A stretch of 64,000 nt of DNA, taken from positions 8,274,560 through 8,338,559 of the forward strand of contig NC_054701.1 of the NCBI RefSeq assembly GCF_016097555.1, in the 5' to 3' direction. Under the pieces are notes generated by a model. It made no database searches and was not told the origin of the DNA. It saw only the letters and a list, made by a program, of their open reading frames with translations. Positions 1-64,000 of this stretch are shown piece after piece (position 1 is the first letter of the stretch; each line of letters starts with the position of its first letter). The position numbers were made by a program, and so were the translations under genes. The stretch is from Gigantopelta aegis (Eukaryota > Mollusca > Gastropoda > Neomphalida > Peltospiridae).

Positions 1-406
1 TATGCACTTAAGTCCAGGTGGCCAGTAGTTATGTAATACCTTCGCGAGTGCGGTTTTTACAACCGTGATTTTGGCGACTAGGCATCATTGAGTCTGACCA
101 TCTGAGAAAAAAAATACCGCTTGGTCGCGGTGGAAATAGCACTTGTAGGGATTTGGTGCTGCGATGTACCCCCAGGCGATATTTGGTTTTTTAATAAATA
201 GCTAGGGTTTTAGAGATATCGGGGAGAAACAAAAGGAAGGCTCCAGGGGATCGCTGTCCGTCCGGACTGGTAAATAATTTTATTTCTGCTCTGTGTATAA
301 CCTTGATGTGATTGATGTGACTTTAAATATTTTAATACTGTATTATACCAATATTATTTAGACGGTGCTGCTGGTCATCTGACGCAGTATACTGTAGGCT
401 CACCGT

Positions 407-490
<84 letters not shown>

Positions 491-1159
491 CTTATCCCAT
501 CATCCTAGAGGACCTAGGTAAACTGTAGGTTATTGTCTTTATTGTGATAGGTACCAGTATTAATTCTGTGTTACAAGGTTACTGAATGAGTAGTTAAGAG
601 TTAATTAAAAATTAACCAGTTAGGAATAGAGTTGTAATTCCTTTATTAATTAAGTTCCCCTGGAAGCGTTTCTCAATTATCACATGGTACTGAACGAGTA
701 GTAAGGGTTAATTAAAAATTAACCAGTTAGGAATAGAGTTGTAATTCCTTTATTAATTAAGTTCTCCTGGAAGCGTTTCTCAATTATCACACGTGTGGGT
801 GTTGTGTCACGGTGAAGTGATTAGCATATTGTGTAAACTAGACACCTAGAGATTAACTAATTAAGTGATCAGTTCTGGGTTGTTATTATTTGTTGTTGTT
901 AATTAACTACTGCGGCAGTACATTTGTCAGCGTAGGTTAATACAGATTCCAAAGTGTATTGTGTTTTTGTTGTGTTTTCTAGTGAACTAAACGTGCTATA
1001 ATAATATATACGTTATATAAGATCTTATCTCTGATCATACCTAGATGAGCCAGCGGGTATACTGCCTGTTACAGAGAGATCTAATAGATATACAGTTAGG
1101 AGAGAGATTTGGACAGTCGTGTTTCATTCAGTTACGGGTATTATAGGTTCCCCGTGACA
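1..1159 (+). repeat. 5' LTR of the Gmr1-like element (start outside window)
   Basis: Base 1 corresponds to about base 4666 of the right-hand copy, so some 75 bp of this LTR lie before the window. It ends in GTGACA at 1159, eleven bases before the primer-binding site. It differs from the right LTR mainly by a long TA run (about 415-487) and by an internal tandem duplication of roughly 110-120 bp (about 570-790). Confidence 0.85.
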
Positions 1160-1170
1160 GGAGTGAAAAT

Positions 1171-1188
1171 TGGGGCGCTCGTCCCGGA
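1171..1188 (+). other. Primer-binding site, proline-tRNA-like
   Basis: TGGGGCGCTCGTCCCGGA lies just inside the 5' LTR. It begins with the TGG expected from a tRNA CCA end and closely resembles the tRNA-Pro primer site used by murine-type retroviruses (TGGGGGCTCGTCCGGGAT). The tRNA assignment is by resemblance only. Confidence 0.6.
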
Positions 1189-1324
1189 TCTGAAACGGGA
1201 CATGCATATTTAAAAAAAGTATTGTTTGTAAATGGGGGCTTTATAAATTATTTTTACAAATTAACCAGAAGTAGCAACGTGTTCACTAGAAAATTAATTA
1301 ATAATAAGTGCGTCATATCTAAAC

Positions 1325-2514
1325 ATGGATAAGAATTTGCTGGATAGGCCTACACTCAATGTAGTGGAGATTAAGCGAGCACGTAGGGCCGAGTTAGTTG
1401 AAATCGCAAGTGAGCGGGAAATTGATTTAACATCAGCTAAAACCTTAGGTGATATAAAGACAATTATTATCCAGGAAGTTTTTGGTGATAGGCCTGTTAT
1501 TGAAGAAAGTGAGATTGTTCCAGAGATAGAGATAAGTGACTTGAGTATGGAACAACAGTTAGCTATTAAAAAGCTTGAGTACGAAAGAGAAGAATGTGCA
1601 TTAGATAGAGAGAGAGAGAGAGAAAGAGAAGAGAGGGATAGAGAGAAAGAAGATAGAGAAGAGAGAGAAAGAGAAGAGAGGGATAGAGAAGATAAGAGAT
1701 AGAGATAGAGAATTCCAGTTAGCAAAATTAAGAGTGGAACACAAGTTAAAGTTGAATACTGAAGAAGTTAGACGTCAGGCAGGAAATGGTTTTAACATGT
1801 CGGAGGCTTATAGATCAGTGCCTGTATTTGATGACCAGGAGGTAGATATGTTCTTCCAACTTTTTGAATGGGCCGCTAAGCAGCTAAATTGGCCGCAGTC
1901 TAAGTGAACATTGTTAGCCGTGTCTAAGTTTAAGGGGAAGGCTAGTGTAGCTTATAATTCAATGAGTGATGAGCGAGCAAGTCAGTACGACCTAGTTAAG
2001 GCGGCAGTGTTGAGGGCGTATGAATTACGACCTGAGGATTATCGTTTACGATATAGCGAGTTGAGAAAAACGCAGGGTCAGTCTTATAGTGAGTTTGTGG
2101 CTAAGAAGGCAGGGATGTTTGATAAATGGGTGGTGTCTCATCAGGTAGAGTCATATACCGAGTTACGGGAGTTGTTGATCTTACAGGACATTAAAAATGG
2201 ATTACCAGTTAGCTTACGTATTCATTTAGAGGATCGTGATGTCAAAAAGATAGAGGAGGCAGGCATAGTGGCAGATGACTACGTGTTAATACACATGGCT
2301 CAGGCAGTACAGGGTAGCTCTATACAACAGATTTCAGCCAGGTTTTTCCCGGGAAAGTAACTATCGGGGAGAGTCTTCTAGTTGGTCAGCTAGTCAGGCA
2401 AGGAATGTACCTGGTGGGCAAAGTAAGGATAAACCTGCATTATCAGCCAATGCACGAACTTTTCGTCCACATTGCAGTTACTGTAAAAAGGATAACCATC
2501 TTGTCGATGACTGT
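1325..2514 (+). pseudogene. gag region of the Gmr1-like element, with SCAN-like segment and zinc knuckle
   Basis: The first part (1325-1702) is highly charged and ends in Arg/Glu/Asp-rich repeats, probably a coiled coil. The next part (1911-2360) has helical blocks with YRLRYSELRKTQGQSYSEF and an ELRELL...LQDI...LP pattern, as in SCAN domains and Gmr1-type gag proteins. A CCHC knuckle (C-x2-C-x4-H-x4-C) is encoded at 2473-2514. This is a fossil capsid region of a broken element. Confidence 0.7.
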
Positions 2515-2541
2515 TTTAAAAGGAAATGCAATAATGCGCAA

Positions 2542-2991
2542 GTGGTCGGTTTAGTGAGGTCAGCCCCGCTAGCGAGAGAGTTAATGGTTAGTCCCATGGC
2601 AGAGAAAGTAAACCCGTATGTGTCCACTGGTATGGTTTGTGATGTGAAACAAGAGTTGTGTCCTAAGGCAATATCAATCTATCGAGATACAGGGTGTAAC
2701 CTGTCGCTTATAACATCAAAGTGTTTAGCTGGTATTGAGAATTCAGATACAGGACGTAGTTTGGTCTTAACCTCGGTTACTGGAGAAAATATGGTTGTCT
2801 GGTTACATAACGTTTTCTTGTGTTCGAAGTTTGTGACGGGACCAGTCATTATGGGTGTTGTAAAGGACTTGCCTGTTGAAAACATAGGAGTTTTGTTGGG
2901 TAATGATTTGACTAGTCAGTGTTGTCAGCCGAAATGTGACCAATTGTTAATTGAAGACAGCCCTTTACCAATAAAAGAGTGTGAGGTTTGA
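2542..2991 (+). pseudogene. Aspartyl protease region of the Gmr1-like element
   Basis: The translation contains IYRDTGCNLSLI, the D-T-G active-site loop of retroviral-type aspartyl proteases, and later GVLLGNDL, matching the conserved hydrophobic-G-x-D region. It follows the zinc knuckle directly, as in other Ty3/Gypsy elements. Part of a broken element. Confidence 0.7.
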
Positions 2992-3296
2992 TGAGATTAG
3001 ATATCCTGCGTGTGTAAAGACTAGGGCTATGGCCAGTAGGGTAACACGATACCCAGAGGATATTTGTGATTTGTCTGATACGTGTGTGAGCCATGAAATT
3101 GGAGTGGATGAGGTTATTAGTAAAATGGTAGATAAGTCAACTGAGGAATTAAATGTGGTGGAACCTGTTGATCTCCCGCAGAGGGGAATTGAACCAGTTG
3201 TGTTTGATAGAGGGGATTTACCTTGTAATAGACAAGAGTTAGTTCTAGAGCAGGGGGCTGATCCAAATTTGTTGGCAACTCGCACTACCTTGTTAA

Positions 3297-3595
3297 CTGT
3301 GGACAAGGGAGTATTAATGATTAAGAGAGTTAGAGATAGAAAGGATAGGAAGCAACTGAGCCATGCTCAGAGCAAAATAAAATCAGTGTTTGATAGGAAG
3401 GCTAGGAGTCGGGAATTTAAACCAGGGGATAAGGTGCTGCTGTACCTTCCTTATTAAACGGGGTTCTGTGCAGAACAGGTATTTCGGGCCCTATGTTGTG
3501 CACAAACGGGTTAATGAGACAGGGTATGTGATAAACACTCCTGATAGGGTTAGGAAAAGTAGGTATTGTCACATCAATTTGATAAAAGGTTATTT
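3297..3595 (+). pseudogene. Integrase C-terminal (GPY/F) region of the Gmr1-like element
   Basis: Translations here give FKPGDKVLLYLP followed by YFGPYVVHKRVNETGYVI and a CHINLIK end. This is the pattern of the GPY/F module that closes Ty3/Gypsy and retroviral integrases. Its place upstream of RT/RNase H sequence supports the Gmr1 assignment. Part of a broken element. Confidence 0.7.
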
Positions 3596-3699
3596 TGACA
3601 GACTGCCGATAGTTCCAGAGTTACCGGTCCAAATTGAGAGACACTCAATTTCCTGTGATGACGTCAAAACTGCAGAGATCAAATTAACCAACAGCCAGA

Positions 3700-4367
3700 T
3701 TCTAGCAGACTTGAACCCCCAGCGAGAAAAGTTGACTACGCTGATACAAGACAATGTTTCCATTTGTCAGGACCTTCCAACGGTTACCAATACCTTAAGC
3801 CAGGATGTGCGCTTGGAACCCAACGCTACACCGATTCGACAGCATGCCTATCGGAGAAAACCTGGAAAAATTGCGACACGGAAAAAGAAGGAAAAGAAGT
3901 TCCAGTGGTCAGATGAATGCAAGAAGTCATTCAACCGTCTCAAGCAGATGCGCTCCTCGTCTCCCGTGATGGCAGCACCAGAGTACCGAGTGCCTTTCAA
4001 GCTAGCTGTGGATGCTAGTGACGTGGGAGCTGGAGCTGTGCTGTTCCAGGAAGACGAAAATGGACTGGACCATCCTGTAAGTTTCTTCTCCAAAAAGTTT
4101 GACAAACACCAGGTGAACTATTCCACTATAGAGAAGGAAGCTTTGGCCATGGTACAAGCTCTGAAGCATTTTCAGATCTACGTGAAATCGGCAGTGCATC
4201 AAGTGGTGGTCTTTACTGATCATAATCCGCTTACCTTCATTCACAGAATGAAAGCCACCAACCAGAGAGTTTTGAGATGGAGTCTTCTTCTGCAAGAATT
4301 CCCAATTACCATTGAACATATCAAGGGCACATCCAATGAAATCGCTGATGCCCTGTCCCGAAGTTGA
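3700..4367 (+). pseudogene. Reverse transcriptase start and RNase H of the Gmr1-like element
   Basis: The beginning resembles the N-terminal stretch of Gypsy RT (LEPNATPIRQHAYR). From about 3890 the reading matches Ty3/Gypsy RNase H: FQWSDECKKSFNRLK, KLAVDASDVGAGAVL, YSTIEKEALAMVQALKHF, VVVFTDHNPL and IADALSRS. The pol region stops just before the 3' LTR. Part of a broken element. Confidence 0.8.
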
Positions 4368-4576
4368 ACGTTATGATATTGTGTTGACATTCTTGATTTC
4401 TGTTTTGTTTTTATATATATTATATTTGTATACCAGGGACTCAGAGACTCAGTGTGATTACTGGTAGTCACCTTATTATTACATGTGTTATAAATGCCCG
4501 GATGCATCGGTTAACGCACATTTTGTTTTAATGTAGTATATTTCCCTATTCCTAGAGTAGAGGATATATCCTTTTT

Positions 4577-4588
4577 GAGGTGGGGGTG
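4577..4588 (+). other. Polypurine tract next to the 3' LTR
   Basis: The G-rich run GAGGTGGGGGTG immediately precedes the inferred 3' LTR start (TGTGATGG), where a plus-strand primer is expected. Confidence 0.5.
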
Positions 4589-5659
4589 TGTGATGGAACA
4601 TGCTCTTAATTTTGTTTTTGTCTGTGGCGATATTAATTGTTTTAGAGGGCCGTGTGCAGTTCCAATATGCACTTAAGTCCAGGTGGCCAGTAGTTACGTA
4701 ATACCTCTGCGAGTGCGGTTTTTATAACCGTGATTTTGGCGACTAGGCGTCATTGAGTCTGACCATCTGAGAAAAAAAATACTGCTTGGTCGCGGTGGAA
4801 ATAGCACTTGTAGGGATTCAGTGCCGCGATGTACCCCCAGGCGATATTTGTTTTTTTTAATAAATAGCTAGGGTTTTAGAGATATTGGGGAGAAACAAAA
4901 GGAAGGCTCTAGGGGATCGCTGTCCGCCCGGACTGGTAAATAATTTTATTTCTGCTCTGTGTATAACCTTGATGTGATTGATGTGACTTTAAATATTTTA
5001 ATACTGTATTATACCAATATTATTTAGACGGTGCTGCCAGTCATCTGACACAGTATACTGTCAGCTCACCGTTCTGATATATATATATATATATAAAGCT
5101 TATCCAGTCATCCTTGAGGACCTAGGTAAACTGTAGGTTATTGTCTTTATTGTGATAGGTACCAGTATTAATTCTGTGTTACAAGGTTACTGAATGAGTA
5201 GTTAAGGGTTAATTAAAAATTAACCAGTTAGGAATAGAGTTGTAATTCCTTTATTAATTAAGTTCTCCTGGAAGCGTTTCTCAGTTATCACACGTGTGGG
5301 TGTTGTGTCACGGTGAAGTGATTAGCATATTGTGTAAACTAGACACCTAGAGATTAACTAATTAAGTGATCAGTTCTGGGTTGTTATTATTTGTTGTTTA
5401 ATTAACTACTGCGGCAGTACATTTGTCAGCGTAGGTTAATACAGATTCCAAAGTGTATTGTGTTTTTGTTGTGTTTTCTAGTGAACTAAACGTGCTATAA
5501 TAATATATACTTTATATAAGATCTTATCTCTGATCATACCTAGACGAGCCACACGGTATAACTGCCTGTTACAGAGAGATCTAATAGATATACAGTTAGG
5601 AGAGAGATTTGGACAATCGTGTTTCATTCAGTTACGGGTATTATAGGATCCTCGTGACA
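4589..5659 (+). repeat. 3' LTR of the Gmr1-like element
   Basis: About 1.07 kb, beginning TGTGATGG and ending GTGACA. The part from 4666 onward matches bases 1-1159 throughout. The TA run is short here (about 5078-5094) and the internal block is present once, so the two LTRs have changed by repeat-length shifts since insertion. Confidence 0.85.
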
Positions 5660-6548
5660 GTTACTTTACAGTGTTTTATCCCCAATAGCACCCACACTTA
5701 TTTATTTTTGTATCAACTTTGTGCCATATTATAAGGCTCCAATTGTATCGGTGAAAATTACAAGTATCTTGGTCTGGGTGTGTTTATTTTGGTATCATTA
5801 GAAGCGCCGCATTTCTTAGAACATTTTTTAAACTCGGCTTTTGGGAATTTTTATCAGACGTATTAATATTGTAAGCTATTTTAAAGAAAAATAAACCAAG
5901 GTTTATCGTGATAGACTACTTTCAACTGGGTGTTTACTTAATTAGTTAAATTATTTGTGGTGGTGTCTGCGACAGGGTGAGGATGACTGCCCATGGAATC
6001 AAGCTTGATATGACTGGCTGGCTGCCCATCTGCAGTCGTAACCACTAAGAAAAGAAAAGAAATTTTGCCACGGTACCATTGGTGGACTTTCACACCTGTG
6101 ACAAAACGAGATATTGTCAAGCGTTTCTTAGTTGAATTCAGACCCGTGATAATGCTGTATATGCATTCAGAGGAATGCAAGTGTTTTATTATAAAATTTA
6201 TTTTTTACAGCAATGAATTAGGACAAAACGGGGACATGGTACAGCGCCCTTTTATACATTGCTAGCTAGAACACTGTATTCATTCAAGTGGTTTTATAGT
6301 AAACGTAAACACGATAGATACCAGTATGTGAATGTGTGTCCCCTGGGTACTCCAGACATTATGATCCCCTGTTTCTCAAGGCAAATAATAGTTCTACAAT
6401 GAGAGTACTTAGTAGACAATGGGAGATCAATTCTACTGACTGACCAGTACTGCTTCTGACTATAGGCACTGTTACTGGAGTTGATGCTAAGTTTAGTAAA
6501 TAATTATGAGTAATCATGAAAGTAATCGCTGATTACGATTACATTAGC
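5660..6548. other. No gene or element recognised
   Basis: AT-rich sequence between the LTR element and the first minisatellite. Only short shadow ORFs; no motif, splice-framed exon or repeat recognised. Confidence 0.5.
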
Positions 6549-6690
6549 AATGTAATCGATTACGATTGTGATTACATGACATTCTCAAACAATGTAATCG
6601 ATTACGATTGTGATTACATGACATTCTCAAACAATGTAATCGATTACGATTGTGATTACATGAAAACATGTAATCGATTACAATCGATTA
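6549..6690. repeat. 42-bp minisatellite with palindromic core, about 3 copies
   Basis: Units start at 6549, 6591 and 6633. Each carries the palindrome TAATCGATTA followed by GATTGTGATTACATG. Further TAATCGATTA and GATTAC fragments run to about 6710. Confidence 0.9.
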
Positions 6691-6710
6691 CAATTACTGA
6701 TTACGATTAC

Positions 6711-7712
6711 CCCATCTCTGAGATTCAGTACATTACATTAATGACATAGCAGGTGTGGATCCAGAAGTTTTTTAATAGCAGGGATAGGATAAGTTTTAAT
6801 TTTTTGTGTATTCTGTAATATATATATTGTTTGACAAAAATAGAGGCATGGTATGCAATTGGGATTTTTTTATGACTGGCCAATCGGGCCACTCACAGGA
6901 ACACTTTGGCCCACCCGTACAACTTTTGAATGGCCCGCGACCAAATTTTTTAAGAAGACAAAGAACTTAAATTGCACTTTAAAAACAATCATACAAACAA
7001 TAATAACATCACAAAATAAGGAAACAGAACTTGTTTTAGTTTTATTACAAACTGTTGTAATTAAAATATAATTATTATGTTGCCACAGGACCGACACAAT
7101 CAAACATATGAAAGGTTTTACCAAGACTCGGTCTTGGAATGAATACGGTGCTTTTATGGCCGTATGACGAGGAATTAAAAATATACTAAGCAATCTATAC
7201 AAACAATAAACACATCCACTAGAGAAATAAACACACAACACAAGGGGTCACCTGGACTCTATGCCTGAATCCCCGCCTGAATTGTTTATTAAGTTATGTT
7301 TCCAAATTGTTTCTTAAATATAGGTCATACTATTATTCCACTAGGAAGATGAAAAAGAACATTAGTTTGAAACACACTACAGAGTGATGCTTTTGTTATG
7401 CAAATAACCATAGTTATTTATAGAACGAACCTGTATTGACAACATACAGAGATTTTTGTAAAATGGAATAAGTCAACTTTGTGCATTTTAGATGATGAAT
7501 TGTATATAAAACCTGTCGGGGTTTGGGTTTGTTTTCATGCAAATGTAAAGAAAACAAGGATTGAATAGGAATTAAATGTAACATTTGCAAAAACCTTAGG
7601 GTCTAAACAATTGTACAAGACTATAGAACTGCATGGTAATAAACAGTAATAAGATCATGCATGATCATCATTATTTCTGACAATCCTTTCAAAGGTCCGT
7701 TTACACAAACAT
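6711..7712. other. No gene or element recognised
   Basis: AT-rich DNA without a convincing reading frame or known repeat. Confidence 0.5.
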
Positions 7713-7865
7713 ACTGTCACTGTAGACTGTATCTAGTGTGATAATGATGACTGTCACTGTAGACTGTATCTAGTGTGATAATGATGACTGTCACTGTAGA
7801 CTGTATCTAGTGTGATAATGATGACTGTCACTGTAGACTGTATCTAGTGTGATAATGATGACTGT
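7713..7865. repeat. 37-bp minisatellite, 4 copies
   Basis: Units start at 7713, 7750, 7787 and 7824 and are practically identical (ACTGTCACTGTAGACTG...). A fifth unit begins and then breaks off. Confidence 0.95.
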
Positions 7866-8954
7866 GATATGTTGTTTTCTTTGAGAATGTGCTTGTATTC
7901 ACACACACGCACCGAAATACTTCCATGTCTATTGTGAACATGCATGCAAACAAGCTTATTTACAATATTGCTGACATTATCGGCCAATTGCTATTTGCTG
8001 TGGGTTAATGATTTACTCACTGGGTGTGATTTGTGTGAACAACTGATAGTAAGCCAACAACAGATCTGACCAGAAGGAAGTTTGTAAATAATCAATATGC
8101 TGTTTGCTGTTGACTATTTAGGCTTTGTTGTGTGGCACTCTGACTCATAATTGTGCTAATGATGTCTATATAGAGTGACGGATTCTTTTATTTATTTATT
8201 TTTATTTTCATGAAAAAGACCCCACAAACATGTAATAAAGAGACAAAGACATTTTTAGTTAGGACATCACAAAATACATACATGTATTAATGTAGTGGAA
8301 AATGTATTCATAAAGAGGTGTTGATTCGTGAAAAATAATTCACAAGCTCTATAGGAATGAGTTAATTATTTTTATATAAATCTACACTTTTGAATGTATT
8401 CTTCATCTTAATCCATTATTCATTAAAACAATTTTACTTGACAGCTAAATTAGGTTCTGTTATATATTTTTTAATGAAAATACTGGTTAAAATGACCAAT
8501 TATAACCCGAAATGACAGGATCCTGTAGATCTAACCTGAACGACTTGGCCAAAACATGGAGGCTAGCATTAAGCATAATGCGCTTGCTAAACGTGTCATC
8601 TCTCATTTCCAATTTAGTTTGTGACAATCATTGTTGTATTCCATCAGAATACATTAATTTTACTATTGCTAGTATCAGGTTTAAAATGCTTCAATTATAT
8701 GTTTATTCCATGATGCAGATGTTTGGCCTTGTGGCTTTGGCTAAAGCGGTGTATTTGTTTACAGTGTTAGTTCTGTCAGTAATGGGTCTGAATCCCTGAC
8801 CTGAATGCACAAATAGTTCAAACTGCAATATTTCACAGGCCTATGTAAATTATTGACAAATAATCTATGCTTAGAATAATAGTGTGATGCCACAGGTAGG
8901 CGCTAAGGATGATGAGATAAAATCATAAGTAGTGAAGCTGAAGTATTTTCATTT
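7866..8954. other. No gene or element recognised
   Basis: AT-rich, with only spurious short ORFs. No exon of SAMTOR could be recognised here. Confidence 0.4.
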
Positions 8955-9200
8955 CAGTATGGGACTTCTTGTACTTGACGTTTGGTTGGTTGAGGATCGA
9001 TCCCCGTCAGTGGGTCTATTGTGCTTTTTCTCATTTCAGCCAGTGTACGATGACGTGTATATCAAAGGCCGTAGTATGTGCTATCCTGTCTGTGGGATGG
9101 TGCATATAAAAGATCCCTTGCTACTAATGGAAAAATATAGGGGTTTCCACTCTTATGACTATATGTCAGAATTACCAAATGTTTGACAAACTTTATCTTG
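8955..9200 (+). mobile_element. SINE, tRNA-derived, head type 1 (degenerate head)
   Basis: A B-box-like GGATCGATCCCC is followed by CAGTGGG, the CCAGTGTACGA stretch and the shared core TGCATATAAAAGATCCCTTG. The tail contains the ATGTCAGAATTACCAAATG block. Confidence 0.75.
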
Positions 9201-9313
9201 TATTGGACATGGTCATGCTCCAAGCATGCTGTCCCTTGAGCTATCTTGGTATCACCCTGGGGTACATGTACGAAACCTGCAGTGTCAGCTAGGTAAACGT
9301 TTGTAATACATTT

Positions 9314-9700
9314 GACCGGCCTCGGTGGCGTCGTGGTTAGGCCATCGGTCTACAGGCTGGTAGGTACTGGGTTCGGATCCCAGTCGAGACATGGGATTTT
9401 TATTCCAAATACCGACTCCAAACCTTGAGTGAGTGCTCCGCAAGGCTCAATGGGTAGGTGTAAACCACTTGCACCGACCAGTGATCCATAACTGGTTCAA
9501 CAAAGGCCTTGGTTTGTGCTATCCTGCCTGTGGGAAGCATAAATAAAAGATCCCTTGCTGCTAATTGGAAAGAGTAGCCCATGTAGTGGTGACAGCGGGT
9601 TTCCTCTCAAAATCCGTGTGGTCCTTAACCATGTCTGATGCCATATAACTGTAAACAAAATGTGTTGAGTGCGTCGTTAAATAAAACATTTCTTTCTTTG
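9314..9700 (+). mobile_element. SINE, head type 2, nearly full length
   Basis: The tRNA-like head (GGTGGCGTCGTGGTTAGGCC, then GGGTTCGGATCCC as a near-perfect B box) is joined to the mollusc core (ATAAAAGATCCCTTGCTGCT) and to a tail ending AAATAAAACATTTC. The head differs from that of neighbouring copies, but core and tail are shared. Confidence 0.85.
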
Positions 9701-9820
9701 TCATACATTTGGGAAACATGCCCATAATCACACCCATGAAGTGAACAAAACTTGGTGTTTGTGGCCATACACATCTTTGTTGTGCCTGACGGTGCACACT
9801 CACTCTAAGTTGGTACTGGA

Positions 9821-9912
9821 ATTAAAAATCCCCTATTGCCTCAGTTGGACATGAACCCAGTATCTACCAGTCATTAATTCCAATGGCTTAATCACTATGT
9901 CACTGAGGCCAG
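9821..9912 (-). mobile_element. SINE fragment, head only
   Basis: On the minus strand a tRNA-like head (GGCCTCAGTGACATAGTG..., then TACTGGGTTCATG) ends near GGGATTTTTAATTCC, like the start of the copy at 9314. Confidence 0.6.
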
Positions 9913-10136
9913 TCAGTTTTATTTTTAACTGAGATGAAAATCTGTACATAGATTTTTCCCAGATTTAAAATTTTACTGAACACTACCCAAAAACTGTTCC
10001 TTTGTCAATGAAATAATTATGGTAATGCCCTACTTTCAAAGGCTTATGTTAAAGATTCGGATTTAACTTCATTTCTGACAAACTGAGAGTCCTACATCAA
10101 TGAAATTTGATTTATATTACCAATTCTTCTCATCAG

Positions 10137-10383
10137 TCCTCCATTGGGCTATTTCTTTGTTCCAGCCAGTGCTCCACAACTGGTGTAACAAAGGCCGTGC
10201 TATGTACTATCCTGTGTGTGGGATGGTGCATATAAAAGATCCCTTGCTGTCAATCGAAAAGAGTAGCCCATGAAGTGGTGGCAGCAGGTTTCCTCACTAT
10301 CTGTGTGGTCCTTAACCAGATGTCTGACGCCATATAACTGTAAATAAAATGTGTTGAGTGCATTGTTAAATAAAACATTTCCA
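10137..10383 (+). mobile_element. SINE fragment, core plus tail type 2
   Basis: Starts within the CATTGGGCTATTTC block and contains the core TGCATATAAAAGATCCCTTG and the tail AAATAAAACATTTCC. The head is absent. Confidence 0.8.
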
Positions 10384-10582
10384 TCATCAGTCCTAAAAGC
10401 TTATTACTTTGCCTTGTATGTGATTTTGATGGATTTGATGCATTATTACATTTGTTTTATACATAAAACTGATGGATTTTACTCGAACTGGTCATCAAGT
10501 TTGAATATGATAGCAATGGAACTATAGAATCCCTATTGAAGTGTATATTTCTTGTTAGCAATGTTTGTTGTGTTATTTGCAG

Positions 10583-10697
10583 AACTTTACCATTCGAAGG
10601 GAAAATCCGGCTGCTGGATGTCGGCAGTTGTTACAATCCATTCCTACAATTCCCAGAATTCCTTGCTGTAGGGATAGACATCAGTCCTGCAAAACCG
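10583..10697 (+). CDS. SAMTOR: SAMTOR (BMT2/C7orf60), penultimate coding exon
   Basis: The exon encodes [15 protein letters not shown], then [10 protein letters not shown] and [12 protein letters not shown]. This matches the S-adenosylmethionine-binding core of [13 protein letters not shown] is methyltransferase motif I and VGIDI carries the acidic residue of motif II. It is framed by an acceptor (GTTATTTGCAG, ending 10582) and a donor (GTGAGC at 10698). The exon ends on a codon boundary, which matches the next exon. In the known family SAMTOR binds SAM and, when SAM is low, engages GATOR1-KICSTOR to restrain mTORC1. Earlier exons were not found and probably lie before the window. Confidence 0.9.
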
Positions 10698-10925
10698 GTG
10701 AGCTGTTGCATTGGTCTTTTTTACTGTTTTATTAATTCACTTTTATTGATAGTCAGGTGATTTTATTTTAGATGAACTTTTATTCATTCATTCATTCATT
10801 CATTCATTGAGTATTTTGTTTGAAGTTATGTTCATCTATGGCATAATAACAATGTAGCAGGTTTTCTCCAAGACATCCAATAGCCAATGAATAATAAGTC
10901 GAACCTTTCTGTGCAGGACAGAGGG

Positions 10926-11232
10926 TGGACCATAGTTCAGTGGTATCGTGCTTGCTTGATGCACGGTCGGTCTGGGATGGATCCCTGACAGTGGGCCCAT
11001 TGGGTTATTTCTCTATCTAGCCAGTGCACCACAACAGGTATATGAAAGGCTGTAGTATGTGCTGTCCTGTCTGTGAGATGGTGCATATAAAAGATCCCTT
11101 GCCACTGATGGAAAAATGTATAGTATTTCCTCTCTAAGACTATAAGTCAAAATTACCAAATGTATGACATCCATTAGCCGATGATTAATCAATCAGTGTG
11201 CTCTAGTGGTGTCGTTAACCAAAAACAACAAA
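10926..11232 (+). mobile_element. SINE, head type 1, tail type 1, full length, in SAMTOR intron
   Basis: The head TTCAGTGGTATCGTGCTTGC and a B-box-like TGGGATGGATCC lead into CCAGTGCACCACAAC, the core TGCATATAAAAGATCCCTTG and the tail AATTACCAAATGTATGACAT and GTGCTCTAGTGGTGTCGTTAA-type sequence ending in A-rich DNA. Confidence 0.85.
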
Positions 11233-12011
11233 TCATTCATTTATTCAGTAATTTGTTTGTTCTTTTGTTCATCTATGGGTGTTAAACATTTATTTGTTCG
11301 TTCGTTTGTTCATCCATTTATTCATTCATTAATTTTTGTTTTCTTGCACACACTTATGCTGCCAATCTGTAAAATATTCAAAATTCATATATTAATAAAC
11401 AACATTTTTGTTATTGTTTATTTCCACTAACATTCAAGCATGTTGTCATATGCATGTAATTCTTCTACCTCGTCTTTCTGTCCATATTTTCTTGGACAAT
11501 TCAGTTCAATTCAATTCAATTTATTGCAAATTACCAAACAAGCTGGTGTCAGCAAACAGATAAAAAAAACCCCAAACATACAACATCTATAACAACAACA
11601 ACAATTAATAATAATAACAATATTAATGTACATGCCAGACGGAGAAACAAAGTTTGTATTATATTTGTAGAAATAAAGTATATTATAAAAATAAATGGTT
11701 AAAGTACTGGGAGAAACCTGCTTCTGTCACTGGTTTATTTCTAATGAATAGCAGAAAGAGATTTTTTTTTAATACCATTTCCCATCAACACGGGGCAGGC
11801 AACTCTGAAACTGCACTGGTCAAAATGTCTTCCACAGGTCTAGTCACACTTTGACCTTGAACTCTTATGTACATGCACCTTTACCACTTGGGTTTCAGAC
11901 ATGTCTATCCTGGGTCAGATCAGAGAATATTTTTAATACTGGTATGTATGTATTTATTTTTGCACCATTCACTGTTCAGTCTATCAACCTATATATTTTG
12001 TCTGATTTCAG

Positions 12012-12593
12012 AGTGTCTACCGCTGCGACTTCCTGCACCTGGAGACTGTCAAACCACTGCAGGTTGCCTCGGACACTCTGACCACGTATGTGAACAACCT
12101 GCGCGACCCGATCGAGAAACTGCCGCGTGACATCTTCCACATGGTGGTGTTCAGCCTGCTGCTCGAGTACTTCCCGTCGGCCTACCAGCGCTGGCTGTGC
12201 TGTCAGAAGGCCCACAGTCTGCTCACCATCAACGGGTTGCTCCTCATCATCACCCCTGACTCCAAGACGCAGCACAAGAACGCCGGCATGATCAAGAGCT
12301 GGCGTGTGGCCATCGAGTCGATGGGCTTCGTGCGGTGGAGGTACGTCAAGCAGGAGCATCTCCACTGTATGGCGTTCCGCAAGGTGGCGAAACCCGAGAG
12401 CGATAACTGCCTGGTGAACGACGTGTCGCCCGACATGCTCTACATTCCACAGGACTTCAACGATCTCGGGCACGACGACGCAATACTGAGTCACTACTCC
12501 CCCTTCACCGCAGAAGACGAAGATTACTTTCGGTCAACGATGTCCGAGTTACCTGCCCTTGGCTCTGAAGATGACTGTGATGATTCGCTTTGA
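12012..12593 (+). CDS. SAMTOR: SAMTOR (BMT2/C7orf60), last coding exon
   Basis: Follows an acceptor (TCTGATTTCAG ending 12011) in the phase left by the exon at 10583-10697, giving ...ISPAKP-SVYRCDFLHL. It encodes 193 residues to a TGA at 12591. Recognisable family blocks are IFHMVVFSLLLEYFPSAYQR, WLCCQKAH, LLLIITPDS, MIKSWRVAIESMGF and DMLYIPQDFN, with an acidic C-terminus. The exon is much richer in GC than the surrounding sequence. Length and end fit the human protein, whose C-terminal tail is somewhat longer. Identification is from family knowledge, not a database search. Confidence 0.93.
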   Translation, partial: SVYRCDFLHLETVKPLQVASDTLTTYVNNLRDPIEKLPRDIFHMVVFSLLLEYFPSAYQRWLCCQKAHSLLTINGLLLIITPDSKTQHKNAGMIKSWRVAIESMGFVRWRYVKQEHLHCMAFRKVAKPESDNCLVNDVSPDMLYIPQDFNDLGHDDAILSHYSPFTAEDEDYFRSTMSELPALGSEDDCDDSL

Positions 12594-12946
12594 TCTGATA
12601 GATTTAGACTTTATCTATGTATGTATATATGTGTGTATGTATGTGTATTTGCTGTATTGTGATATGACAAATACAGGCCTTGTACATTGTGAATGGTACA
12701 AGCTGTTGTAGCTTGGTCAATGGAATGGAAGAAATGTATTTGGGAGTTTCGGTCGACCTCAGTTTTTGTTGAAATGAATATTGGAGCATCATCTAAATTA
12801 AACCAACTGTAATCTAATGTCTAAATCAGCCAAACAAAGAGAGAAAAAGTCTGTGTCAGCTAGATATGCTACACAACGAATAATGGATCATTTTATCTTT
12901 CACAATCAACTAGTGAGGAGCCAATTTCACAAAACATTGTGTGCCA

Positions 12947-13032
12947 GATTTACAAAACCTATTTTTAACTTACACATGGGTAACTACATACATCTACACC
13001 TGCTTTTAAGAAAATCAGGCGTCGTAAATTCA
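12947..13032. repeat. Short inverted-end repeat, about 90 bp (copy 1)
   Basis: Begins ATTTACAAAACCT and ends TTTTAAGAAAATCAGGC, then GTAAATT. The two ends are imperfect inverted repeats of AATTTACAAAgCCTG. Similar copies are at 13475 and 31268. Confidence 0.55.
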
Positions 13033-13474
13033 GTCCTGTAAGTCTAGTTTTATACCTAAATTTGTAAATATTTGACTGAAAGACAGTTAATTACAAACAT
13101 TACAGATAATCAGGCGTGTGTGCAGGAGGAGGGGTTTTTGGGGTGGGGGGGGTCGAAACCCCAGGCTGCTCAAGGAAATGTTATTCAATCCCAACTATAA
13201 ACTTCGCATTCCAGTCTGGACACCTCCGTGCATAAATACCTGGACATATGCCTAGATAATAAAGTTTAAAATAGATACAATGATCATCATAATATAGATA
13301 CCATATAGATAAACTGGTTTAATTTACAATGTAAACTTATAACACCAGCAGTTAAGAAAATGTCTACAACAAAAAAAACATGCCATTGAAAAAAAAAAAA
13401 CCGAAATGGGGATTTAAAACCCCCACGGCATTGTCGATTGCTGTAGGCAATTGCATGGGTTGACTTATCAGGCT

Positions 13475-13570
13475 GAATTTACAAATCCTGTTTGTATTTT
13501 ACACACTTGTAGCTATATACATTTACAATGGCTAAACCAGCATTTAAGAAAAACAGGCTTTGTAAATTCA
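13475..13570. repeat. Short inverted-end repeat, about 90 bp (copy 2)
   Basis: GAATTTACAAATCCTG at the left, AACAGGCTTTGTAAATTC at the right; the same middle as the copies at 12947 and 31268. Confidence 0.6.
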
Positions 13571-14534
13571 AATTATTGTGTCTAAATTGGTTATTTTTCT
13601 GTTCCTTTATGTTTGTTTGTTTTTAGACTTTGCTTCCAGACTCTTGTTCCAACAAGTCTTGAGTCGACTAAGACTAATTGACTGGATGTTTGTATTATTC
13701 TGTTGTTAAGCATCTTACACTGGCTATTTTGCTCCATGTTATACATGTCTGTTGAATATGTTGATCACTGCATTTATAAAGAACATTACACACATGTAGT
13801 GCATACTATATTTATGACACACTGGTGCCTAAGATTCTGTATGTACAGAGTATAAGAAGAAAGTAAGTATTGGGAATGACTGTCATAAAAGTATTGTACA
13901 CTGAATGCTACTTGGTCACTATACTGCTCGCCACCTTTCATGCATAAAACATTGAAAAAGCAAGAAGTAACTAATGATGGAAGAATGGTTACTAATATTA
14001 TGTTTTGTAAATCACGAAGGCAATAGTCATGTTTAAGTGTTATGGCTGGATGGTGCCCACACCTAAATGATGTTACAGAGATGCTTGAAAGCTTAAAAAT
14101 GAAAAATGAAACAACCCCATGATTTTTGTGTTTTATGTAGTGTTTTCACTATTATGTATTATAAATGCAAAAGAAAACAAAACTTAAAAAATAAGTAATT
14201 TTTTTCAAAAGTTCTTCCTCACACATGTTCGCGCATGCACACAAACAAACATACAAACACAATATCTTAACTGAAATAATAACTGTTTTTAGTGATTAGT
14301 TGGTAAACTAGTAAAGACTTAAAGAGTTCAACAAATTTTGTTTTTTGTATTCTTAAAAGTTAAAACTAGAAAAATGAGATTATTTTTGTAATTAATTGTT
14401 TCTTTTTGTTATGTCTGTCATGTTTTCTGTAAATATAAACATGTGATAATTAAGAAGCTGCCTTAATGTGATTTATATATAGCCCACTGACCATCGTTAC
14501 TACTGTTTGAATAAAAATATTGGTATTATTATTA

Positions 14535-14770
14535 CACAGCTACAAACTTTTCACTGTTAGACAATTTACTGTATTCTGATTGGACGAAATCGCTAAAAAG
14601 AATTTTATCCTTATAAACCTTGGAAAATTACGTCAAATGAGACGTCATTACGTAAAACAAGTAATGGAAAGGATGCTAGAAAATAATTTTTGTGTTTTGT
14701 TTTATATTATACAAATTGTGACTGTTATACATCGATAAATTCATAAAAAAGTGGCAAACAATTTTTATTA
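14535..14770. repeat. Dispersed repeat, partner of the foldback unit at 29.5 kb
   Basis: CAAACTTTTCACTGTTAGAC, GACGTCATTACG and ATACATCGATAAATTCATAA here recur at 29505-29845, where part is present both inverted and direct. Confidence 0.6.
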
Positions 14771-15825
14771 ATACTTTTTCACTCTCTAATCACATATTTG
14801 TAAGTCTGTCCTAACTGTATGGAATGACGTATTGTGTTTATTCTTTCTGTACATCATGTAAACATTTTGTGATTACATACAGTTAAACAACCAGATAAAG
14901 AAGTACAAAACAATCACCTCTTAAAATGACAGACCCTAGTTTTTAAACACTACAACATATTTTTCACTATTTGAGCTGCTTTTGACAATTAAACAAGGAT
15001 GTTACTTATATTTTATTGCCTACAGTATCCATTTCCATATATATATCCGAAGTGTTTCTGGTCATCCTAGTGTTTCTTATCTCTGTTTCAGCATTACAGA
15101 CTCTTGTATCTATTGTATCTACAGACTATTGTAACTTGATCCAAATGTGTTACGTGTTTGGAGATTAACTAAAATTAGTGTCCATTTTAATGGTTTGAAA
15201 CTAGGGTCTGTACTTTAAAAGAGGTGGCTACTTAAACAGGTCAGTTTGTAAAATATGGCAAAGTTATATAGAGGTGGCTACTTGAACAGACAAATGGCTG
15301 AATGTTTATTTTGTTGCATTTAATTTCTGATATGATGTTGATAAAAAAAGAGCTCTTTTTATGTGCTTTTAATTATCACTTAATATTATCTCTCAATGTA
15401 TCAACTTAGAAGTATTTTGAAACAAACAAATTGCAGTTGTAACCTATCCCATTTGTCTGACCTTTTCTAACAATGTAATGTTTTCATTTTCTATAAAATA
15501 TCATTTTTTATTCTATTAACAACACGAAACATTCTTTGTATATTTAAATATTTGCTTTGAAAAATTGTACTATTGCGATTGTCAGAGTTCTGCTCTGTAT
15601 TTAGTTGTGATGTACATATTGATTTGATATTTTTATTTATTTCATTAATCATATTTTATTTGTAAGCCAAAACTAAGCAAAATATATAATTTTGTGCTAT
15701 AACATGCCTAACTCATTAAATTCACCCACCTCTTGTCATATTTTTGTCTCTTTAGACAAAGACAAAAGGCAAGATACAAATACATGTATTACTTTTTGGT
15801 GACAGCATCAACTTTTCTTTTTATC

Positions 15826-16440
15826 TCATTTAAAGTCTAAACCACATTGTTAATAACTACAATAAATTACTCTCCTACCTTTATAATTACCATTAGATTT
15901 CCCCCACATTTTGCCGACACAGAAATCATGAAAAAACCATTACAATGACACATATTCCACATACTAGATGATAACCATGTTGCCTATACTGACTTCGCTC
16001 GGATCTCCTAGGACAAAAAGTATGCAGTTTTTTGCTGGTTGCCATTTTGCTTTTTTATGGAATATTCTCCAAGAGAGGTGAAAGGATGTGACGTAATTGA
16101 AGAACATCATGACATGCGTTATAGTATAATGCAGTCATGATGACATCATATTAATTACATCATATACATGTACTTAGGATGGCTTCCGCCCCTCTTGAAG
16201 AGTATTGCATAAAAAAGTAAAATGGCAGACAGCGAGAAATTACATGCTTTTTGTTCAAGGAAATCTCAGCAAAGTCAATATAGATGACATGGTGACAAGT
16301 TGATATGTGGAATCTGTGTCATTATAATGCTTTTTCCTTGATTTATGTCTGAACAAAATGTGAGGAAAATAAATCAGTAATAAAGGTAGACGAGTAATTT
16401 ATTGTAGGGTTTTAACAATGTGCTTCACACTTTAGGTTTA
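15826..16440. repeat. Large imperfect palindrome of about 0.6 kb
   Basis: The left arm (about 15826-16115) and right arm (about 16150-16440) are inverted copies. Paired blocks include AATAAATTACTCTCCTACC with its mirror near 16383, CCACATACTAGATGATAACC with the mirror near 16300, and GCCATTTTGCTTTTTTATG with the mirror near 16212. The centre is a short ATGCGTTATAGTATAATGCA-like turn. No coding capacity; probably a foldback or MITE-type element. Confidence 0.8.
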
Positions 16441-18762
16441 TTTCTCAAAACCTTTTAAGTCCTAAATTAACAAAATAATATAGTTGCATTTATGAATCTT
16501 CATCTCAATGCATGTTAAAATGATAATAAAATTAGAATTTTCATTTATATTTTAAATGAATTAAAACATTTTTAACACATACAGTTAGATGAAGATTCAT
16601 AGGTGCAACTATAAACCAAGTTTCGTTAATTTAGAGCTTACTGTTTGTGAGAAATGGACCTACATGTGTACAAATTCACCGGTAATGGTTGTGGGTTTGT
16701 TCTGTTCTTTGAAACATGCAGTGAGATGAACATCTATGGATGTCTTTGTTGTGAGCGACACCAAGTATGTTTATGGTAGACGAAACATTTAATTCTGTGC
16801 AATTCTTTTCTGATTACATGCAACATAGAATTTTTTGAACCTACTAGTACAATGGAGTATTGTTTATCATGGCAGTTAAGACTGATATTATGTACGTACA
16901 TAATTTAGAAAATTTGTCATGATCTTTTGAAGTTTTCCACTTAGCCCCATTCCACACAAACTGTAAGTCTTAGATCAATTAAACATGGTTTATAATTTCA
17001 TCAAAATGCATGTGGCAAAACAAAAATTAAATTAAAATTTTAAGTCAATTTGTTTTTAAAAACATGCATTGAGCTGAACATATGTCTGCAACTATCAGTA
17101 ACATCGAAAAAAATTATGTCCAGCGAGGCATTTAATTTTTGTGAAATTCATATTATTTTTATAAATGTGGAGAAAATATTAAGTTAAAAAATGAAAGTGG
17201 AAAATTGTACATTTCAACATAGATTACACACTAACAGTTTGAGTACAGTTATATTTATTATGTGTGAATACAAAACAATGTGTTCTAATGTTATGTGCAA
17301 ATTGACACATTTGTCGGTATGTTTGTTCAGTTATAGACAATAAATTTGCTTACAGGACATGTACTTGAATTTGACAGATACATGTACATTATATTTTCAA
17401 ATCCAATACAACTTAATGTTTATGATGTGATACCATTTTTAGAAGCCACGAGCAGTTATTACAATCGACTATCAAAGTTTGTATTTTTCATGTTGTATAA
17501 ATCTAAACATTCTAATGGCTGTGTTGTGTTTGACATTTAATCATAATTATAAAACTGCCATGACATTTGATATCAAAGTGAGATTGAAATTAAATTGTAA
17601 TTTTTTGGTTCTATGTTTCTTTTAGTTGTCGTACCAACTACTGAGGGAGACCAAATTTAATTGTGTTTCCCATTTCATTGATTCTCTACTTATAAATCAT
17701 TAAATAAATAAATAAATAAAATTTAAAAAGACTGTACTTTACAAGGATAATCCAGAAGATACCAGTAACTTGGTTTCTTTTGCACTCTTGGTCAAAACAA
17801 TATGCATGTGGGAGTGTCATTACAACTGATAAATTTTCCTTCCATCCATCCGAATTTAAGAATCATCAAGAAATGCATCACGTTTTACTTGTGGAGTGCA
17901 AAAGAGAATCATTAAAAACAGAACAAAAACAAATTTGAAGCTGAGGCTTTTTTTTTTCAGTGAACAGACAGACATGGACAGACAGAACATTTAATGAGAA
18001 GCACACAATTACCTTGTCTCTCCCAAATAGTATTGGTACTTAACGTTCATTGTTTACATTATTTTGTTTTATTTTATTTTATGTTTATGTTTTGTGGTAC
18101 ACTGTAGTAATATTTGAGTTATGTTTTCCTGATTAGATTACTGCTGCTGTTATTTATTTTATGAAATGCTATGTTTTGTTGTTTAATCTGATTTAATATT
18201 TGAAAACAAACTAAGCTATTTGATGTTGACTTACAGAAAATTCATTGATCCTTTCTTTAAAAATTGGACAATTTTTGAGAAATGGAGAACTTTTAAAAAC
18301 TCTTACTATGGTGCATGTAATAATACATTTTTTATTTTTATTGTTCCACAAACGATACATTTTTCATTGTGTGTTAAATGATCTGAATATGACATTAAAT
18401 GTAAGTTTATTAAGCAAATTGTTGGGCACTTGAATTTTGTTTTAATTTTCCCACATCCACACAAAATAATATCACTCAATGAATGAATGAATGAATTTTT
18501 CTTTTTGTTCTATATTTTTTAGCGTGATGATGTTAAATGATTTGTAAAAATGCATGTATTTCTTAATGGACAGTTTTGTAGGATATCTGATTGTTTTGTG
18601 ATAAGACTTGTTTTGTAGATTTATTTCATAGTTTTTGATATTGTTGTTAGGATTGTTACATTAGTGATTTCCCCCTAATTTTCCTTACTCAGTTGAAGTT
18701 AATTTTGTTTCTTTTTTTTAGGATTTGAGTTGGTCTACATGTATGTATTACATGGCATTTAT
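16441..18762. other. No gene or element recognised
   Basis: Very AT-rich intergenic sequence with short simple repeats (for example AAATAAATAAATA near 17700 and GAATGAATGAATGAAT near 18480). No convincing exon. Confidence 0.5.
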
Positions 18763-18952
18763 ACCAATAACAACATGACACTTTCACTAATACCATTTAT
18801 AACAATAATAACATGACACTTTCACTAATACCATTTATACCAATAATAACATGACACTTTCACTAATACCATTTATACCAATAACAACATGACACTTTCA
18901 CTAATACCATTTATACCAATAACAACATGACACTTTCACTAATACCATTCAT
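18763..18952. repeat. 38-bp minisatellite, 5 copies
   Basis: Units start at 18763, 18801, 18839, 18877 and 18915 (ACCAATAACAACATGACACT...), differing by single bases. Confidence 0.95.
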
Positions 18953-19959
18953 TTTCCTGCTGAACATCAGGCACACATTTTTAAGATGAATAATTTGAAC
19001 TACAGTATAGTATTTTGAATAATTAAATTTCTGTTACATTCACACAGTTTGTGAATGATTTATTCTGTTTATATTGCAGGGAACATAAAAGAAATAACAA
19101 ACAATCGTTAATGTACGTTTCTTAAATTACCTCTTGTCAAATTTTAATTGTTTCATTTTGTTTAAAATGCACGTTTCTATTATTGTAATACAACAAAGTG
19201 TATTGCTTTTAAGATAATTGTTTCATATTTATAGACTAACTTGATGGGCTATGCTGTAGACATTAGCTATATGTACACGGTGTACTGTAGTTAAAGCATT
19301 CAAGAAATCTAAAACATTTTGATGATAAATATATTTTTGTAATTTACAGGTATAAAGCAAACTTTTATATTTATTTGTGTATAAAACTAGTCCATATGTA
19401 TGTATATTTTAAACTAAATCAAAATGGCTTTTTATTCCACTTTGTAATGGCAAATGTAAAAAAGCATGAAAAAGAAACCTACTTTTATAGAATATGTACA
19501 GAATACAGAAGATCTTAAGTCGTATTGTATACATTTTTTAATGTAAGTGTATTTTATGTATTATTGCTTAGATAATAATTTGACATGTGACATATGATTG
19601 TAGAATATTATACGTAATGTACATGTATTATGATTATTGTATTAGTGGGGAATATCTAGCTGTATTAAACACACAGTGAGTGTGCTGGGAGTTTAATTAT
19701 GCTTGCTGGCTAAACAATTTCTAATCTTATGTTTACAGCACAAGTGCTTCAAATCAATACCGCCCACAGTAATAACTGAACTTAGTATGCTGAAGAATAT
19801 TACATATACTACAACACCTATCTAATATTTTATGTTACCACAATGTAGTTATAATATGTATATTTATGTTTTGTGGGTTTTTAATCCTTGAAAATATTGT
19901 TTTTAAATGAGCATTAAGATCTTAAGACATAATAACTTATAATTTTCAGTAAGAAGGTT
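18953..19959. other. No gene or element recognised
   Basis: AT-rich intergenic DNA without recognised features. Confidence 0.5.
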
Positions 19960-21000
19960 CAGGAGATTTCAGTCCCATAGGAACAGTATCTGGATGGTTG
20001 GTGGGGGAGGGGGGGTCACAAGCCATACTTTTTATCTTTATATAGATTAGGACAAAAATAAAATAAATCGAGTTTGGGGGGGGGGGGGGCTCAGCCCCCT
20101 TCTCCCTGGTTCCTATAGGCTTGGAGGGGAGGACACAGCCTCCTGCTCCCTGGTTCCTATAGGCTTGGGGGGGGGGCACAGCCTCCTACTCCCTGGTTCC
20201 TGTAGGCTTGGGGGGGGGGGAGGGCACAGCCTCCTACTCCCTGGTTCCTGTAGGCTTGGGTGGAGGGCTCAGCCCCCTTCTCCCTGGTTCCTATAGGCTG
20301 GGGGCACAAGCCTCTTGTCCCTGGTTCCTATAGGTTTGGGTGGAGGGCTCAGCCCCCTTGTCCCTGGTTCCTATAGGATTGGGGGGGAAAGGCACAGCCC
20401 CTTTGTCCCTGGTTCCTATAGGCTTAAGGGGGAGGGCACAGCCCCCTTCTCCCTGCTTCCTATAGAATTGGGGGGGGGGCACAGCCCCCCTTCTCCCTGG
20501 TTCCTATAGGCTTGAGGGGGAGGGCACAGCCCCCTTGTCCCAGGTTCCTATAGGATTGAGGGGGAGGGCACAGCCCCTTCTCCCTGGTTCCTATAGGATT
20601 GGGGGGGGGAGGGCACAGCCCCTTCTCCCTGGTTCCTATAGGCTTGAGAGGGAGGGCACAGCTCCTTTCTCCCTGGTTCCTATAGGATTGGGGGGGGGGG
20701 GAGGGCACAACCCCCTTGTCCCTATAGGCTTAAGTGGGAGGGCACAGCCCCCTTCTCCCTAGTTCCTATAGGATTGGGGGGAGGGCACAGCCCCCTTCTC
20801 CCTGGTTCCTATATGCTTGATGGGGAGGGCACAGCCCCTTCTCCCTGGTTCCTATAGGCTTGAGGGGTGGGAAGGCACAGCCCCCTTCTCCCTGGTTCCT
20901 ATAGGCGTGAGGGGGAGAGCACAGCCCTCTTCTCCCTGGTTCCTATAGGATTGGGGGGGGGGAGGGGGAGGGCACAACCCCCTGGTTCATATAGGCTTGC
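19960..21000. repeat. G-rich minisatellite (about 40-46 bp, over 20 copies) growing from a MITE end
   Basis: Each unit reads roughly GGGGGAGGGCACAGCCCCCTT then CTCCCTGGTTCCTATAGG, with G-runs of variable length. The first 100 bp (19960-20065) resemble the left part of the element at 51960-52130: both have TAGGAAC(A/G)(A/G)TATCTGGA followed by G-runs and a ...CACAAGCCATA or ACAAAAGCCATA block. The repeated unit corresponds to the right-hand part of that element. Long frames on both strands arise only from the repeat. Confidence 0.85.
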
Positions 21001-21225
21001 CTTTAAGCCTGCCTCAATTACAATGTAACACTGTATACAATGAAATAAAAAGTACATTCTTTTGGTTGACCTGCAATCTCTAATGGCTGATTTATGACAT
21101 TTCTTTAGGAAAGAGAATGGATTGATTCAGTTTTTAGTTTACATGTATTTAAAAAATATTCAGTGTTCTGTTTTGTTGCTACAAAAACAAAATTAAAAAT
21201 AAATGTATGTACTCTAACCTCTGAT

Positions 21226-21470
21226 GACACTAGATAATAAATTAGTAAAAAGTTTGTTTCACAAACTCTCTAGCTAACTCAACACGACCTGTTGAGAAGT
21301 TGACCAAGCTATGGTAACATTAGATTGTAAATTAGTAAACAGTTTGTTTCACAAACTCACTAGCTAACTCAACATGACCTGTTGAGAAGTTGACCAAGCT
21401 ATGGTAACATTAGATTGTAAATTAGTAAACAGTTTCATTGATCAACTCTCTAGCTAACTCAGTTGTTCAT
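21226..21470. repeat. 90-bp tandem repeat, about 2.7 copies
   Basis: AGTTTGTTTCACAAACTC starts units at 21251 and 21341; a diverged third starts at 21431. Units share TAGCTAACTCAACA and GTTGAGAAGTTGACCAAGC. Confidence 0.9.
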
Positions 21471-22079
21471 AATTTGAACTGTGGCTTGCATTATTAAATA
21501 ATAAGTGTATGCTGGGCGACTGTGGCTGCTACCTCACAGCACATTAATTACTCTTTTTTATAACTTTCTCAGACATTTATACACAATCAAATACAACTTT
21601 TCTAGTAGCATAAGGCATAAATGTGTTGTGTGAGACTCTTAAATGCTTTCAAACTCACAAGAAAATGCATAATTTTTTCTCTCCAAAAAACCTGAAGCAG
21701 CAATATTTGTGTTTTTTATTTTTTTATCCACCATGAAGGTATCTTATAGTAGATTGGACTACTGCTATATATATATATATATATATATATTTAAAAGGAC
21801 AATCCTGAGTTTCTTGCTATTTTTAAGATGTCGCTGACTAACAAAATAAATTTAATGACTAAAATTGCGTATTATATAAAAACAAATTGTTTCTGATTGT
21901 ACTATGTAAAGCTTCATTTTATTTCCTAATATAATTTTTTTTCATATTTACAAAATTATTAAGAGACCAAATCCAGTTTGGACTGCTTGCAAACAGTAGA
22001 ATGACCAGAAGCATATTGAATATACAGACACTGATATTCTGAACAAGAAAGTGTATTTAGTATATAGTTTTAGTCATTC

Positions 22080-22255
22080 ATAGCAAGGGATCTTTTATAC
22101 GCACCATCCCACAGGATAGCACATGCCATAGCCTTTGGTATACTAGTCGTGGTGCACCAGTTGAAACGAGAAATAGCCCAATGAGCCCACTGACGGGGAT
22201 CAATCGTAAAGCGACCACACATCAGGCAGGTGCTTTACCACTGGGCTATAAATAT
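22080..22255 (-). mobile_element. SINE, head type 1, 3' truncated
   Basis: On the minus strand: AGCCCAGTGGTAAAGCACC, a B-box-like region, GGGCTATTTCTCGTTTCAAC, then AAAAGATCCCTTGCT. The tail is missing. Confidence 0.8.
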
Positions 22256-22354
22256 TAGGGATGGGTATTATGAGAAATGTTGTATTGTGATTTATTATAT
22301 ACATAGCAATGAAATATATAGATCTACGGAAACAATAAAAGGCATATCCGGTGA

Positions 22355-22405
22355 AAAGTCATATTTTCACTGTATTTTAGCTACAGTGAAAATATAGAAG
22401 TCGTA
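22355..22405. repeat. Short palindrome around AGTGAAAATAT
   Basis: GTCATATTTTCACTGTA and TACAGTGAAAATATAGA mirror each other around TTTTAGC. It shares the CATATTTTCAC motif with the larger palindrome at 22888. Confidence 0.7.
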
Positions 22406-22887
22406 TTTACTTTTTTGTAAAAGTGCACGATTAAATTATCTCCCTTTGTCTCGGTTCTTCGTATTTAAATTTGATGATTACCAATGCATCTGATCGTATT
22501 TGAAAAATAAAAAAATGTAATTTAAACAACTACCTATAAAAAGGGGATACGAAGTGCAATTACGATAAAATATATAAAACAAATTGAATACGAAGCTAAA
22601 TAATGATGACACAATGTAGTGTCATCGAGTTTAAGTGTAAGAATTTAACGGCGTTCGACTCGTTTTGTTTTTGTGGGAGTTTTTAGAGGATCGTTTTGTC
22701 AGGTATGTTAATAAAAATAAATTTTAATCAAATTTCTTTTTAAAAGTCTATGGTAAAGTAAATTTTCTGGCAAAGTTCCATAGGAAGAAATATATTATGA
22801 CGTTACGTGTTTTCGATATGATAAGTGAAAGATATTACCAAAGAGCGAAAGATATTGTAAAAAAATAGGAAATATGTATATAATAAA

Positions 22888-23056
22888 TAGACCATTTCAT
22901 GGTGTTTTTCTGAATATGATTTTTATGTCAACTCGTGATGTGTGAAAACCATATTTTCACTCATTGCTTCGCAATTCGTGAAAATATGGTTTTCACACAT
23001 CACTGGTTGACAATGACATAAAAATCGTATTCGAAAACCCCCATGAAATAGCCTCT
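22888..23056. repeat. Palindrome of about 170 bp
   Basis: The left arm begins ATTTCATGGTG and runs through TTTTTATGTCAACTCGTGATG and TGTGAAAACCATATTTTCAC. The right arm mirrors it through GTGAAAATATGGTTTTCACA to CCCCATGAAAT. The loop is about 17 bp around TTGCTTCGCAA. Confidence 0.9.
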
Positions 23057-23415
23057 ATATATCAAGATATGGTTTCCTGTACGTATCATTATATATTATT
23101 TACCGCAGCCTCAACTGATTTTAAGAAGGATTCTATCCAAATAAAGGAAACACATGAATCACATGATACAAGTTGGAAGTTTATTATTTAAAACATGAAA
23201 TATATGGATCACTTCAGGGTGAGAAAACTTGGTTAATACTGTCAGGCCCTTCCTCTGTTCACATCTGTGAACACTGTTAAGAAAGCCAGTTGAATCTAAG
23301 AGATAGGCGTTTCGACTGACAGCCAACTTGAAATACAGCAGTAAAATACCTATTATCTATCCTTTACATCATAATGTATCGGTATACTGATAATACTGTG
23401 CATCCCTAATATATA

Positions 23416-23705
23416 AGGGGCGGGATGTAGACCAGTGGTAAAGTGCTCACTTCATGTGCGGTTAGTTTGGGATCGATCCCCATTGGTGGACCCAGACTGG
23501 TATATCAAAGGCTGTGGTATGTGCTATCCTGTCTGTGAGATGGTGCATATAAAAGATCCCTTGCTGCTAATTGAAAAGAGTAACCCATGAAGTGGCAACA
23601 GCAAGTTTCCTCTCTCAATATCTGTGTGGTCCTTCACCATATGTCCGATGCCATATTACGTAAATAAAATGTGTTGAGTGCATCATTAAATAAAACATTT
23701 CCTTC
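23416..23705 (+). mobile_element. SINE, head type 1 joined to tail type 2, full length
   Basis: GGGGCGGGATGTAGACCAGTG and TGGGATCGATCCCC form the tRNA-like head. The core TGCATATAAAAGATCCCTTG follows, and the tail is GTTGAGTGCATCATTAAATA then AAACATTTCC, as in the copy at 9314. Confidence 0.85.
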
Positions 23706-26019
23706 TTCTTTTCCTAATATATACTTAAGTTGGATATAATTGACTTTTTTTTGTAAGGTAACTCCTTGTAACCTAGGTGATTTTTAATAATTTAAATAAC
23801 TTTATAACTACAGTGGATGGATATTTATTGACAAGTTGTACTACACAAGTAGTCATTGTTTTTAACAGTATTTCTTATGTATTCACAATTTTACAATTTT
23901 TATTTCTCGGCATATGTACCTTGTTAACTATAGTCACATCTACTGTACAGGACACCTTGTTAAACAACCACCAATCTATAAATAGCATGCAGACATATTG
24001 ATCAGAACATGTGTTAATAATTTAAATATCCAGCATATTTTGTCAAAATGCATGTTTGGAATAATTGTTCAGTCAATTTTGTATGTATCCGTTGGTAGGG
24101 TGACCATTTTGATATTTATTTCAGATCACCAGCACAAAAGGTGTAAACACTAGTGTGTTATAGAAGTATTATTTTAAATTCCTTGTTTAGTATATATTAT
24201 TCAGTTTCAGACATAAATGCAGTTTCCTAATTGTCAAAAAGTATCTCTGTGGGTAACCTGGTGGAAATATTGCATTAGCGTGTTTCAACAAGTCACTGAA
24301 TTACATATGAACTGTGATTTCTCAGATAAGGCGGTACATATAGCAGTGTTTTATCACATGCCATACTAGACCAGGTGTTCCAGATATCATCTAGTCCTTT
24401 CAAAAGTAATAATCAGTTTTACAAAATTGTGACTTCTCTTTTGTCAAAAAAAGAGAAAAAGTAGGTTTACAAATAGATGAAATAATTTATTTTAAACATT
24501 TTATTAATGACATTCAAAGGACTCCCATATTTGGATTACAATACTGTTACACATTTGTATTTTGAGCATTGGGATTTCACAGTGTATGGGAAACACATTT
24601 TCAGTTCTATTTCCTGTGATCAATGGAACTCGTCAGAAACTGTTTTTCAGTAATTCTGGCAATGGTGAATTTTTTGCATGATAATGCATAACAGACTTGA
24701 TTCCTGTTGACTTTACAGGCATGATACCAGAAATTATCGTTTCTGTTAAATCTAGAAGTCTGTATTTGCTACTTGATTCCAAGCTGATTATTTCAGAAGG
24801 CCTAGTAAGTTGTATAACTTGTGCCTAATCCATTTGTTCTGTTTAAAAAGCAATAAATTATTTCATGAAATTGTGTAGACATATTGCATTGAAAACTTTA
24901 TTCCTTTGAAATTCAATTACCATATGTGTATTCTGTATTCTGTGTACAGAATAGAATTAATTTATGTTTAACTACACCATTATCAGCTAAAATATTTTAA
25001 ATCACATGAACTTTTCCAATATAAAAGTGTCATCTGAATCCTGAAAATATGAATAGAGGGTCCGGAGTGCTGGGAGGTCTACTGGAATAATATTTGGCAT
25101 ACTTCCACCCAAAGCCAAAACTAAATCTGTCTGTTGTTGTTTTTTCTTCCTTTTTTGCAGGGGTTATTGGGTTAGTCCTGTATTGTAATGAAAACTTCCC
25201 AATTTAAATGTCAAAATTTCCAACATTCAGTGTCAGAATGATATCAATGTGAGAAAGTTTTGAAGGAAGTTAGTCATCTTTTTATCATTTCTAACTTACA
25301 TTGTGGTAATAATACATTGTATTTTCAAATCTCATGTGCAACTTTTTACTTTAGTCAGGTGATGCTGCTTTAATGCCTGGATGGAATTTGGATGATGTTT
25401 TTAGAATATTTTACTCTTATGCCAATTTGTTTGGAGATTTTGGCTATTTATTATTAATTAAAAGCAGCTTCTGAAAATAATAATTGTTTTAATTTTTACT
25501 GGGTGTAAAATACCAATCAGTCATATTGCTTTAATATTGTTTTTTTAACATTGAAATTTTACAGCATTGCATACATATTTCAATTTATTTCTGATTTTGT
25601 ATTGTTTATTCTACTGTATTGCTACATCGAAGAGAAATAAATTTTAAGTACAAAGAGTGACTTATTGTTTGTGGCTAATTTCTACATTTATACACAGCTG
25701 CTTGTGGTATACTCATATGGCTTTTTGTTGTGTTTACATACAGCTAAAGTTCAAACATACTGTCCTGGGCATACAAATCTGATTTTAATGGTGAGAAAAA
25801 ACATGCTGCCATTACATAGCTTTCAACAATTAACTGCAGACATATTTTTAATTCCCACTGACAAGATGTCACATATAACCATTATATTGGTTATAGAACA
25901 CTGGCATGGAGAGAAAACAACATGGGGAAATAAAATGAATGCTTCATACACACACAAAAAAACCTCCAGCAAACTGTAGTGAACAACAATTGGCTTATGG
26001 TAGTTGTGAAACTTGGTTT
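23706..26019. other. No gene recognised
   Basis: AT-rich intergenic DNA. Near 25745-25785 a short minus-strand fragment of the third SINE type (CATACTGTCCTGGGCA) is visible. Confidence 0.4.
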
Positions 26020-26217
26020 AGAAACAACATTAGTGGTTGAGCCATCAAATGAAAGGCTGGTAGGTACTGGGTTTGCATCACGGTAGGAGTGAATTAATGA
26101 CTCCATGACTGACTAGACAGACAGCCCAGATAGCAAAAGTTTGTGCTCAGAACTGCTTTCAGAACCTCAACTGGATATAATCATGGAAATAAGTAGACAT
26201 GAAATGAAATGAAATGG
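26020..26217 (+). mobile_element. SINE of a third type (head plus AGACAGCCCAG block)
   Basis: A head-like GTTGAGCCATC...CTGGTAGGTACTGGGTTTG leads to GACTAGACAGACAGCCCAGA, TTTGTGCTCAGAACTGC and TCAACTGGATATAATCATGG, ending in GAAATGAAATGAAATG. The minus-strand copy at 50600-50800 has the same blocks. Confidence 0.6.
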
Positions 26218-27733
26218 GTCTAGACACTGACAAGAAAAATGGCCACCAGACAATTTCATGTACCAGTTTGGTAGGTACTGGTTGGAACGAGTTTGCCCAC
26301 TGAAGAGGCATTGTTACAAAAGGTTGCAGCTTATTTGCACAAAAATAAGCAGTTAAGAATGAAACTAAAAGAAGTATTTGGTTCAACAATGTTTTGAACC
26401 ATATCTGTTGCTATTTAGTTATTTTAACAACTTGAGAGAGGAAACTAGTGACCGCAAAAACCCCCAAAGCATTAAGATCTTTACCCATAGACTTAACAGT
26501 ATATGGTTTTTGATGAACAGGTTGATGAAAGGCAATTATTAATTTGGGTCCACTGGCAAAAGTATAAATATAGGGCTGTTGTAGAACATACATAAAGGTG
26601 CATGGCACCCTGTGATTATTAAAAGTTTGTTGGTTATTTCTTTTAGACTCGTCGGAATACAAAGAAAAGAAAAAGCATGCACAAACTGAATTGGTGAAGT
26701 TATTCACACTAAATTTTGCCAGGCTTTTGTCTTGTTTTTCCTTATACCCCACTGGTTCATATAAAATACCTGTAGCTTTTATTACATGGGAAAATGTAAG
26801 AGTTTAACATTTCTCATACCAATAAATTTTAAAAACACTGACATTTGTCCTCCGTCTGCTCACTAGGTAAGTTGTCTTAACATCTTGACAGCATTAGGTG
26901 TCAACTACTCAGTATTTGTAACAATTTATACCTTTTATTCACTACTCACTTTTGTGACCATCTAAACTTGTGATGACATTACGAGCACAGCGTAATAATT
27001 CACTGGGATGAGGCTTGTCACATCGTGTGTCCTAGAACTTGTCGAGTCTTTGTTTGTTAACACCTTTTGAGCAGAAATAATTCATGGACATCCTGCACCT
27101 GTCATGGCTTATGTAATAATAAAACATTCTTAAAATGGTATAAAAACAACATATTACAAAAATAAATGTAGGAAAGAAAGGAATATTAACTTGTTTAATG
27201 AAACCTCAGCAGATTTTAAACCTGATGTAGGCATATATGCTACTTATCAAAGGTTGTTGCATAAATATTATTTAAAAGTTTGATAATGGGGATGGGACAG
27301 AAAATGCATTCCCAAATTTTTTTTTGTCTAGCTGAAGAGAACTCTATATTAATATTCATTTTTACTGTACACCTTCCCAGGGGTCTAGGTGTACAAGGAG
27401 TCTAGACAGTGACAAGTGATGTCTTTATTGGCTTGGGTAATGCTTTACCCAACAAATACACTGAAAAAACCAGAAGAGAAAATTTGTTTGGAGCACTTGT
27501 TTCCTGTTATTTTAGTGCACGTAAAACAGTTTGATTGTACATGCAATACTTCAATTCAGTTTTGACTGTGTATGTAGTAATGTATATCAGATTTGATCAC
27601 AAATGTAATACTTTAATAATTATTATTTTAAACTATGTTCTTCTACCACTGCTACATGACTTCTTCATGTATTTGGCTTCAACTCATGTTCAAGTCATGT
27701 GATAATAAGGAGGGGATGAAAGGGAAGGGAAGA

Positions 27734-28042
27734 AAGGAATGTTTTATTTAACAATGCACTCAATACATTTTAATTATGGTTATATGGCATCAAACATCTT
27801 TAAGCACCACACATATAATGAATGGAAACCCACTGCCACCCTGCAATGGACTACTCTTTCCCGTCAGAAGCAAGGGATCTGTTACATGCAGTATCCCACA
27901 GTACATACCTTAACCTTAACTACACTAGCTGTGGAGCACCGACTGAAATGAGAAATATCCCAATGAGCCCACCGACAGTGATTGATTCTAGACTAACTGT
28001 GCATCAGGCGAAGCATTTACCACCGGGCTACATCCCGCCCCA
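27734..28042 (-). mobile_element. SINE, head type 1 and tail type 2, full length
   Basis: Read on the minus strand: GGGGCGGGATGTAGCCCGGTG head, GTTGTG-type middle, a diverged core with AACAGATCCCTTGCTTCTG, and a tail ATTGTTAAATAAAACATTCC. Confidence 0.8.
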
Positions 28043-28129
28043 CAAGGGAAAGGAATTTGTTTTGTTTTTAAACTAATCACAATTTAAACTATGATTACTA
28101 AGTGTCTGTCTTAACACTCGTTCTTTACA

Positions 28130-28325
28130 GAAAGAGCAAAGGAATCTTTTATATGCATCATCCCATAGCCAGGAGAGCACATACCACACCTTTGATTTTT
28201 CCTGTTGTGGTGCACTGGTTGGAACGAGAAATAGCCTACTGCATGGGCCCACCGACGGGGATTGATTGTAGACTGACCGCATATCAGGCGAGTGTTTCAC
28301 CACTGTGCTGCATTCCACCCCTTAT
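28130..28325 (-). mobile_element. SINE, head type 1, 3' truncated
   Basis: The minus strand has GGGGTGGAATGCAGCACAGTG, GTTCCAACCAGTGCACCACA and the core GCATATAAAAGATTCCTTTG. Confidence 0.8.
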
Positions 28326-28420
28326 TTGTCATTACAAGTAACAGGCAATTTTCAATACAAAATACATAACTGTCATGGCACTGTATGTAGCTTGTATTGT
28401 AGAATACAAGAAGTGGTACA

Positions 28421-28569
28421 AAATTGCTAAACTTTTGTCTATTTGAAGCAAGTAAAACTGTAAATTAAATGATTTTATTAACATGATGAATGAAAATTGC
28501 TAAACTTTTGTCTATTTGAAAGAAGAAGTAAAACTGTAGATAAAATGATTTTATTAACACGATGAATGA
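28421..28569. repeat. Tandem duplication of about 73 bp
   Basis: AATTGCTAAACTTTTGTCTA and GATTTTATTAACA(T/C)GATGAA occur twice in direct orientation. Confidence 0.9.
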
Positions 28570-28938
28570 ATCAGTGCATAGAATAACAGCAAGAAGCCCA
28601 CAGTGCTGAAAACAATAACTCGTTTTAAAAACACCCTGCTTGCTTTCACCTGCCACACAGAAAACTCACTTTGCAAACAAATTATGTAACTAGCCAAATT
28701 TATAAACATACAAAACCCCAAAAACAGTAAAATAAATTAATACACCATTTAAAAACAAAAAAGCATACATGTATATATAAAACTTAAAATATCAAACTAT
28801 CAGACTAGACAGTAGAGTTTTGTTCAAATTCAGTTATTAAAAAAACAAAATGTAATTAATTTGTTACCTTCCAATATATGAATTGTCCAAAACAATAAAT
28901 ACTTCCATAACACAACAGATATTAAAGTTCAATATTTA

Positions 28939-29086
28939 CAGTAAAGTACTCTTACAACGAACCGGAAAGGACCATGATAGTTAGTTTGTTGTAGCAGTAG
29001 TTCGTTGTACATATTTGCATACATTGGTCATTAATATATAAGGTGATAAAACGGGACTTTACGATCAGTTCGTTCTAAGCGTACTG
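28939..29086. mobile_element. MITE of mariner/pogo type, 148 bp
   Basis: Ends are CAGTAAAGTACTCTTACAAC and the inverted GTTCGTTCTAAGCGTACTG, flanked on both sides by TA (28937-28938 and 29087-29088). Inside is a second inverted pairing of ACAACGAAC with GTTCGTTGT. Confidence 0.75.
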
Positions 29087-29504
29087 TAATGTACATGTGA
29101 TACAGAGTATTGTTTTCACTTGGAATTGACTGATCATCATAACAACTCACACTCCTGTCATATATATTGCTACAGCACATGTACAAGCAGAAAGTATACC
29201 AGTAATACTAGTCATTATTGGAAAAATTGTGGTTTTTAAAAATCATTTTGGCGAGAAGGAATTTTTTACCCATATTCAGTAGAATGTCACTACTGGCTAA
29301 AAAAAACCCTCATAATATTATTGGACTTCGACCATTTTGACTGGTGCGTTTGCTTGATGCACGGTCAGTTTAGGATTGATCAAACTCTAAATCTGTGACA
29401 CCCAATAAACGTTTTCCTTGACGATTTTCCATGTGTTTTTCAAAACACCTCAGCATATTGTTTAATTTGAAAATATTACATGTTGTCTAATAATTGATAT
29501 TTAC

Positions 29505-29845
29505 AAACTTTCCGCTGTTATCCAATTTACTCCATTTTGATTGGATAAAAAACCAAATGTTATCCTTTGATATACTACAAAAAATGACGTCATTACATCA
29601 AATGCTACATTATTGCATAAAACAGGTCAAGGAGAGGACATTAGGAATTAATTAATGCATATGTTTTAACTAAATAAGTTGTGTTGTTTGTAATTATAAC
29701 AATTGTTTGTCATATTTGTGTGAATTTATCGATCTGTAACAGTCACAGTTTTAATATAAAAATCACTTTGGTATGCTACAGGATTTTATACAATTTGTAA
29801 CAGTTACATGTATACATCAATACACAAAAATAACAAACAGTTTTT
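29505..29845. repeat. Foldback element with inverted and direct copies of one block
   Basis: The block AACAATTGTTTGTCATATTT...TTATCGATCTGTAACAGTCA at 29697-29755 is mirrored at about 29785-29845 (ACAATTTGTAACAGTTACAT...AACAAACAGTTTTTA). The part before 29690, with ATGACGTCATTACATC, matches the dispersed copy at 14535. Confidence 0.65.
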
Positions 29846-30375
29846 ATATAACACAATGGCAAACTATGATAAACAAATTAAGGTAAGAAACCTTATGCAA
29901 TGACATACAGGTACAAGTAAAAGACAAACACTGTAACATTATTTATCATATAATATCTTACATTTTCAGTGCAATCAAAGTATGCGATCTTTTTCAGATC
30001 ACATACTTTAAGAATTTGATAACTTTGCAAATTAGATGTAAATTAGTCGGTCTCGGCACTAGGTTTATTGACATTTAAGCAAACGTACTTGGGTGACACT
30101 TCATGCTTGACATATGCATTCATAGTCATCAAATAAAAACATTTCAATGGCAATTTGACACTGAAAGCTGTCCATCGTTCAGAAAACAAAAAACTTTAGG
30201 CATAACTTTATTTTGATGTAAGGACATCCAAAATGAAGTCATTCGAGTTTGATGTCATTTTCCTTCAAAAATACAGCTCGCCACATATTCTTACATCATT
30301 TGAATATCTAGTAATGGCGGACTGGAATTAAAGCTGCATGTACAGTTTACAAAAACACATTGTATTAAGCTTGAG

Positions 30376-30556
30376 TTTATATGATAAAGAGATTATTACC
30401 CTCGTGTATTTCAGTATCGTCAATATCATATATTAGGAATAAAAATAATGTATTATGCTCGCCAGAGGCTCGCATAATACAATTTTTATTCCTAATATAT
30501 GATATTGACGATACCGAAAAACACTCTGGTAATAACCTCTCTTTATCATATAATAG
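30376..30556. repeat. Near-perfect palindrome of about 180 bp
   Basis: TTATATGATAAAGAGATTAT at the left pairs with AATAACCTCTCTTTATCATA at the right. The inner arms pair through TATCGTCAATATCATATATT and AATATATGATATTGACGATA around GCTCGCCAGAGGCTCGC. Both strands therefore show near-identical short frames, which are not genes. Confidence 0.92.
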
Positions 30557-30639
30557 GGTATCCAATAAAAAAGATTCATCACATACATTCAGAATTTGAT
30601 AACTTCAGTAAACGTTATTTTATTGGATATGCTACCTAT

Positions 30640-30800
30640 TATCTGATAGGTAAGAAATTATTACCATAATGTGTTTTATTATTAGCAATACCATATATTA
30701 AAAATAAAAATGTCTTTCACTCACATAATACAATTTATTCCAAACATAGGATACTGACGATGCCAAAATATAATAGTAATAACTTTTACAAAGATCTCTA
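30640..30800. repeat. Decayed second copy of the 30.4 kb palindrome
   Basis: AGAAATTATTACCATAATGT, GCAATACCATATATTAAAAA and ATACTGACGATGCCAAAATA follow the same order as the palindrome at 30376-30556, but with many differences. Confidence 0.6.
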
Positions 30801-31267
30801 TATAAATACATAAAAGAAAAAAGAACACCAGAAATAATAGAAAAAGCTGTGGTATAAACAGCAGTGATCAGTGGCTCACCCTGTATATTGTCAAATTAGC
30901 CAATTGCTCATTTTTATTCAAAATGGCTACAAAATTTATACTTTGGCTAATAAAATATTCCTCAAATTAACCACACTTTAATGATTTTCAAGGAAATACT
31001 CTACATTTCCGAAACATTGGCTAAACCACAATTTGTTCCAGTGAGAGCCCTGAATGACTGAGTATTTTAGAAGCCAAGCTGATTATTGTGTCAATACAGC
31101 AATGTGTACGTCATTCATATATAATACATGTACAATCTGGATAAATTTCATACTAAAGGCTTTATGGCTTTTGATCTTCATGGAAATGTTCTTTCGAAGT
31201 TGGCATACATACAATGGTTACATGTAAATCTGCATAATATCATAATTTAAAAAGACCCCATTAAGGG

Positions 31268-31360
31268 CCAAATTTACAAAATTTACTTGCATGCATATAA
31301 CTACATAAATTTACAATGCTTAAAACACCTGCATTTAAGAAAACAAGCTCTGTAAATTTG
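31268..31360. repeat. Short inverted-end repeat, about 90 bp (copy 3)
   Basis: AAATTTACAAAATTTAC at the left and TTAAGAAAACAAGCTCTGTA then AATTTG at the right, with the same middle as copies at 12947 and 13475. Confidence 0.6.
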
Positions 31361-31997
31361 GGTATAAATCAGCAACAGAAAAAACCTCAACCATACTCTA
31401 CAACAAAGATCCTACAAAGGCTGAGTTTCTGTTATTTTTTCTTTTCAAACTCAAGTTGAACATTTTTTAGTATTTATCATATACCTTGGGTGTCACCAGG
31501 AATGCTTGTTAAGTAAATTTAGAACAATATTAATGACATGTTGGTCCATCAGTGCCTATAGTATACAGTGTCAGTAAAATATGTCTATATTAAACAGAAA
31601 AAAAAAACATTCACAAAATTATCTGATACATACATGCAACCATACACATAAAAAGATACACTTAAGTATTTCGTAATTTGGCAAAGAAAGGTTGTATGTT
31701 TACTTAGGATCTGTGTTATACATTAACACTGCCAACAGCTAATATTATCAGTTGTTTTACAAACTACGATTTCCAATCATTGACATGAAACACACACATG
31801 AAACAGCTTCAACCAAAGAAATACTAAGATCTAGACATACATGTCTTAGGCACATAGGATTTGTTATGTCATTCTTTAAAAAAAATATTGTGACCCAATA
31901 TTTAGAAAAAAATACATTTCTGACAGTTTTGAACAAAGAAATCATCACTGAAATAAAATATGCCCAAGACTGCAGTTTTCAAGTTAAATGTGTTTAC

Positions 31998-32169
31998 CAG
32001 GGCTTCTAGAATTTTTATAAAATCCACTAGCCATGGGATCAGTGATTAAAAACATGCACTAGCCATGATTAAAAATTCACTAGCCCTACTTTAAGTTAAT
32101 ACAATTTTACTAATAGTAATAATCAGATGTCACCTAAAGAGAGATATAGAACTTAAAAACACTAAGACT

Positions 32170-32211
<42 letters not shown>

Positions 32212-32349
32212 ATTGGGCAAGATATTCATAGTTACAAAATGGACTTAAATGCAGCATTTGACAATGGCATGGCAATAGTAGATATTTACTAGCCCAGCAC
32301 TGAATATCACTAGCCATGGGAGTGGAGCTACCATAATCTAGAAGCCCTG
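31998..32349. mobile_element. hAT-like MITE, about 350 bp, holding a poly-G run
   Basis: Termini CAGGGCTTCTAGAATTTTT and the inverted TAATCTAGAAGCCCTG are typical in shape of hAT ends. Inside, CACTAGCCATGG and ACTAGCCATGGGAGT repeat the subterminal motif, and about 40 G residues lie at 32171-32210. A clean 8-bp target duplication is not evident. Confidence 0.7.
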
Positions 32350-32516
32350 GTCATGACTAGTCATCACTTTCTTAACTCAGCTAGATTTCAGATGATATAT
32401 ACATACTGATGTAAAGAAATAAGGGAACACATGACATGTTAGATCAAATCTAAATTATTACTAGAGTAGTTATGTCTGTATAAAATACAAACAAATAATG
32501 CGGGATTGAATGGGGT

Positions 32517-33826
32517 TGACTGTAACACGGTTAGCTTCCTGACACTATGGACTGTAACATGATTAGCTTCCTGACACTATGGACTGTAACACGGTTAGCT
32601 TCCTGACATTATGGACTGTAACATGATTAGCTTCCTGACACTATGGACTGTAACATGATTAGCTTCCTGACACTATGGACTGTAACATGATTAGCTTCCT
32701 GACACTATGGACTGTAACATGATTAGCTTCCTGACACTATGGACTGTAACATGATTAGCTTCCTGACACTATGGACTGTAACATGATTAGCTTCCTGACA
32801 CTATGGACTGTAACATGGCTAGCTTCCTGACACTATGGACTGTAACACGGTTAGCTTCCTGACACTATGGACTGTAACACGGTTAGCTTCCTGACACTAT
32901 GGACTATAACACGGCTAGCTTCCTGACACTATGGACTGTAACACGGTTAGCTTCCTGACACTATGGACTGTAACATGGTTAGCTTCCTGACACTGGATTG
33001 TAATGTGGCTAGCTTCCTGACACTATGGACTGTAACAGGGTTAGCTTCTTGACATTATGGACTGTAACATGGTTAGCTTCCTGACACTATGGACTGTAAC
33101 ACGGTTAGCTCCCCAACACTATGGACTGTAACATAGTCAGCTTCTTGACACTATGGACTGTAACATGGTCAGCTTCCTGACACTATGGACTGTAACATGG
33201 TTAGCTTCCTGACACTATGGACTGTAACACGGTTAGCTCCCTAACACTATGGACTGTAACATGGTTAGCTTCCTGACACTATGGACTGTAACACGTTAGC
33301 TCCCTAACACTATGGACTGTAACATGGTTAGCTTCCTGACACTATGGACTGTAACACGGTTAGCTCCCTAACACTATGGACTGTAACATGGTTAGCTCCC
33401 TAACACTATGGACTGTAACATGGTTAGCTTCTTGACACTATGGACTGTAACACGGTTAGCTCCCTAACACTATGGACTGTAACATGGTTAGCTTCTTGAC
33501 ACTATGGACTGTAACACGGTTAGCTCCCTGATACTATGGACTGTAACATGGTCAGCTTCTTGACACTATGGACTGTAACATGGTCAGCTTCCTGACACTA
33601 TGGACTGTAACATGGTCAGCTTCCTGACACTATGGACTGTAACATGGTTAGCTTCCTGACACTATAGACTAACATGGTTAGCTTCCTGACACTATGGATT
33701 GTAACACGGTTAGCATCCTTACACTATGGACTGTAATATGGTCAGCTTCTTGACACTATGGACTTAACATGGTTAGCTTCCTGACACTATGGACTGTAAC
33801 ATGGTTAGCTTCCTGACACTATGGAT
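32517..33826. repeat. 32-bp minisatellite, about 41 copies
   Basis: The unit is close to AGCTTCCTGACACTATGGAC then TGTAACATGGTT. Variants (CATGATT, CACGGTT, CTCCCTAACAC, CATGGTC) are clustered along the array, showing local spread of unit types. No coding role seen. Confidence 0.95.
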
Positions 33827-34209
33827 GGGCATACTTTCTGCCAGAAAATCATTTGCAGGTACTTAATAAAAACAAAACAGACTGTAAGTACCCCTACTAG
33901 GTGGTTATGGGTTTGAAATGTTTTGAAATTGGACACTGCATTTCATAGGCTTTGACCAATTTTAAACAGTAGTTCTCTTACTATTATCTATCTAAAAAAT
34001 TAAAATACCGTATATATCCATTAATTTCCAAGATTTGATGGTACATAATTTTACCCTCTATGATCTCTGGCAGAAACCCTTTGGGAGTTTTGGTTGCAGT
34101 CAACATTTGCTGAATATTGCTACTTGTGTGTTCCATTATTTCTGTCCATCAGTATATTTTTGAAGCTTGGTGTTATAATAAAAATACTCATACAGGTAAA
34201 TCCACACTG
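33827..34209. other. No gene or element recognised
   Basis: AT-rich sequence between the 32-bp array and the MITE at 34210. Confidence 0.5.
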
Positions 34210-34549
34210 TAGGGCTCAAACTTAAGAATTGGTCTCTCACAGCAATTTTTAATAGAATTGCCATGGGTGAAATGGCCCACCGACAGCAATTTTGCGCCTG
34301 TGTATAGCAATATTTGTTTAAGTGACATTTTCAGAAAATACACATGACTGAAAGGTTATTTTGTTGTATGTAGACATTTCAAATGTGCAAATGTTAAATA
34401 TTGGCAGTTAATGTACACACTAGGTGTATACATTTTACCATTGTTGAAGAACTTTACCGATGGCACAAAAGTGCCGTCGGCGATACTCTCTACCTACGGG
34501 AATTTATATCTCAACGATGGCAATTGCCGTTGGTTAGGTTTGAGCCCTG
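34210..34549. mobile_element. hAT-like MITE of about 340 bp beside the TMEM168 stop
   Basis: Ends TAGGGCTCAAACTTAAG and the inverted TTAGGTTTGAGCCCTG match over about 15 bases. Inner motifs also mirror (CAATTGCC...GGCAATT; CACCGACAGC and GCCGTCGGCG). CACTG is found just outside both ends. It lies some 60 nt past the TMEM168 stop codon, so it probably forms part of that gene's 3'UTR. Confidence 0.65.
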
Positions 34550-34606
34550 CACTGTAAGTTGATCACTACATAAATCTATAAATAATCTGTTGTCATCGTC
34601 TGAAGT

Positions 34607-35154
34607 TTATGATCGCACCAACTTAAAACCATGACCAGTATCGATTTCCTTTGGAGGAATCCAGGACATCTGTTTACGCCGTAAACACCTCATCACACTA
34701 TCACAGCAACAGAACAACATGCCGATACTGGGTAAATTCACCACTTTGATCAGCGGCTTCACGAGCCGCGGAAAGCTGGAGTCCCAGTAATCAGCAATGT
34801 CATCATTGCTTGGGAGATGGAAGCGGAAATCTGTCCAACACTTTGAAACGGCATACAGAGCCGAGACTGTCCTGTCCTTGGAGGTCCAAGGTGGGTTGAT
34901 GTCCACTCCCAGGTTATACCTCACCCAGTCGTCGGTAAACGATCCAACTGAGTTTTTATTTCCAAATTCGGGGTCAGGAGTCTTCTTGTAGTGACATGTT
35001 TGAATGGCGACAAAATCATTTTCGTGTTTGCGGATGGACCTGGTCCACTTGAATGAGGATGATGAATCGAGAACCAGGATGAGTCGTGCACCGGTTCCAC
35101 CGTTCTTGACAGTCCACCAGTCTAGCAGAGTCTTAATGGTCAAACATTTGTTGT
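34607..35154 (-). CDS. TMEM168: TMEM168, third (last) coding exon
   Basis: On the minus strand an acceptor (TTTTTGTTGCAG, just above 35154) opens an exon that encodes residues 499-680 and ends in TAA at 34607-34609. It completes codon 499 (Asp) with the single base left by exon 2. Recognised stretches are CLTIKTLLDWW, ARLILVLDSSSSFKW, RTVSALYAVSKCWTDFRFHL and the closing DTGHGFKLVRS, as in TMEM168 C-termini. The segment is not a membrane domain. LILVLDSSSS sits where caspase-like folds have LDSCHS, so Ser530 occupies the place of a catalytic cysteine. Confidence 0.9.
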
Positions 35155-36309
35155 CTGCAACAAAAAGAAAAGAAATGTACATTAATATGGAGCGCTGTCA
35201 CTGATAAAGAAGCCTGTACTCACAAGCTCAGATCATTCTGTAAGTTAAGTAAAGATACTGGGAACAATACAATGGACAATTCACTTAAGAATTGACCGCA
35301 ATTATTTTTTGGTTCATGCAAGTATGAACCAAAAAAACTATTTGCACACTGTATGACCCCGCATAAATACACCTGCAGAATTGTTTGTGTAAAGGTCATT
35401 GATACGTATGTCGCATAAGAATGCAAACATTCATTCACTATTATTTGAATCAGGTGATTTTTCTAAATGACATCATTTGGTAAATGACATAATTTTGATA
35501 AGCGATGCCATTTCCTCTAGCTGCTCTGTGCATTTTTACGGATCATTTAGTTACATTGGAAGGAATTGTCCCATTTGTGTTCAGTTTATATTATATGAAA
35601 GTGAATGAAGGGAACATGTCTAACATTTATGCTGTCAGGGGAAGGAACTGTTTAATTTCCGCCAACAGCTGTAGAACGCTTACAATTAAGTTACAGGCAT
35701 GAAATTTCCTAAAAAAATTTGGCCACCAACAGTCTCATGTCATGATTAGCGAAGAAGTGGGTTTTTGTCTACTCTGCTATAGCATTTTCCATTAATTTAT
35801 CGTATACATTTTTAAAATTGCTTTTGTACCTTTCACGTGTCTTTTCTTCAAAATATATAAATATGGTTGCCTGAATAATCCAGCATGCTGCACAAAAGTA
35901 GTGCGAGTCAGTGGGGGGGGGGGGGGGGGGGGAGGGTAATATGGCTTAATTTTTTGTTTTAATTGAGATATGAACAAAAAAAAGTAAGCTCCTCTGGACC
36001 AATCAGATTGCCGTAAAATTTAATTATATTCAACAAAATTAAAACATATTAAAGACAATACATACATGTTAGCAATGTGCAAAATGCATAGTATTTTTAA
36101 ATTTTCTTTTTATTGAAATACCCAAAATTCTATAACCTATTATTTTGTGTAACAACAAGAGCAGTTGGTACCACTATCTGGTACTTTTACATTAGTACTA
36201 ACAGACACAATCCACCAATAATATATTTTGTAGCCCAGTTATTGAATGCCTGTACTTGCTTAAGGTTCAAATGGGTCATAAAGTTTGTTTTGTTTAATGT
36301 CACCACAAG
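35155..36309. other. TMEM168 intron 2, 3' part, no exon seen
   Basis: AT-rich intron sequence with a poly-G run near 35915-35933. A 20-base G/A-rich stretch is the only structured feature. Confidence 0.5.
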
Positions 36310-36541
36310 AACACATTGATTTATTAATCATCAGTTATTCGTTGTCAAACATTTGTTAATTGACTCGTCTTAGAGGAAACCCACTACATTTTTCCAGCAA
36401 GGGATCTTTCATATGCACTTTCCCACAGACAGGATAGCACATAACAAGGTGCCCTGGCTGGAACCAGAAATAGCTCAACGGACCCATCGACGGGGATTGA
36501 TCTCAGACTGATCATAGATCAGGTGAGCACTTTACCACTGG
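36310..36541 (-). mobile_element. SINE, head type 1 and tail type 1, in TMEM168 intron 2
   Basis: The minus strand shows CCAGTGGTAAAGTGCTCACC, TTCTGGTTCCAGCCAGGGC, an altered core (GTGCATATGAAAGATCCCTTG-like) and the tail with GTTTGACAACGAATAACTG. Confidence 0.8.
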
Positions 36542-36640
36542 ATTTTACCAGTCGTGGTGCACTGGCTGGAACAAGAAATATCCCAATGGGCCCATCGACG
36601 GGGATCGGTCCTAGACAGACTGCACATCAGGTGAGTGCTC
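36542..36640 (-). mobile_element. SINE fragment, head and middle only
   Basis: The minus strand shows CACTCACCTGATGTGCAG, GGACCGATCCCC and GGGATATTTCTTGTTCCAGC then CAGTGCACCACGACTGGTA. It abuts the copy at 36310-36541 head to middle. Confidence 0.7.
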
Positions 36641-36889
36641 CGTTCTACATGACTGGTATATCAAAGATGGAATGTTGCATCAGCCACATACATGTATGCA
36701 ACACCTATATGTGTAATATGTTTATAAACAATGTGCTGGCAAAGCAAAATATTTGGGTATAGCGCTATGGAATTGAATGCAACACGAGTCAACGGGATAT
36801 GCCACAAAACTGGCCCCTTGTCTGGGAATAAGCCCACCCCATGCCAAGCTCACAATGAGTTGTCTTGGCCCCCATGGCTTATTTCTGGT

Positions 36890-37110
36890 CAAATATGGTA
36901 CTTTAACAATTTATCGAAGGTAGGACCATACCTCCTGGGGGCGGGGGAGTTGCTCCCCTGAGAATCTCATCTTTTTTTTTTACTCCAAAAAATAGTATAC
37001 ACATCTCAGGATTTAATTTGTATAGTGTTTCATGCATTGTTTATGAAAGGTTGTGTAACCCCCCCCCCCCCCCCCCCCATCCCCCGGATTTTGATCAGGG
37101 TACGGCCCTG
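36890..37110. repeat. G/C-run repeat fragment (CCTCCTGGGGGCGGGGGAG ... poly-C)
   Basis: A G-rich block near 36940 and a 22-base C-run near 37060-37079 are mirrored around an AT-rich middle, with GGGTACGGCCCTGG at the right. The shape is that of a non-autonomous DNA transposon, but the ends are unclear. Confidence 0.4.
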
Positions 37111-37730
37111 GAAGGTGTTTTCATCTCTCAAATGATGTCCGACTTACAAATGGACATAAACAGAAAGGATTAAGGAAAGAGGGTTCCATTGTAGAGGAAG
37201 TTGTATTCGTCAATATACAGTCGGAAAGCACTGATGGCACAAACACAAAATGAAAATATCCTACATGTACAAATGACATACTTGTATTATATATCTTCTG
37301 TATTAATAAATGAGACAAATGATAACATTTATTTGTAGTTTTATTATTCTTGAAAATAGTTATCAGAATCTGAAATATAAAGCATAGATAATACTGTATT
37401 AGAATATTTTGGGGATACCAGAATATGTTGCTGGGCTACCACAATTTAGGTACCTGGTATCCCCATTAAATTGAAAATTTTTCCAACCCTGGATATGGGG
37501 GTCTCCCCCAGAAAGAAAATGGGTCAAGTTTAGGGTTAGGGTTAAAAAAATCATACAGTAATGACAAGATTAATTAATTGTGTCAAATGATTACCTTTAA
37601 AAAAAAAAAATCTGCCAAAACATTTGGGTATCACACCATACCCATTTTACCCTCTAGCATAAACCCTGGCTGGGGTGTTACCAAACAAACATTCCTTTTC
37701 TCTGTGAAGTTAGAAACATTGTGGCAGATC

Positions 37731-38951
37731 TGTTAAAGCCCAATCCCCCGTCTCATACACATCTCCACTATAGTACAGGATGTAGGTGTCGAATCTCTAG
37801 CAGATCACACACGTACCTGTTAAAGCCCAGTCCCCCGTCTCATACACATCTCCACTATAGTACAGAATGTAGGTGTCGAATCTCTAGCAGATCGCACACG
37901 TACCTGTTAAAGCCCAGTCCCCCGTCTCGTACACATCTCCACTATAGTACAGGATGTAGGTGTCGAATCTCTAGCAGATCACACACGTACCTGTTAAAGC
38001 CCAGTCCCCCGTCTCGTACACATCTCCACTATAGTACAGGATGTAGGTGTCGAATCTCTAGCAGATCACACAGGTACCTGTTAAAGCCCAGTCCCCCGTC
38101 TCGTACACCTCTCCACTATAGTACAGGATGTAGGTGTCGAATCTCTAGCAGATCACACATGTACCTGTTAAAGCCCAGTCCCCCCCCGTCTCGTACACCT
38201 CTCCACTATAGTACAGGATGTAGGTGTCGAATCTCTAGCAGATCACACATGTAACTGTTAAAGCCCAGTCCCCCCATCTCGTACACCTCTCCACTATAGT
38301 ACAGGATGTAGGTGTCGAATCTCTAGAAGATCACACACGTACCTGTTAAAGCCCAGTCCCCCGTCTCGTACACCTCTCCACTATAGTACAGGATGTAGGT
38401 GTCGAATCTCTAGAAGATCACACACGTACCTGTTAAAGCCCAGTCCCCCGTCTCGTACACCTCTCCACTATAGTACAGGATGTAGGTGTCGAATCTCTAG
38501 AAGATCACACACGTACCTGTTAAAGCCCAGTCCCCCGTCTCGTACACCTCTCCACTATAGTACAGGATGTAGGTGTCGAATCTCTAGAAGATCACACACG
38601 TACCTGTTAAAGCCCAGTCCCCCGTCTCGTACACCTCTCCACTATAGTACAGGATGTAGGTGTCGAATCTCTAGAAGATCACACACGTACCTGTTAAAGC
38701 CAAGTCCCCCGTCTCGTACACCTCTCCACTATAGTACAGGATGTAGGTGTTGAATCTCTAGCAGATCACACATGTACCTGTTAAAGCCCAGTCCCCCGTC
38801 TCGTACACATCTCCACTATAGTACAGGATGTAGGTGTCGAATCTCTAGCAGATTGCACATGTACCTGTTAAAGCCCAGTCCCCCGTCTCGTACACATCTC
38901 CACTATAGTACAGGATATAGGTGTCTAATCTCTAGCAGATCACACATGTAC
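37731..38951 (-). repeat. 87-bp minisatellite made from the 3' end of TMEM168 exon 2, about 14 copies
   Basis: Each unit consists of the last 68 bp of TMEM168 exon 2 plus the first 19 bp of the following intron. Units start at 37731, 37818, 37905, 37992, 38079 and so on, and the array runs straight into the real exon at 38952. The copies are 95-99% alike by eye, with CTAGCAGATC and CTAGAAGATC subtypes clustered. Each unit ends, on the minus strand, in AACAGGTAC, a copy of the exon-intron junction. The plus strand is open over long stretches only because 87 is a multiple of three. Confidence 0.95.
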
Positions 38952-39226
38952 CTGTTAAAGCCCAGTCCCCCGTCTCGTACACATCTCCACTATAGTACAG
39001 GATGTAGGTGTCGAATCTCGGCCCATCGGTTGTCCGCCGGTCGAAGAACGCCTTCACTTTGTTCTCAACGTAGTCAGTGCCGAGGCCACTCGTGGAGTAG
39101 TCACAGCCGTAGTTGTCAATCATGTGGAAGTTGAAGAAGTTGTTCATCTGACTGAGGACTGTGGTGGCTCTAGCCGTGATGTCCTGGAATGTGGTAGCGT
39201 TCAGCAGTTTGGCACCACCATTTGGA
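38952..39226 (-). CDS. TMEM168: TMEM168, second coding exon
   Basis: The minus-strand acceptor (TTTATCTTATGCAG) precedes TCCAAATGGTGG at 39226; the donor is CAG|GTACAT at 38952. With two bases from exon 1 it completes codon 407 (Gly), then codes residues 408-498 and leaves one base. The peptide has FQDITARATTVLSQMNNFFN, DYVENKVKAFFDRR and FDTYILYYSGDVYETGDWAL. It begins the soluble C-terminal domain. YILYYSGD resembles the YYSGH motif of caspase-like folds, with Asp488 in the place of the catalytic His. The last 68 bases of this exon are the source of the adjacent 87-bp array. Reading through the donor meets a stop within seven codons. Confidence 0.9.
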
Positions 39227-40134
39227 CTGCATAAGATAAACAAATGTAGAATTGAAGTAATTTCATGAATAGCAAAATGTTCAGTTTTCCTTTCCTACAA
39301 TTTGTTTTAGCCCAAGTTGTTTGTGTACAATACTGAGAAAACAGTTTTAATGCATGTGCAGAATTATAATATCATTTACACTAGGTTAAAAGGCTTGATG
39401 AAAAAAAGTCAATTGTCATTTTAAAGATGCAATCTCACTTCATAGTATACTCAAGTAGCATTATTTAACAATGTAAAATGCAAACACAACTAGTTTTAAT
39501 AAACTTAGGTGTTATAGGTATAACCAAATGGTATTAAAGAATGGTTATCCACAGTAAGAAAATTAAAGTGGATGTTCAAAATGTTAAATACTAAAAATAT
39601 TCTCGACACCGCATTTTTCAAGTAAAATGTCAAAACAGCAGCGCTCTGTGTTTAGGCTTTTTCACTTTTTCCAGGTCAACTGGTTTTGATTGCAGGACAA
39701 GTCAACTGTTGTAACAATTTGTCCTACCAGGCAATTCAGTTGATAATGAACTTGAATATTGCTTGATTCTTTAGACAGAAGAATTAGGGACAGACAAGTA
39801 CCTTTTAGATAGAGCAAGTGAAATGGACAAGTGGTAGTCATGAATTAATTCTGCGCAGATGTAACTGAAATTTATGATCTAGACTCTCAGGACATATCTC
39901 CATGATACACAAATACATGTAGTTAATGTGTTTGCTACAACCTACGTAGATTTCGTCTTCTCAGGATGTCCCAATAGTAGGACTAGTAATGTTACTTGGG
40001 AACTAGTAACTTTTCTAGGCTACTAGTCCCCCAGACCAGTGGGAATATTATTTTAATTTCTATCCCTGTGTTCATGTGTGTACATTATGTAACATTTGTA
40101 AAACTTACCTATGAGGTCAATAGATATAACTTAC
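39227..40134 (-). other. TMEM168 intron 1
   Basis: A 908-bp AT-rich intron bounded by GTAAGT and TTATGCAG on the minus strand. Nothing else recognised in it. Confidence 0.8.
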
Positions 40135-41354
40135 CCAATGGTGGTAACCGGAGCAATCACAGCATACCCAGTACAGGTTCCTCCGAGAAAATTACAGAGC
40201 TTCCAGAAGAGACTCAGGGTCATCGCTTCAATGGGCAGCACCATGAGAATGAGGCTCAAGCTGTAGGGCGACCTGGTCTCCCAACCGATCCCCATCATCA
40301 CCACCGTCATCGTCAGTGACAGACACACCACACGCTGGGAGATGAGGCTCGAGTGGCGGATTCCCTTGGCCGCCATTATTCGATTGTAGCTCTGGCTCTC
40401 GTCCAACAGACTCTGCTGCATGAGGTTGCACTCGGTGATCTTACCCATCAGCTTCCAGCACGAGATGAAGAACGTCATGTGGAAGACCATCCACACGATG
40501 GCGAGCGCAATGAACAGTGGCACCACCACAAACCACTCCTTGTGAGACGCGCTCTGGACTCCAATCAGGACGCACAGAGATATGTTCAGGCCAAACACGA
40601 ATATGATGGTCAAGTAACGCACGAGTCGTGACTGCGCCAGGAATGGTTTCCATCTCTCAATCACTGTCAGTCCAGAAAAATGAAAGTCTATGATGGGCTG
40701 GAATGCATGGCGACCTATGAAACACATCAAAGCATACTTGTTCGGCAATATTTTAAGGTCAGGGAAGAAAACGTACGATCCAATGAAGACAAAAGCTATA
40801 AAACTACAGAAACCTAAAAATGACTTCATGCGCATTGCTAGGGTGTTGATGACGAATGCAGATGTCAAAAGCCAGATGGCAGTGGCATTTGTAGTGACAA
40901 ATCCAGCAATAACGATACCCACTGACTCAAGAATTACCGGCTGAGCGAAGATATGTCCTTCCAACTGCTGCAGATGAAGAAATCGTTGGAGAATGTTCGA
41001 GAAACACCCGAGGACTAGACTGGCCATGAACAAAGCTTCCATGACCTCCTGTGTTGTGACAAACTCGATGTCACTGCTGTTGAGGAATGCAATTATTCCA
41101 ACAAGACACCCAATCCAAATGTGGTAGAGAGCCTTCCCCACCTGGTGCAGACTGAAGAAGTATCGCAAAGCACAGGACAGAGCAATGACTAAAATCCCCA
41201 TCAAAGCAATCACAGAAATGGCATACTGTCGTTCGCCAGGCAGCATCCACTGTGTGTACATGCCAAGTCCAATAGCAACCATCAGGATGACGTCAGGCAC
41301 GTAAAAGATGTACTGCACCATGTTCTTAGTGGTTAGGTCTTTAAATTTATACAT
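40135..41354 (-). CDS. TMEM168: TMEM168, first coding exon (membrane domain)
   Basis: It begins with an ATG at 41354-41352, directly after an AG (ATTAATTCAG), so the true exon may open one base earlier with a 5'UTR exon upstream. It codes 406 residues and two bases, ending at a strong donor (GG|GTAAGT). The peptide holds about ten hydrophobic segments, starting MVQYIFYVPDVILMVAIGLG, and ends before the soluble C-terminal domain. Together the three exons (1220+275+548 nt) give 680 residues, close to the roughly 697 of human TMEM168, a multipass protein reported at the nuclear membrane with little known biochemistry. Identification is by resemblance of all three exons and of total length. Confidence 0.92.
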
Positions 41355-41937
41355 TCTGAATTAATGTGTGTGACTTCAAGTAACTCTAAAAACACTTACT
41401 GAATTACAGTTTAATGAGAAGATATACATATTTAACAGATTTTTTACTCTTTGCTGTTCCATCTTTATCAACTAGGTATTAGCATCTACATTTTTTTTTC
41501 TTAAACCATGGAACTTATCTCAGACAGCACTGGAAGACACAATGTTGACACTTGTAAGCCATCTTGAATCTTCATTATGTCTAGGGTGTTCTGAAAAACC
41601 CCAAAACAAATACAAATGAAATTAACATTATTAATTTATTTACATAATAATGAAAAAAACACTTCGGTAAATACCGTGATAATGCAGAGTTACTGCCTAC
41701 ATTTCAGTTTCCATACACACTTATGTTAGTAATATTTATTTGTCCGTCTCCAAGTCCAAGAATTGCAAGATTGATCATCATGCCATTCATGAAATAAAAT
41801 GAATCATTTCTATTTTAACTGCCACAATCTCAGTGAGCAACTTTGTGCATATTTTTGAGTATCATTTAACTTGTAATTCATAATTACTTTATTTTATTTT
41901 TAATGCGATTCTCACCATTATACTTACAAGGGATAAT

Positions 41938-42166
41938 TTTGACGATTTCTCCATCAGAGATCCACATTCCTTTTAATGTCTGAAAGGGTATTCCCATTCG
42001 TCATTCTAAGGATTCCCTTTATTTCCGGTTTACACCATTCGTATAATTTCGGAAGTAATCGTAAACTGAAAGTATAGTTATTTTTGTCACGTGACCAAAC
42101 AACAATGGCAGCCTCCATATGACCCAAAAAATGTAGTGCCATGTCGCATTTTGCGATATAAACCAT
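41938..42166 (-). other. Probable TMEM168 5'UTR exon
   Basis: On the minus strand a consensus donor (CTT|GTAAGTATAATGG) lies at 41937-41932. The AG just before the TMEM168 start codon could be its acceptor, giving a 582-bp 5'UTR intron. A 70-codon frame in this stretch shows no family resemblance and would be an upstream ORF if transcribed. Confidence 0.45.
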
Positions 42167-42205
42167 GGCTCGTGAGATTAGCAGTGATTATAAATAGCAG
42201 TAACA
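42060..42205. promoter_or_regulatory. Likely divergent promoter between TMEM168 and the presequence/dsRBD/RNase H gene
   Basis: The start codons of the two genes are about 850 bp apart and point away from each other. Between them are a palindromic E-box GTCACGTGAC (42086-42095), of the USF/TFE type, and AACAATGGCAGCC (42101-42113), close to the YY1 initiator-type motif AAnATGGCGGC. No TATA box is obvious. Assignment is by motif and position only. Confidence 0.5.
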
Positions 42206-42401
42206 ATGCCACAGATACTGTTGCCGAGATCTGCTACATGTTTACGCTATGCCACGGGCCTGTTGTTTAACAAACCGTCCATATGTTTGTGCTTTTCTCC
42301 AATTTCAGCGGTCCAGAATTCTGTCACCAATGTCACTGTCAGACATATTGCACTATCTCGGAACGTATTTCGTGTTCTGGAAGTTCCTTCAGCAACAGAA
42401 G
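42206..42401 (+). CDS. Exon 1 of an unnamed four-exon gene: mitochondrial-type presequence
   Basis: ATG in AACAATGCC context opens 65 codons plus one base, ending at GAAG|GTATAA. The peptide (MPQILLPRSATCLRYATGLL...) is rich in Arg, Ser and hydrophobic residues and lacks acids until about residue 57, as in mitochondrial targeting sequences. The leftover base and the first two bases of the exon at 49401 form GCC (Ala66). Adding exons 2-4 gives a protein of 459 residues. I do not recognise the gene. It looks like presequence, two dsRBD-like segments and an RNase H domain. Intron 1 (42402-49400) has gathered transposons and a satellite. Confidence 0.65.
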
Positions 42402-42490
42402 GTATAACGTACTACACAACAGAGCGGCACATTTATTTTATTTTTAACTAAAATGTGTGTACAAATATGTTTTATTTGCATAACAAACAT

Positions 42491-43437
42491 TAGCCCGAGT
42501 ACTCTGACTGTAAGAGAGCTAGACGGACATTTGGACATAAACACGCTCTCATTACAGTCAGAGACCAACCTATGTCTTTTTTTGGCAATTCCTGACTACC
42601 AAACGGTAGGCAACGAGTCCCGCTCTAATACCACAACAATCCTATGTTTGACGTCAAATACCTTTACATCAATCATTTTCGAGTTAAGTGATACAAAAAA
42701 ATCCACATATTAATCACTAATACACATACTACAGAAAGAAACCCGACAGCACCCACAATCAGCTACGCTTCGTGACACTCCGTCGCAACAATTACAAAGC
42801 TCGGCGATCTATTTCGAGACTGGGCGATTCCGCCTTGTGCAGCAGTTACAGGGGTCATCTCATAAGAGGAGGCAGCACGTAGCACATACTTTTGCCGTAT
42901 CCTGTCGATAACACCCCAAATGTATCCTTCAAATTCAAAATAGAATCAATAATGTGTAATTGTTTTGGTTTAATGACGTAATGAAATCCAAATTCATCCA
43001 AAACGGCATTAGCCAACTCTTCCATGTTGTAACTTCGCTTGATATGAGACGGCCCCTGTAACTGCTGCACAAGGCGGAATCGCCCAGTGCGCGATCACGT
43101 GGTCTACGTCTCGAAATAGATCGCCGAGCTTTGCAATTGTTGCGACGGAGTGTCACGAAGCGTAGCTGAATGTGGGTGCTGTCGGGTTTCTTTCTGTAGT
43201 AAGTGTATTAGTGATTAATATGTGGATTTTTTTGTATCACTTAACTCGAAAATGATTGATGTAAAGGTATTTGACGTCAAACATAGGATTGTTGTGGTAT
43301 TAGAGCGGGACTCGTTGCCTACCGTTTGGTAGTCAGGAATTGCCAAAAAAAGACATAGGTTGGTCTCTGACTGTAATGAGAGCGTGTTTATGTCCAAATG
43401 TCCGTCTAGCTCTCTTACAGTCAGAGTACTCGGGCTA
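42491..43437. mobile_element. Mutator-like long-TIR element carrying a helicase fragment
   Basis: Inverted arms of about 370-390 bp (42491-42865 and about 43050-43437) run from TAGCCCGAGTACTCTGACTG to its mirror CAGTCAGAGTACTCGGGCTA. They flank about 190 bp of unique middle. The 9-bp sequence AACAAACAT lies directly outside both ends, a typical MULE target duplication. Near each tip is a second hairpin (CTCTGACTGTAAGAGAGC with GCTCTCATTACAGTCAGAG). Non-autonomous; the transposase is absent. Confidence 0.75.
42855..43070 (-). pseudogene. Captured RecQ/DEAD-type helicase fragment inside the long-TIR element
   Basis: The minus-strand frame reads ...ELANAVLDEFGFHYVIKPKQ then LHIIDSILNLKDTFGVLSTGYGKSMCYVLPPL. 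FGVLSTGYGKS is a Walker A motif of RecQ-like helicases (usually V..TG.GKS), preceded by a Q-motif-like region and followed by YVLPPL. Only this part is present and its start lies in the TIR. It is probably a gene scrap picked up by the transposon rather than a working gene. Confidence 0.55.
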
Positions 43438-43454
43438 AACAAACATTAAAGGCA

Positions 43455-43478
43455 GTGATCACTTTAGTTCATCAAGAC
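43455..43478. repeat. Left half of a palindrome interrupted by the long-TIR element
   Basis: AGTGATCACTTTAGTTCATC before the element mirrors CTTGATGAACTATGATCACT after it (44670-44690). With the insertion ignored this is a palindromic unit of about 65 bp related to the satellite at 46.8 kb. Confidence 0.6.
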
Positions 43479-44638
43479 GGAGCCTGGCGATCTCGCCCCG
43501 TGTCGATCTCGCCCTGGCGAAGTCGCCCCGTGCGAGTTCGCCAGGACTTATTTTCATCGTTAGGCGAAGTTATCATACATATTAGACTTGCTAGAAGACA
43601 TATATTACAACATATATTATAGTATATATCTACTGTCATTATCAGCATGTTTTTGTGCCAAAACTACAGGGTTATACCACTTATACTACTAGTTTTGTGT
43701 TGGGACACGCTGTGGCGAGATCGCCATATTTACTTCCGTGTTGCATGTCTGTTTAGCGAAATCGCCAGTACATTATAACTCAACAATATTCAAGTTACAA
43801 GCTGTTATATGTTTACTTCATTAAGTAAAAACATGTGCAGTAGTCATGGTTTGATTTTCTTGTTGTAAAATGTAAACATTGGTAGTTTACATTTCTACGC
43901 AACTATTTGTCATAAGTGCACACTTTAACATTCATATATTTATTATACCAAATTGAACATCAAAGTGTGCACTTATGACAAATAGTTGTGTAGTAACGTG
44001 TGACAACTTCACCCGACACAAAAATGCTACACTGAGAAAATCCTGGCGATCTCGCCACAGCCTGAAAAAGTGAAATAATAAGAAATGTAAACTTAAAAAA
44101 TGTTAAATTACATGATGAAACAAACCATAAATGTGTACTTTACGTGTATTTATTATAATAAACTGTAAACGTAAACAAGAAAAATCCTGGCGATCTCGCC
44201 CCGGCTTGCAAGTGAAATCGTCAGAAATGTAAACTACCAATGTATTACATTTTACAACAAGAAAATCAAACCATGACTACTGCACATGTTTTTACTTAAT
44301 GAAGTAAACATATAACAGCTTGTAACTTGAATATTGTTGAGTTATAATGTACTGGCGACTTCGCTAAACAGACATGCAACACGGAAGTAAATATGGCAAT
44401 CTCGCCACAGCGTGTCCCAACACAAAAATAGTAGTATAAGTGGTATAACCCTGTAGTTTTGGCACAAAAACATGCTGATAATGACAGTAGATATATACTA
44501 TAATATATGTTGTAATATATGTCTTCTAGCAAGTCTAATATGTATGATAACTTCGCCTAACGATGAAAATAAGTCCTGGCGAACTCACCCGGGGCGACTT
44601 CGCCAGGGCGAGATCGACACGGGGCGAGATCGCCATAC
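43479..44638. mobile_element. Second long-TIR element, Mutator-like
   Basis: Arms of about 400 bp (about 43485-43890 and 44215-44632) mirror each other, beginning TGGCGATCTCGCCCCGTGTC. TTCATCAAGAC lies outside both ends (43468-43478 and 44639-44649), an 11-bp duplication. The tips contain several direct and inverted CTGGCGA-CTCGCC motifs. An inner hairpin (CAACTATTTGTCATAAGTGC with its mirror at about 43963-43985) sits in the middle. No coding sequence seen. Confidence 0.75.
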
Positions 44639-44690
44639 TTCATCAAGACAAACCTTGAATGCAAGTGCACTTGATGAACTATGATCACTT
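44639..44690. repeat. Right half of the interrupted palindrome, satellite-like unit
   Basis: TTCATCAAGACAAACCTTGA and CACTTGATGAACTA compare with the satellite unit ATCAAGCTAAACCTTGACAT and GCTTGATGAACTA two kilobases downstream. Confidence 0.55.
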
Positions 44691-45236
44691 CTGCTTCCCT
44701 CCACACTTGCCTAGAAAGTTATGTGAGAACTGCAAATTGATTGCCTTGCAATAAAATTTGAAATAAATTTCATTTGCACTTCATGATGTGATTGCACACC
44801 TGGCATCATTTAAGGAGAGTGATCTTCATCTCACCCTGATTTTGCTCATGGTAAAGACTGATTACGGTCAACAACAGAAACTGAGCTCACCGCTGTTTTC
44901 CCTTCATATACAGTAAATATACCATATCTGGTGCAGGTGGAGAGTTTCGGAAGTCAAATTTTCTTTTTCCTCAATATATTTTTTTAGGGGAGAATGACTC
45001 AAACTCTCCCCCACCCGCTTTATAAACTTTGGTTGTCCTGAAAAAAATTCCTGAACATGCACCTGCATATCCAACAGTAAACTATTTTCAAGGATGAAGT
45101 TATTTTTTTGGTTAGTGTGGCAAAGCATAGTAATATATAACTGCTTTAAATTTGAATGATTTTCACCAATTGTCACCACTGAAATAACAATAAACTGGGT
45201 GAATGAGGCTCCCGTTTTTAGAATGCTGGAAAAATT
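44691..45236. other. Intron sequence, nothing recognised
   Basis: Contains a small palindrome (GGGGAGAATGACTCAAACTC then TCCCCC, 44982-45013) and a 127-codon minus-strand frame without family resemblance. Confidence 0.4.
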
Positions 45237-46565
45237 CAGGGGTTCCAAAAATTTCAAAAACATTACTTGCCACCGGGCAAGTGACAATCAAATATTCACT
45301 TGCCCCATATATTTTTCCACTTGCCCATACTTCTTAAGGTAACCAATTGTGTTACTCCTATTTAATTTAATACAGTGCTTAATAGTGTAATAATCTTGAA
45401 ATAATTCTTTTATGGCTGGCATTGGGTCAAAAATGTTTAGGGATTTTGGCCCATGTGTCATTATTGTGTGTATATTATTTAACATTTTGTGCCCCAAAAC
45501 ACTTCTCTGGGGTGTTTTTACCCTGTTAATAGCTGGGGAAAGTCTCTCGTAAACAGCCCTGGCAGGGCTCAAAGTAAACATGAGCTTGTTTCTTTTAAAT
45601 AGTGCAGGCTTGGTAAACAACAGCCTCCCTGGGTGTACATTGATTGCAGCCTTGTATTTTTAACTTATTGGGCATAATTTATTTGTTAAAAACTATTAAT
45701 AAAGCAGAAAAAAATATATATTCATGTATGCTTAGAGGGCATCGCACCATCACGATTATGACGTAGGGCTAATGAAATATAACTTTACCTTACCCGTTCA
45801 TTTTACACGAACGTAGATTTACATTTGTAAAGTACTGAAAACCCCCCATCAAGTATGTTCTGCTACAAGGTTTATTATATCTAAACTAAAATGTCTTGCA
45901 ACTTTTATAAGAATACAGTTCATAATATTTAGGCTCTGTTCAAGTGAACTCTGAAATTATAAACTTGCTTTACGCCCCCGTTCATTTGCAAAGAGCAGAT
46001 TCAGGAACCACATTAACGTCTAATTTAATTTAAATATGACAATTTTAAACTGTATCCCACCTCATTTACCATGTTTGCAAGGATTAAACATTATGATTGC
46101 ACACACAAGGCATGTATACTTTATTTTTATATAAGCTGTAAAGCGTATTGGAAGCTATTTCCAAGTTTGAAGATCATCGAACCGATTACTTGTATGAATT
46201 CAGTCGAATGTTCAGTGGCGAAAATTACCGATCTTAGTCGATAGTAAAAGGTGAATAACTCTAAAATTTGTTATCGAACTTCTCAACACATTGTTTTCCA
46301 TTTTGGTGTGTCAACACATTGGCAAGAGTTCCGATCGTTCTAGCATTTAGGGTTAGGGTTAGTTCTCCTTATAGAGCTATGTAAATGCTCGCACAATCGG
46401 AACTCTTTCCAAAGGTTTTACCGAAATTTGTAACAAAATTTAAAAACGGTTTTAGGGGTTACATTAGTCACTTGTCATTGGGCATATGCAGTTAACATAA
46501 TTAATTGCCCGGCATGAAAATTCCACTTGGCACGAGCGTCGGGCGATGGGATTTTTGAACCCCTG
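45237..46565 (-). mobile_element. Decayed hAT DNA transposon, about 1.3 kb
   Basis: Ends are CAGGGGTTCCAAAAATTT and the inverted GATTTTTGAACCCCTG, the CAGGGGTTC type common in hAT elements. AAAATT flanks both ends, but a clean 8-bp duplication is not clear. CCACTTGCC-like and GGGCAAGTG motifs repeat near the left end. Only a C-terminal scrap of transposase remains. Confidence 0.7.
45288..45620 (-). pseudogene. hAT transposase C-terminal dimerisation region, fragment
   Basis: The 110-codon minus-strand frame contains YERLSPAINRVKTPQRSVLG, HKMLNNIHTIMTHGPKSLNI and FDPMPAIKELF. This matches the hAT C-terminal pattern (R-x-FS-x-MN-x-IKT-x2-R-x2-L ... L-x2-L-x2-I-x3-GP ... FD-x2-A). The DDE part is not present, so this is a deletion derivative. 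Confidence 0.7.
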
Positions 46566-46758
46566 AAAATTTAAATGTAAAAGTGCTATTTAAAAAAATT
46601 GGTTTGAAGATTACTAATGCATTTCACAGTTTTTAAGCAAAATATTGTAATCTAAAAATGGTATCTTTTACGAATTATGGATATGAAATAAAATGACAGT
46701 AAGATATATTTATTGTTTACAAAGCCAAAATGATGGTGCAGGAACTGACTGTCGTTGA

Positions 46759-49181
46759 CCATAGTTTATCAAGCTAAACCTTGACATACACCTTTCGAGG
46801 TTTATCAAGCTAAACCTTGACATACACCTTTCGAGGTTTATCTTGATGAACTAAACACCATAGTTTATCAAGCTAAACCTTGACATACACCTTTCGAGGT
46901 TTAGTTTTATGAACTAAACACCATAGTTTATCAAGCTAAACCTTGACATACACCTTTCGAGGTTTAGTTTGATGAACTAAACACCATAGTTTATCAAGCT
47001 AAACCTTGACATACATCTTTCGAGGTTTATCAAGCTAACCTTGACATACACCTTTCGAGGTTTAGCTTGATGAACTAAACACCATAGTTTATCAAGCTAA
47101 ACCTTGACATACACCTTTCGAGGTTTATCAAGCTAAACCTTGACATACACCTTTCGAGGTTTATCTTGATGAACTAAACACCATAGTTTATCAAGCTAAA
47201 CCTTGACATACACCTTTCGAGGTTTAGTTTTATGAACTAAACACCATAGTTTATCAAGCTAAACCTTGACATACACCTTTCGAGGTTTAGTTTGATGAAC
47301 TAAACACCATAGTTTATCAAGCTAAACCTTGACATACATCTTTCGAGGTTTATCAAGCTAACCTTGACATACACCTTTCGAGGTTTAGCTTGATGAACTA
47401 AACACCATAGTTTATCAAGCTAAACCTTGACATACACCTTTCGAGGTTTATCAAGCTAAACCTTGACATACACCTTTCGAGGTTTATCTTGATGAACTAA
47501 ACACCATAGTTTATCAAGCTAAACCTTGACATACACCTTTCGAGGTTTAGTTTGATGAACTAAACACCATAGTTTATCAAGCTAAACCTTGACATACACC
47601 TTTCGAGGTTTAGTTTGATGAACTAAACACCATAGTTTATCAAGCTAAACCTTGACATACATCTTTCGAGGTTTATCAAGCTAACCTTGACATACACCTG
47701 TCGAGGTTTAGCTTGATGAACTAAACACCATAGTTTATCAAGCTAAACCTTGACATACACCTTTCGAGGTTTATCAAGCTAAACCTTGACATACACCTTT
47801 CGAGGTTTATCTTGATGAACTAAACACCATAGTTTATCAAGCTAAACCTTGACATACACCTTTCGAGGTTTAGTTTTATGAACTAAACACCATAGTTTAT
47901 CAAGCTAAACCTTGACATACACCTTTCGAGGTTTAGTTTGATGAACTAAACACCATAGTTTATCAAGCTAAACCTTGACATACATCTTTCGAGGTTTATC
48001 AAGCTAACCTTGACATACACCTTTCGAGGTTTAGCTTGATGAACTAAACACCATAGTTTATCAAGCTAAACCTTGACATACACCTTTCGAGGTTTATCAA
48101 GCTAAACCTTGACATACACCTTTCGAGGTTTATCTTGATGAACTAAACACCATAGTTTATCAAGCTAAACCTTGACATACACCTTTCGAGGTTTAGTTTT
48201 ATGAACTAAACACCATAGTTTATCAAGCTAAACCTTGACATACACCTTTCGAGGTTTAGTTTGATGAACTAAACACCATAGTTTATCAAGCTAAACCTTG
48301 ACATACATCTTTCGAGGTTTATCAAGCTAACCTTGACATACACCTTTCGAGGTTTAGCTTGATGAACTAAACACCATAGTTTATCAAGCTAAACCTTGAC
48401 ATACACCTTTCGAGGTTTATCAAGCTAAACCTTGACATACACCTTTCGAGGTTTATCTTGATGAACTAAACACCATAGTTTATCAAGCTAAACCTTGACA
48501 TACACCTTTCGAGGTTTAGTTTTATGAACTAAACACCATAGTTTATCAAGCTAAACCTTGACATACACCTTTCGAGGTTTAGTTTGATGAACTAAACACC
48601 ATAGTTTATCAAGCTAAACCTTGACATACATCTTTCGAGGTTTATCAAGCTAACCTTGACATACACCTTTCGAGGTTTAGCTTGATGAACTAAACACCAT
48701 AGTTTATCAAGCTAAACCTTGACATACACCTTTCGAGGTTTATCAAGCTAAACCTTGACATACACCTTTCGAGGTTTATCTTGATGAACTAAACACCATA
48801 GTTTATCAAGCTAAACCTTGACATACACCTTTCGAGGTTTAGTTTGATGAACTAAACACCATAGTTTATCAAGCTAAACCTTGACATACACCTTTCGAGG
48901 TTTAGTTTGATGAACTAAACACCATAGTTTATCAAGCTAAACCTTGACATACATCTTTCGAGGTTTATCAAGCTAACCTTGACATACACCTGTCGAGGTT
49001 TAGCTTGATGAACTAAACACCATAGTTTATCAAGCTAAACCTTGACATACACCTTTCGAGGTTTATCAAGCTAAACCTTGACATACACCTTTCGAGGTTT
49101 ATCTTGATGAACTAAACACCATAGTTTATCAAGCTAAACCGTGACATACACCTTTCGAGGTTTATCTTGATGAACTAAACA
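46759..49181. repeat. Palindromic satellite with higher-order repeats of 323 bp and 1,292 bp
   Basis: Units are built on ATCAAGCTAAACCTTGACAT, ACACCTTTCGAGGTTTA and TTGATGAACTAAACACCAT. Successive unit lengths are about 99, 62, 62 and 99-100 bp, and this set repeats every 323 bp, about 7.5 times: the ACATACATCTTTCG variant recurs at about 47011, 47334, 47657, 47980, 48303, 48626 and 48949. Two other variants (CACCTGTCGAGG at 47697 and 48989, with GTTTGATGAAC replacing GTTTTATGAAC nearby) recur 1,292 bp apart, four 323-bp sets. Each unit can fold on itself (TATCAAGCTAAACCT with AGGTTTAGCTTGATGA). Confidence 0.95.
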
Positions 49182-49345
49182 CACATACAAGTACGTATAT
49201 ATGCATAATCAATTTGAACTAAACACATACAAATACATATACATGCATAATCAATTTGAACTAAACACACATACAAGTACATATACATGCATAATCAATT
49301 TGAACTAAACACGCATACAAGTACATATACATGCATAATCAATTT
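49182..49345. repeat. About 44-bp tandem repeat, 4 copies
   Basis: CATAATCAATTTGAACTAAA recurs at about 49204, 49246, 49290 and 49334 with CATACAAGTACATATACATG between. It shares GAACTAAACAC with the satellite end and may have grown from it. Confidence 0.9.
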
Positions 49346-49400
49346 GCATTCACACTTACCTATGTTTGATATTTAAACATGATTTTGTCGGTATTTGCAG

Positions 49401-49642
49401 CCAGTATGCTGAAGAGAAAATTTGAAAATCCACGACAAATAATTCATAAATTGCTGCAACCGCTGGTGACACATGGTGGCATCCCCGAACCGTTTGTGAA
49501 GTATTTGGCTAAGCTGAACGGTCAGTACTGGAAAGCTCGGCTCCAGGTGAAGTGGCCATATGACATGATGTTCACCGGTGTCCACAAGAGTATCACCGTG
49601 GCCGAGGAGAATGCATATCTCCAGGCCTGTCAATTGTACTCA
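49401..49642 (+). CDS. Exon 2 of the unnamed gene: first dsRBD-like segment
   Basis: Acceptor GGTATTTGCAG ends at 49400; donor TACTCA|GTGAGT is at 49643. With the base from exon 1 it codes residues 66-146. ENPRQIIHKLLQPL would be helix 1, YWKARLQVKWPYDMMFTG the strands, and ITVAEENAYLQACQLYS helix 2 of a double-stranded-RNA-binding-like fold. The nearest resemblance I recall is the N-terminal region of mitochondrial helicase DHX30 (KWP...ACQL). There is no room for a helicase core in this gene, so that name is not used. The exon ends on a codon boundary. Confidence 0.75.
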
Positions 49643-50209
49643 GTGAGTAGAGATATATTGTAAAAAGATACATGTACAGGCATACATGAAATGAGGCACA
49701 CAGGGTTCAAGAATATTACTTAACCTGAATTCATGTAATGTTGCATACAATGTTGAAGAATGTTCCCTCACTTTGGAGTTATGAAATGAGGCATACAGGG
49801 TTAAAGAATGTTTCCTCACTTTGGAGTTATGAAATGAGGCATACAGGGTTTAAGAATGTTTCCTCACCTTGGAGTTATGAAATGAGGCATACAGGGTTAA
49901 AGAATGTTCCCTCACCTTGGATTCATGAAAAATATTACCTTAATCTGGATTTATCAAATGGGTGATGCAGAGTTTAAGAATATTCTCTCACCCTGGAGTC
50001 ATGAAATGGGTATGTTGGGTTATAGAATATTACCTTAGTCTGGAGTCATGAAATGGGGTATGCAGGTTTAAAAAATATTACCTTAATTTGAATTCATGTG
50101 TGTGCAAATTCTTCCTCTAAACACTAATAGAATGAACAAATTCTGTATTTACAGGTGATGATTAATAAATCATATGCTTTAAACAAAACAAACTTTAACA
50201 TTGTTTCAG
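49643..50209. repeat. Intron 2 with 48-bp tandem repeat
   Basis: ATGAAATGAGGCATACAGGG recurs at 49781, 49829 and 49877, with looser copies from about 49685 to 50110. The unit of 48 bp keeps one reading frame open, which is not a gene. Confidence 0.85.
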
Positions 50210-50497
50210 TATGTTGGTCTGATCTATGAAGACTCTCACACAAAGCAGACAGCGCCAGTGACTGAACAGTTCATTCTGAAGATGCTGGACGTCCTGTATC
50301 AGCAGAGTGGGATCTACACGGCGGAGCACCTGACCAGTTACCGGATCACGACGACACGCGTCCACGTTGATGACGACCTCGTGTGGCACGCGGAACTGCA
50401 GGTGCCGTGGCCCCACCCCGTGATCGTGACGAGCACCGCACCCACCATGCGGGCCGCACAGTACAGTGTCTGTCTACAGACCTGGATCAAACTCAAG
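50210..50497 (+). CDS. Exon 3 of the unnamed gene: second dsRBD-like segment
   Basis: Acceptor ACATTGTTTCAG ends at 50209 and donor CTCAAG|GTATGA begins at 50498. The exon has 96 whole codons (residues 147-242). FILKMLDVLYQQSG, then WHAELQVPWPHPVIVT and TMRAAQYSVCLQTWIKLK repeat the helix-strands-helix pattern of exon 2. The 5' part is AT-rich, the 3' part GC-rich, as in the SAMTOR exon. It is in phase with both neighbours. Confidence 0.75.
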
Positions 50498-50544
50498 GTA
50501 TGAAGTCCACATCATCAACTATTTCTAATTTTCTATCCCTTTTC

Positions 50545-50605
50545 CCCAATAGCCAATGTATTTTTCGTGCTGGGGTGTCATTAAACATTCTTTCATTTAA
50601 TCCCT
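50545..50605. mobile_element. SINE tail fragment
   Basis: CCAATAGCCAATGTATTTTT then GTGCTGGGGTGTCATTAAAC resembles SINE tail type 1; a similar scrap is at 56240-56290. Confidence 0.5.
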
Positions 50606-50805
50606 TTTCATTCATTCATTCATTTCTATGCTTATATCCAACTAAGATTCAAGCATGCTGTCCTGGGCACAAACCTCGGCTATCTGGGCCGTCTGTCCAG
50701 GACAGTGGGCTAGTTGTTAGTGGTTAGTGAGAGAGAAGTCAGTGTAGAAAGAACCCAGTACTTACGTGGTTTAACCACGACACCACAGAGGCCATCCTAT
50801 ACCAG
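50606..50805 (-). mobile_element. SINE of the third type
   Basis: On the minus strand: GGCCTCTGTGGTGTCGTGGT, TAAGTACTGGGTTCTTTC, GACAGACGGCCCAGATAGCC, GGTTTGTGCCCAGGACAGC, ATGCTTGAATCTTAGTTGG and a GAATGAATGAATGAA tail. Confidence 0.75.
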
Positions 50806-50999
50806 CCTCCATTTTAAGTATATTTTTCTGTCAATAATTCCAGTGTGGCACCATGTAAAAAGAAAAGGAAAATATTTTCAGAAATAACAAAAATAATTTT
50901 TTTTTTTTTAATGTACTTTGTTATAAACTGGATGTTCTGTGACTGGTTCATGAACAACTGTTTTGTACTTTTCTTTCTAAACATCAGTGCCTAAAAATA

Positions 51000-51260
51000 T
51001 CCTGCCACTTTTTATACACTCATCTAAGATGGGTCATATTATGGTATAGCGTTGTCCGTCCATACGTACGTCCGTCCATCCATCCATAAACTTTTTCTTG
51101 TCTGGACCATATCTTGCATAAAGGACCATCAAACCTCACATGTAGGAACAACTTGGGATGGAAGTGTGTCGCTTACTATTACTAGGTCACTGTGACCTAC
51201 TTTTCAGTCTACTGCACATAACAGTATATCCGTGTCCAGACCATATCTTGCATACCCATG
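51000..51260. repeat. Dispersed repeat (copy 1), left of the 3 kb insertion
   Basis: Contains GTCCGTCCATCCATCC, GACCATATCTTGCATA, CATGTAGGAACAACTTGGGA and GGTCACTGTGACCTA. The same blocks return at 54360-54560. Confidence 0.75.
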
Positions 51261-51959
51261 AATCGAAATAAGTTGAGAACGGTCATTCAGGTTACCGGGA
51301 GGTTACGACATGTAAGAAAATTTCAACTTTAACCGTAGTTTCGTTTCTGAACGTAAACCAGGCAATGCATTCCGGACTTCCGCGTTTCATTTTCTCGTAA
51401 GGAATTGCATCAATGTTCGCGCGCACTTGTGCAATAGACCTCTTTCACATTCCACTGTGCATGTGCCCGTTGCGGGGTAACTTGAAGACGCAAACCGCGA
51501 ACTCACGCAAGATCTTGCAAAAATAGACCTGTGGACAAATTGGGGGGCATAGACAATGGGAGGCCATACAATAGGAATGTGAATATCTCCATTATTAATT
51601 ATTCTATCAGTAGGGAAATTCTGTTGACATCCAACAAGAATTATTGGAGAAATTTATGAATTATTGCTTATCATGAAATAAAAAATATTTTGTTGTTAAT
51701 GCCCGACAAACCATCGGTTCGGATTCGTACGCAATAAATATGGGATATGAGCTGAAATAATATTAATGTGTTCGCGCGTGTATGTATGCAGATATTTATT
51801 GTATTTAACATAATTTAAATATTTATAAAGCATTATACAGATAAATACATTCAGGATTCTTGTTGGAATTTCTTTTCACCAAGTTATTTAAAATTTTGTT
51901 CGGTATTTGGAATAAAATTAAATGATACATATGAAAGTTGAGCTATGGTATATAAAACA

Positions 51960-52130
51960 TTAGAATCAGGCTCGTAGGAACGATATCTGGAGTTGGGGGG
52001 GGGGGGGCACAATCTGTAGTGGAGGGACACAGTCTAGTTGGTGGGGGGACAAAAGCCATATTTTAAACCGGGTTTATAAAATTGGGGCTATAGTCCCCCC
52101 TCCGACTTCTTGGTTGCTACCGACCTGAGA
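51960..52130. mobile_element. G-rich MITE, relative of the 20 kb minisatellite founder
   Basis: CTCGTAGGAACGATATCTGG at the left and the inverted-like CTTGGTTGCTACCGACCTGA at the right surround G-runs and CACAATCTGTAG. It matches 19960-20065. Confidence 0.6.
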
Positions 52131-52765
52131 ATGGTCAGAAATGTAACTGTATTGCATATACAGCTATTTAAATTCGAAGCAAGATTATTTAACCTAAGAA
52201 AGATAGAAGTTTTATTTATTAGATTAGACTAGCCGACAGCTTGATAATATAGCTACAAACTCAGGATGGTCTCTTTATTATAAACTCATGAGGGTTTATT
52301 ATGCACAGTTATAAGGTACTTCATTTGAATGTTTGAAGCAAACATATTAAGTACCATGTCAGGCCCATAGCCAGGAGGGATTGGGGGGATCGGACGATTG
52401 AGAGTTCCACTCAAATGAAAAAAAAATTAATTAGGATTTTACATACAAAAGTCCTTGTCCCCAAATGACCTGGATAACATAATAAGAATGTCTGTCTGAG
52501 GTTCCATTTGCTGAAAGTGGGCCTGTTTGATTATTTCCCGTCCCAACCAATGATCCATCAAAGGACGTCGTGTATGCTATCCTGTTTGTGGGATGTGAGA
52601 AGTATGCCATGTATCATTTATTATAAATGCATTGGTACGACTGAAAACAAACTATTTCTTGTTGTGGCTCTGTGACCTGGCCATTTTACATGCATTCCAC
52701 AACGTATATTTCGCAACAAAAGTTTGTGTATTATTCTCGAGTGTAACCGGCGTCATCTCATTGTT

Positions 52766-52900
52766 TGGCAAGGGGGATCGAAATTTCTTGTAAACGAAAC
52801 TAGATATCTGGGAACCCCCCTGTCTATGGCTCCGTGCCTTCAGCGCTTGCGTTTGATGAGTTCCGTTTACATGAAATTTCGATCCCCCCCCCCCCCCTAC
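52766..52900. repeat. Hairpin with about 30-bp arms
   Basis: GGGGGATCGAAATTTCTTGT and AAACGAAACT mirror AGTTCCGTTT and ACATGAAATTTCGATCCCCC, with a loop of about 70 bp. Confidence 0.85.
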
Positions 52901-53449
52901 TAATCATGCTGGCTACAGGTTGAAGTTATATACACTATCATAAGTTAGACCAAACATCAAATTAGGATCGTATCGGGTTGCATGGGTCTACCACCCTGAA
53001 AAGGTTGCTGCACTTTGTTATGTATAATCATGTATGTTATAAAAACATGTGATACTTGCATACCATGTTGGTATATAGGACTTCTCCCTATACTTGTAAA
53101 TGTGTATCAAAGTGCTGATGGTATTGCTAATGATCTCGACCAATGTTCTCAGGTACAAAATACAAAATAGTAACCAAACACTATTGTACATACAGATATA
53201 TGTTTACTTCAAACTGATCTTCATGTAAAGAAGAATATGTCATCTTCAAAATTCTTCAAAACAAACAACGCAAACAGCATGTCAACTTTTACTTCCGTGT
53301 TTACAGGTGATGTCAAACTTTGAGCCGCGTTTACTTGGTTTCTGATGTCATGCTAAGTTGTAGGTTTTCGCTTGTGATGGCTCATATATGTTTTAAAACT
53401 TCGTAAATATCAGATGTTATTTCAAGTGAAGTTGTATGTATCTGATACA

Positions 53450-53535
53450 AACGATAGTGAAAATAAAATAAAATAAATTGAAATAATAAATAAAATAAGT
53501 AAATAAATAAGTAAATAAATAAATAAATAATTTGT
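53450..53535. repeat. AAAT-rich simple repeat
   Basis: Run of AAATAAAATAAATTGAAAT- and AAGTAAATAAATAA-type sequence within intron 3. Confidence 0.9.
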
Positions 53536-54359
53536 GGTTAGACATGTAACATTGATTAGTAGTTGTACGACTGTCTTTTTTAATGAAACAATAAGGGGAA
53601 AATAGAGCTGTGATAAAGGTCTATGTGAGTTAGTGGTTTTTTAGGGGGAAGGGGAGGCATATTTTATTAAATTTTAAATACTGATACATGTGGAGTATTA
53701 AACATCACTGGAAATCCGTTGAGTATTTAAAAGTATAAAACACATTCCACTAAAGTTAATTTTATAGTATGAATCTTTTAATTTTGAGTTGTTAAAATAC
53801 CCTTGACAGGTGGCTCCAGAGACTTCGTCTAAGTTAATGTTTCACTGCTTTTGGTCTTAAACTATTCCGATACATGTAAACTTTAGTAGACCGTTTTTTG
53901 CAGCCATTTTAACATCTTATACAAAATATGTACATTAGTCACTAGAGATTCACAGCTCCTACGAAGCTACTAACAACACTCATGACAACTGTCAGTCATT
54001 CCCCCCAATTTGTATATAGCCTCAATACCGTCCAATTTGGCAAGGGATGGTACTCTTCGTGCACATGCACAATGGGAATGTGAAAGAGGTCTATTATAGT
54101 CATTCCACGTTAAAGCAGCGTCCACTAGATGAATTTACTTCCGCGTTTCGTTTTCTCGTACGAAATTGCACCGATGTTTGTGCGCACTTGTACAATTGCA
54201 AGCAATTTTGGCACTCCACATTTAAGCAGTGCCCGCTAGATAAATAAGTAGTAGTAACAGGAATTCAATTCTAACTTTCATATAGTTTGGTAACCTATAG
54301 GCTACCAGGCTATATTTTGTGGTAACCTGTAAATGTGTTACCAGACACAATGCTTATTT

Positions 54360-54560
54360 TGATGTCTGCATACCATCAAACCTCACATGTAGGAACAACT
54401 TGGGATGGTGGTGTGTGGTGTACTATTACTAGGTCAATGTGACCTATTTTTCATGGTCTACTGCACATACCAGTAAATCCTTGTCTAGATCATATCTTAC
54501 ATACAGATGCATACAGGACCATAAACCACATGCAGGAACAACTTGGGATGGTGGTTGGTC
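54360..54560. repeat. Dispersed repeat (copy 2), right of the 3 kb insertion
   Basis: CATACCATCAAACCTCACAT, AGGAACAACTTGGGATGG, AGGTCAATGTGACCTA and ATCATATCTTACATACAG match the blocks at 51095-51250. Confidence 0.75.
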
Positions 54561-55403
54561 CAAAACAAACTGTTCATCCATCTCATTGCAAAAAGTTAAC
54601 ATTATTAGACTTGAATCATACCCGTAACATATTCATTGCTATAGATATGGTTTTCCATCCAACTCCTGATGGGCGTATCATGTACCTCACCGGTACTCTT
54701 GTTAGTAAGAATAGTCTGTATGGGGTATTTTCTCATCCCTACGAATGCACCCTGGCTGGAACATCAAAGGATGTAGTACGTTATATGCTGTCAATAGGAA
54801 AATGAATATTAAAAATCCCTAGCTGCTATTTGGTAGGGATATTATATGTAGCTGCAAGTTTTTCTTTGGACCAAGTTTTGAAATAACATACAATTAACAG
54901 TGTATGTATTCAGGATAGTGTACATGAACCATAAGTAAATCATTATTTTAAGTACCAGTATAAGTAAATGACAGTCCTATTCTTTTAGGCTAAATATGTA
55001 TTCAAGGTTAACTTTAGATTATAATAATGTAAAGTTAACACCAAGTTATCCTTAGATGACATTAAATAAGTTTTCATTTACAATAAAGGTTATTTCAATA
55101 GGTGTCCTTGTTTTTGGATAAAGTTTGGAACATTTATTGTAGGTATTTTGTAAGATGTTTTGCAGCACTTACATGAAAGTAGGAATAACACTTTTTACTC
55201 ATTATTTTGAATACGATGTATACAGTAAAATAGATTTAAATTTCGGAGCTCATAGCTCATAATTTTATTATTAAGTTAACCTATAATTTAAATTTGTAGT
55301 CATGAATATAATGTTATATACGAAATAAAGGACAGAAATATAAAGTATCTGATGTCATGTGATTTCCAGTGGATATTAATATAGATATCCCTTTTTCCTT
55401 CAG

Positions 55404-56057
55404 TTTTTTCGACTGCTCACAGGAAACAATTTACTCAATGTACAAAAGCTGCCCCGATTGTCAGAGAGGCTTGCCAAACAACAGTCAGCTGTACCCTTGT
55501 CGAAAGAGGAGTTTGACCCGGATTACGAACTGTTCGTGGACTCGTCGCGAGTTGGCTTTGGTGCATACCTCCTGGCGCAGGGGGAAGACAAAGTCCGATG
55601 GCTGTCAGATTTCTGGCCAGACCACTTCAATGAGGAAACTGTGATGCTTCCAGAACCGAAATTCTATTCTTCATTTTATGAGTATTATGCGCTGGTTGCT
55701 GCTTGTTATACGTGGAAGCACAAGTTTGTGAACAAGAAGGTTCTGTGTTGGTCAGACAACATGATGGCCGTGGGCATGGTCAATATGAATCCCTATTTGA
55801 TAAACAGCATCACAATGAAGCCAAACGGCAAGCTCTATCGGATCATGGTTCAGATGTGTCTCAAGTACAACATCCGTCTGCAGGCACTCCACCTCAACAG
55901 GGAGGAAAACACAGCAGCAGACATGCTGTCGCGGGTCCATGTGGAGAAGTTTCGAGAAGTCTTCCCCGAGGCTGATGAAAAGAGCAAGAAAATTAAAAAA
56001 CTTTTGTTTTGGAAACCTATTTATCAAAGCAATTCAATAAACTTGAAATGCAATTGA
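55404..56057 (+). CDS. Exon 4 of the unnamed gene: RNase H domain of DIRS-like retroelement origin
   Basis: A strong acceptor (CCCTTTTTCCTTCAG) ends at 55403. The frame is open from its first base and starts on a codon boundary, exactly as exon 3 ends. It codes residues 243-459 to a TGA at 56055. Motifs: LFVDSSRVGFGAYLL (Asp288), SSFYEYYALVAACYTW (Glu335), KVLCWSDNMMAVGMVN (Asp360) and LHLNREENTAADMLSR (Asp415). These are the four RNase H acids in order, in the style of DIRS/Ngaro-type retroelements, including the closing FREVFPEAD. No other retroelement part was seen nearby. It could be a host-adopted domain (favoured) or a solitary retroelement remnant with a chance acceptor. Confidence 0.65.
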   Translation, partial: FFRLLTGNNLLNVQKLPRLSERLAKQQSAVPLSKEEFDPDYELFVDSSRVGFGAYLLAQGEDKVRWLSDFWPDHFNEETVMLPEPKFYSSFYEYYALVAACYTWKHKFVNKKVLCWSDNMMAVGMVNMNPYLINSITMKPNGKLYRIMVQMCLKYNIRLQALHLNREENTAADMLSRVHVEKFREVFPEADEKSKKIKKLLFWKPIYQSNSINLKCN

Positions 56058-56078
56058 ACATTTATTTAATTTTTTGTC

Positions 56079-56084
56079 AATAAA
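56079..56084 (+). terminator. Polyadenylation signal AATAAA after the RNase H exon
   Basis: GTCAATAAAGAATTG lies 22 bases after the TGA, suggesting a very short 3'UTR. Confidence 0.6.
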
Positions 56085-57164
56085 GAATTGGTTACTTTGT
56101 TATATATGTATTTGAAGAAAGAAATATATTTATAGTAAGGATTTTTATATTGAAGTGTAACATTTTTATTTTAGTATCATATGATTTCAACATTTAAATG
56201 ATGGGTCATAACTTTTGCATTTGTAAAGATTTACCTGTTTGATATCTAATAGCTAATGTGTTTTGTGTGCTGGGGTCATTCAATATTCATTCATGAAAAT
56301 AAGAGTGTTCTAAGAATTAAGGAACAAAACAATCAATCATTTAATGGGTGGATGTAGTTATTGAAAATAAAATTTTACCGGACCCTCTGTAAAGTGTACT
56401 TCCCTCAAAACCACATGCCCACCCTTTTTAAACATCAGAACCTCTCTGAACTGGATACAACTGTACATTTTATTTGTTCCCGTGGGTGCCTGGTTTGGAG
56501 GCATTTCACTTACTGGGTAAATGTAAATTAGAATTTTTTTTACTCGCTTTGGGAAAGGAGCTGTTCAAATATTACTTTGGTCAAAATGAGAACCCCTCCC
56601 CCCCCACCCCCCAATAACACTAGACCCCAAATATTACATAACGCTTGGACACCCTCATTCACAAGAAAATTCCTGCAATGGATGCAATATAATTTGAACG
56701 TACTGCTTTACGATCCTTCTGTGTATATGTCTAGCTATAACTACCTAAATTAAACATTGTCGCTGTGACGAGCATTTGTGAAAAAAAAAGAGAATATTTA
56801 TATTAATAATACACCCACCCACACCCTGTTATGGTACATAACATTTGGACCTACACCCATTTTTTAGGTATTCTTTTCTAGTAATTTAGTTTTTGGCAAA
56901 ACATTTACTTCTTTAAATAAGAAATCAACCAAAACCTTGCTTTTAAGTACATGTACTTATGGCTGGTAACCTGTACTAGTTAAAAGTATTTGTAAATATA
57001 TTACTGTATATGGGATATCGGATGGATGGATGAATGTTATTTTGAATATAATTGTTAAAATACTGAATAAAGACTATATTAAACCAAACTTTTTTTTTTT
57101 TTTTTTTTTCATTCATAACTAGAATATTGGTTGTTCCTCCGTCATATAATGTACAGTGGATATT
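56085..57164. other. Intergenic, no gene seen
   Basis: AT-rich. Contains a SINE tail scrap (56240-56290), a C-rich block near 56590-56640 (CCTCCCCCCCCACCCCCC) likely from a MITE, and a T-run near 57090-57112. Confidence 0.4.
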
Positions 57165-57345
57165 CTTGAATGGACCGTTCCCCCCCCCCCCCCATCTCAA
57201 CTGGTGCCAGAAGACTGGTATATAAATGACCATGGTATGTGCTGTCTTGTCTGTAGGGAAATTGAATATAATGATCCTTTGCTTCTTTTCAGTAGGATTA
57301 GCCAATGTGGTGACAGCAGGTTTACTTTGTGTGGCTTTATAGGCC
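57165..57345 (+). mobile_element. SINE, degenerate, head lost
   Basis: CAACTGGTGCCAGAAGACTG, GGTATGTGCTGTCTTGTCTG and ATAATGATCCTTTGCTTC correspond to the core; the head is missing and the tail is diverged. Confidence 0.65.
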
Positions 57346-57639
57346 CGGGGCTTACATCTTGGTTCATATCAAAGTGTTACGTCCCACTAGAACATAAAGT
57401 GGGTTGTAACTTGACATATCACAACCTTACCGGAACATAATTTTTTAATGTTTATTTGGCCTGCTATTTGCATTTATTAACAAGTCATAATGATGCTAAT
57501 AGTTTTTAAAGTTTTTATTTCACAAATTTTAATGACTTGTTTATAATGAGCAAAAACATAGTGGGCTATAATTTTGTTTAATACTTGCTACTCATGTATT
57601 TAATTGGTACCTACTAACACACAACAAAATTTAAAAGTT

Positions 57640-57925
57640 TGTTTCATTTAACAATACTACAAGAGTACATGGATTTATTAATCATCGGCTATTGGACGTC
57701 AAACAAATGGTAATTTTGACAGTATTAGAGAGGAAACTCTCTACCTTTTTTTCATTAGTAGCAAAGGATCTTTTATATGCACCATCCCATAGACAGTACA
57801 ACACATACCATGGACTTTGGTCGTGGTGCACTGGCTGGAAAAAGAAATAGCCCAATGGGCCCACCAACGGGGATCAATTGCAAACCAAACACATAACAAG
57901 CGAGTGCTTTACCACTGGGCTACAT
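57640..57925 (-). mobile_element. SINE, head type 1 and tail type 1, full length
   Basis: Minus strand: GGGGTGGGATGTAGCCCAGT, GGTAAAGCACTCGCTTG, ATTGATCCCCGTTGGTGGGC, TGCATATAAAAGATCCTTTG and a tail through GATTAATAAATCCATG. Confidence 0.85.
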
Positions 57926-58085
57926 CCCACCCCAGACAGGATAACACATACCACAGACTTTGATATACCAGTCATAGTGCACTGGCTGAAACAAAAAATA
58001 GCCCAATGGGCCTACCAACTGGGATCGATCCCAGACTGACCACGTATAAAGCGAGCTCTTTACAACTAGGCTATGTTCCGCACCC
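57926..58085 (-). mobile_element. SINE, head type 1, tail missing
   Basis: Minus strand: GGGTGCGGAACATAGCCTAG, GGGATCGATCCCAGTTGG, CAGTGCACTATGACTGGTAT. It abuts the copy at 57640 head to head-end. Confidence 0.8.
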
Positions 58086-59524
58086 ACAAGAAAAAGGGTC
58101 AAACAAAACCACAAAAACTAAGGTTGAATCATACTTTATTGGATTTCAGCACATGTATTGGTGAGAATGCAAGACCTGTATAAAACATGTACCACTGGAA
58201 TAAATGTACATTCTGAGAATACATAATGTAAACATAATTGGATGTTTCAAAACTTAACAACCTTGAATTTAAAATTAACATATTCAAATTGATAATCTGA
58301 TTCATGTGGGCTTAAAAGTATAGCAGAACAGACCGTGCTAACTAATGAACAGCTCAACAAAATATTACCTGGAAATACCTGCATTAAATTTTTATTTAAT
58401 TCATGTCAAGTGGCATCATATGGACATCGCTAGAAAAAAAATTTGAACTTTAAATTGATGAAATTGTTTTGCGTAGTCCAACAACCCAAGTTAATTTAAT
58501 TTTTGTTAAAACCTTATTTTGAGACAAACATGGAGCTTGTATCCTATACTACTGTGCCTTAAGGTTATTATGGGGACTAATTTGGCCCAATCTTTTACAA
58601 ATTATTCTCAAAAACTATCACCAAAATCAGTTATTTTTAAAGGCATTTTTTCAATGCACTGCACTCTTCTTTTTTCTTAGACTGCTTTAACATGATTTCT
58701 ATGTAATGTTTGGTCTATAAACAGAAAGCATATATGTGTCTATTTCACACTATACTTTTAGCATTTTAGAAGTGCTCACAATCGATTCAATATCATGCAT
58801 ACCAAATTTATCACCTGGCAGCAATCGTTCACCTGAATACACTTGGTAAAAAACACGAATATTACGACTTATTATTTTTTCTTCAGAATGTTATTTTCCT
58901 ATCATGTGCATATATCTGTCAATACTAACATACATATCTAAGCAATAGTAAGAGACCAAAAACGCAACAAGATAAAGATGGGTGGTATTTTGCAAAGCTA
59001 TAATATGTAAAAAGGCAACAGGCATGTGCCATATCAAGACCATAGATGATATAAGCTGATAATGAAAACACATTTCAGTTGTTGAAACTGTAGTCTGTAG
59101 TTTGCATTTACTAATATTACACATCAGGGGGACAAGACTATAAATTAACCATTGCTGCAGACATGTTATATAATAGTGTATACTTATTGGATAGTGTACA
59201 TTTTGTAACACAAGACTGATAATCTTTACTTTTAGTGCATTCTACAATTTCGCACATCTGTTAATGTATGCTACAATTGGCAACGTCTGTTAGAGCATTC
59301 AATAATGTCACACATCAGATCTAAGATACAATTATTTTTTGACAAAGGCTTAATAATTGTTGAAACTGGAAGCAAGCTTTATATACTTTACAATAAAAAC
59401 TTACAATTGTCGTGACCTGTGTTTTAAGGTCACCCTGAAGTTAAAACCTGAATTGATCACATGCTGTCTTGTCTGATATTTTCAAGTACAGGAAATACTA
59501 ATTAATTATTTCAATCTTAATACA

Positions 59525-59760
59525 CCAATATGATCTCTGTGGTGTCGTGCTTAACCACTTGTATTAAGACTGGAAGGCTGCAGGATCAAATCCTAGTTGA
59601 GCTTTAATGTCTCAATGGTGTCACTGTATGAACGTCTCTCACCGAGCATCAACACCTGGTCATTAACCATTCACTGTTCTCGACAAACAGCCCAGGTGGT
59701 GGAGGTTGATTATTAGGCACTAAATATCAAGTTATAATGAAGTGAAATAAATAAATAAAA
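59525..59760 (+). mobile_element. SINE of the third type, full length
   Basis: CTCTGTGGTGTCGTGCTTAA and GGATCAAATCCTAG form a tRNA-like head; GACAAACAGCCCAGGTGGT and a tail of AAATAAATAAATAAA follow. Confidence 0.7.
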
Positions 59761-60284
59761 AAGCATGTCAATCCATGCACAAAATGAAACTACAAGAATA
59801 TTATTGCATTTATAGCTCAAATGGCATACATTTATTGTTTATTTTTAAATATAAAATTAGCTTTAGCTAGTCACATATAAAGTGTGGTTACATGTTCAGA
59901 CTAACATAAACTGCATGTATCTATAAACTGTTTGTAGATTCCATAGACTATTTAAACAAGATTTAATAGTGCATATAACACAGAAAGTAAAAAAATAGCA
60001 CGCTCCTTGTGAATAACAGATGTTTCAACCAACTGGTTTACATAGTGTTAACTGCTTACCAGTGATAGTGAAACAATTTTAATGCACGCCTATTAAAAAT
60101 ATTTATAACATACATATATATATATGTATCACAATAACCTGACTATAATCAGGAAACAAAACTGCACACTAACAGGACAAACAATTCTTTATGGCAAAAG
60201 CATTATAGGAAATGTGTACAAACAAATATCCTCTATCACAGACTTTTGTTTTCAAGAAGCGCAAGCATGATATATGCCTTTGTG

Positions 60285-60540
60285 GGCACCCCCAAATTCA
60301 ATCAGACGGGTGTGAAATATTGCACCCCAAATTCAATCAGACGGGTGTGAAATATTGCACCCCAAATTCAATCGGACAGGTGTGAAATACTGCACCCCCA
60401 AATTCAATCAGACGGGTGTGAAATATTGCACCCCAAATTCAATTGGACAGGTGTGAAATATTGCACCCCAAATTCAATCGGACAAGTGTGAAATATGGCA
60501 CCCCCAAATTCAATCTGAGGGGTGTGAAATATTTCACCCC
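60285..60540. repeat. 36-37-bp minisatellite, about 7 copies
   Basis: CACCCCAAATTCAATC(A/G)GACG and GGTGTGAAATATTG repeat with scattered base changes, and the last unit closes in ATTTCACCCC. Confidence 0.95.
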
Positions 60541-60837
60541 TTATCTGGACAAATTGCACTTCTCATGAGTGTAGTTTGCTATTCCTGGACATTTTTCTGT
60601 ATATGTTACAAAATTTTAGATTGTGTTCCTGTTCTCAAATCCCACACTGCATCAAATTGAGGCATGACAAGAACGAGTCTTCAGTTGTTTGTGAACGCAG
60701 ATTTCAATAATTTGAGCAGTGACTTTTCATGCTCCTCGGTTTTTCAAAAACAAAAGTCTGCTCCCCTCCCCCATTGACCATCATTATCTGATGTGTTCTT
60801 GTGTGACTTGCATCACTGTCGACTGGGTGTGTTGAAC

Positions 60838-60900
60838 TGTGTCGTCAAGCCGTGTCCTCCCAGGTTACTGGTTTACGGACCTGGCCGTCATAGTCGTACT
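60838..60900 (-). ncRNA. SECIS element (form 2-like) of thioredoxin reductase
   Basis: On the minus strand ATGA (60891-60888) opposes TTGAC (TGAC at 60847-60844), the SECIS quartet. Thirteen bases separate ATGA from the AAA (60874-60872). The stem between pairs GCC/GGC and GTCC/GGAC with a small mismatch. Beyond the AAA a mini-hairpin CCAGTAACCTGG forms, placing the adenines in a bulge as in form 2 SECIS. It lies about 690 nt after the stop of a coding exon with an in-frame UGA, where it is required for selenocysteine insertion. Pairing was judged by eye. Confidence 0.75.
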
Positions 60901-61577
60901 ACACTAGTACCAAACAATCCAACACACCCCTCCTTCTTCCGTCCCTGCTGTCACCCACAACCAAGTTCATTTTTCATCCAGTACAAAACAGTCTTATTAT
61001 TTCAAACACAAGTGAAACTGAATGAATAAATAATTATATATTATTCATGATATAAAAAGATCTACTTGATATTTGAATTGTCAGATGATACACAAAAATA
61101 TTCCTCGTATGATTTAATCAACAAATGATCAAAACAGACTGAGCTGGCACTATGATTTCCATATTTTAGAAAGTACTGATTTTTTTTTCTTGGATCTTTT
61201 TCAGTAGATTCACAAAACTTTATCAGCATACTTACAGAAGAACTTTGAAAACTGTACCAAACAAACCAAACAGAGTAAATCCAACGATACCAATACTGGA
61301 AAGAACAAGAGTCTCTTTATTTCTTCTTCTTGGAGATCTTCATTTAGTACTCAAAACTGTACTGTCATTATTAATATGAATTACTTTTCCAAATGTTCTT
61401 CCAACAAAACTCATTAAACTGAACAAAGAAAACACACAAATTGTATTTCCTAAATAATAATAATTTAAAAACCCAAACAATAGTCACAAATTATTTCCAC
61501 TTGTTAAAATGTTGTCTATGAGAAGGCGTGGTTGTACTGGATTAGTAACTTGGTTTGTGGGGTGAGACAGCAGGGAG

Positions 61578-61646
61578 TTAACCTCAGCAACCTCCAACCA
61601 CCAGCTCCTCCCCACTCCTCTTCGTCACAGACAATGTCATGAACGT
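61578..61646 (-). CDS. TXNRD: Thioredoxin reductase, last coding exon with selenocysteine
   Basis: On the minus strand the acceptor TTTTACTTGCAG precedes 23 codons: TFMTLSVTKRSGEELVVGGC, then UGA (61586-61584), Gly and TAA (61580-61578). This is the conserved Gly-Cys-Sec-Gly C-terminus of animal thioredoxin reductase, the redox centre that passes electrons from NADPH/FAD to thioredoxin. TLSVTKRSG is the family's usual lead-in. The UGA is read as selenocysteine because the frame continues to the family's final Gly and a TAA, and a SECIS follows. Paralogue (cytosolic or mitochondrial) cannot be told. Confidence 0.95.
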
Positions 61647-61676
61647 CTGCAAGTAAAACACAAAATATCAGTACTC

Positions 61677-61862
61677 TTACACAGTTCACAACATTTACTG
61701 CAGTTCTATGTGCACACATTTTTTCTTGTATTCGTCTCTTACACAGTTCACAACATTTACTGCAGTTCTATGTGCACACATCTTTTCTTGTATTCGTCTC
61801 TTACACAGTTCACAACATTTACTACAGTTCTATGTGCACACGTCTTTTCTTGTATTCGTCTC
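61677..61862. repeat. 62-bp tandem repeat, 3 copies, in the last TXNRD intron
   Basis: ACACAGTTCACAACATTTAC starts at 61679, 61741 and 61803; units end TTTTCTTGTATTCGTCTC. Close to the intron's 3' splice site (about 30 bp from the exon). Confidence 0.95.
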
Positions 61863-62063
61863 TTGTACCATATGTCCCATGATTATGAATATCATTTTGC
61901 TGTATAAACATTTTATTATGCTATATAACAAAGAACTACAACTCTTTTTCTGTCTAAAAGTTAACCGTACTTGAGAATTATTAGCAATATTTTGTGTTTT
62001 CTTATTTATACAAAATATGTCTCTCTTTTTTCTTTAAAAAGAAATTTCTCTGTCTATAGTTAA

Positions 62064-62750
62064 CCTGACTACTGCAGGCGAGATATCTCGCCCGACGTCA
62101 CGTCAGTCGATATACTGTACATTGTATACAGTGCATTCCCCAATTCATATTTCCCGCCGTTTTGCACACGACACTCACCGGAAACGGAAATATAATTAAA
62201 GAAAAAAGATTTTTTTTCAAAATGGTGGTTTTTGTTTTGATTTTTTCAATTAAAAATACCTTGAAATTTTGAGTTCAAAAAGTGGTTTTCGGCAAGTATT
62301 TTCGCTTGACAACAATGGCGGCACGTCGCGGTAATTTTCAGGGATCGAAAGCTGATTGTAACAGCTAATTTGATAATAAATTTGATCGTTTTACCAACAA
62401 CGAAAATTACCAAATATTGCAATATGAATCGTAGTTCGGGTTTTAAAAAAACATTCTGGTCAGAAAACCACTGTTATCGGGAATAATGGACATAAATACT
62501 GGACAGCTGGCCACAAATGCCCGTAAGTAAACGCAACTTTTTCGATTTTTTGCCTAATTTTAATCACCATTAGCCGATCTAAAATAATAAAAAATACAAA
62601 AAAAGACACGAAAATAATACTTACCAATTCATATATGAACTTTATTTCATGTATTTATCAAACATTTAAGTGAATATATGTGAGTAAAAATTATAAACTT
62701 GTACCCACTCAACGTGGTTTTTGTTAAAAATTAATCCAGTAGTCTAAAGG
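62064..62750. mobile_element. PiggyBac-like non-autonomous element, about 690 bp
   Basis: TTAA occurs at both borders (62060-62063 and 62751-62754). The ends are CCTGACTACTGCAGG and the inverted CCAGTAGTCTAAAGG, similar to the CCYT-type ends of piggyBac elements. A palindrome GGCGAGATATCTCGCC is near the left end, and ACAATGGCGGC lies at about 62313. No transposase. It sits in the TXNRD intron. Confidence 0.6.
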
Positions 62751-62809
62751 TTAATGAAAGGAAAACTGCTACTGCCACAATATAGGCCACTTTTTAGTTA
62801 CCAGCAATG

Positions 62810-62975
62810 AGTCTTTTATATGCACTATGCCACAAACATGATAGTACATATCACCACCTTTGTGACACCAGATGTGGAGCATTGGCTAGAATGAGAAGTA
62901 GCCCGATATACCCACAAGGGGATCAATCCTAGATCAATCACACATCAGGCGAATACTTTAAAACCACCTGGTGTG
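62810..62975 (-). mobile_element. SINE, head type 1, 3' truncated, in the TXNRD intron
   Basis: Minus strand: TAAAGTATTCGCCTGATGTG, GGATTGATCCCC, GCCAATGCTCCACATCTGG and GCATATAAAAGACTCATTGC. Confidence 0.75.
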
Positions 62976-63042
62976 TGCATCTATCTGTTAGTTGTAGGAG
63001 TTCTCGATAGTCAAGAGACGTGGGAATAATAAAATAAAATTA

Positions 63043-63228
<186 letters not shown>

Positions 63229-63329
63229 TCAACAGACAGTAGCAATATCAACTTAATGAGACATGTAAACAAGTATTCTGAGAGTGCTGCTAAAGCAATA
63301 CATGTCTCCTACCTGGCTCAACACATTTT

Positions 63330-63870
63330 CAGTACAACTAACTCTGTGTAAATTGGGTAAATTGCCATGAAAGTCACACTTGATCTGTAACAGTATATAA
63401 TAAAGCTATTCACAAATTTTCAACTCAATATCTTGAGGTATTGCGAAAACAAATCTAAAAAACAAATTTTCATATCTCCTAAGATCAAGGTCCATAACTC
63501 TGTCAAAAATTGGTAAATCGCTAGGAAAGTCCACCTTCATCATTAACACTATAAAGCTATACATAAAATTTCAATTCAAAATACAGTGAAACCCCTCTAA
63601 ACCGGACACCCTCAGGACCAAGTCAAATGTCCGGTTTTAAGAGGTATCCAGTTTAGAGACGTTAAGTTATGTACTGATTTTTAAAAATGGACCATAAAAA
63701 ATGTCCGGTTATGGGGGAATGTCCGGTTTACAGAGGGTCCAGTTTTGAGAGGTTTCACTGTATTGAGGCACTGCGAAAAACAAGTCAGAAACACTGTATG
63801 TGGGACAGATGGACAGACAGAGACAGACAGACCGATAGGACGGTGGCAAAACGTATTCTCCCTTCCGGTT
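63330..63870. repeat. Dispersed repeat, tandem in two copies, with GACAGACAG-rich end
   Basis: AAATTG(C/G)...ATGAAAGTC, AAGCTAT(T/A)CA and TTGAGG(T/C)(A/C)(T/C)TGCGAAAA occur twice (about 63350-63460 and 63500-63790), and the second copy is split by the MITE at 63584. It ends in a GGACAGACAGAGACAGACAG run. Confidence 0.7.
63584..63760. mobile_element. MITE of mariner/pogo type, 177 bp
   Basis: CAGTGAAACCCCTCTAAACC and its mirror AGTTTTGAGAGGTTTCACTG are flanked by TA on both sides. Inside, GTCCGGTTT and CCGGACA motifs recur in both orientations. The neighbouring unsplit repeat copy shows the site without the insertion. Confidence 0.8.
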
Positions 63871-64000
63871 GTAAATCATGCAGTTCAACCATCAACATTC
63901 ATTTTCTTACTGTCACAGACCATTCCTCAATATCCTTTGACAATAATTACTAATCTTAATCAAATTATAATTTTCTTTTCCTTTGAACACTCACAGTTGT

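Follow-up and report, generated by a model that had tools for sequence, protein, structure and literature searches.

Retroelement RNases H are numerous. In the open-licence papers searched, no description was found of a tyrosine-recombinase-element RNase H kept as a host enzyme; the term 'domestication', as used of a Dictyostelium retrotransposon in the available part of one source, concerns safe insertion sites and not a host gene (PMC5633606). Eukaryotic RNase H1 has been linked to RNA work in mitochondria (PMC3750045). Some isoforms of DHX30 carry a mitochondrial signal and others lack it, and one has a mitochondrial first exon (PMC8430983).

The window analysed here, a stretch of 64,000 nucleotides from the gastropod Gigantopelta aegis (contig NC_054701.1, forward strand), contains a gene in which two dsRNA-binding domains (dsRBDs) precede an RNase H related to those of retroelements. 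The favoured reading, put forward with reasonable though not high confidence, is that of a domesticated host gene whose product is probably an active RNase H that DHX30-type dsRBDs would bring to its target, perhaps in mitochondria.

Gene structure and gastropod relatives

The four exons are joined in frame with GT–AG boundaries at all three introns (Table 1), and the open frame of 459 codons ends in a TGA stop at 56055–56057. The product is identical to the 459-aa NCBI 'uncharacterized protein LOC121367469' of G. aegis; two joins between exons 1 and 2 keep the frame open (459 or 460 aa), and the NCBI model is the 459-aa version. The four exons, consensus splice sites and single frame proposed in an earlier sequence-only reading are recovered in full, as is its AATAAA beyond the stop; a second AATAAA, at 56036, lies within the coding sequence. 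Judged by the sequence comparisons, the four-exon gene is real.

Table 1. Features of the fusion gene in the window. Element rows are the 14 recombinase-element sequences compared, which were picked by likeness to the query and include near-copy pairs.
Feature	Position	Strand	Remarks
Exon 1	42206..42401	+	Start codon, GT donor; residues 1–58 basic, acid-poor, candidate mitochondrial presequence
Intron 1	42402..49400	+	7.0 kb; holds two long inverted-repeat elements and a 323-bp tandem array
Exon 2	49401..49642	+	dsRBD1, DHX30 type, residues ~63–147, including first codons of exon 3
Intron 2	49643..50209	+	Phase 0; donor GTGAGT at 49643
Exon 3	50210..50497	+	dsRBD2, residues ~165–243
Intron 3	50498..55403	+	4.9 kb; RT/recombinase remnant not found
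Exon 4	55404..56057	+	RNase H (residues ~280–432), conserved C-terminal tail, stop
Asp288 codon, catalytic position	55539..55541	+	Invariant 8/8; D in 14/14 element rows
Glu335 codon, catalytic position	55680..55682	+	Invariant 8/8; E in 13/14 element rows
Asp360 codon, catalytic position	55755..55757	+	Invariant 8/8; D in 14/14 element rows
Asp415 codon, catalytic position	55920..55922	+	Invariant 8/8; D in 14/14 element rows
Basic C-terminal tail, family-specific, KKxKKLLFWxP-like	55983..56018	+	Residues 436–447
AATAAA polyadenylation signal	56079..56084	+	3′ of stop

The same domain order occurs in seven further proteins, among them those of Patella, Haliotis, Nucella, Littorina, Batillaria and Babylonia. 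All seven align to window exons 2, 3 and 4, each with E 0.01 or better; the Patella protein shares 48% identity with exon 4 (E 1e-63). The 50497/55404 join, regarded earlier as the weak point of the gene, is supported by this comparison because every one of these relatives carries the same order and aligns to the three exons. The sequence-only reading had proposed a proteome search for the domain order and had staked its case on conservation of the RNase H exon; both the order and the exon were found in all seven proteins. An annotation artefact, in which software joined an element fragment 4.9 kb downstream to a dsRBD gene, would agree with the length of intron 3 and the element type of the RNase H, but the recurrence of the join in seven other gastropod proteins, the exon-by-exon alignment, and the single copy with a clean frame and no flanking element remnant make it extremely unlikely. 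It was rejected on the relatives with the same join and their exon-wise alignment. As far as the aligned proteins tell, a gene uniting the RNase H with two dsRBDs has persisted in several snail subclasses without loss of a catalytic residue.

Among the regions compared, residues 426–448 show the highest conservation, with a mean identity of 0.64 for 28 pairs; region pairs were counted where at least 10 residues aligned. The suggestion that no protein of this make-up has been described holds for the open-licence papers searched, where no description of the fusion family was found, but not for the databases, where its members are entered as uncharacterized or hypothetical proteins and two are labelled RNase H type-1 domain proteins. 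A profile search (252–803 aa; 5,008 word-sharing candidates) gave no relatives outside gastropods and no heterobranch, bivalve or cephalopod matches, which is not proof of their absence. A profile search at 142–451 aa gave no dsRBD ancestor without RNase H, a weak negative since the known members P0003 and P0006, both within this range, were missed; it recovered P0004 and P0008 along with the short models P0010 and P0011.

Nucella P0010 reads on past the intron 2 position as K-V-S, a possible translation of the GTGAGT donor, and P0011 likewise diverges at this position.

dsRNA-binding domains and N-terminus

The only PDB sequence matched up to E 1 by a profile of the eight proteins is 2db2 (KIAA0890; E 2.1e-6), which we take to be a DHX30 dsRBD. 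Profiles of the two segments match each other (96.5% probability, E 8e-10), and the predicted structure has two dsRBD folds, the first of which is alpha-beta-beta-beta-alpha with block pLDDT of 79–94. Both the pair of dsRBD-like segments and their resemblance to DHX30, noticed earlier from the letters, are upheld by these results. Exon 2 scores 14.4 bits against Pfam DSRM_2, under the cut-off of 27, compared with 86 bits for the 2db2 stretch, and DSRM_2 is listed for none of the eight whole proteins. In the Gigantopelta genome, the dsRBD exons were found at this locus only; a search for a separate DHX30 with the 2db2 stretch was empty, and an empty answer of this search shows nothing.

Residues 1–58 of the Gigantopelta protein include six K/R and no D/E and are disordered in the predicted model. 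A basic, acid-poor N-terminal stretch is present in five of the eight proteins, Gigantopelta included, and in Nucella P0010; the six stretches together hold 46 K/R versus 5 D/E in 288 residues. Helical amphipathicity is at the level of shuffles in five of these six presequences, that of Gigantopelta not exceeding it. Three of the eight gene models are without a presequence, the Nucella one perhaps being a split model. A mitochondrial presequence in exon 1 is plausible at most.

In models P0006 and P0011 the protein starts shortly before exon 2, and the window sequence offers an in-frame ATG at 49379. Such starts without a presequence, the two kinds of DHX30 isoform described in the accessible text, and a genome rich in elements are consistent with the same gene and enzyme acting in the cytosol or nucleus, as an anti-retroelement or R-loop factor whose dsRBDs would find element RNA and whose RNase H would cut RNA:DNA hybrids. 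This location is rather unlikely; the presequences of six models are basic and acid-poor, and the likeness just upstream of exon 2 may be only a translated splice-acceptor consensus.

RNase H domain and its retroelement relatives

An RNase H fold containing the D-E-D-D catalytic set is predicted at modest confidence (block pLDDT 39–79, 51 around D415); in predicted models of more than 400 residues single domains can come out weak, and PDB folds were listed via Foldseek matches, so folds missed by Foldseek can be absent. Together with the dsRBD folds, this is the arrangement that structure prediction had been suggested to check, and D288, E335, D360 and D415 are correctly placed, as the sequence-only reading had them, and invariant in all eight proteins. 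The RNase H exon sequence has no PDB matches up to E 10. Pfam RT_RNaseH is listed for all eight members and RNase_H, weakly, for one; the matches of the Gigantopelta protein are below the curated cut-offs.

Two changes, G408R and G347K, are fixed in the eight fusion proteins at positions that are G in 14/14 and 13/14 element rows, respectively; for contrast, these rows were set beside a single gypsy row and a single, partial RNase H1 row. The changes could alter substrate or activity. Along with the link of DHX30 to mitochondrial RNA work in the part of the literature available, they might indicate a non-cutting RNase H that serves as a hybrid- or RNA-binding module of a mitochondrial RNA granule or ribosome-assembly protein. 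This is improbable, since the four acids, invariant in 8/8 proteins over deep divergence, would hardly be needed for binding alone; an RNase H that probably cuts is preferred.

The RNase H exon query has at least 142 matches in the 1.15-Gb Gigantopelta genome, one exact and 141 weaker. Twenty of the 141 weaker-match loci were read and 19 have a tyrosine-recombinase frame, as in Ngaro/DIRS retrotransposons, the motif being recognised by pattern in 18 and on visual inspection in L019; L020 showed none. In a comparison of 21 sequences, these 20 loci matched and a gypsy stretch from the window did not. Recombinase elements are closer matches to the exon 4 RNase H than the single gypsy element and the single, partial RNase H1-type sequence set beside them; blast bits and the tryptophans W308 and W313 favour them, and a post-RNase H motif (F...P.A tail) is common to them and the fusion proteins. 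The recombinase frames and shared tail bear out the DIRS/Ngaro style first assigned to the domain.

Trees were built with 14 of the 20 loci, leaving out the near copies L003, L005, L006, L008 and L023, as well as L022 (2,001 N). In both trees, the eight fusion proteins form one group and the deep nodes linking it to the elements are without resolution; a constraint that groups the fusion proteins with the elements and P0009, apart from the single gypsy row and the single, partial RNase H1-type row, is neither rejected nor demonstrated (p-AU 0.31). These deep branches and the two-row contrast leave some room for a source of the domain in a cellular RNase H1, or in a gypsy LTR element, instead of a recombinase element. 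Such an origin is disfavoured and appears very unlikely in view of the blast bits, both tryptophans, the post-RNase H motif and the Pfam assignments.

In a tblastn search of the window with 28 element ORFs (at least 150 aa, 11 loci), the RNase H exon was matched, and nothing was matched in intron 3 at E 1e-3; the same search gave no RT or recombinase match directly downstream of exon 4. No RT or recombinase families are listed by Pfam for the eight whole proteins. An element passenger or live element was rejected on the one exact copy and lack of a flanking remnant. Two marks of a domesticated element were found: a single copy at a locus without partner genes, and an intact sequence conserved in relatives. 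The earlier proposal of a capture as host gene seems well founded on this pattern.

Proposed function and comparison with known systems

The RNase H of a Ngaro/DIRS-like element, with a short following element sequence, would have become the last exon of a gene for two tandem DHX30-type dsRBDs behind a basic N-terminus. The fusion probably originated once, in early gastropods, and the gene is single-copy in Gigantopelta. Most probably the dsRBDs would keep the protein on RNA that is A-form double-stranded or contains hybrids, while the D-E-D-D site would cleave RNA:DNA hybrids in their RNA strand. Of the possible locations the mitochondrion, with its R-loops, primers and structured transcripts, is the most likely. 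A fuller version is offered tentatively: the protein may be a second gastropod mitochondrial RNase H, drawn from a tyrosine-recombinase retrotransposon, which DHX30-type dsRBDs would guide to mitochondrial RNA and R-loops. A second start site ahead of exon 2 might give it dual targeting, much as alternative first exons do for DHX30. The plan of RNase H1 would then have been invented again, independently, out of element parts.

For comparative work the family offers a defined protein, a genome that still contains elements of the likely parent kind, and species from several gastropod subclasses. With it one can test how an element RNase H is made into a working nuclease by its host, whether a hybrid-binding domain can be replaced by dsRNA-binding domains, and whether there is an additional RNase H in gastropod mitochondria.

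PGBD5 and Imagin, as far as the available parts of the sources describe them, are likewise captured element proteins kept over very long times; they have a transposase- or integrase-like origin, whereas a retrotransposon RNase H was captured here. Ngaro/DIRS-order retrotransposons share the RNase H sequence, the tryptophans and the following tail with the gastropod fusion, which differs in its dsRBDs, its one copy at a locus where no RT or recombinase was found, and its fixed R408 and K347. The N-terminal part of DHX30 has the same type of dsRBD, and DHX30 has, in the portion of the source available, its own isoform with a mitochondrial first exon; no helicase family, and so no DEAH core, is listed for any of the eight gastropod proteins, which have an RNase H end instead, and Gigantopelta exon 2 matches DSRM_2 far more weakly than the 2db2 stretch. 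Eukaryotic RNase H1, sequences of whose type are present elsewhere in the Gigantopelta genome, also has a small nucleic-acid-binding module ahead of the RNase H, and the D-E-D-D set in a predicted RNase H fold is a further feature that the fusion shares with it. Its hybrid-binding domain (PF01693) is found in 0/8 members at E 1; in the gastropod fusion, dsRBDs stand in its place and the RNase H is of the element type.

Structure of the gene and its surroundings

The window falls on contig C3 of the 1.15 Gb Gigantopelta assembly. The frame assembled from four exons is identical across 459 aa to the NCBI uncharacterized protein LOC121367469 of Gigantopelta aegis, and the 459-codon frame with consensus splice sites proposed in the sequence-only reading stands, every intron being of the GT-AG type. 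An alternative join of exons 1 and 2 yields 460 aa; the NCBI model uses the 459-aa join. The GC content of the exons is 0.45–0.57 versus 0.32–0.36 in the introns and 3′ flank.

Exons of the fusion gene (positions in the window)
Feature	Position	Strand	Splice sites
Exon 1	42206–42401	+	GT-AG at intron
Exon 2	49401–49642	+	GT-AG at introns
Exon 3	50210–50497	+	GT-AG at introns
Exon 4	55404–56057	+	GT-AG at intron

Intron 1 contains two foldback elements, one at 42490–43438 whose 331-nt arms are 99% complementary and one at 43467–44653 whose 409-nt arms are 97% complementary, and a tandem array at 46758–49187 composed of 7.5 copies of a 323-bp unit with 99% matches. Protein alignments suggest that intron 2 has kept its place, because two short gene models, P0010 from Nucella and P0011, both depart from the aligned frame at the point corresponding to the end of Gigantopelta exon 2. 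P0010 reads K-V-S there, as a GTGAGT donor could.

Outside the gene, an ORF at 12006–12593 has a weak match to Pfam Bmt2 (18.5 bits, with a cut-off of 20) and is perhaps an exon of a gene resembling SAM-binding methyltransferases. Seven short matches to the recombinase-side ORF of L025, an element locus elsewhere in the Gigantopelta genome, are located at 9522–10397, 23605–23708 and 27729–27812. The identity is 61–82% in six of them and 35% in one, and these pieces are likely to be remnants of recombinase elements.

Conservation and origin of the fusion family

A search of 5.8 billion proteins retrieved eight with the fusion architecture, namely those of Gigantopelta, Patella caerulea, Haliotis rufescens, Nucella lapillus, Littorina saxatilis, Batillaria attramentaria, Babylonia areolata and one more. 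The seven gastropod relatives align to 75–90% of the Gigantopelta query with an identity of 36–44%; the domain order suggested for this gene recurs in them. A profile search produced no new fusion member within its length range; its sole addition was P0009, a reverse-transcriptase protein (E = 1.7e-3). The family covers at least Neomphalina, to which Gigantopelta belongs, Patellogastropoda, Caenogastropoda and, through Haliotis, Vetigastropoda.

Exons 2, 3 and 4 are each matched by all seven relatives, which supports both the join of exon 3 to exon 4 and the retention of the RNase H exon in related species. The catalytic residues D288, E335, D360 and D415, all reported as present from the sequence, show no variation among the eight proteins. 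The mean pairwise identity is 0.51 for the first dsRBD, 0.33 for the second and 0.20 for the linker. The RNase H has a value of 0.52, and the basic tail behind it reaches 0.64.

Both phylogenetic trees place all eight fusion proteins in a single group (support 91/98 and 84/100). Within it, Patella, Gigantopelta and Haliotis cluster together (95/97 and 99/97), and the caenogastropods are separate from this cluster; Batillaria joins the latter with weak support in the first tree, whereas the second leaves its placement with them open. A gypsy-like LTR element, whose frame is located at window positions 3381–4367 and whose RNase H scores 118 bits on Pfam RT_RNaseH, was used for comparison. Neither tree resolves where the fusion group sits among the Ngaro/DIRS-like elements of the snail, and the branches of gypsy, RNase H1 and P0009 were flagged as long. 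A single capture early in gastropod history fits this pattern.

RNase H1-type sequence also exists in the Gigantopelta genome apart from the fusion gene. The RNase H1 hybrid-binding domain has four matches elsewhere, with an RNase H segment (66 bits on PF00075) near one of them, and at the loci L010 and L031, as well as L032 (C15), that domain lies near an RNase H. In the two copies examined the frames look broken, as in retrocopies made from an RNase H1 transcript; they attest RNase H1-type sequence and do not imply an RNase H1 gene that is intact.

N-terminus, possible function and novelty

The six putative presequences, pooled, contain 46 K/R and 5 D/E in 288 residues, a composition that suits mitochondrial import, but in five of the six the amphipathicity is no better than in shuffled sequences. 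An in-frame ATG is located at window position 49379, 22 bases 5′ of the exon 2 acceptor, and a start there could give a candidate form without the presequence. The gene models of the Littorina member P0006 and of P0011 (6 members) begin at the corresponding place; their likeness to this region may be merely a translated splice-acceptor consensus. DHX30 is produced in forms that either carry or lack a mitochondrial first exon (PMC8430983).

Judging from its parts, the protein would hold A-form duplex RNA through the dsRBDs and would cut the RNA strand within hybrids at the D-E-D-D site, and the basic tail may contribute extra binding. The earlier interpretation of the gene is supported, localisation and activity excepted.

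Searches of open-licence papers, by title and start of abstract, for RNase H domestication in general, domesticated DIRS/Ngaro elements, cases in gastropods and the identifiers of this gene found no paper on the fusion gene. We could not find a description of the dsRBD and RNase H combination in the literature covered. The gene family is new; its kind, the domesticated element gene, is already known.
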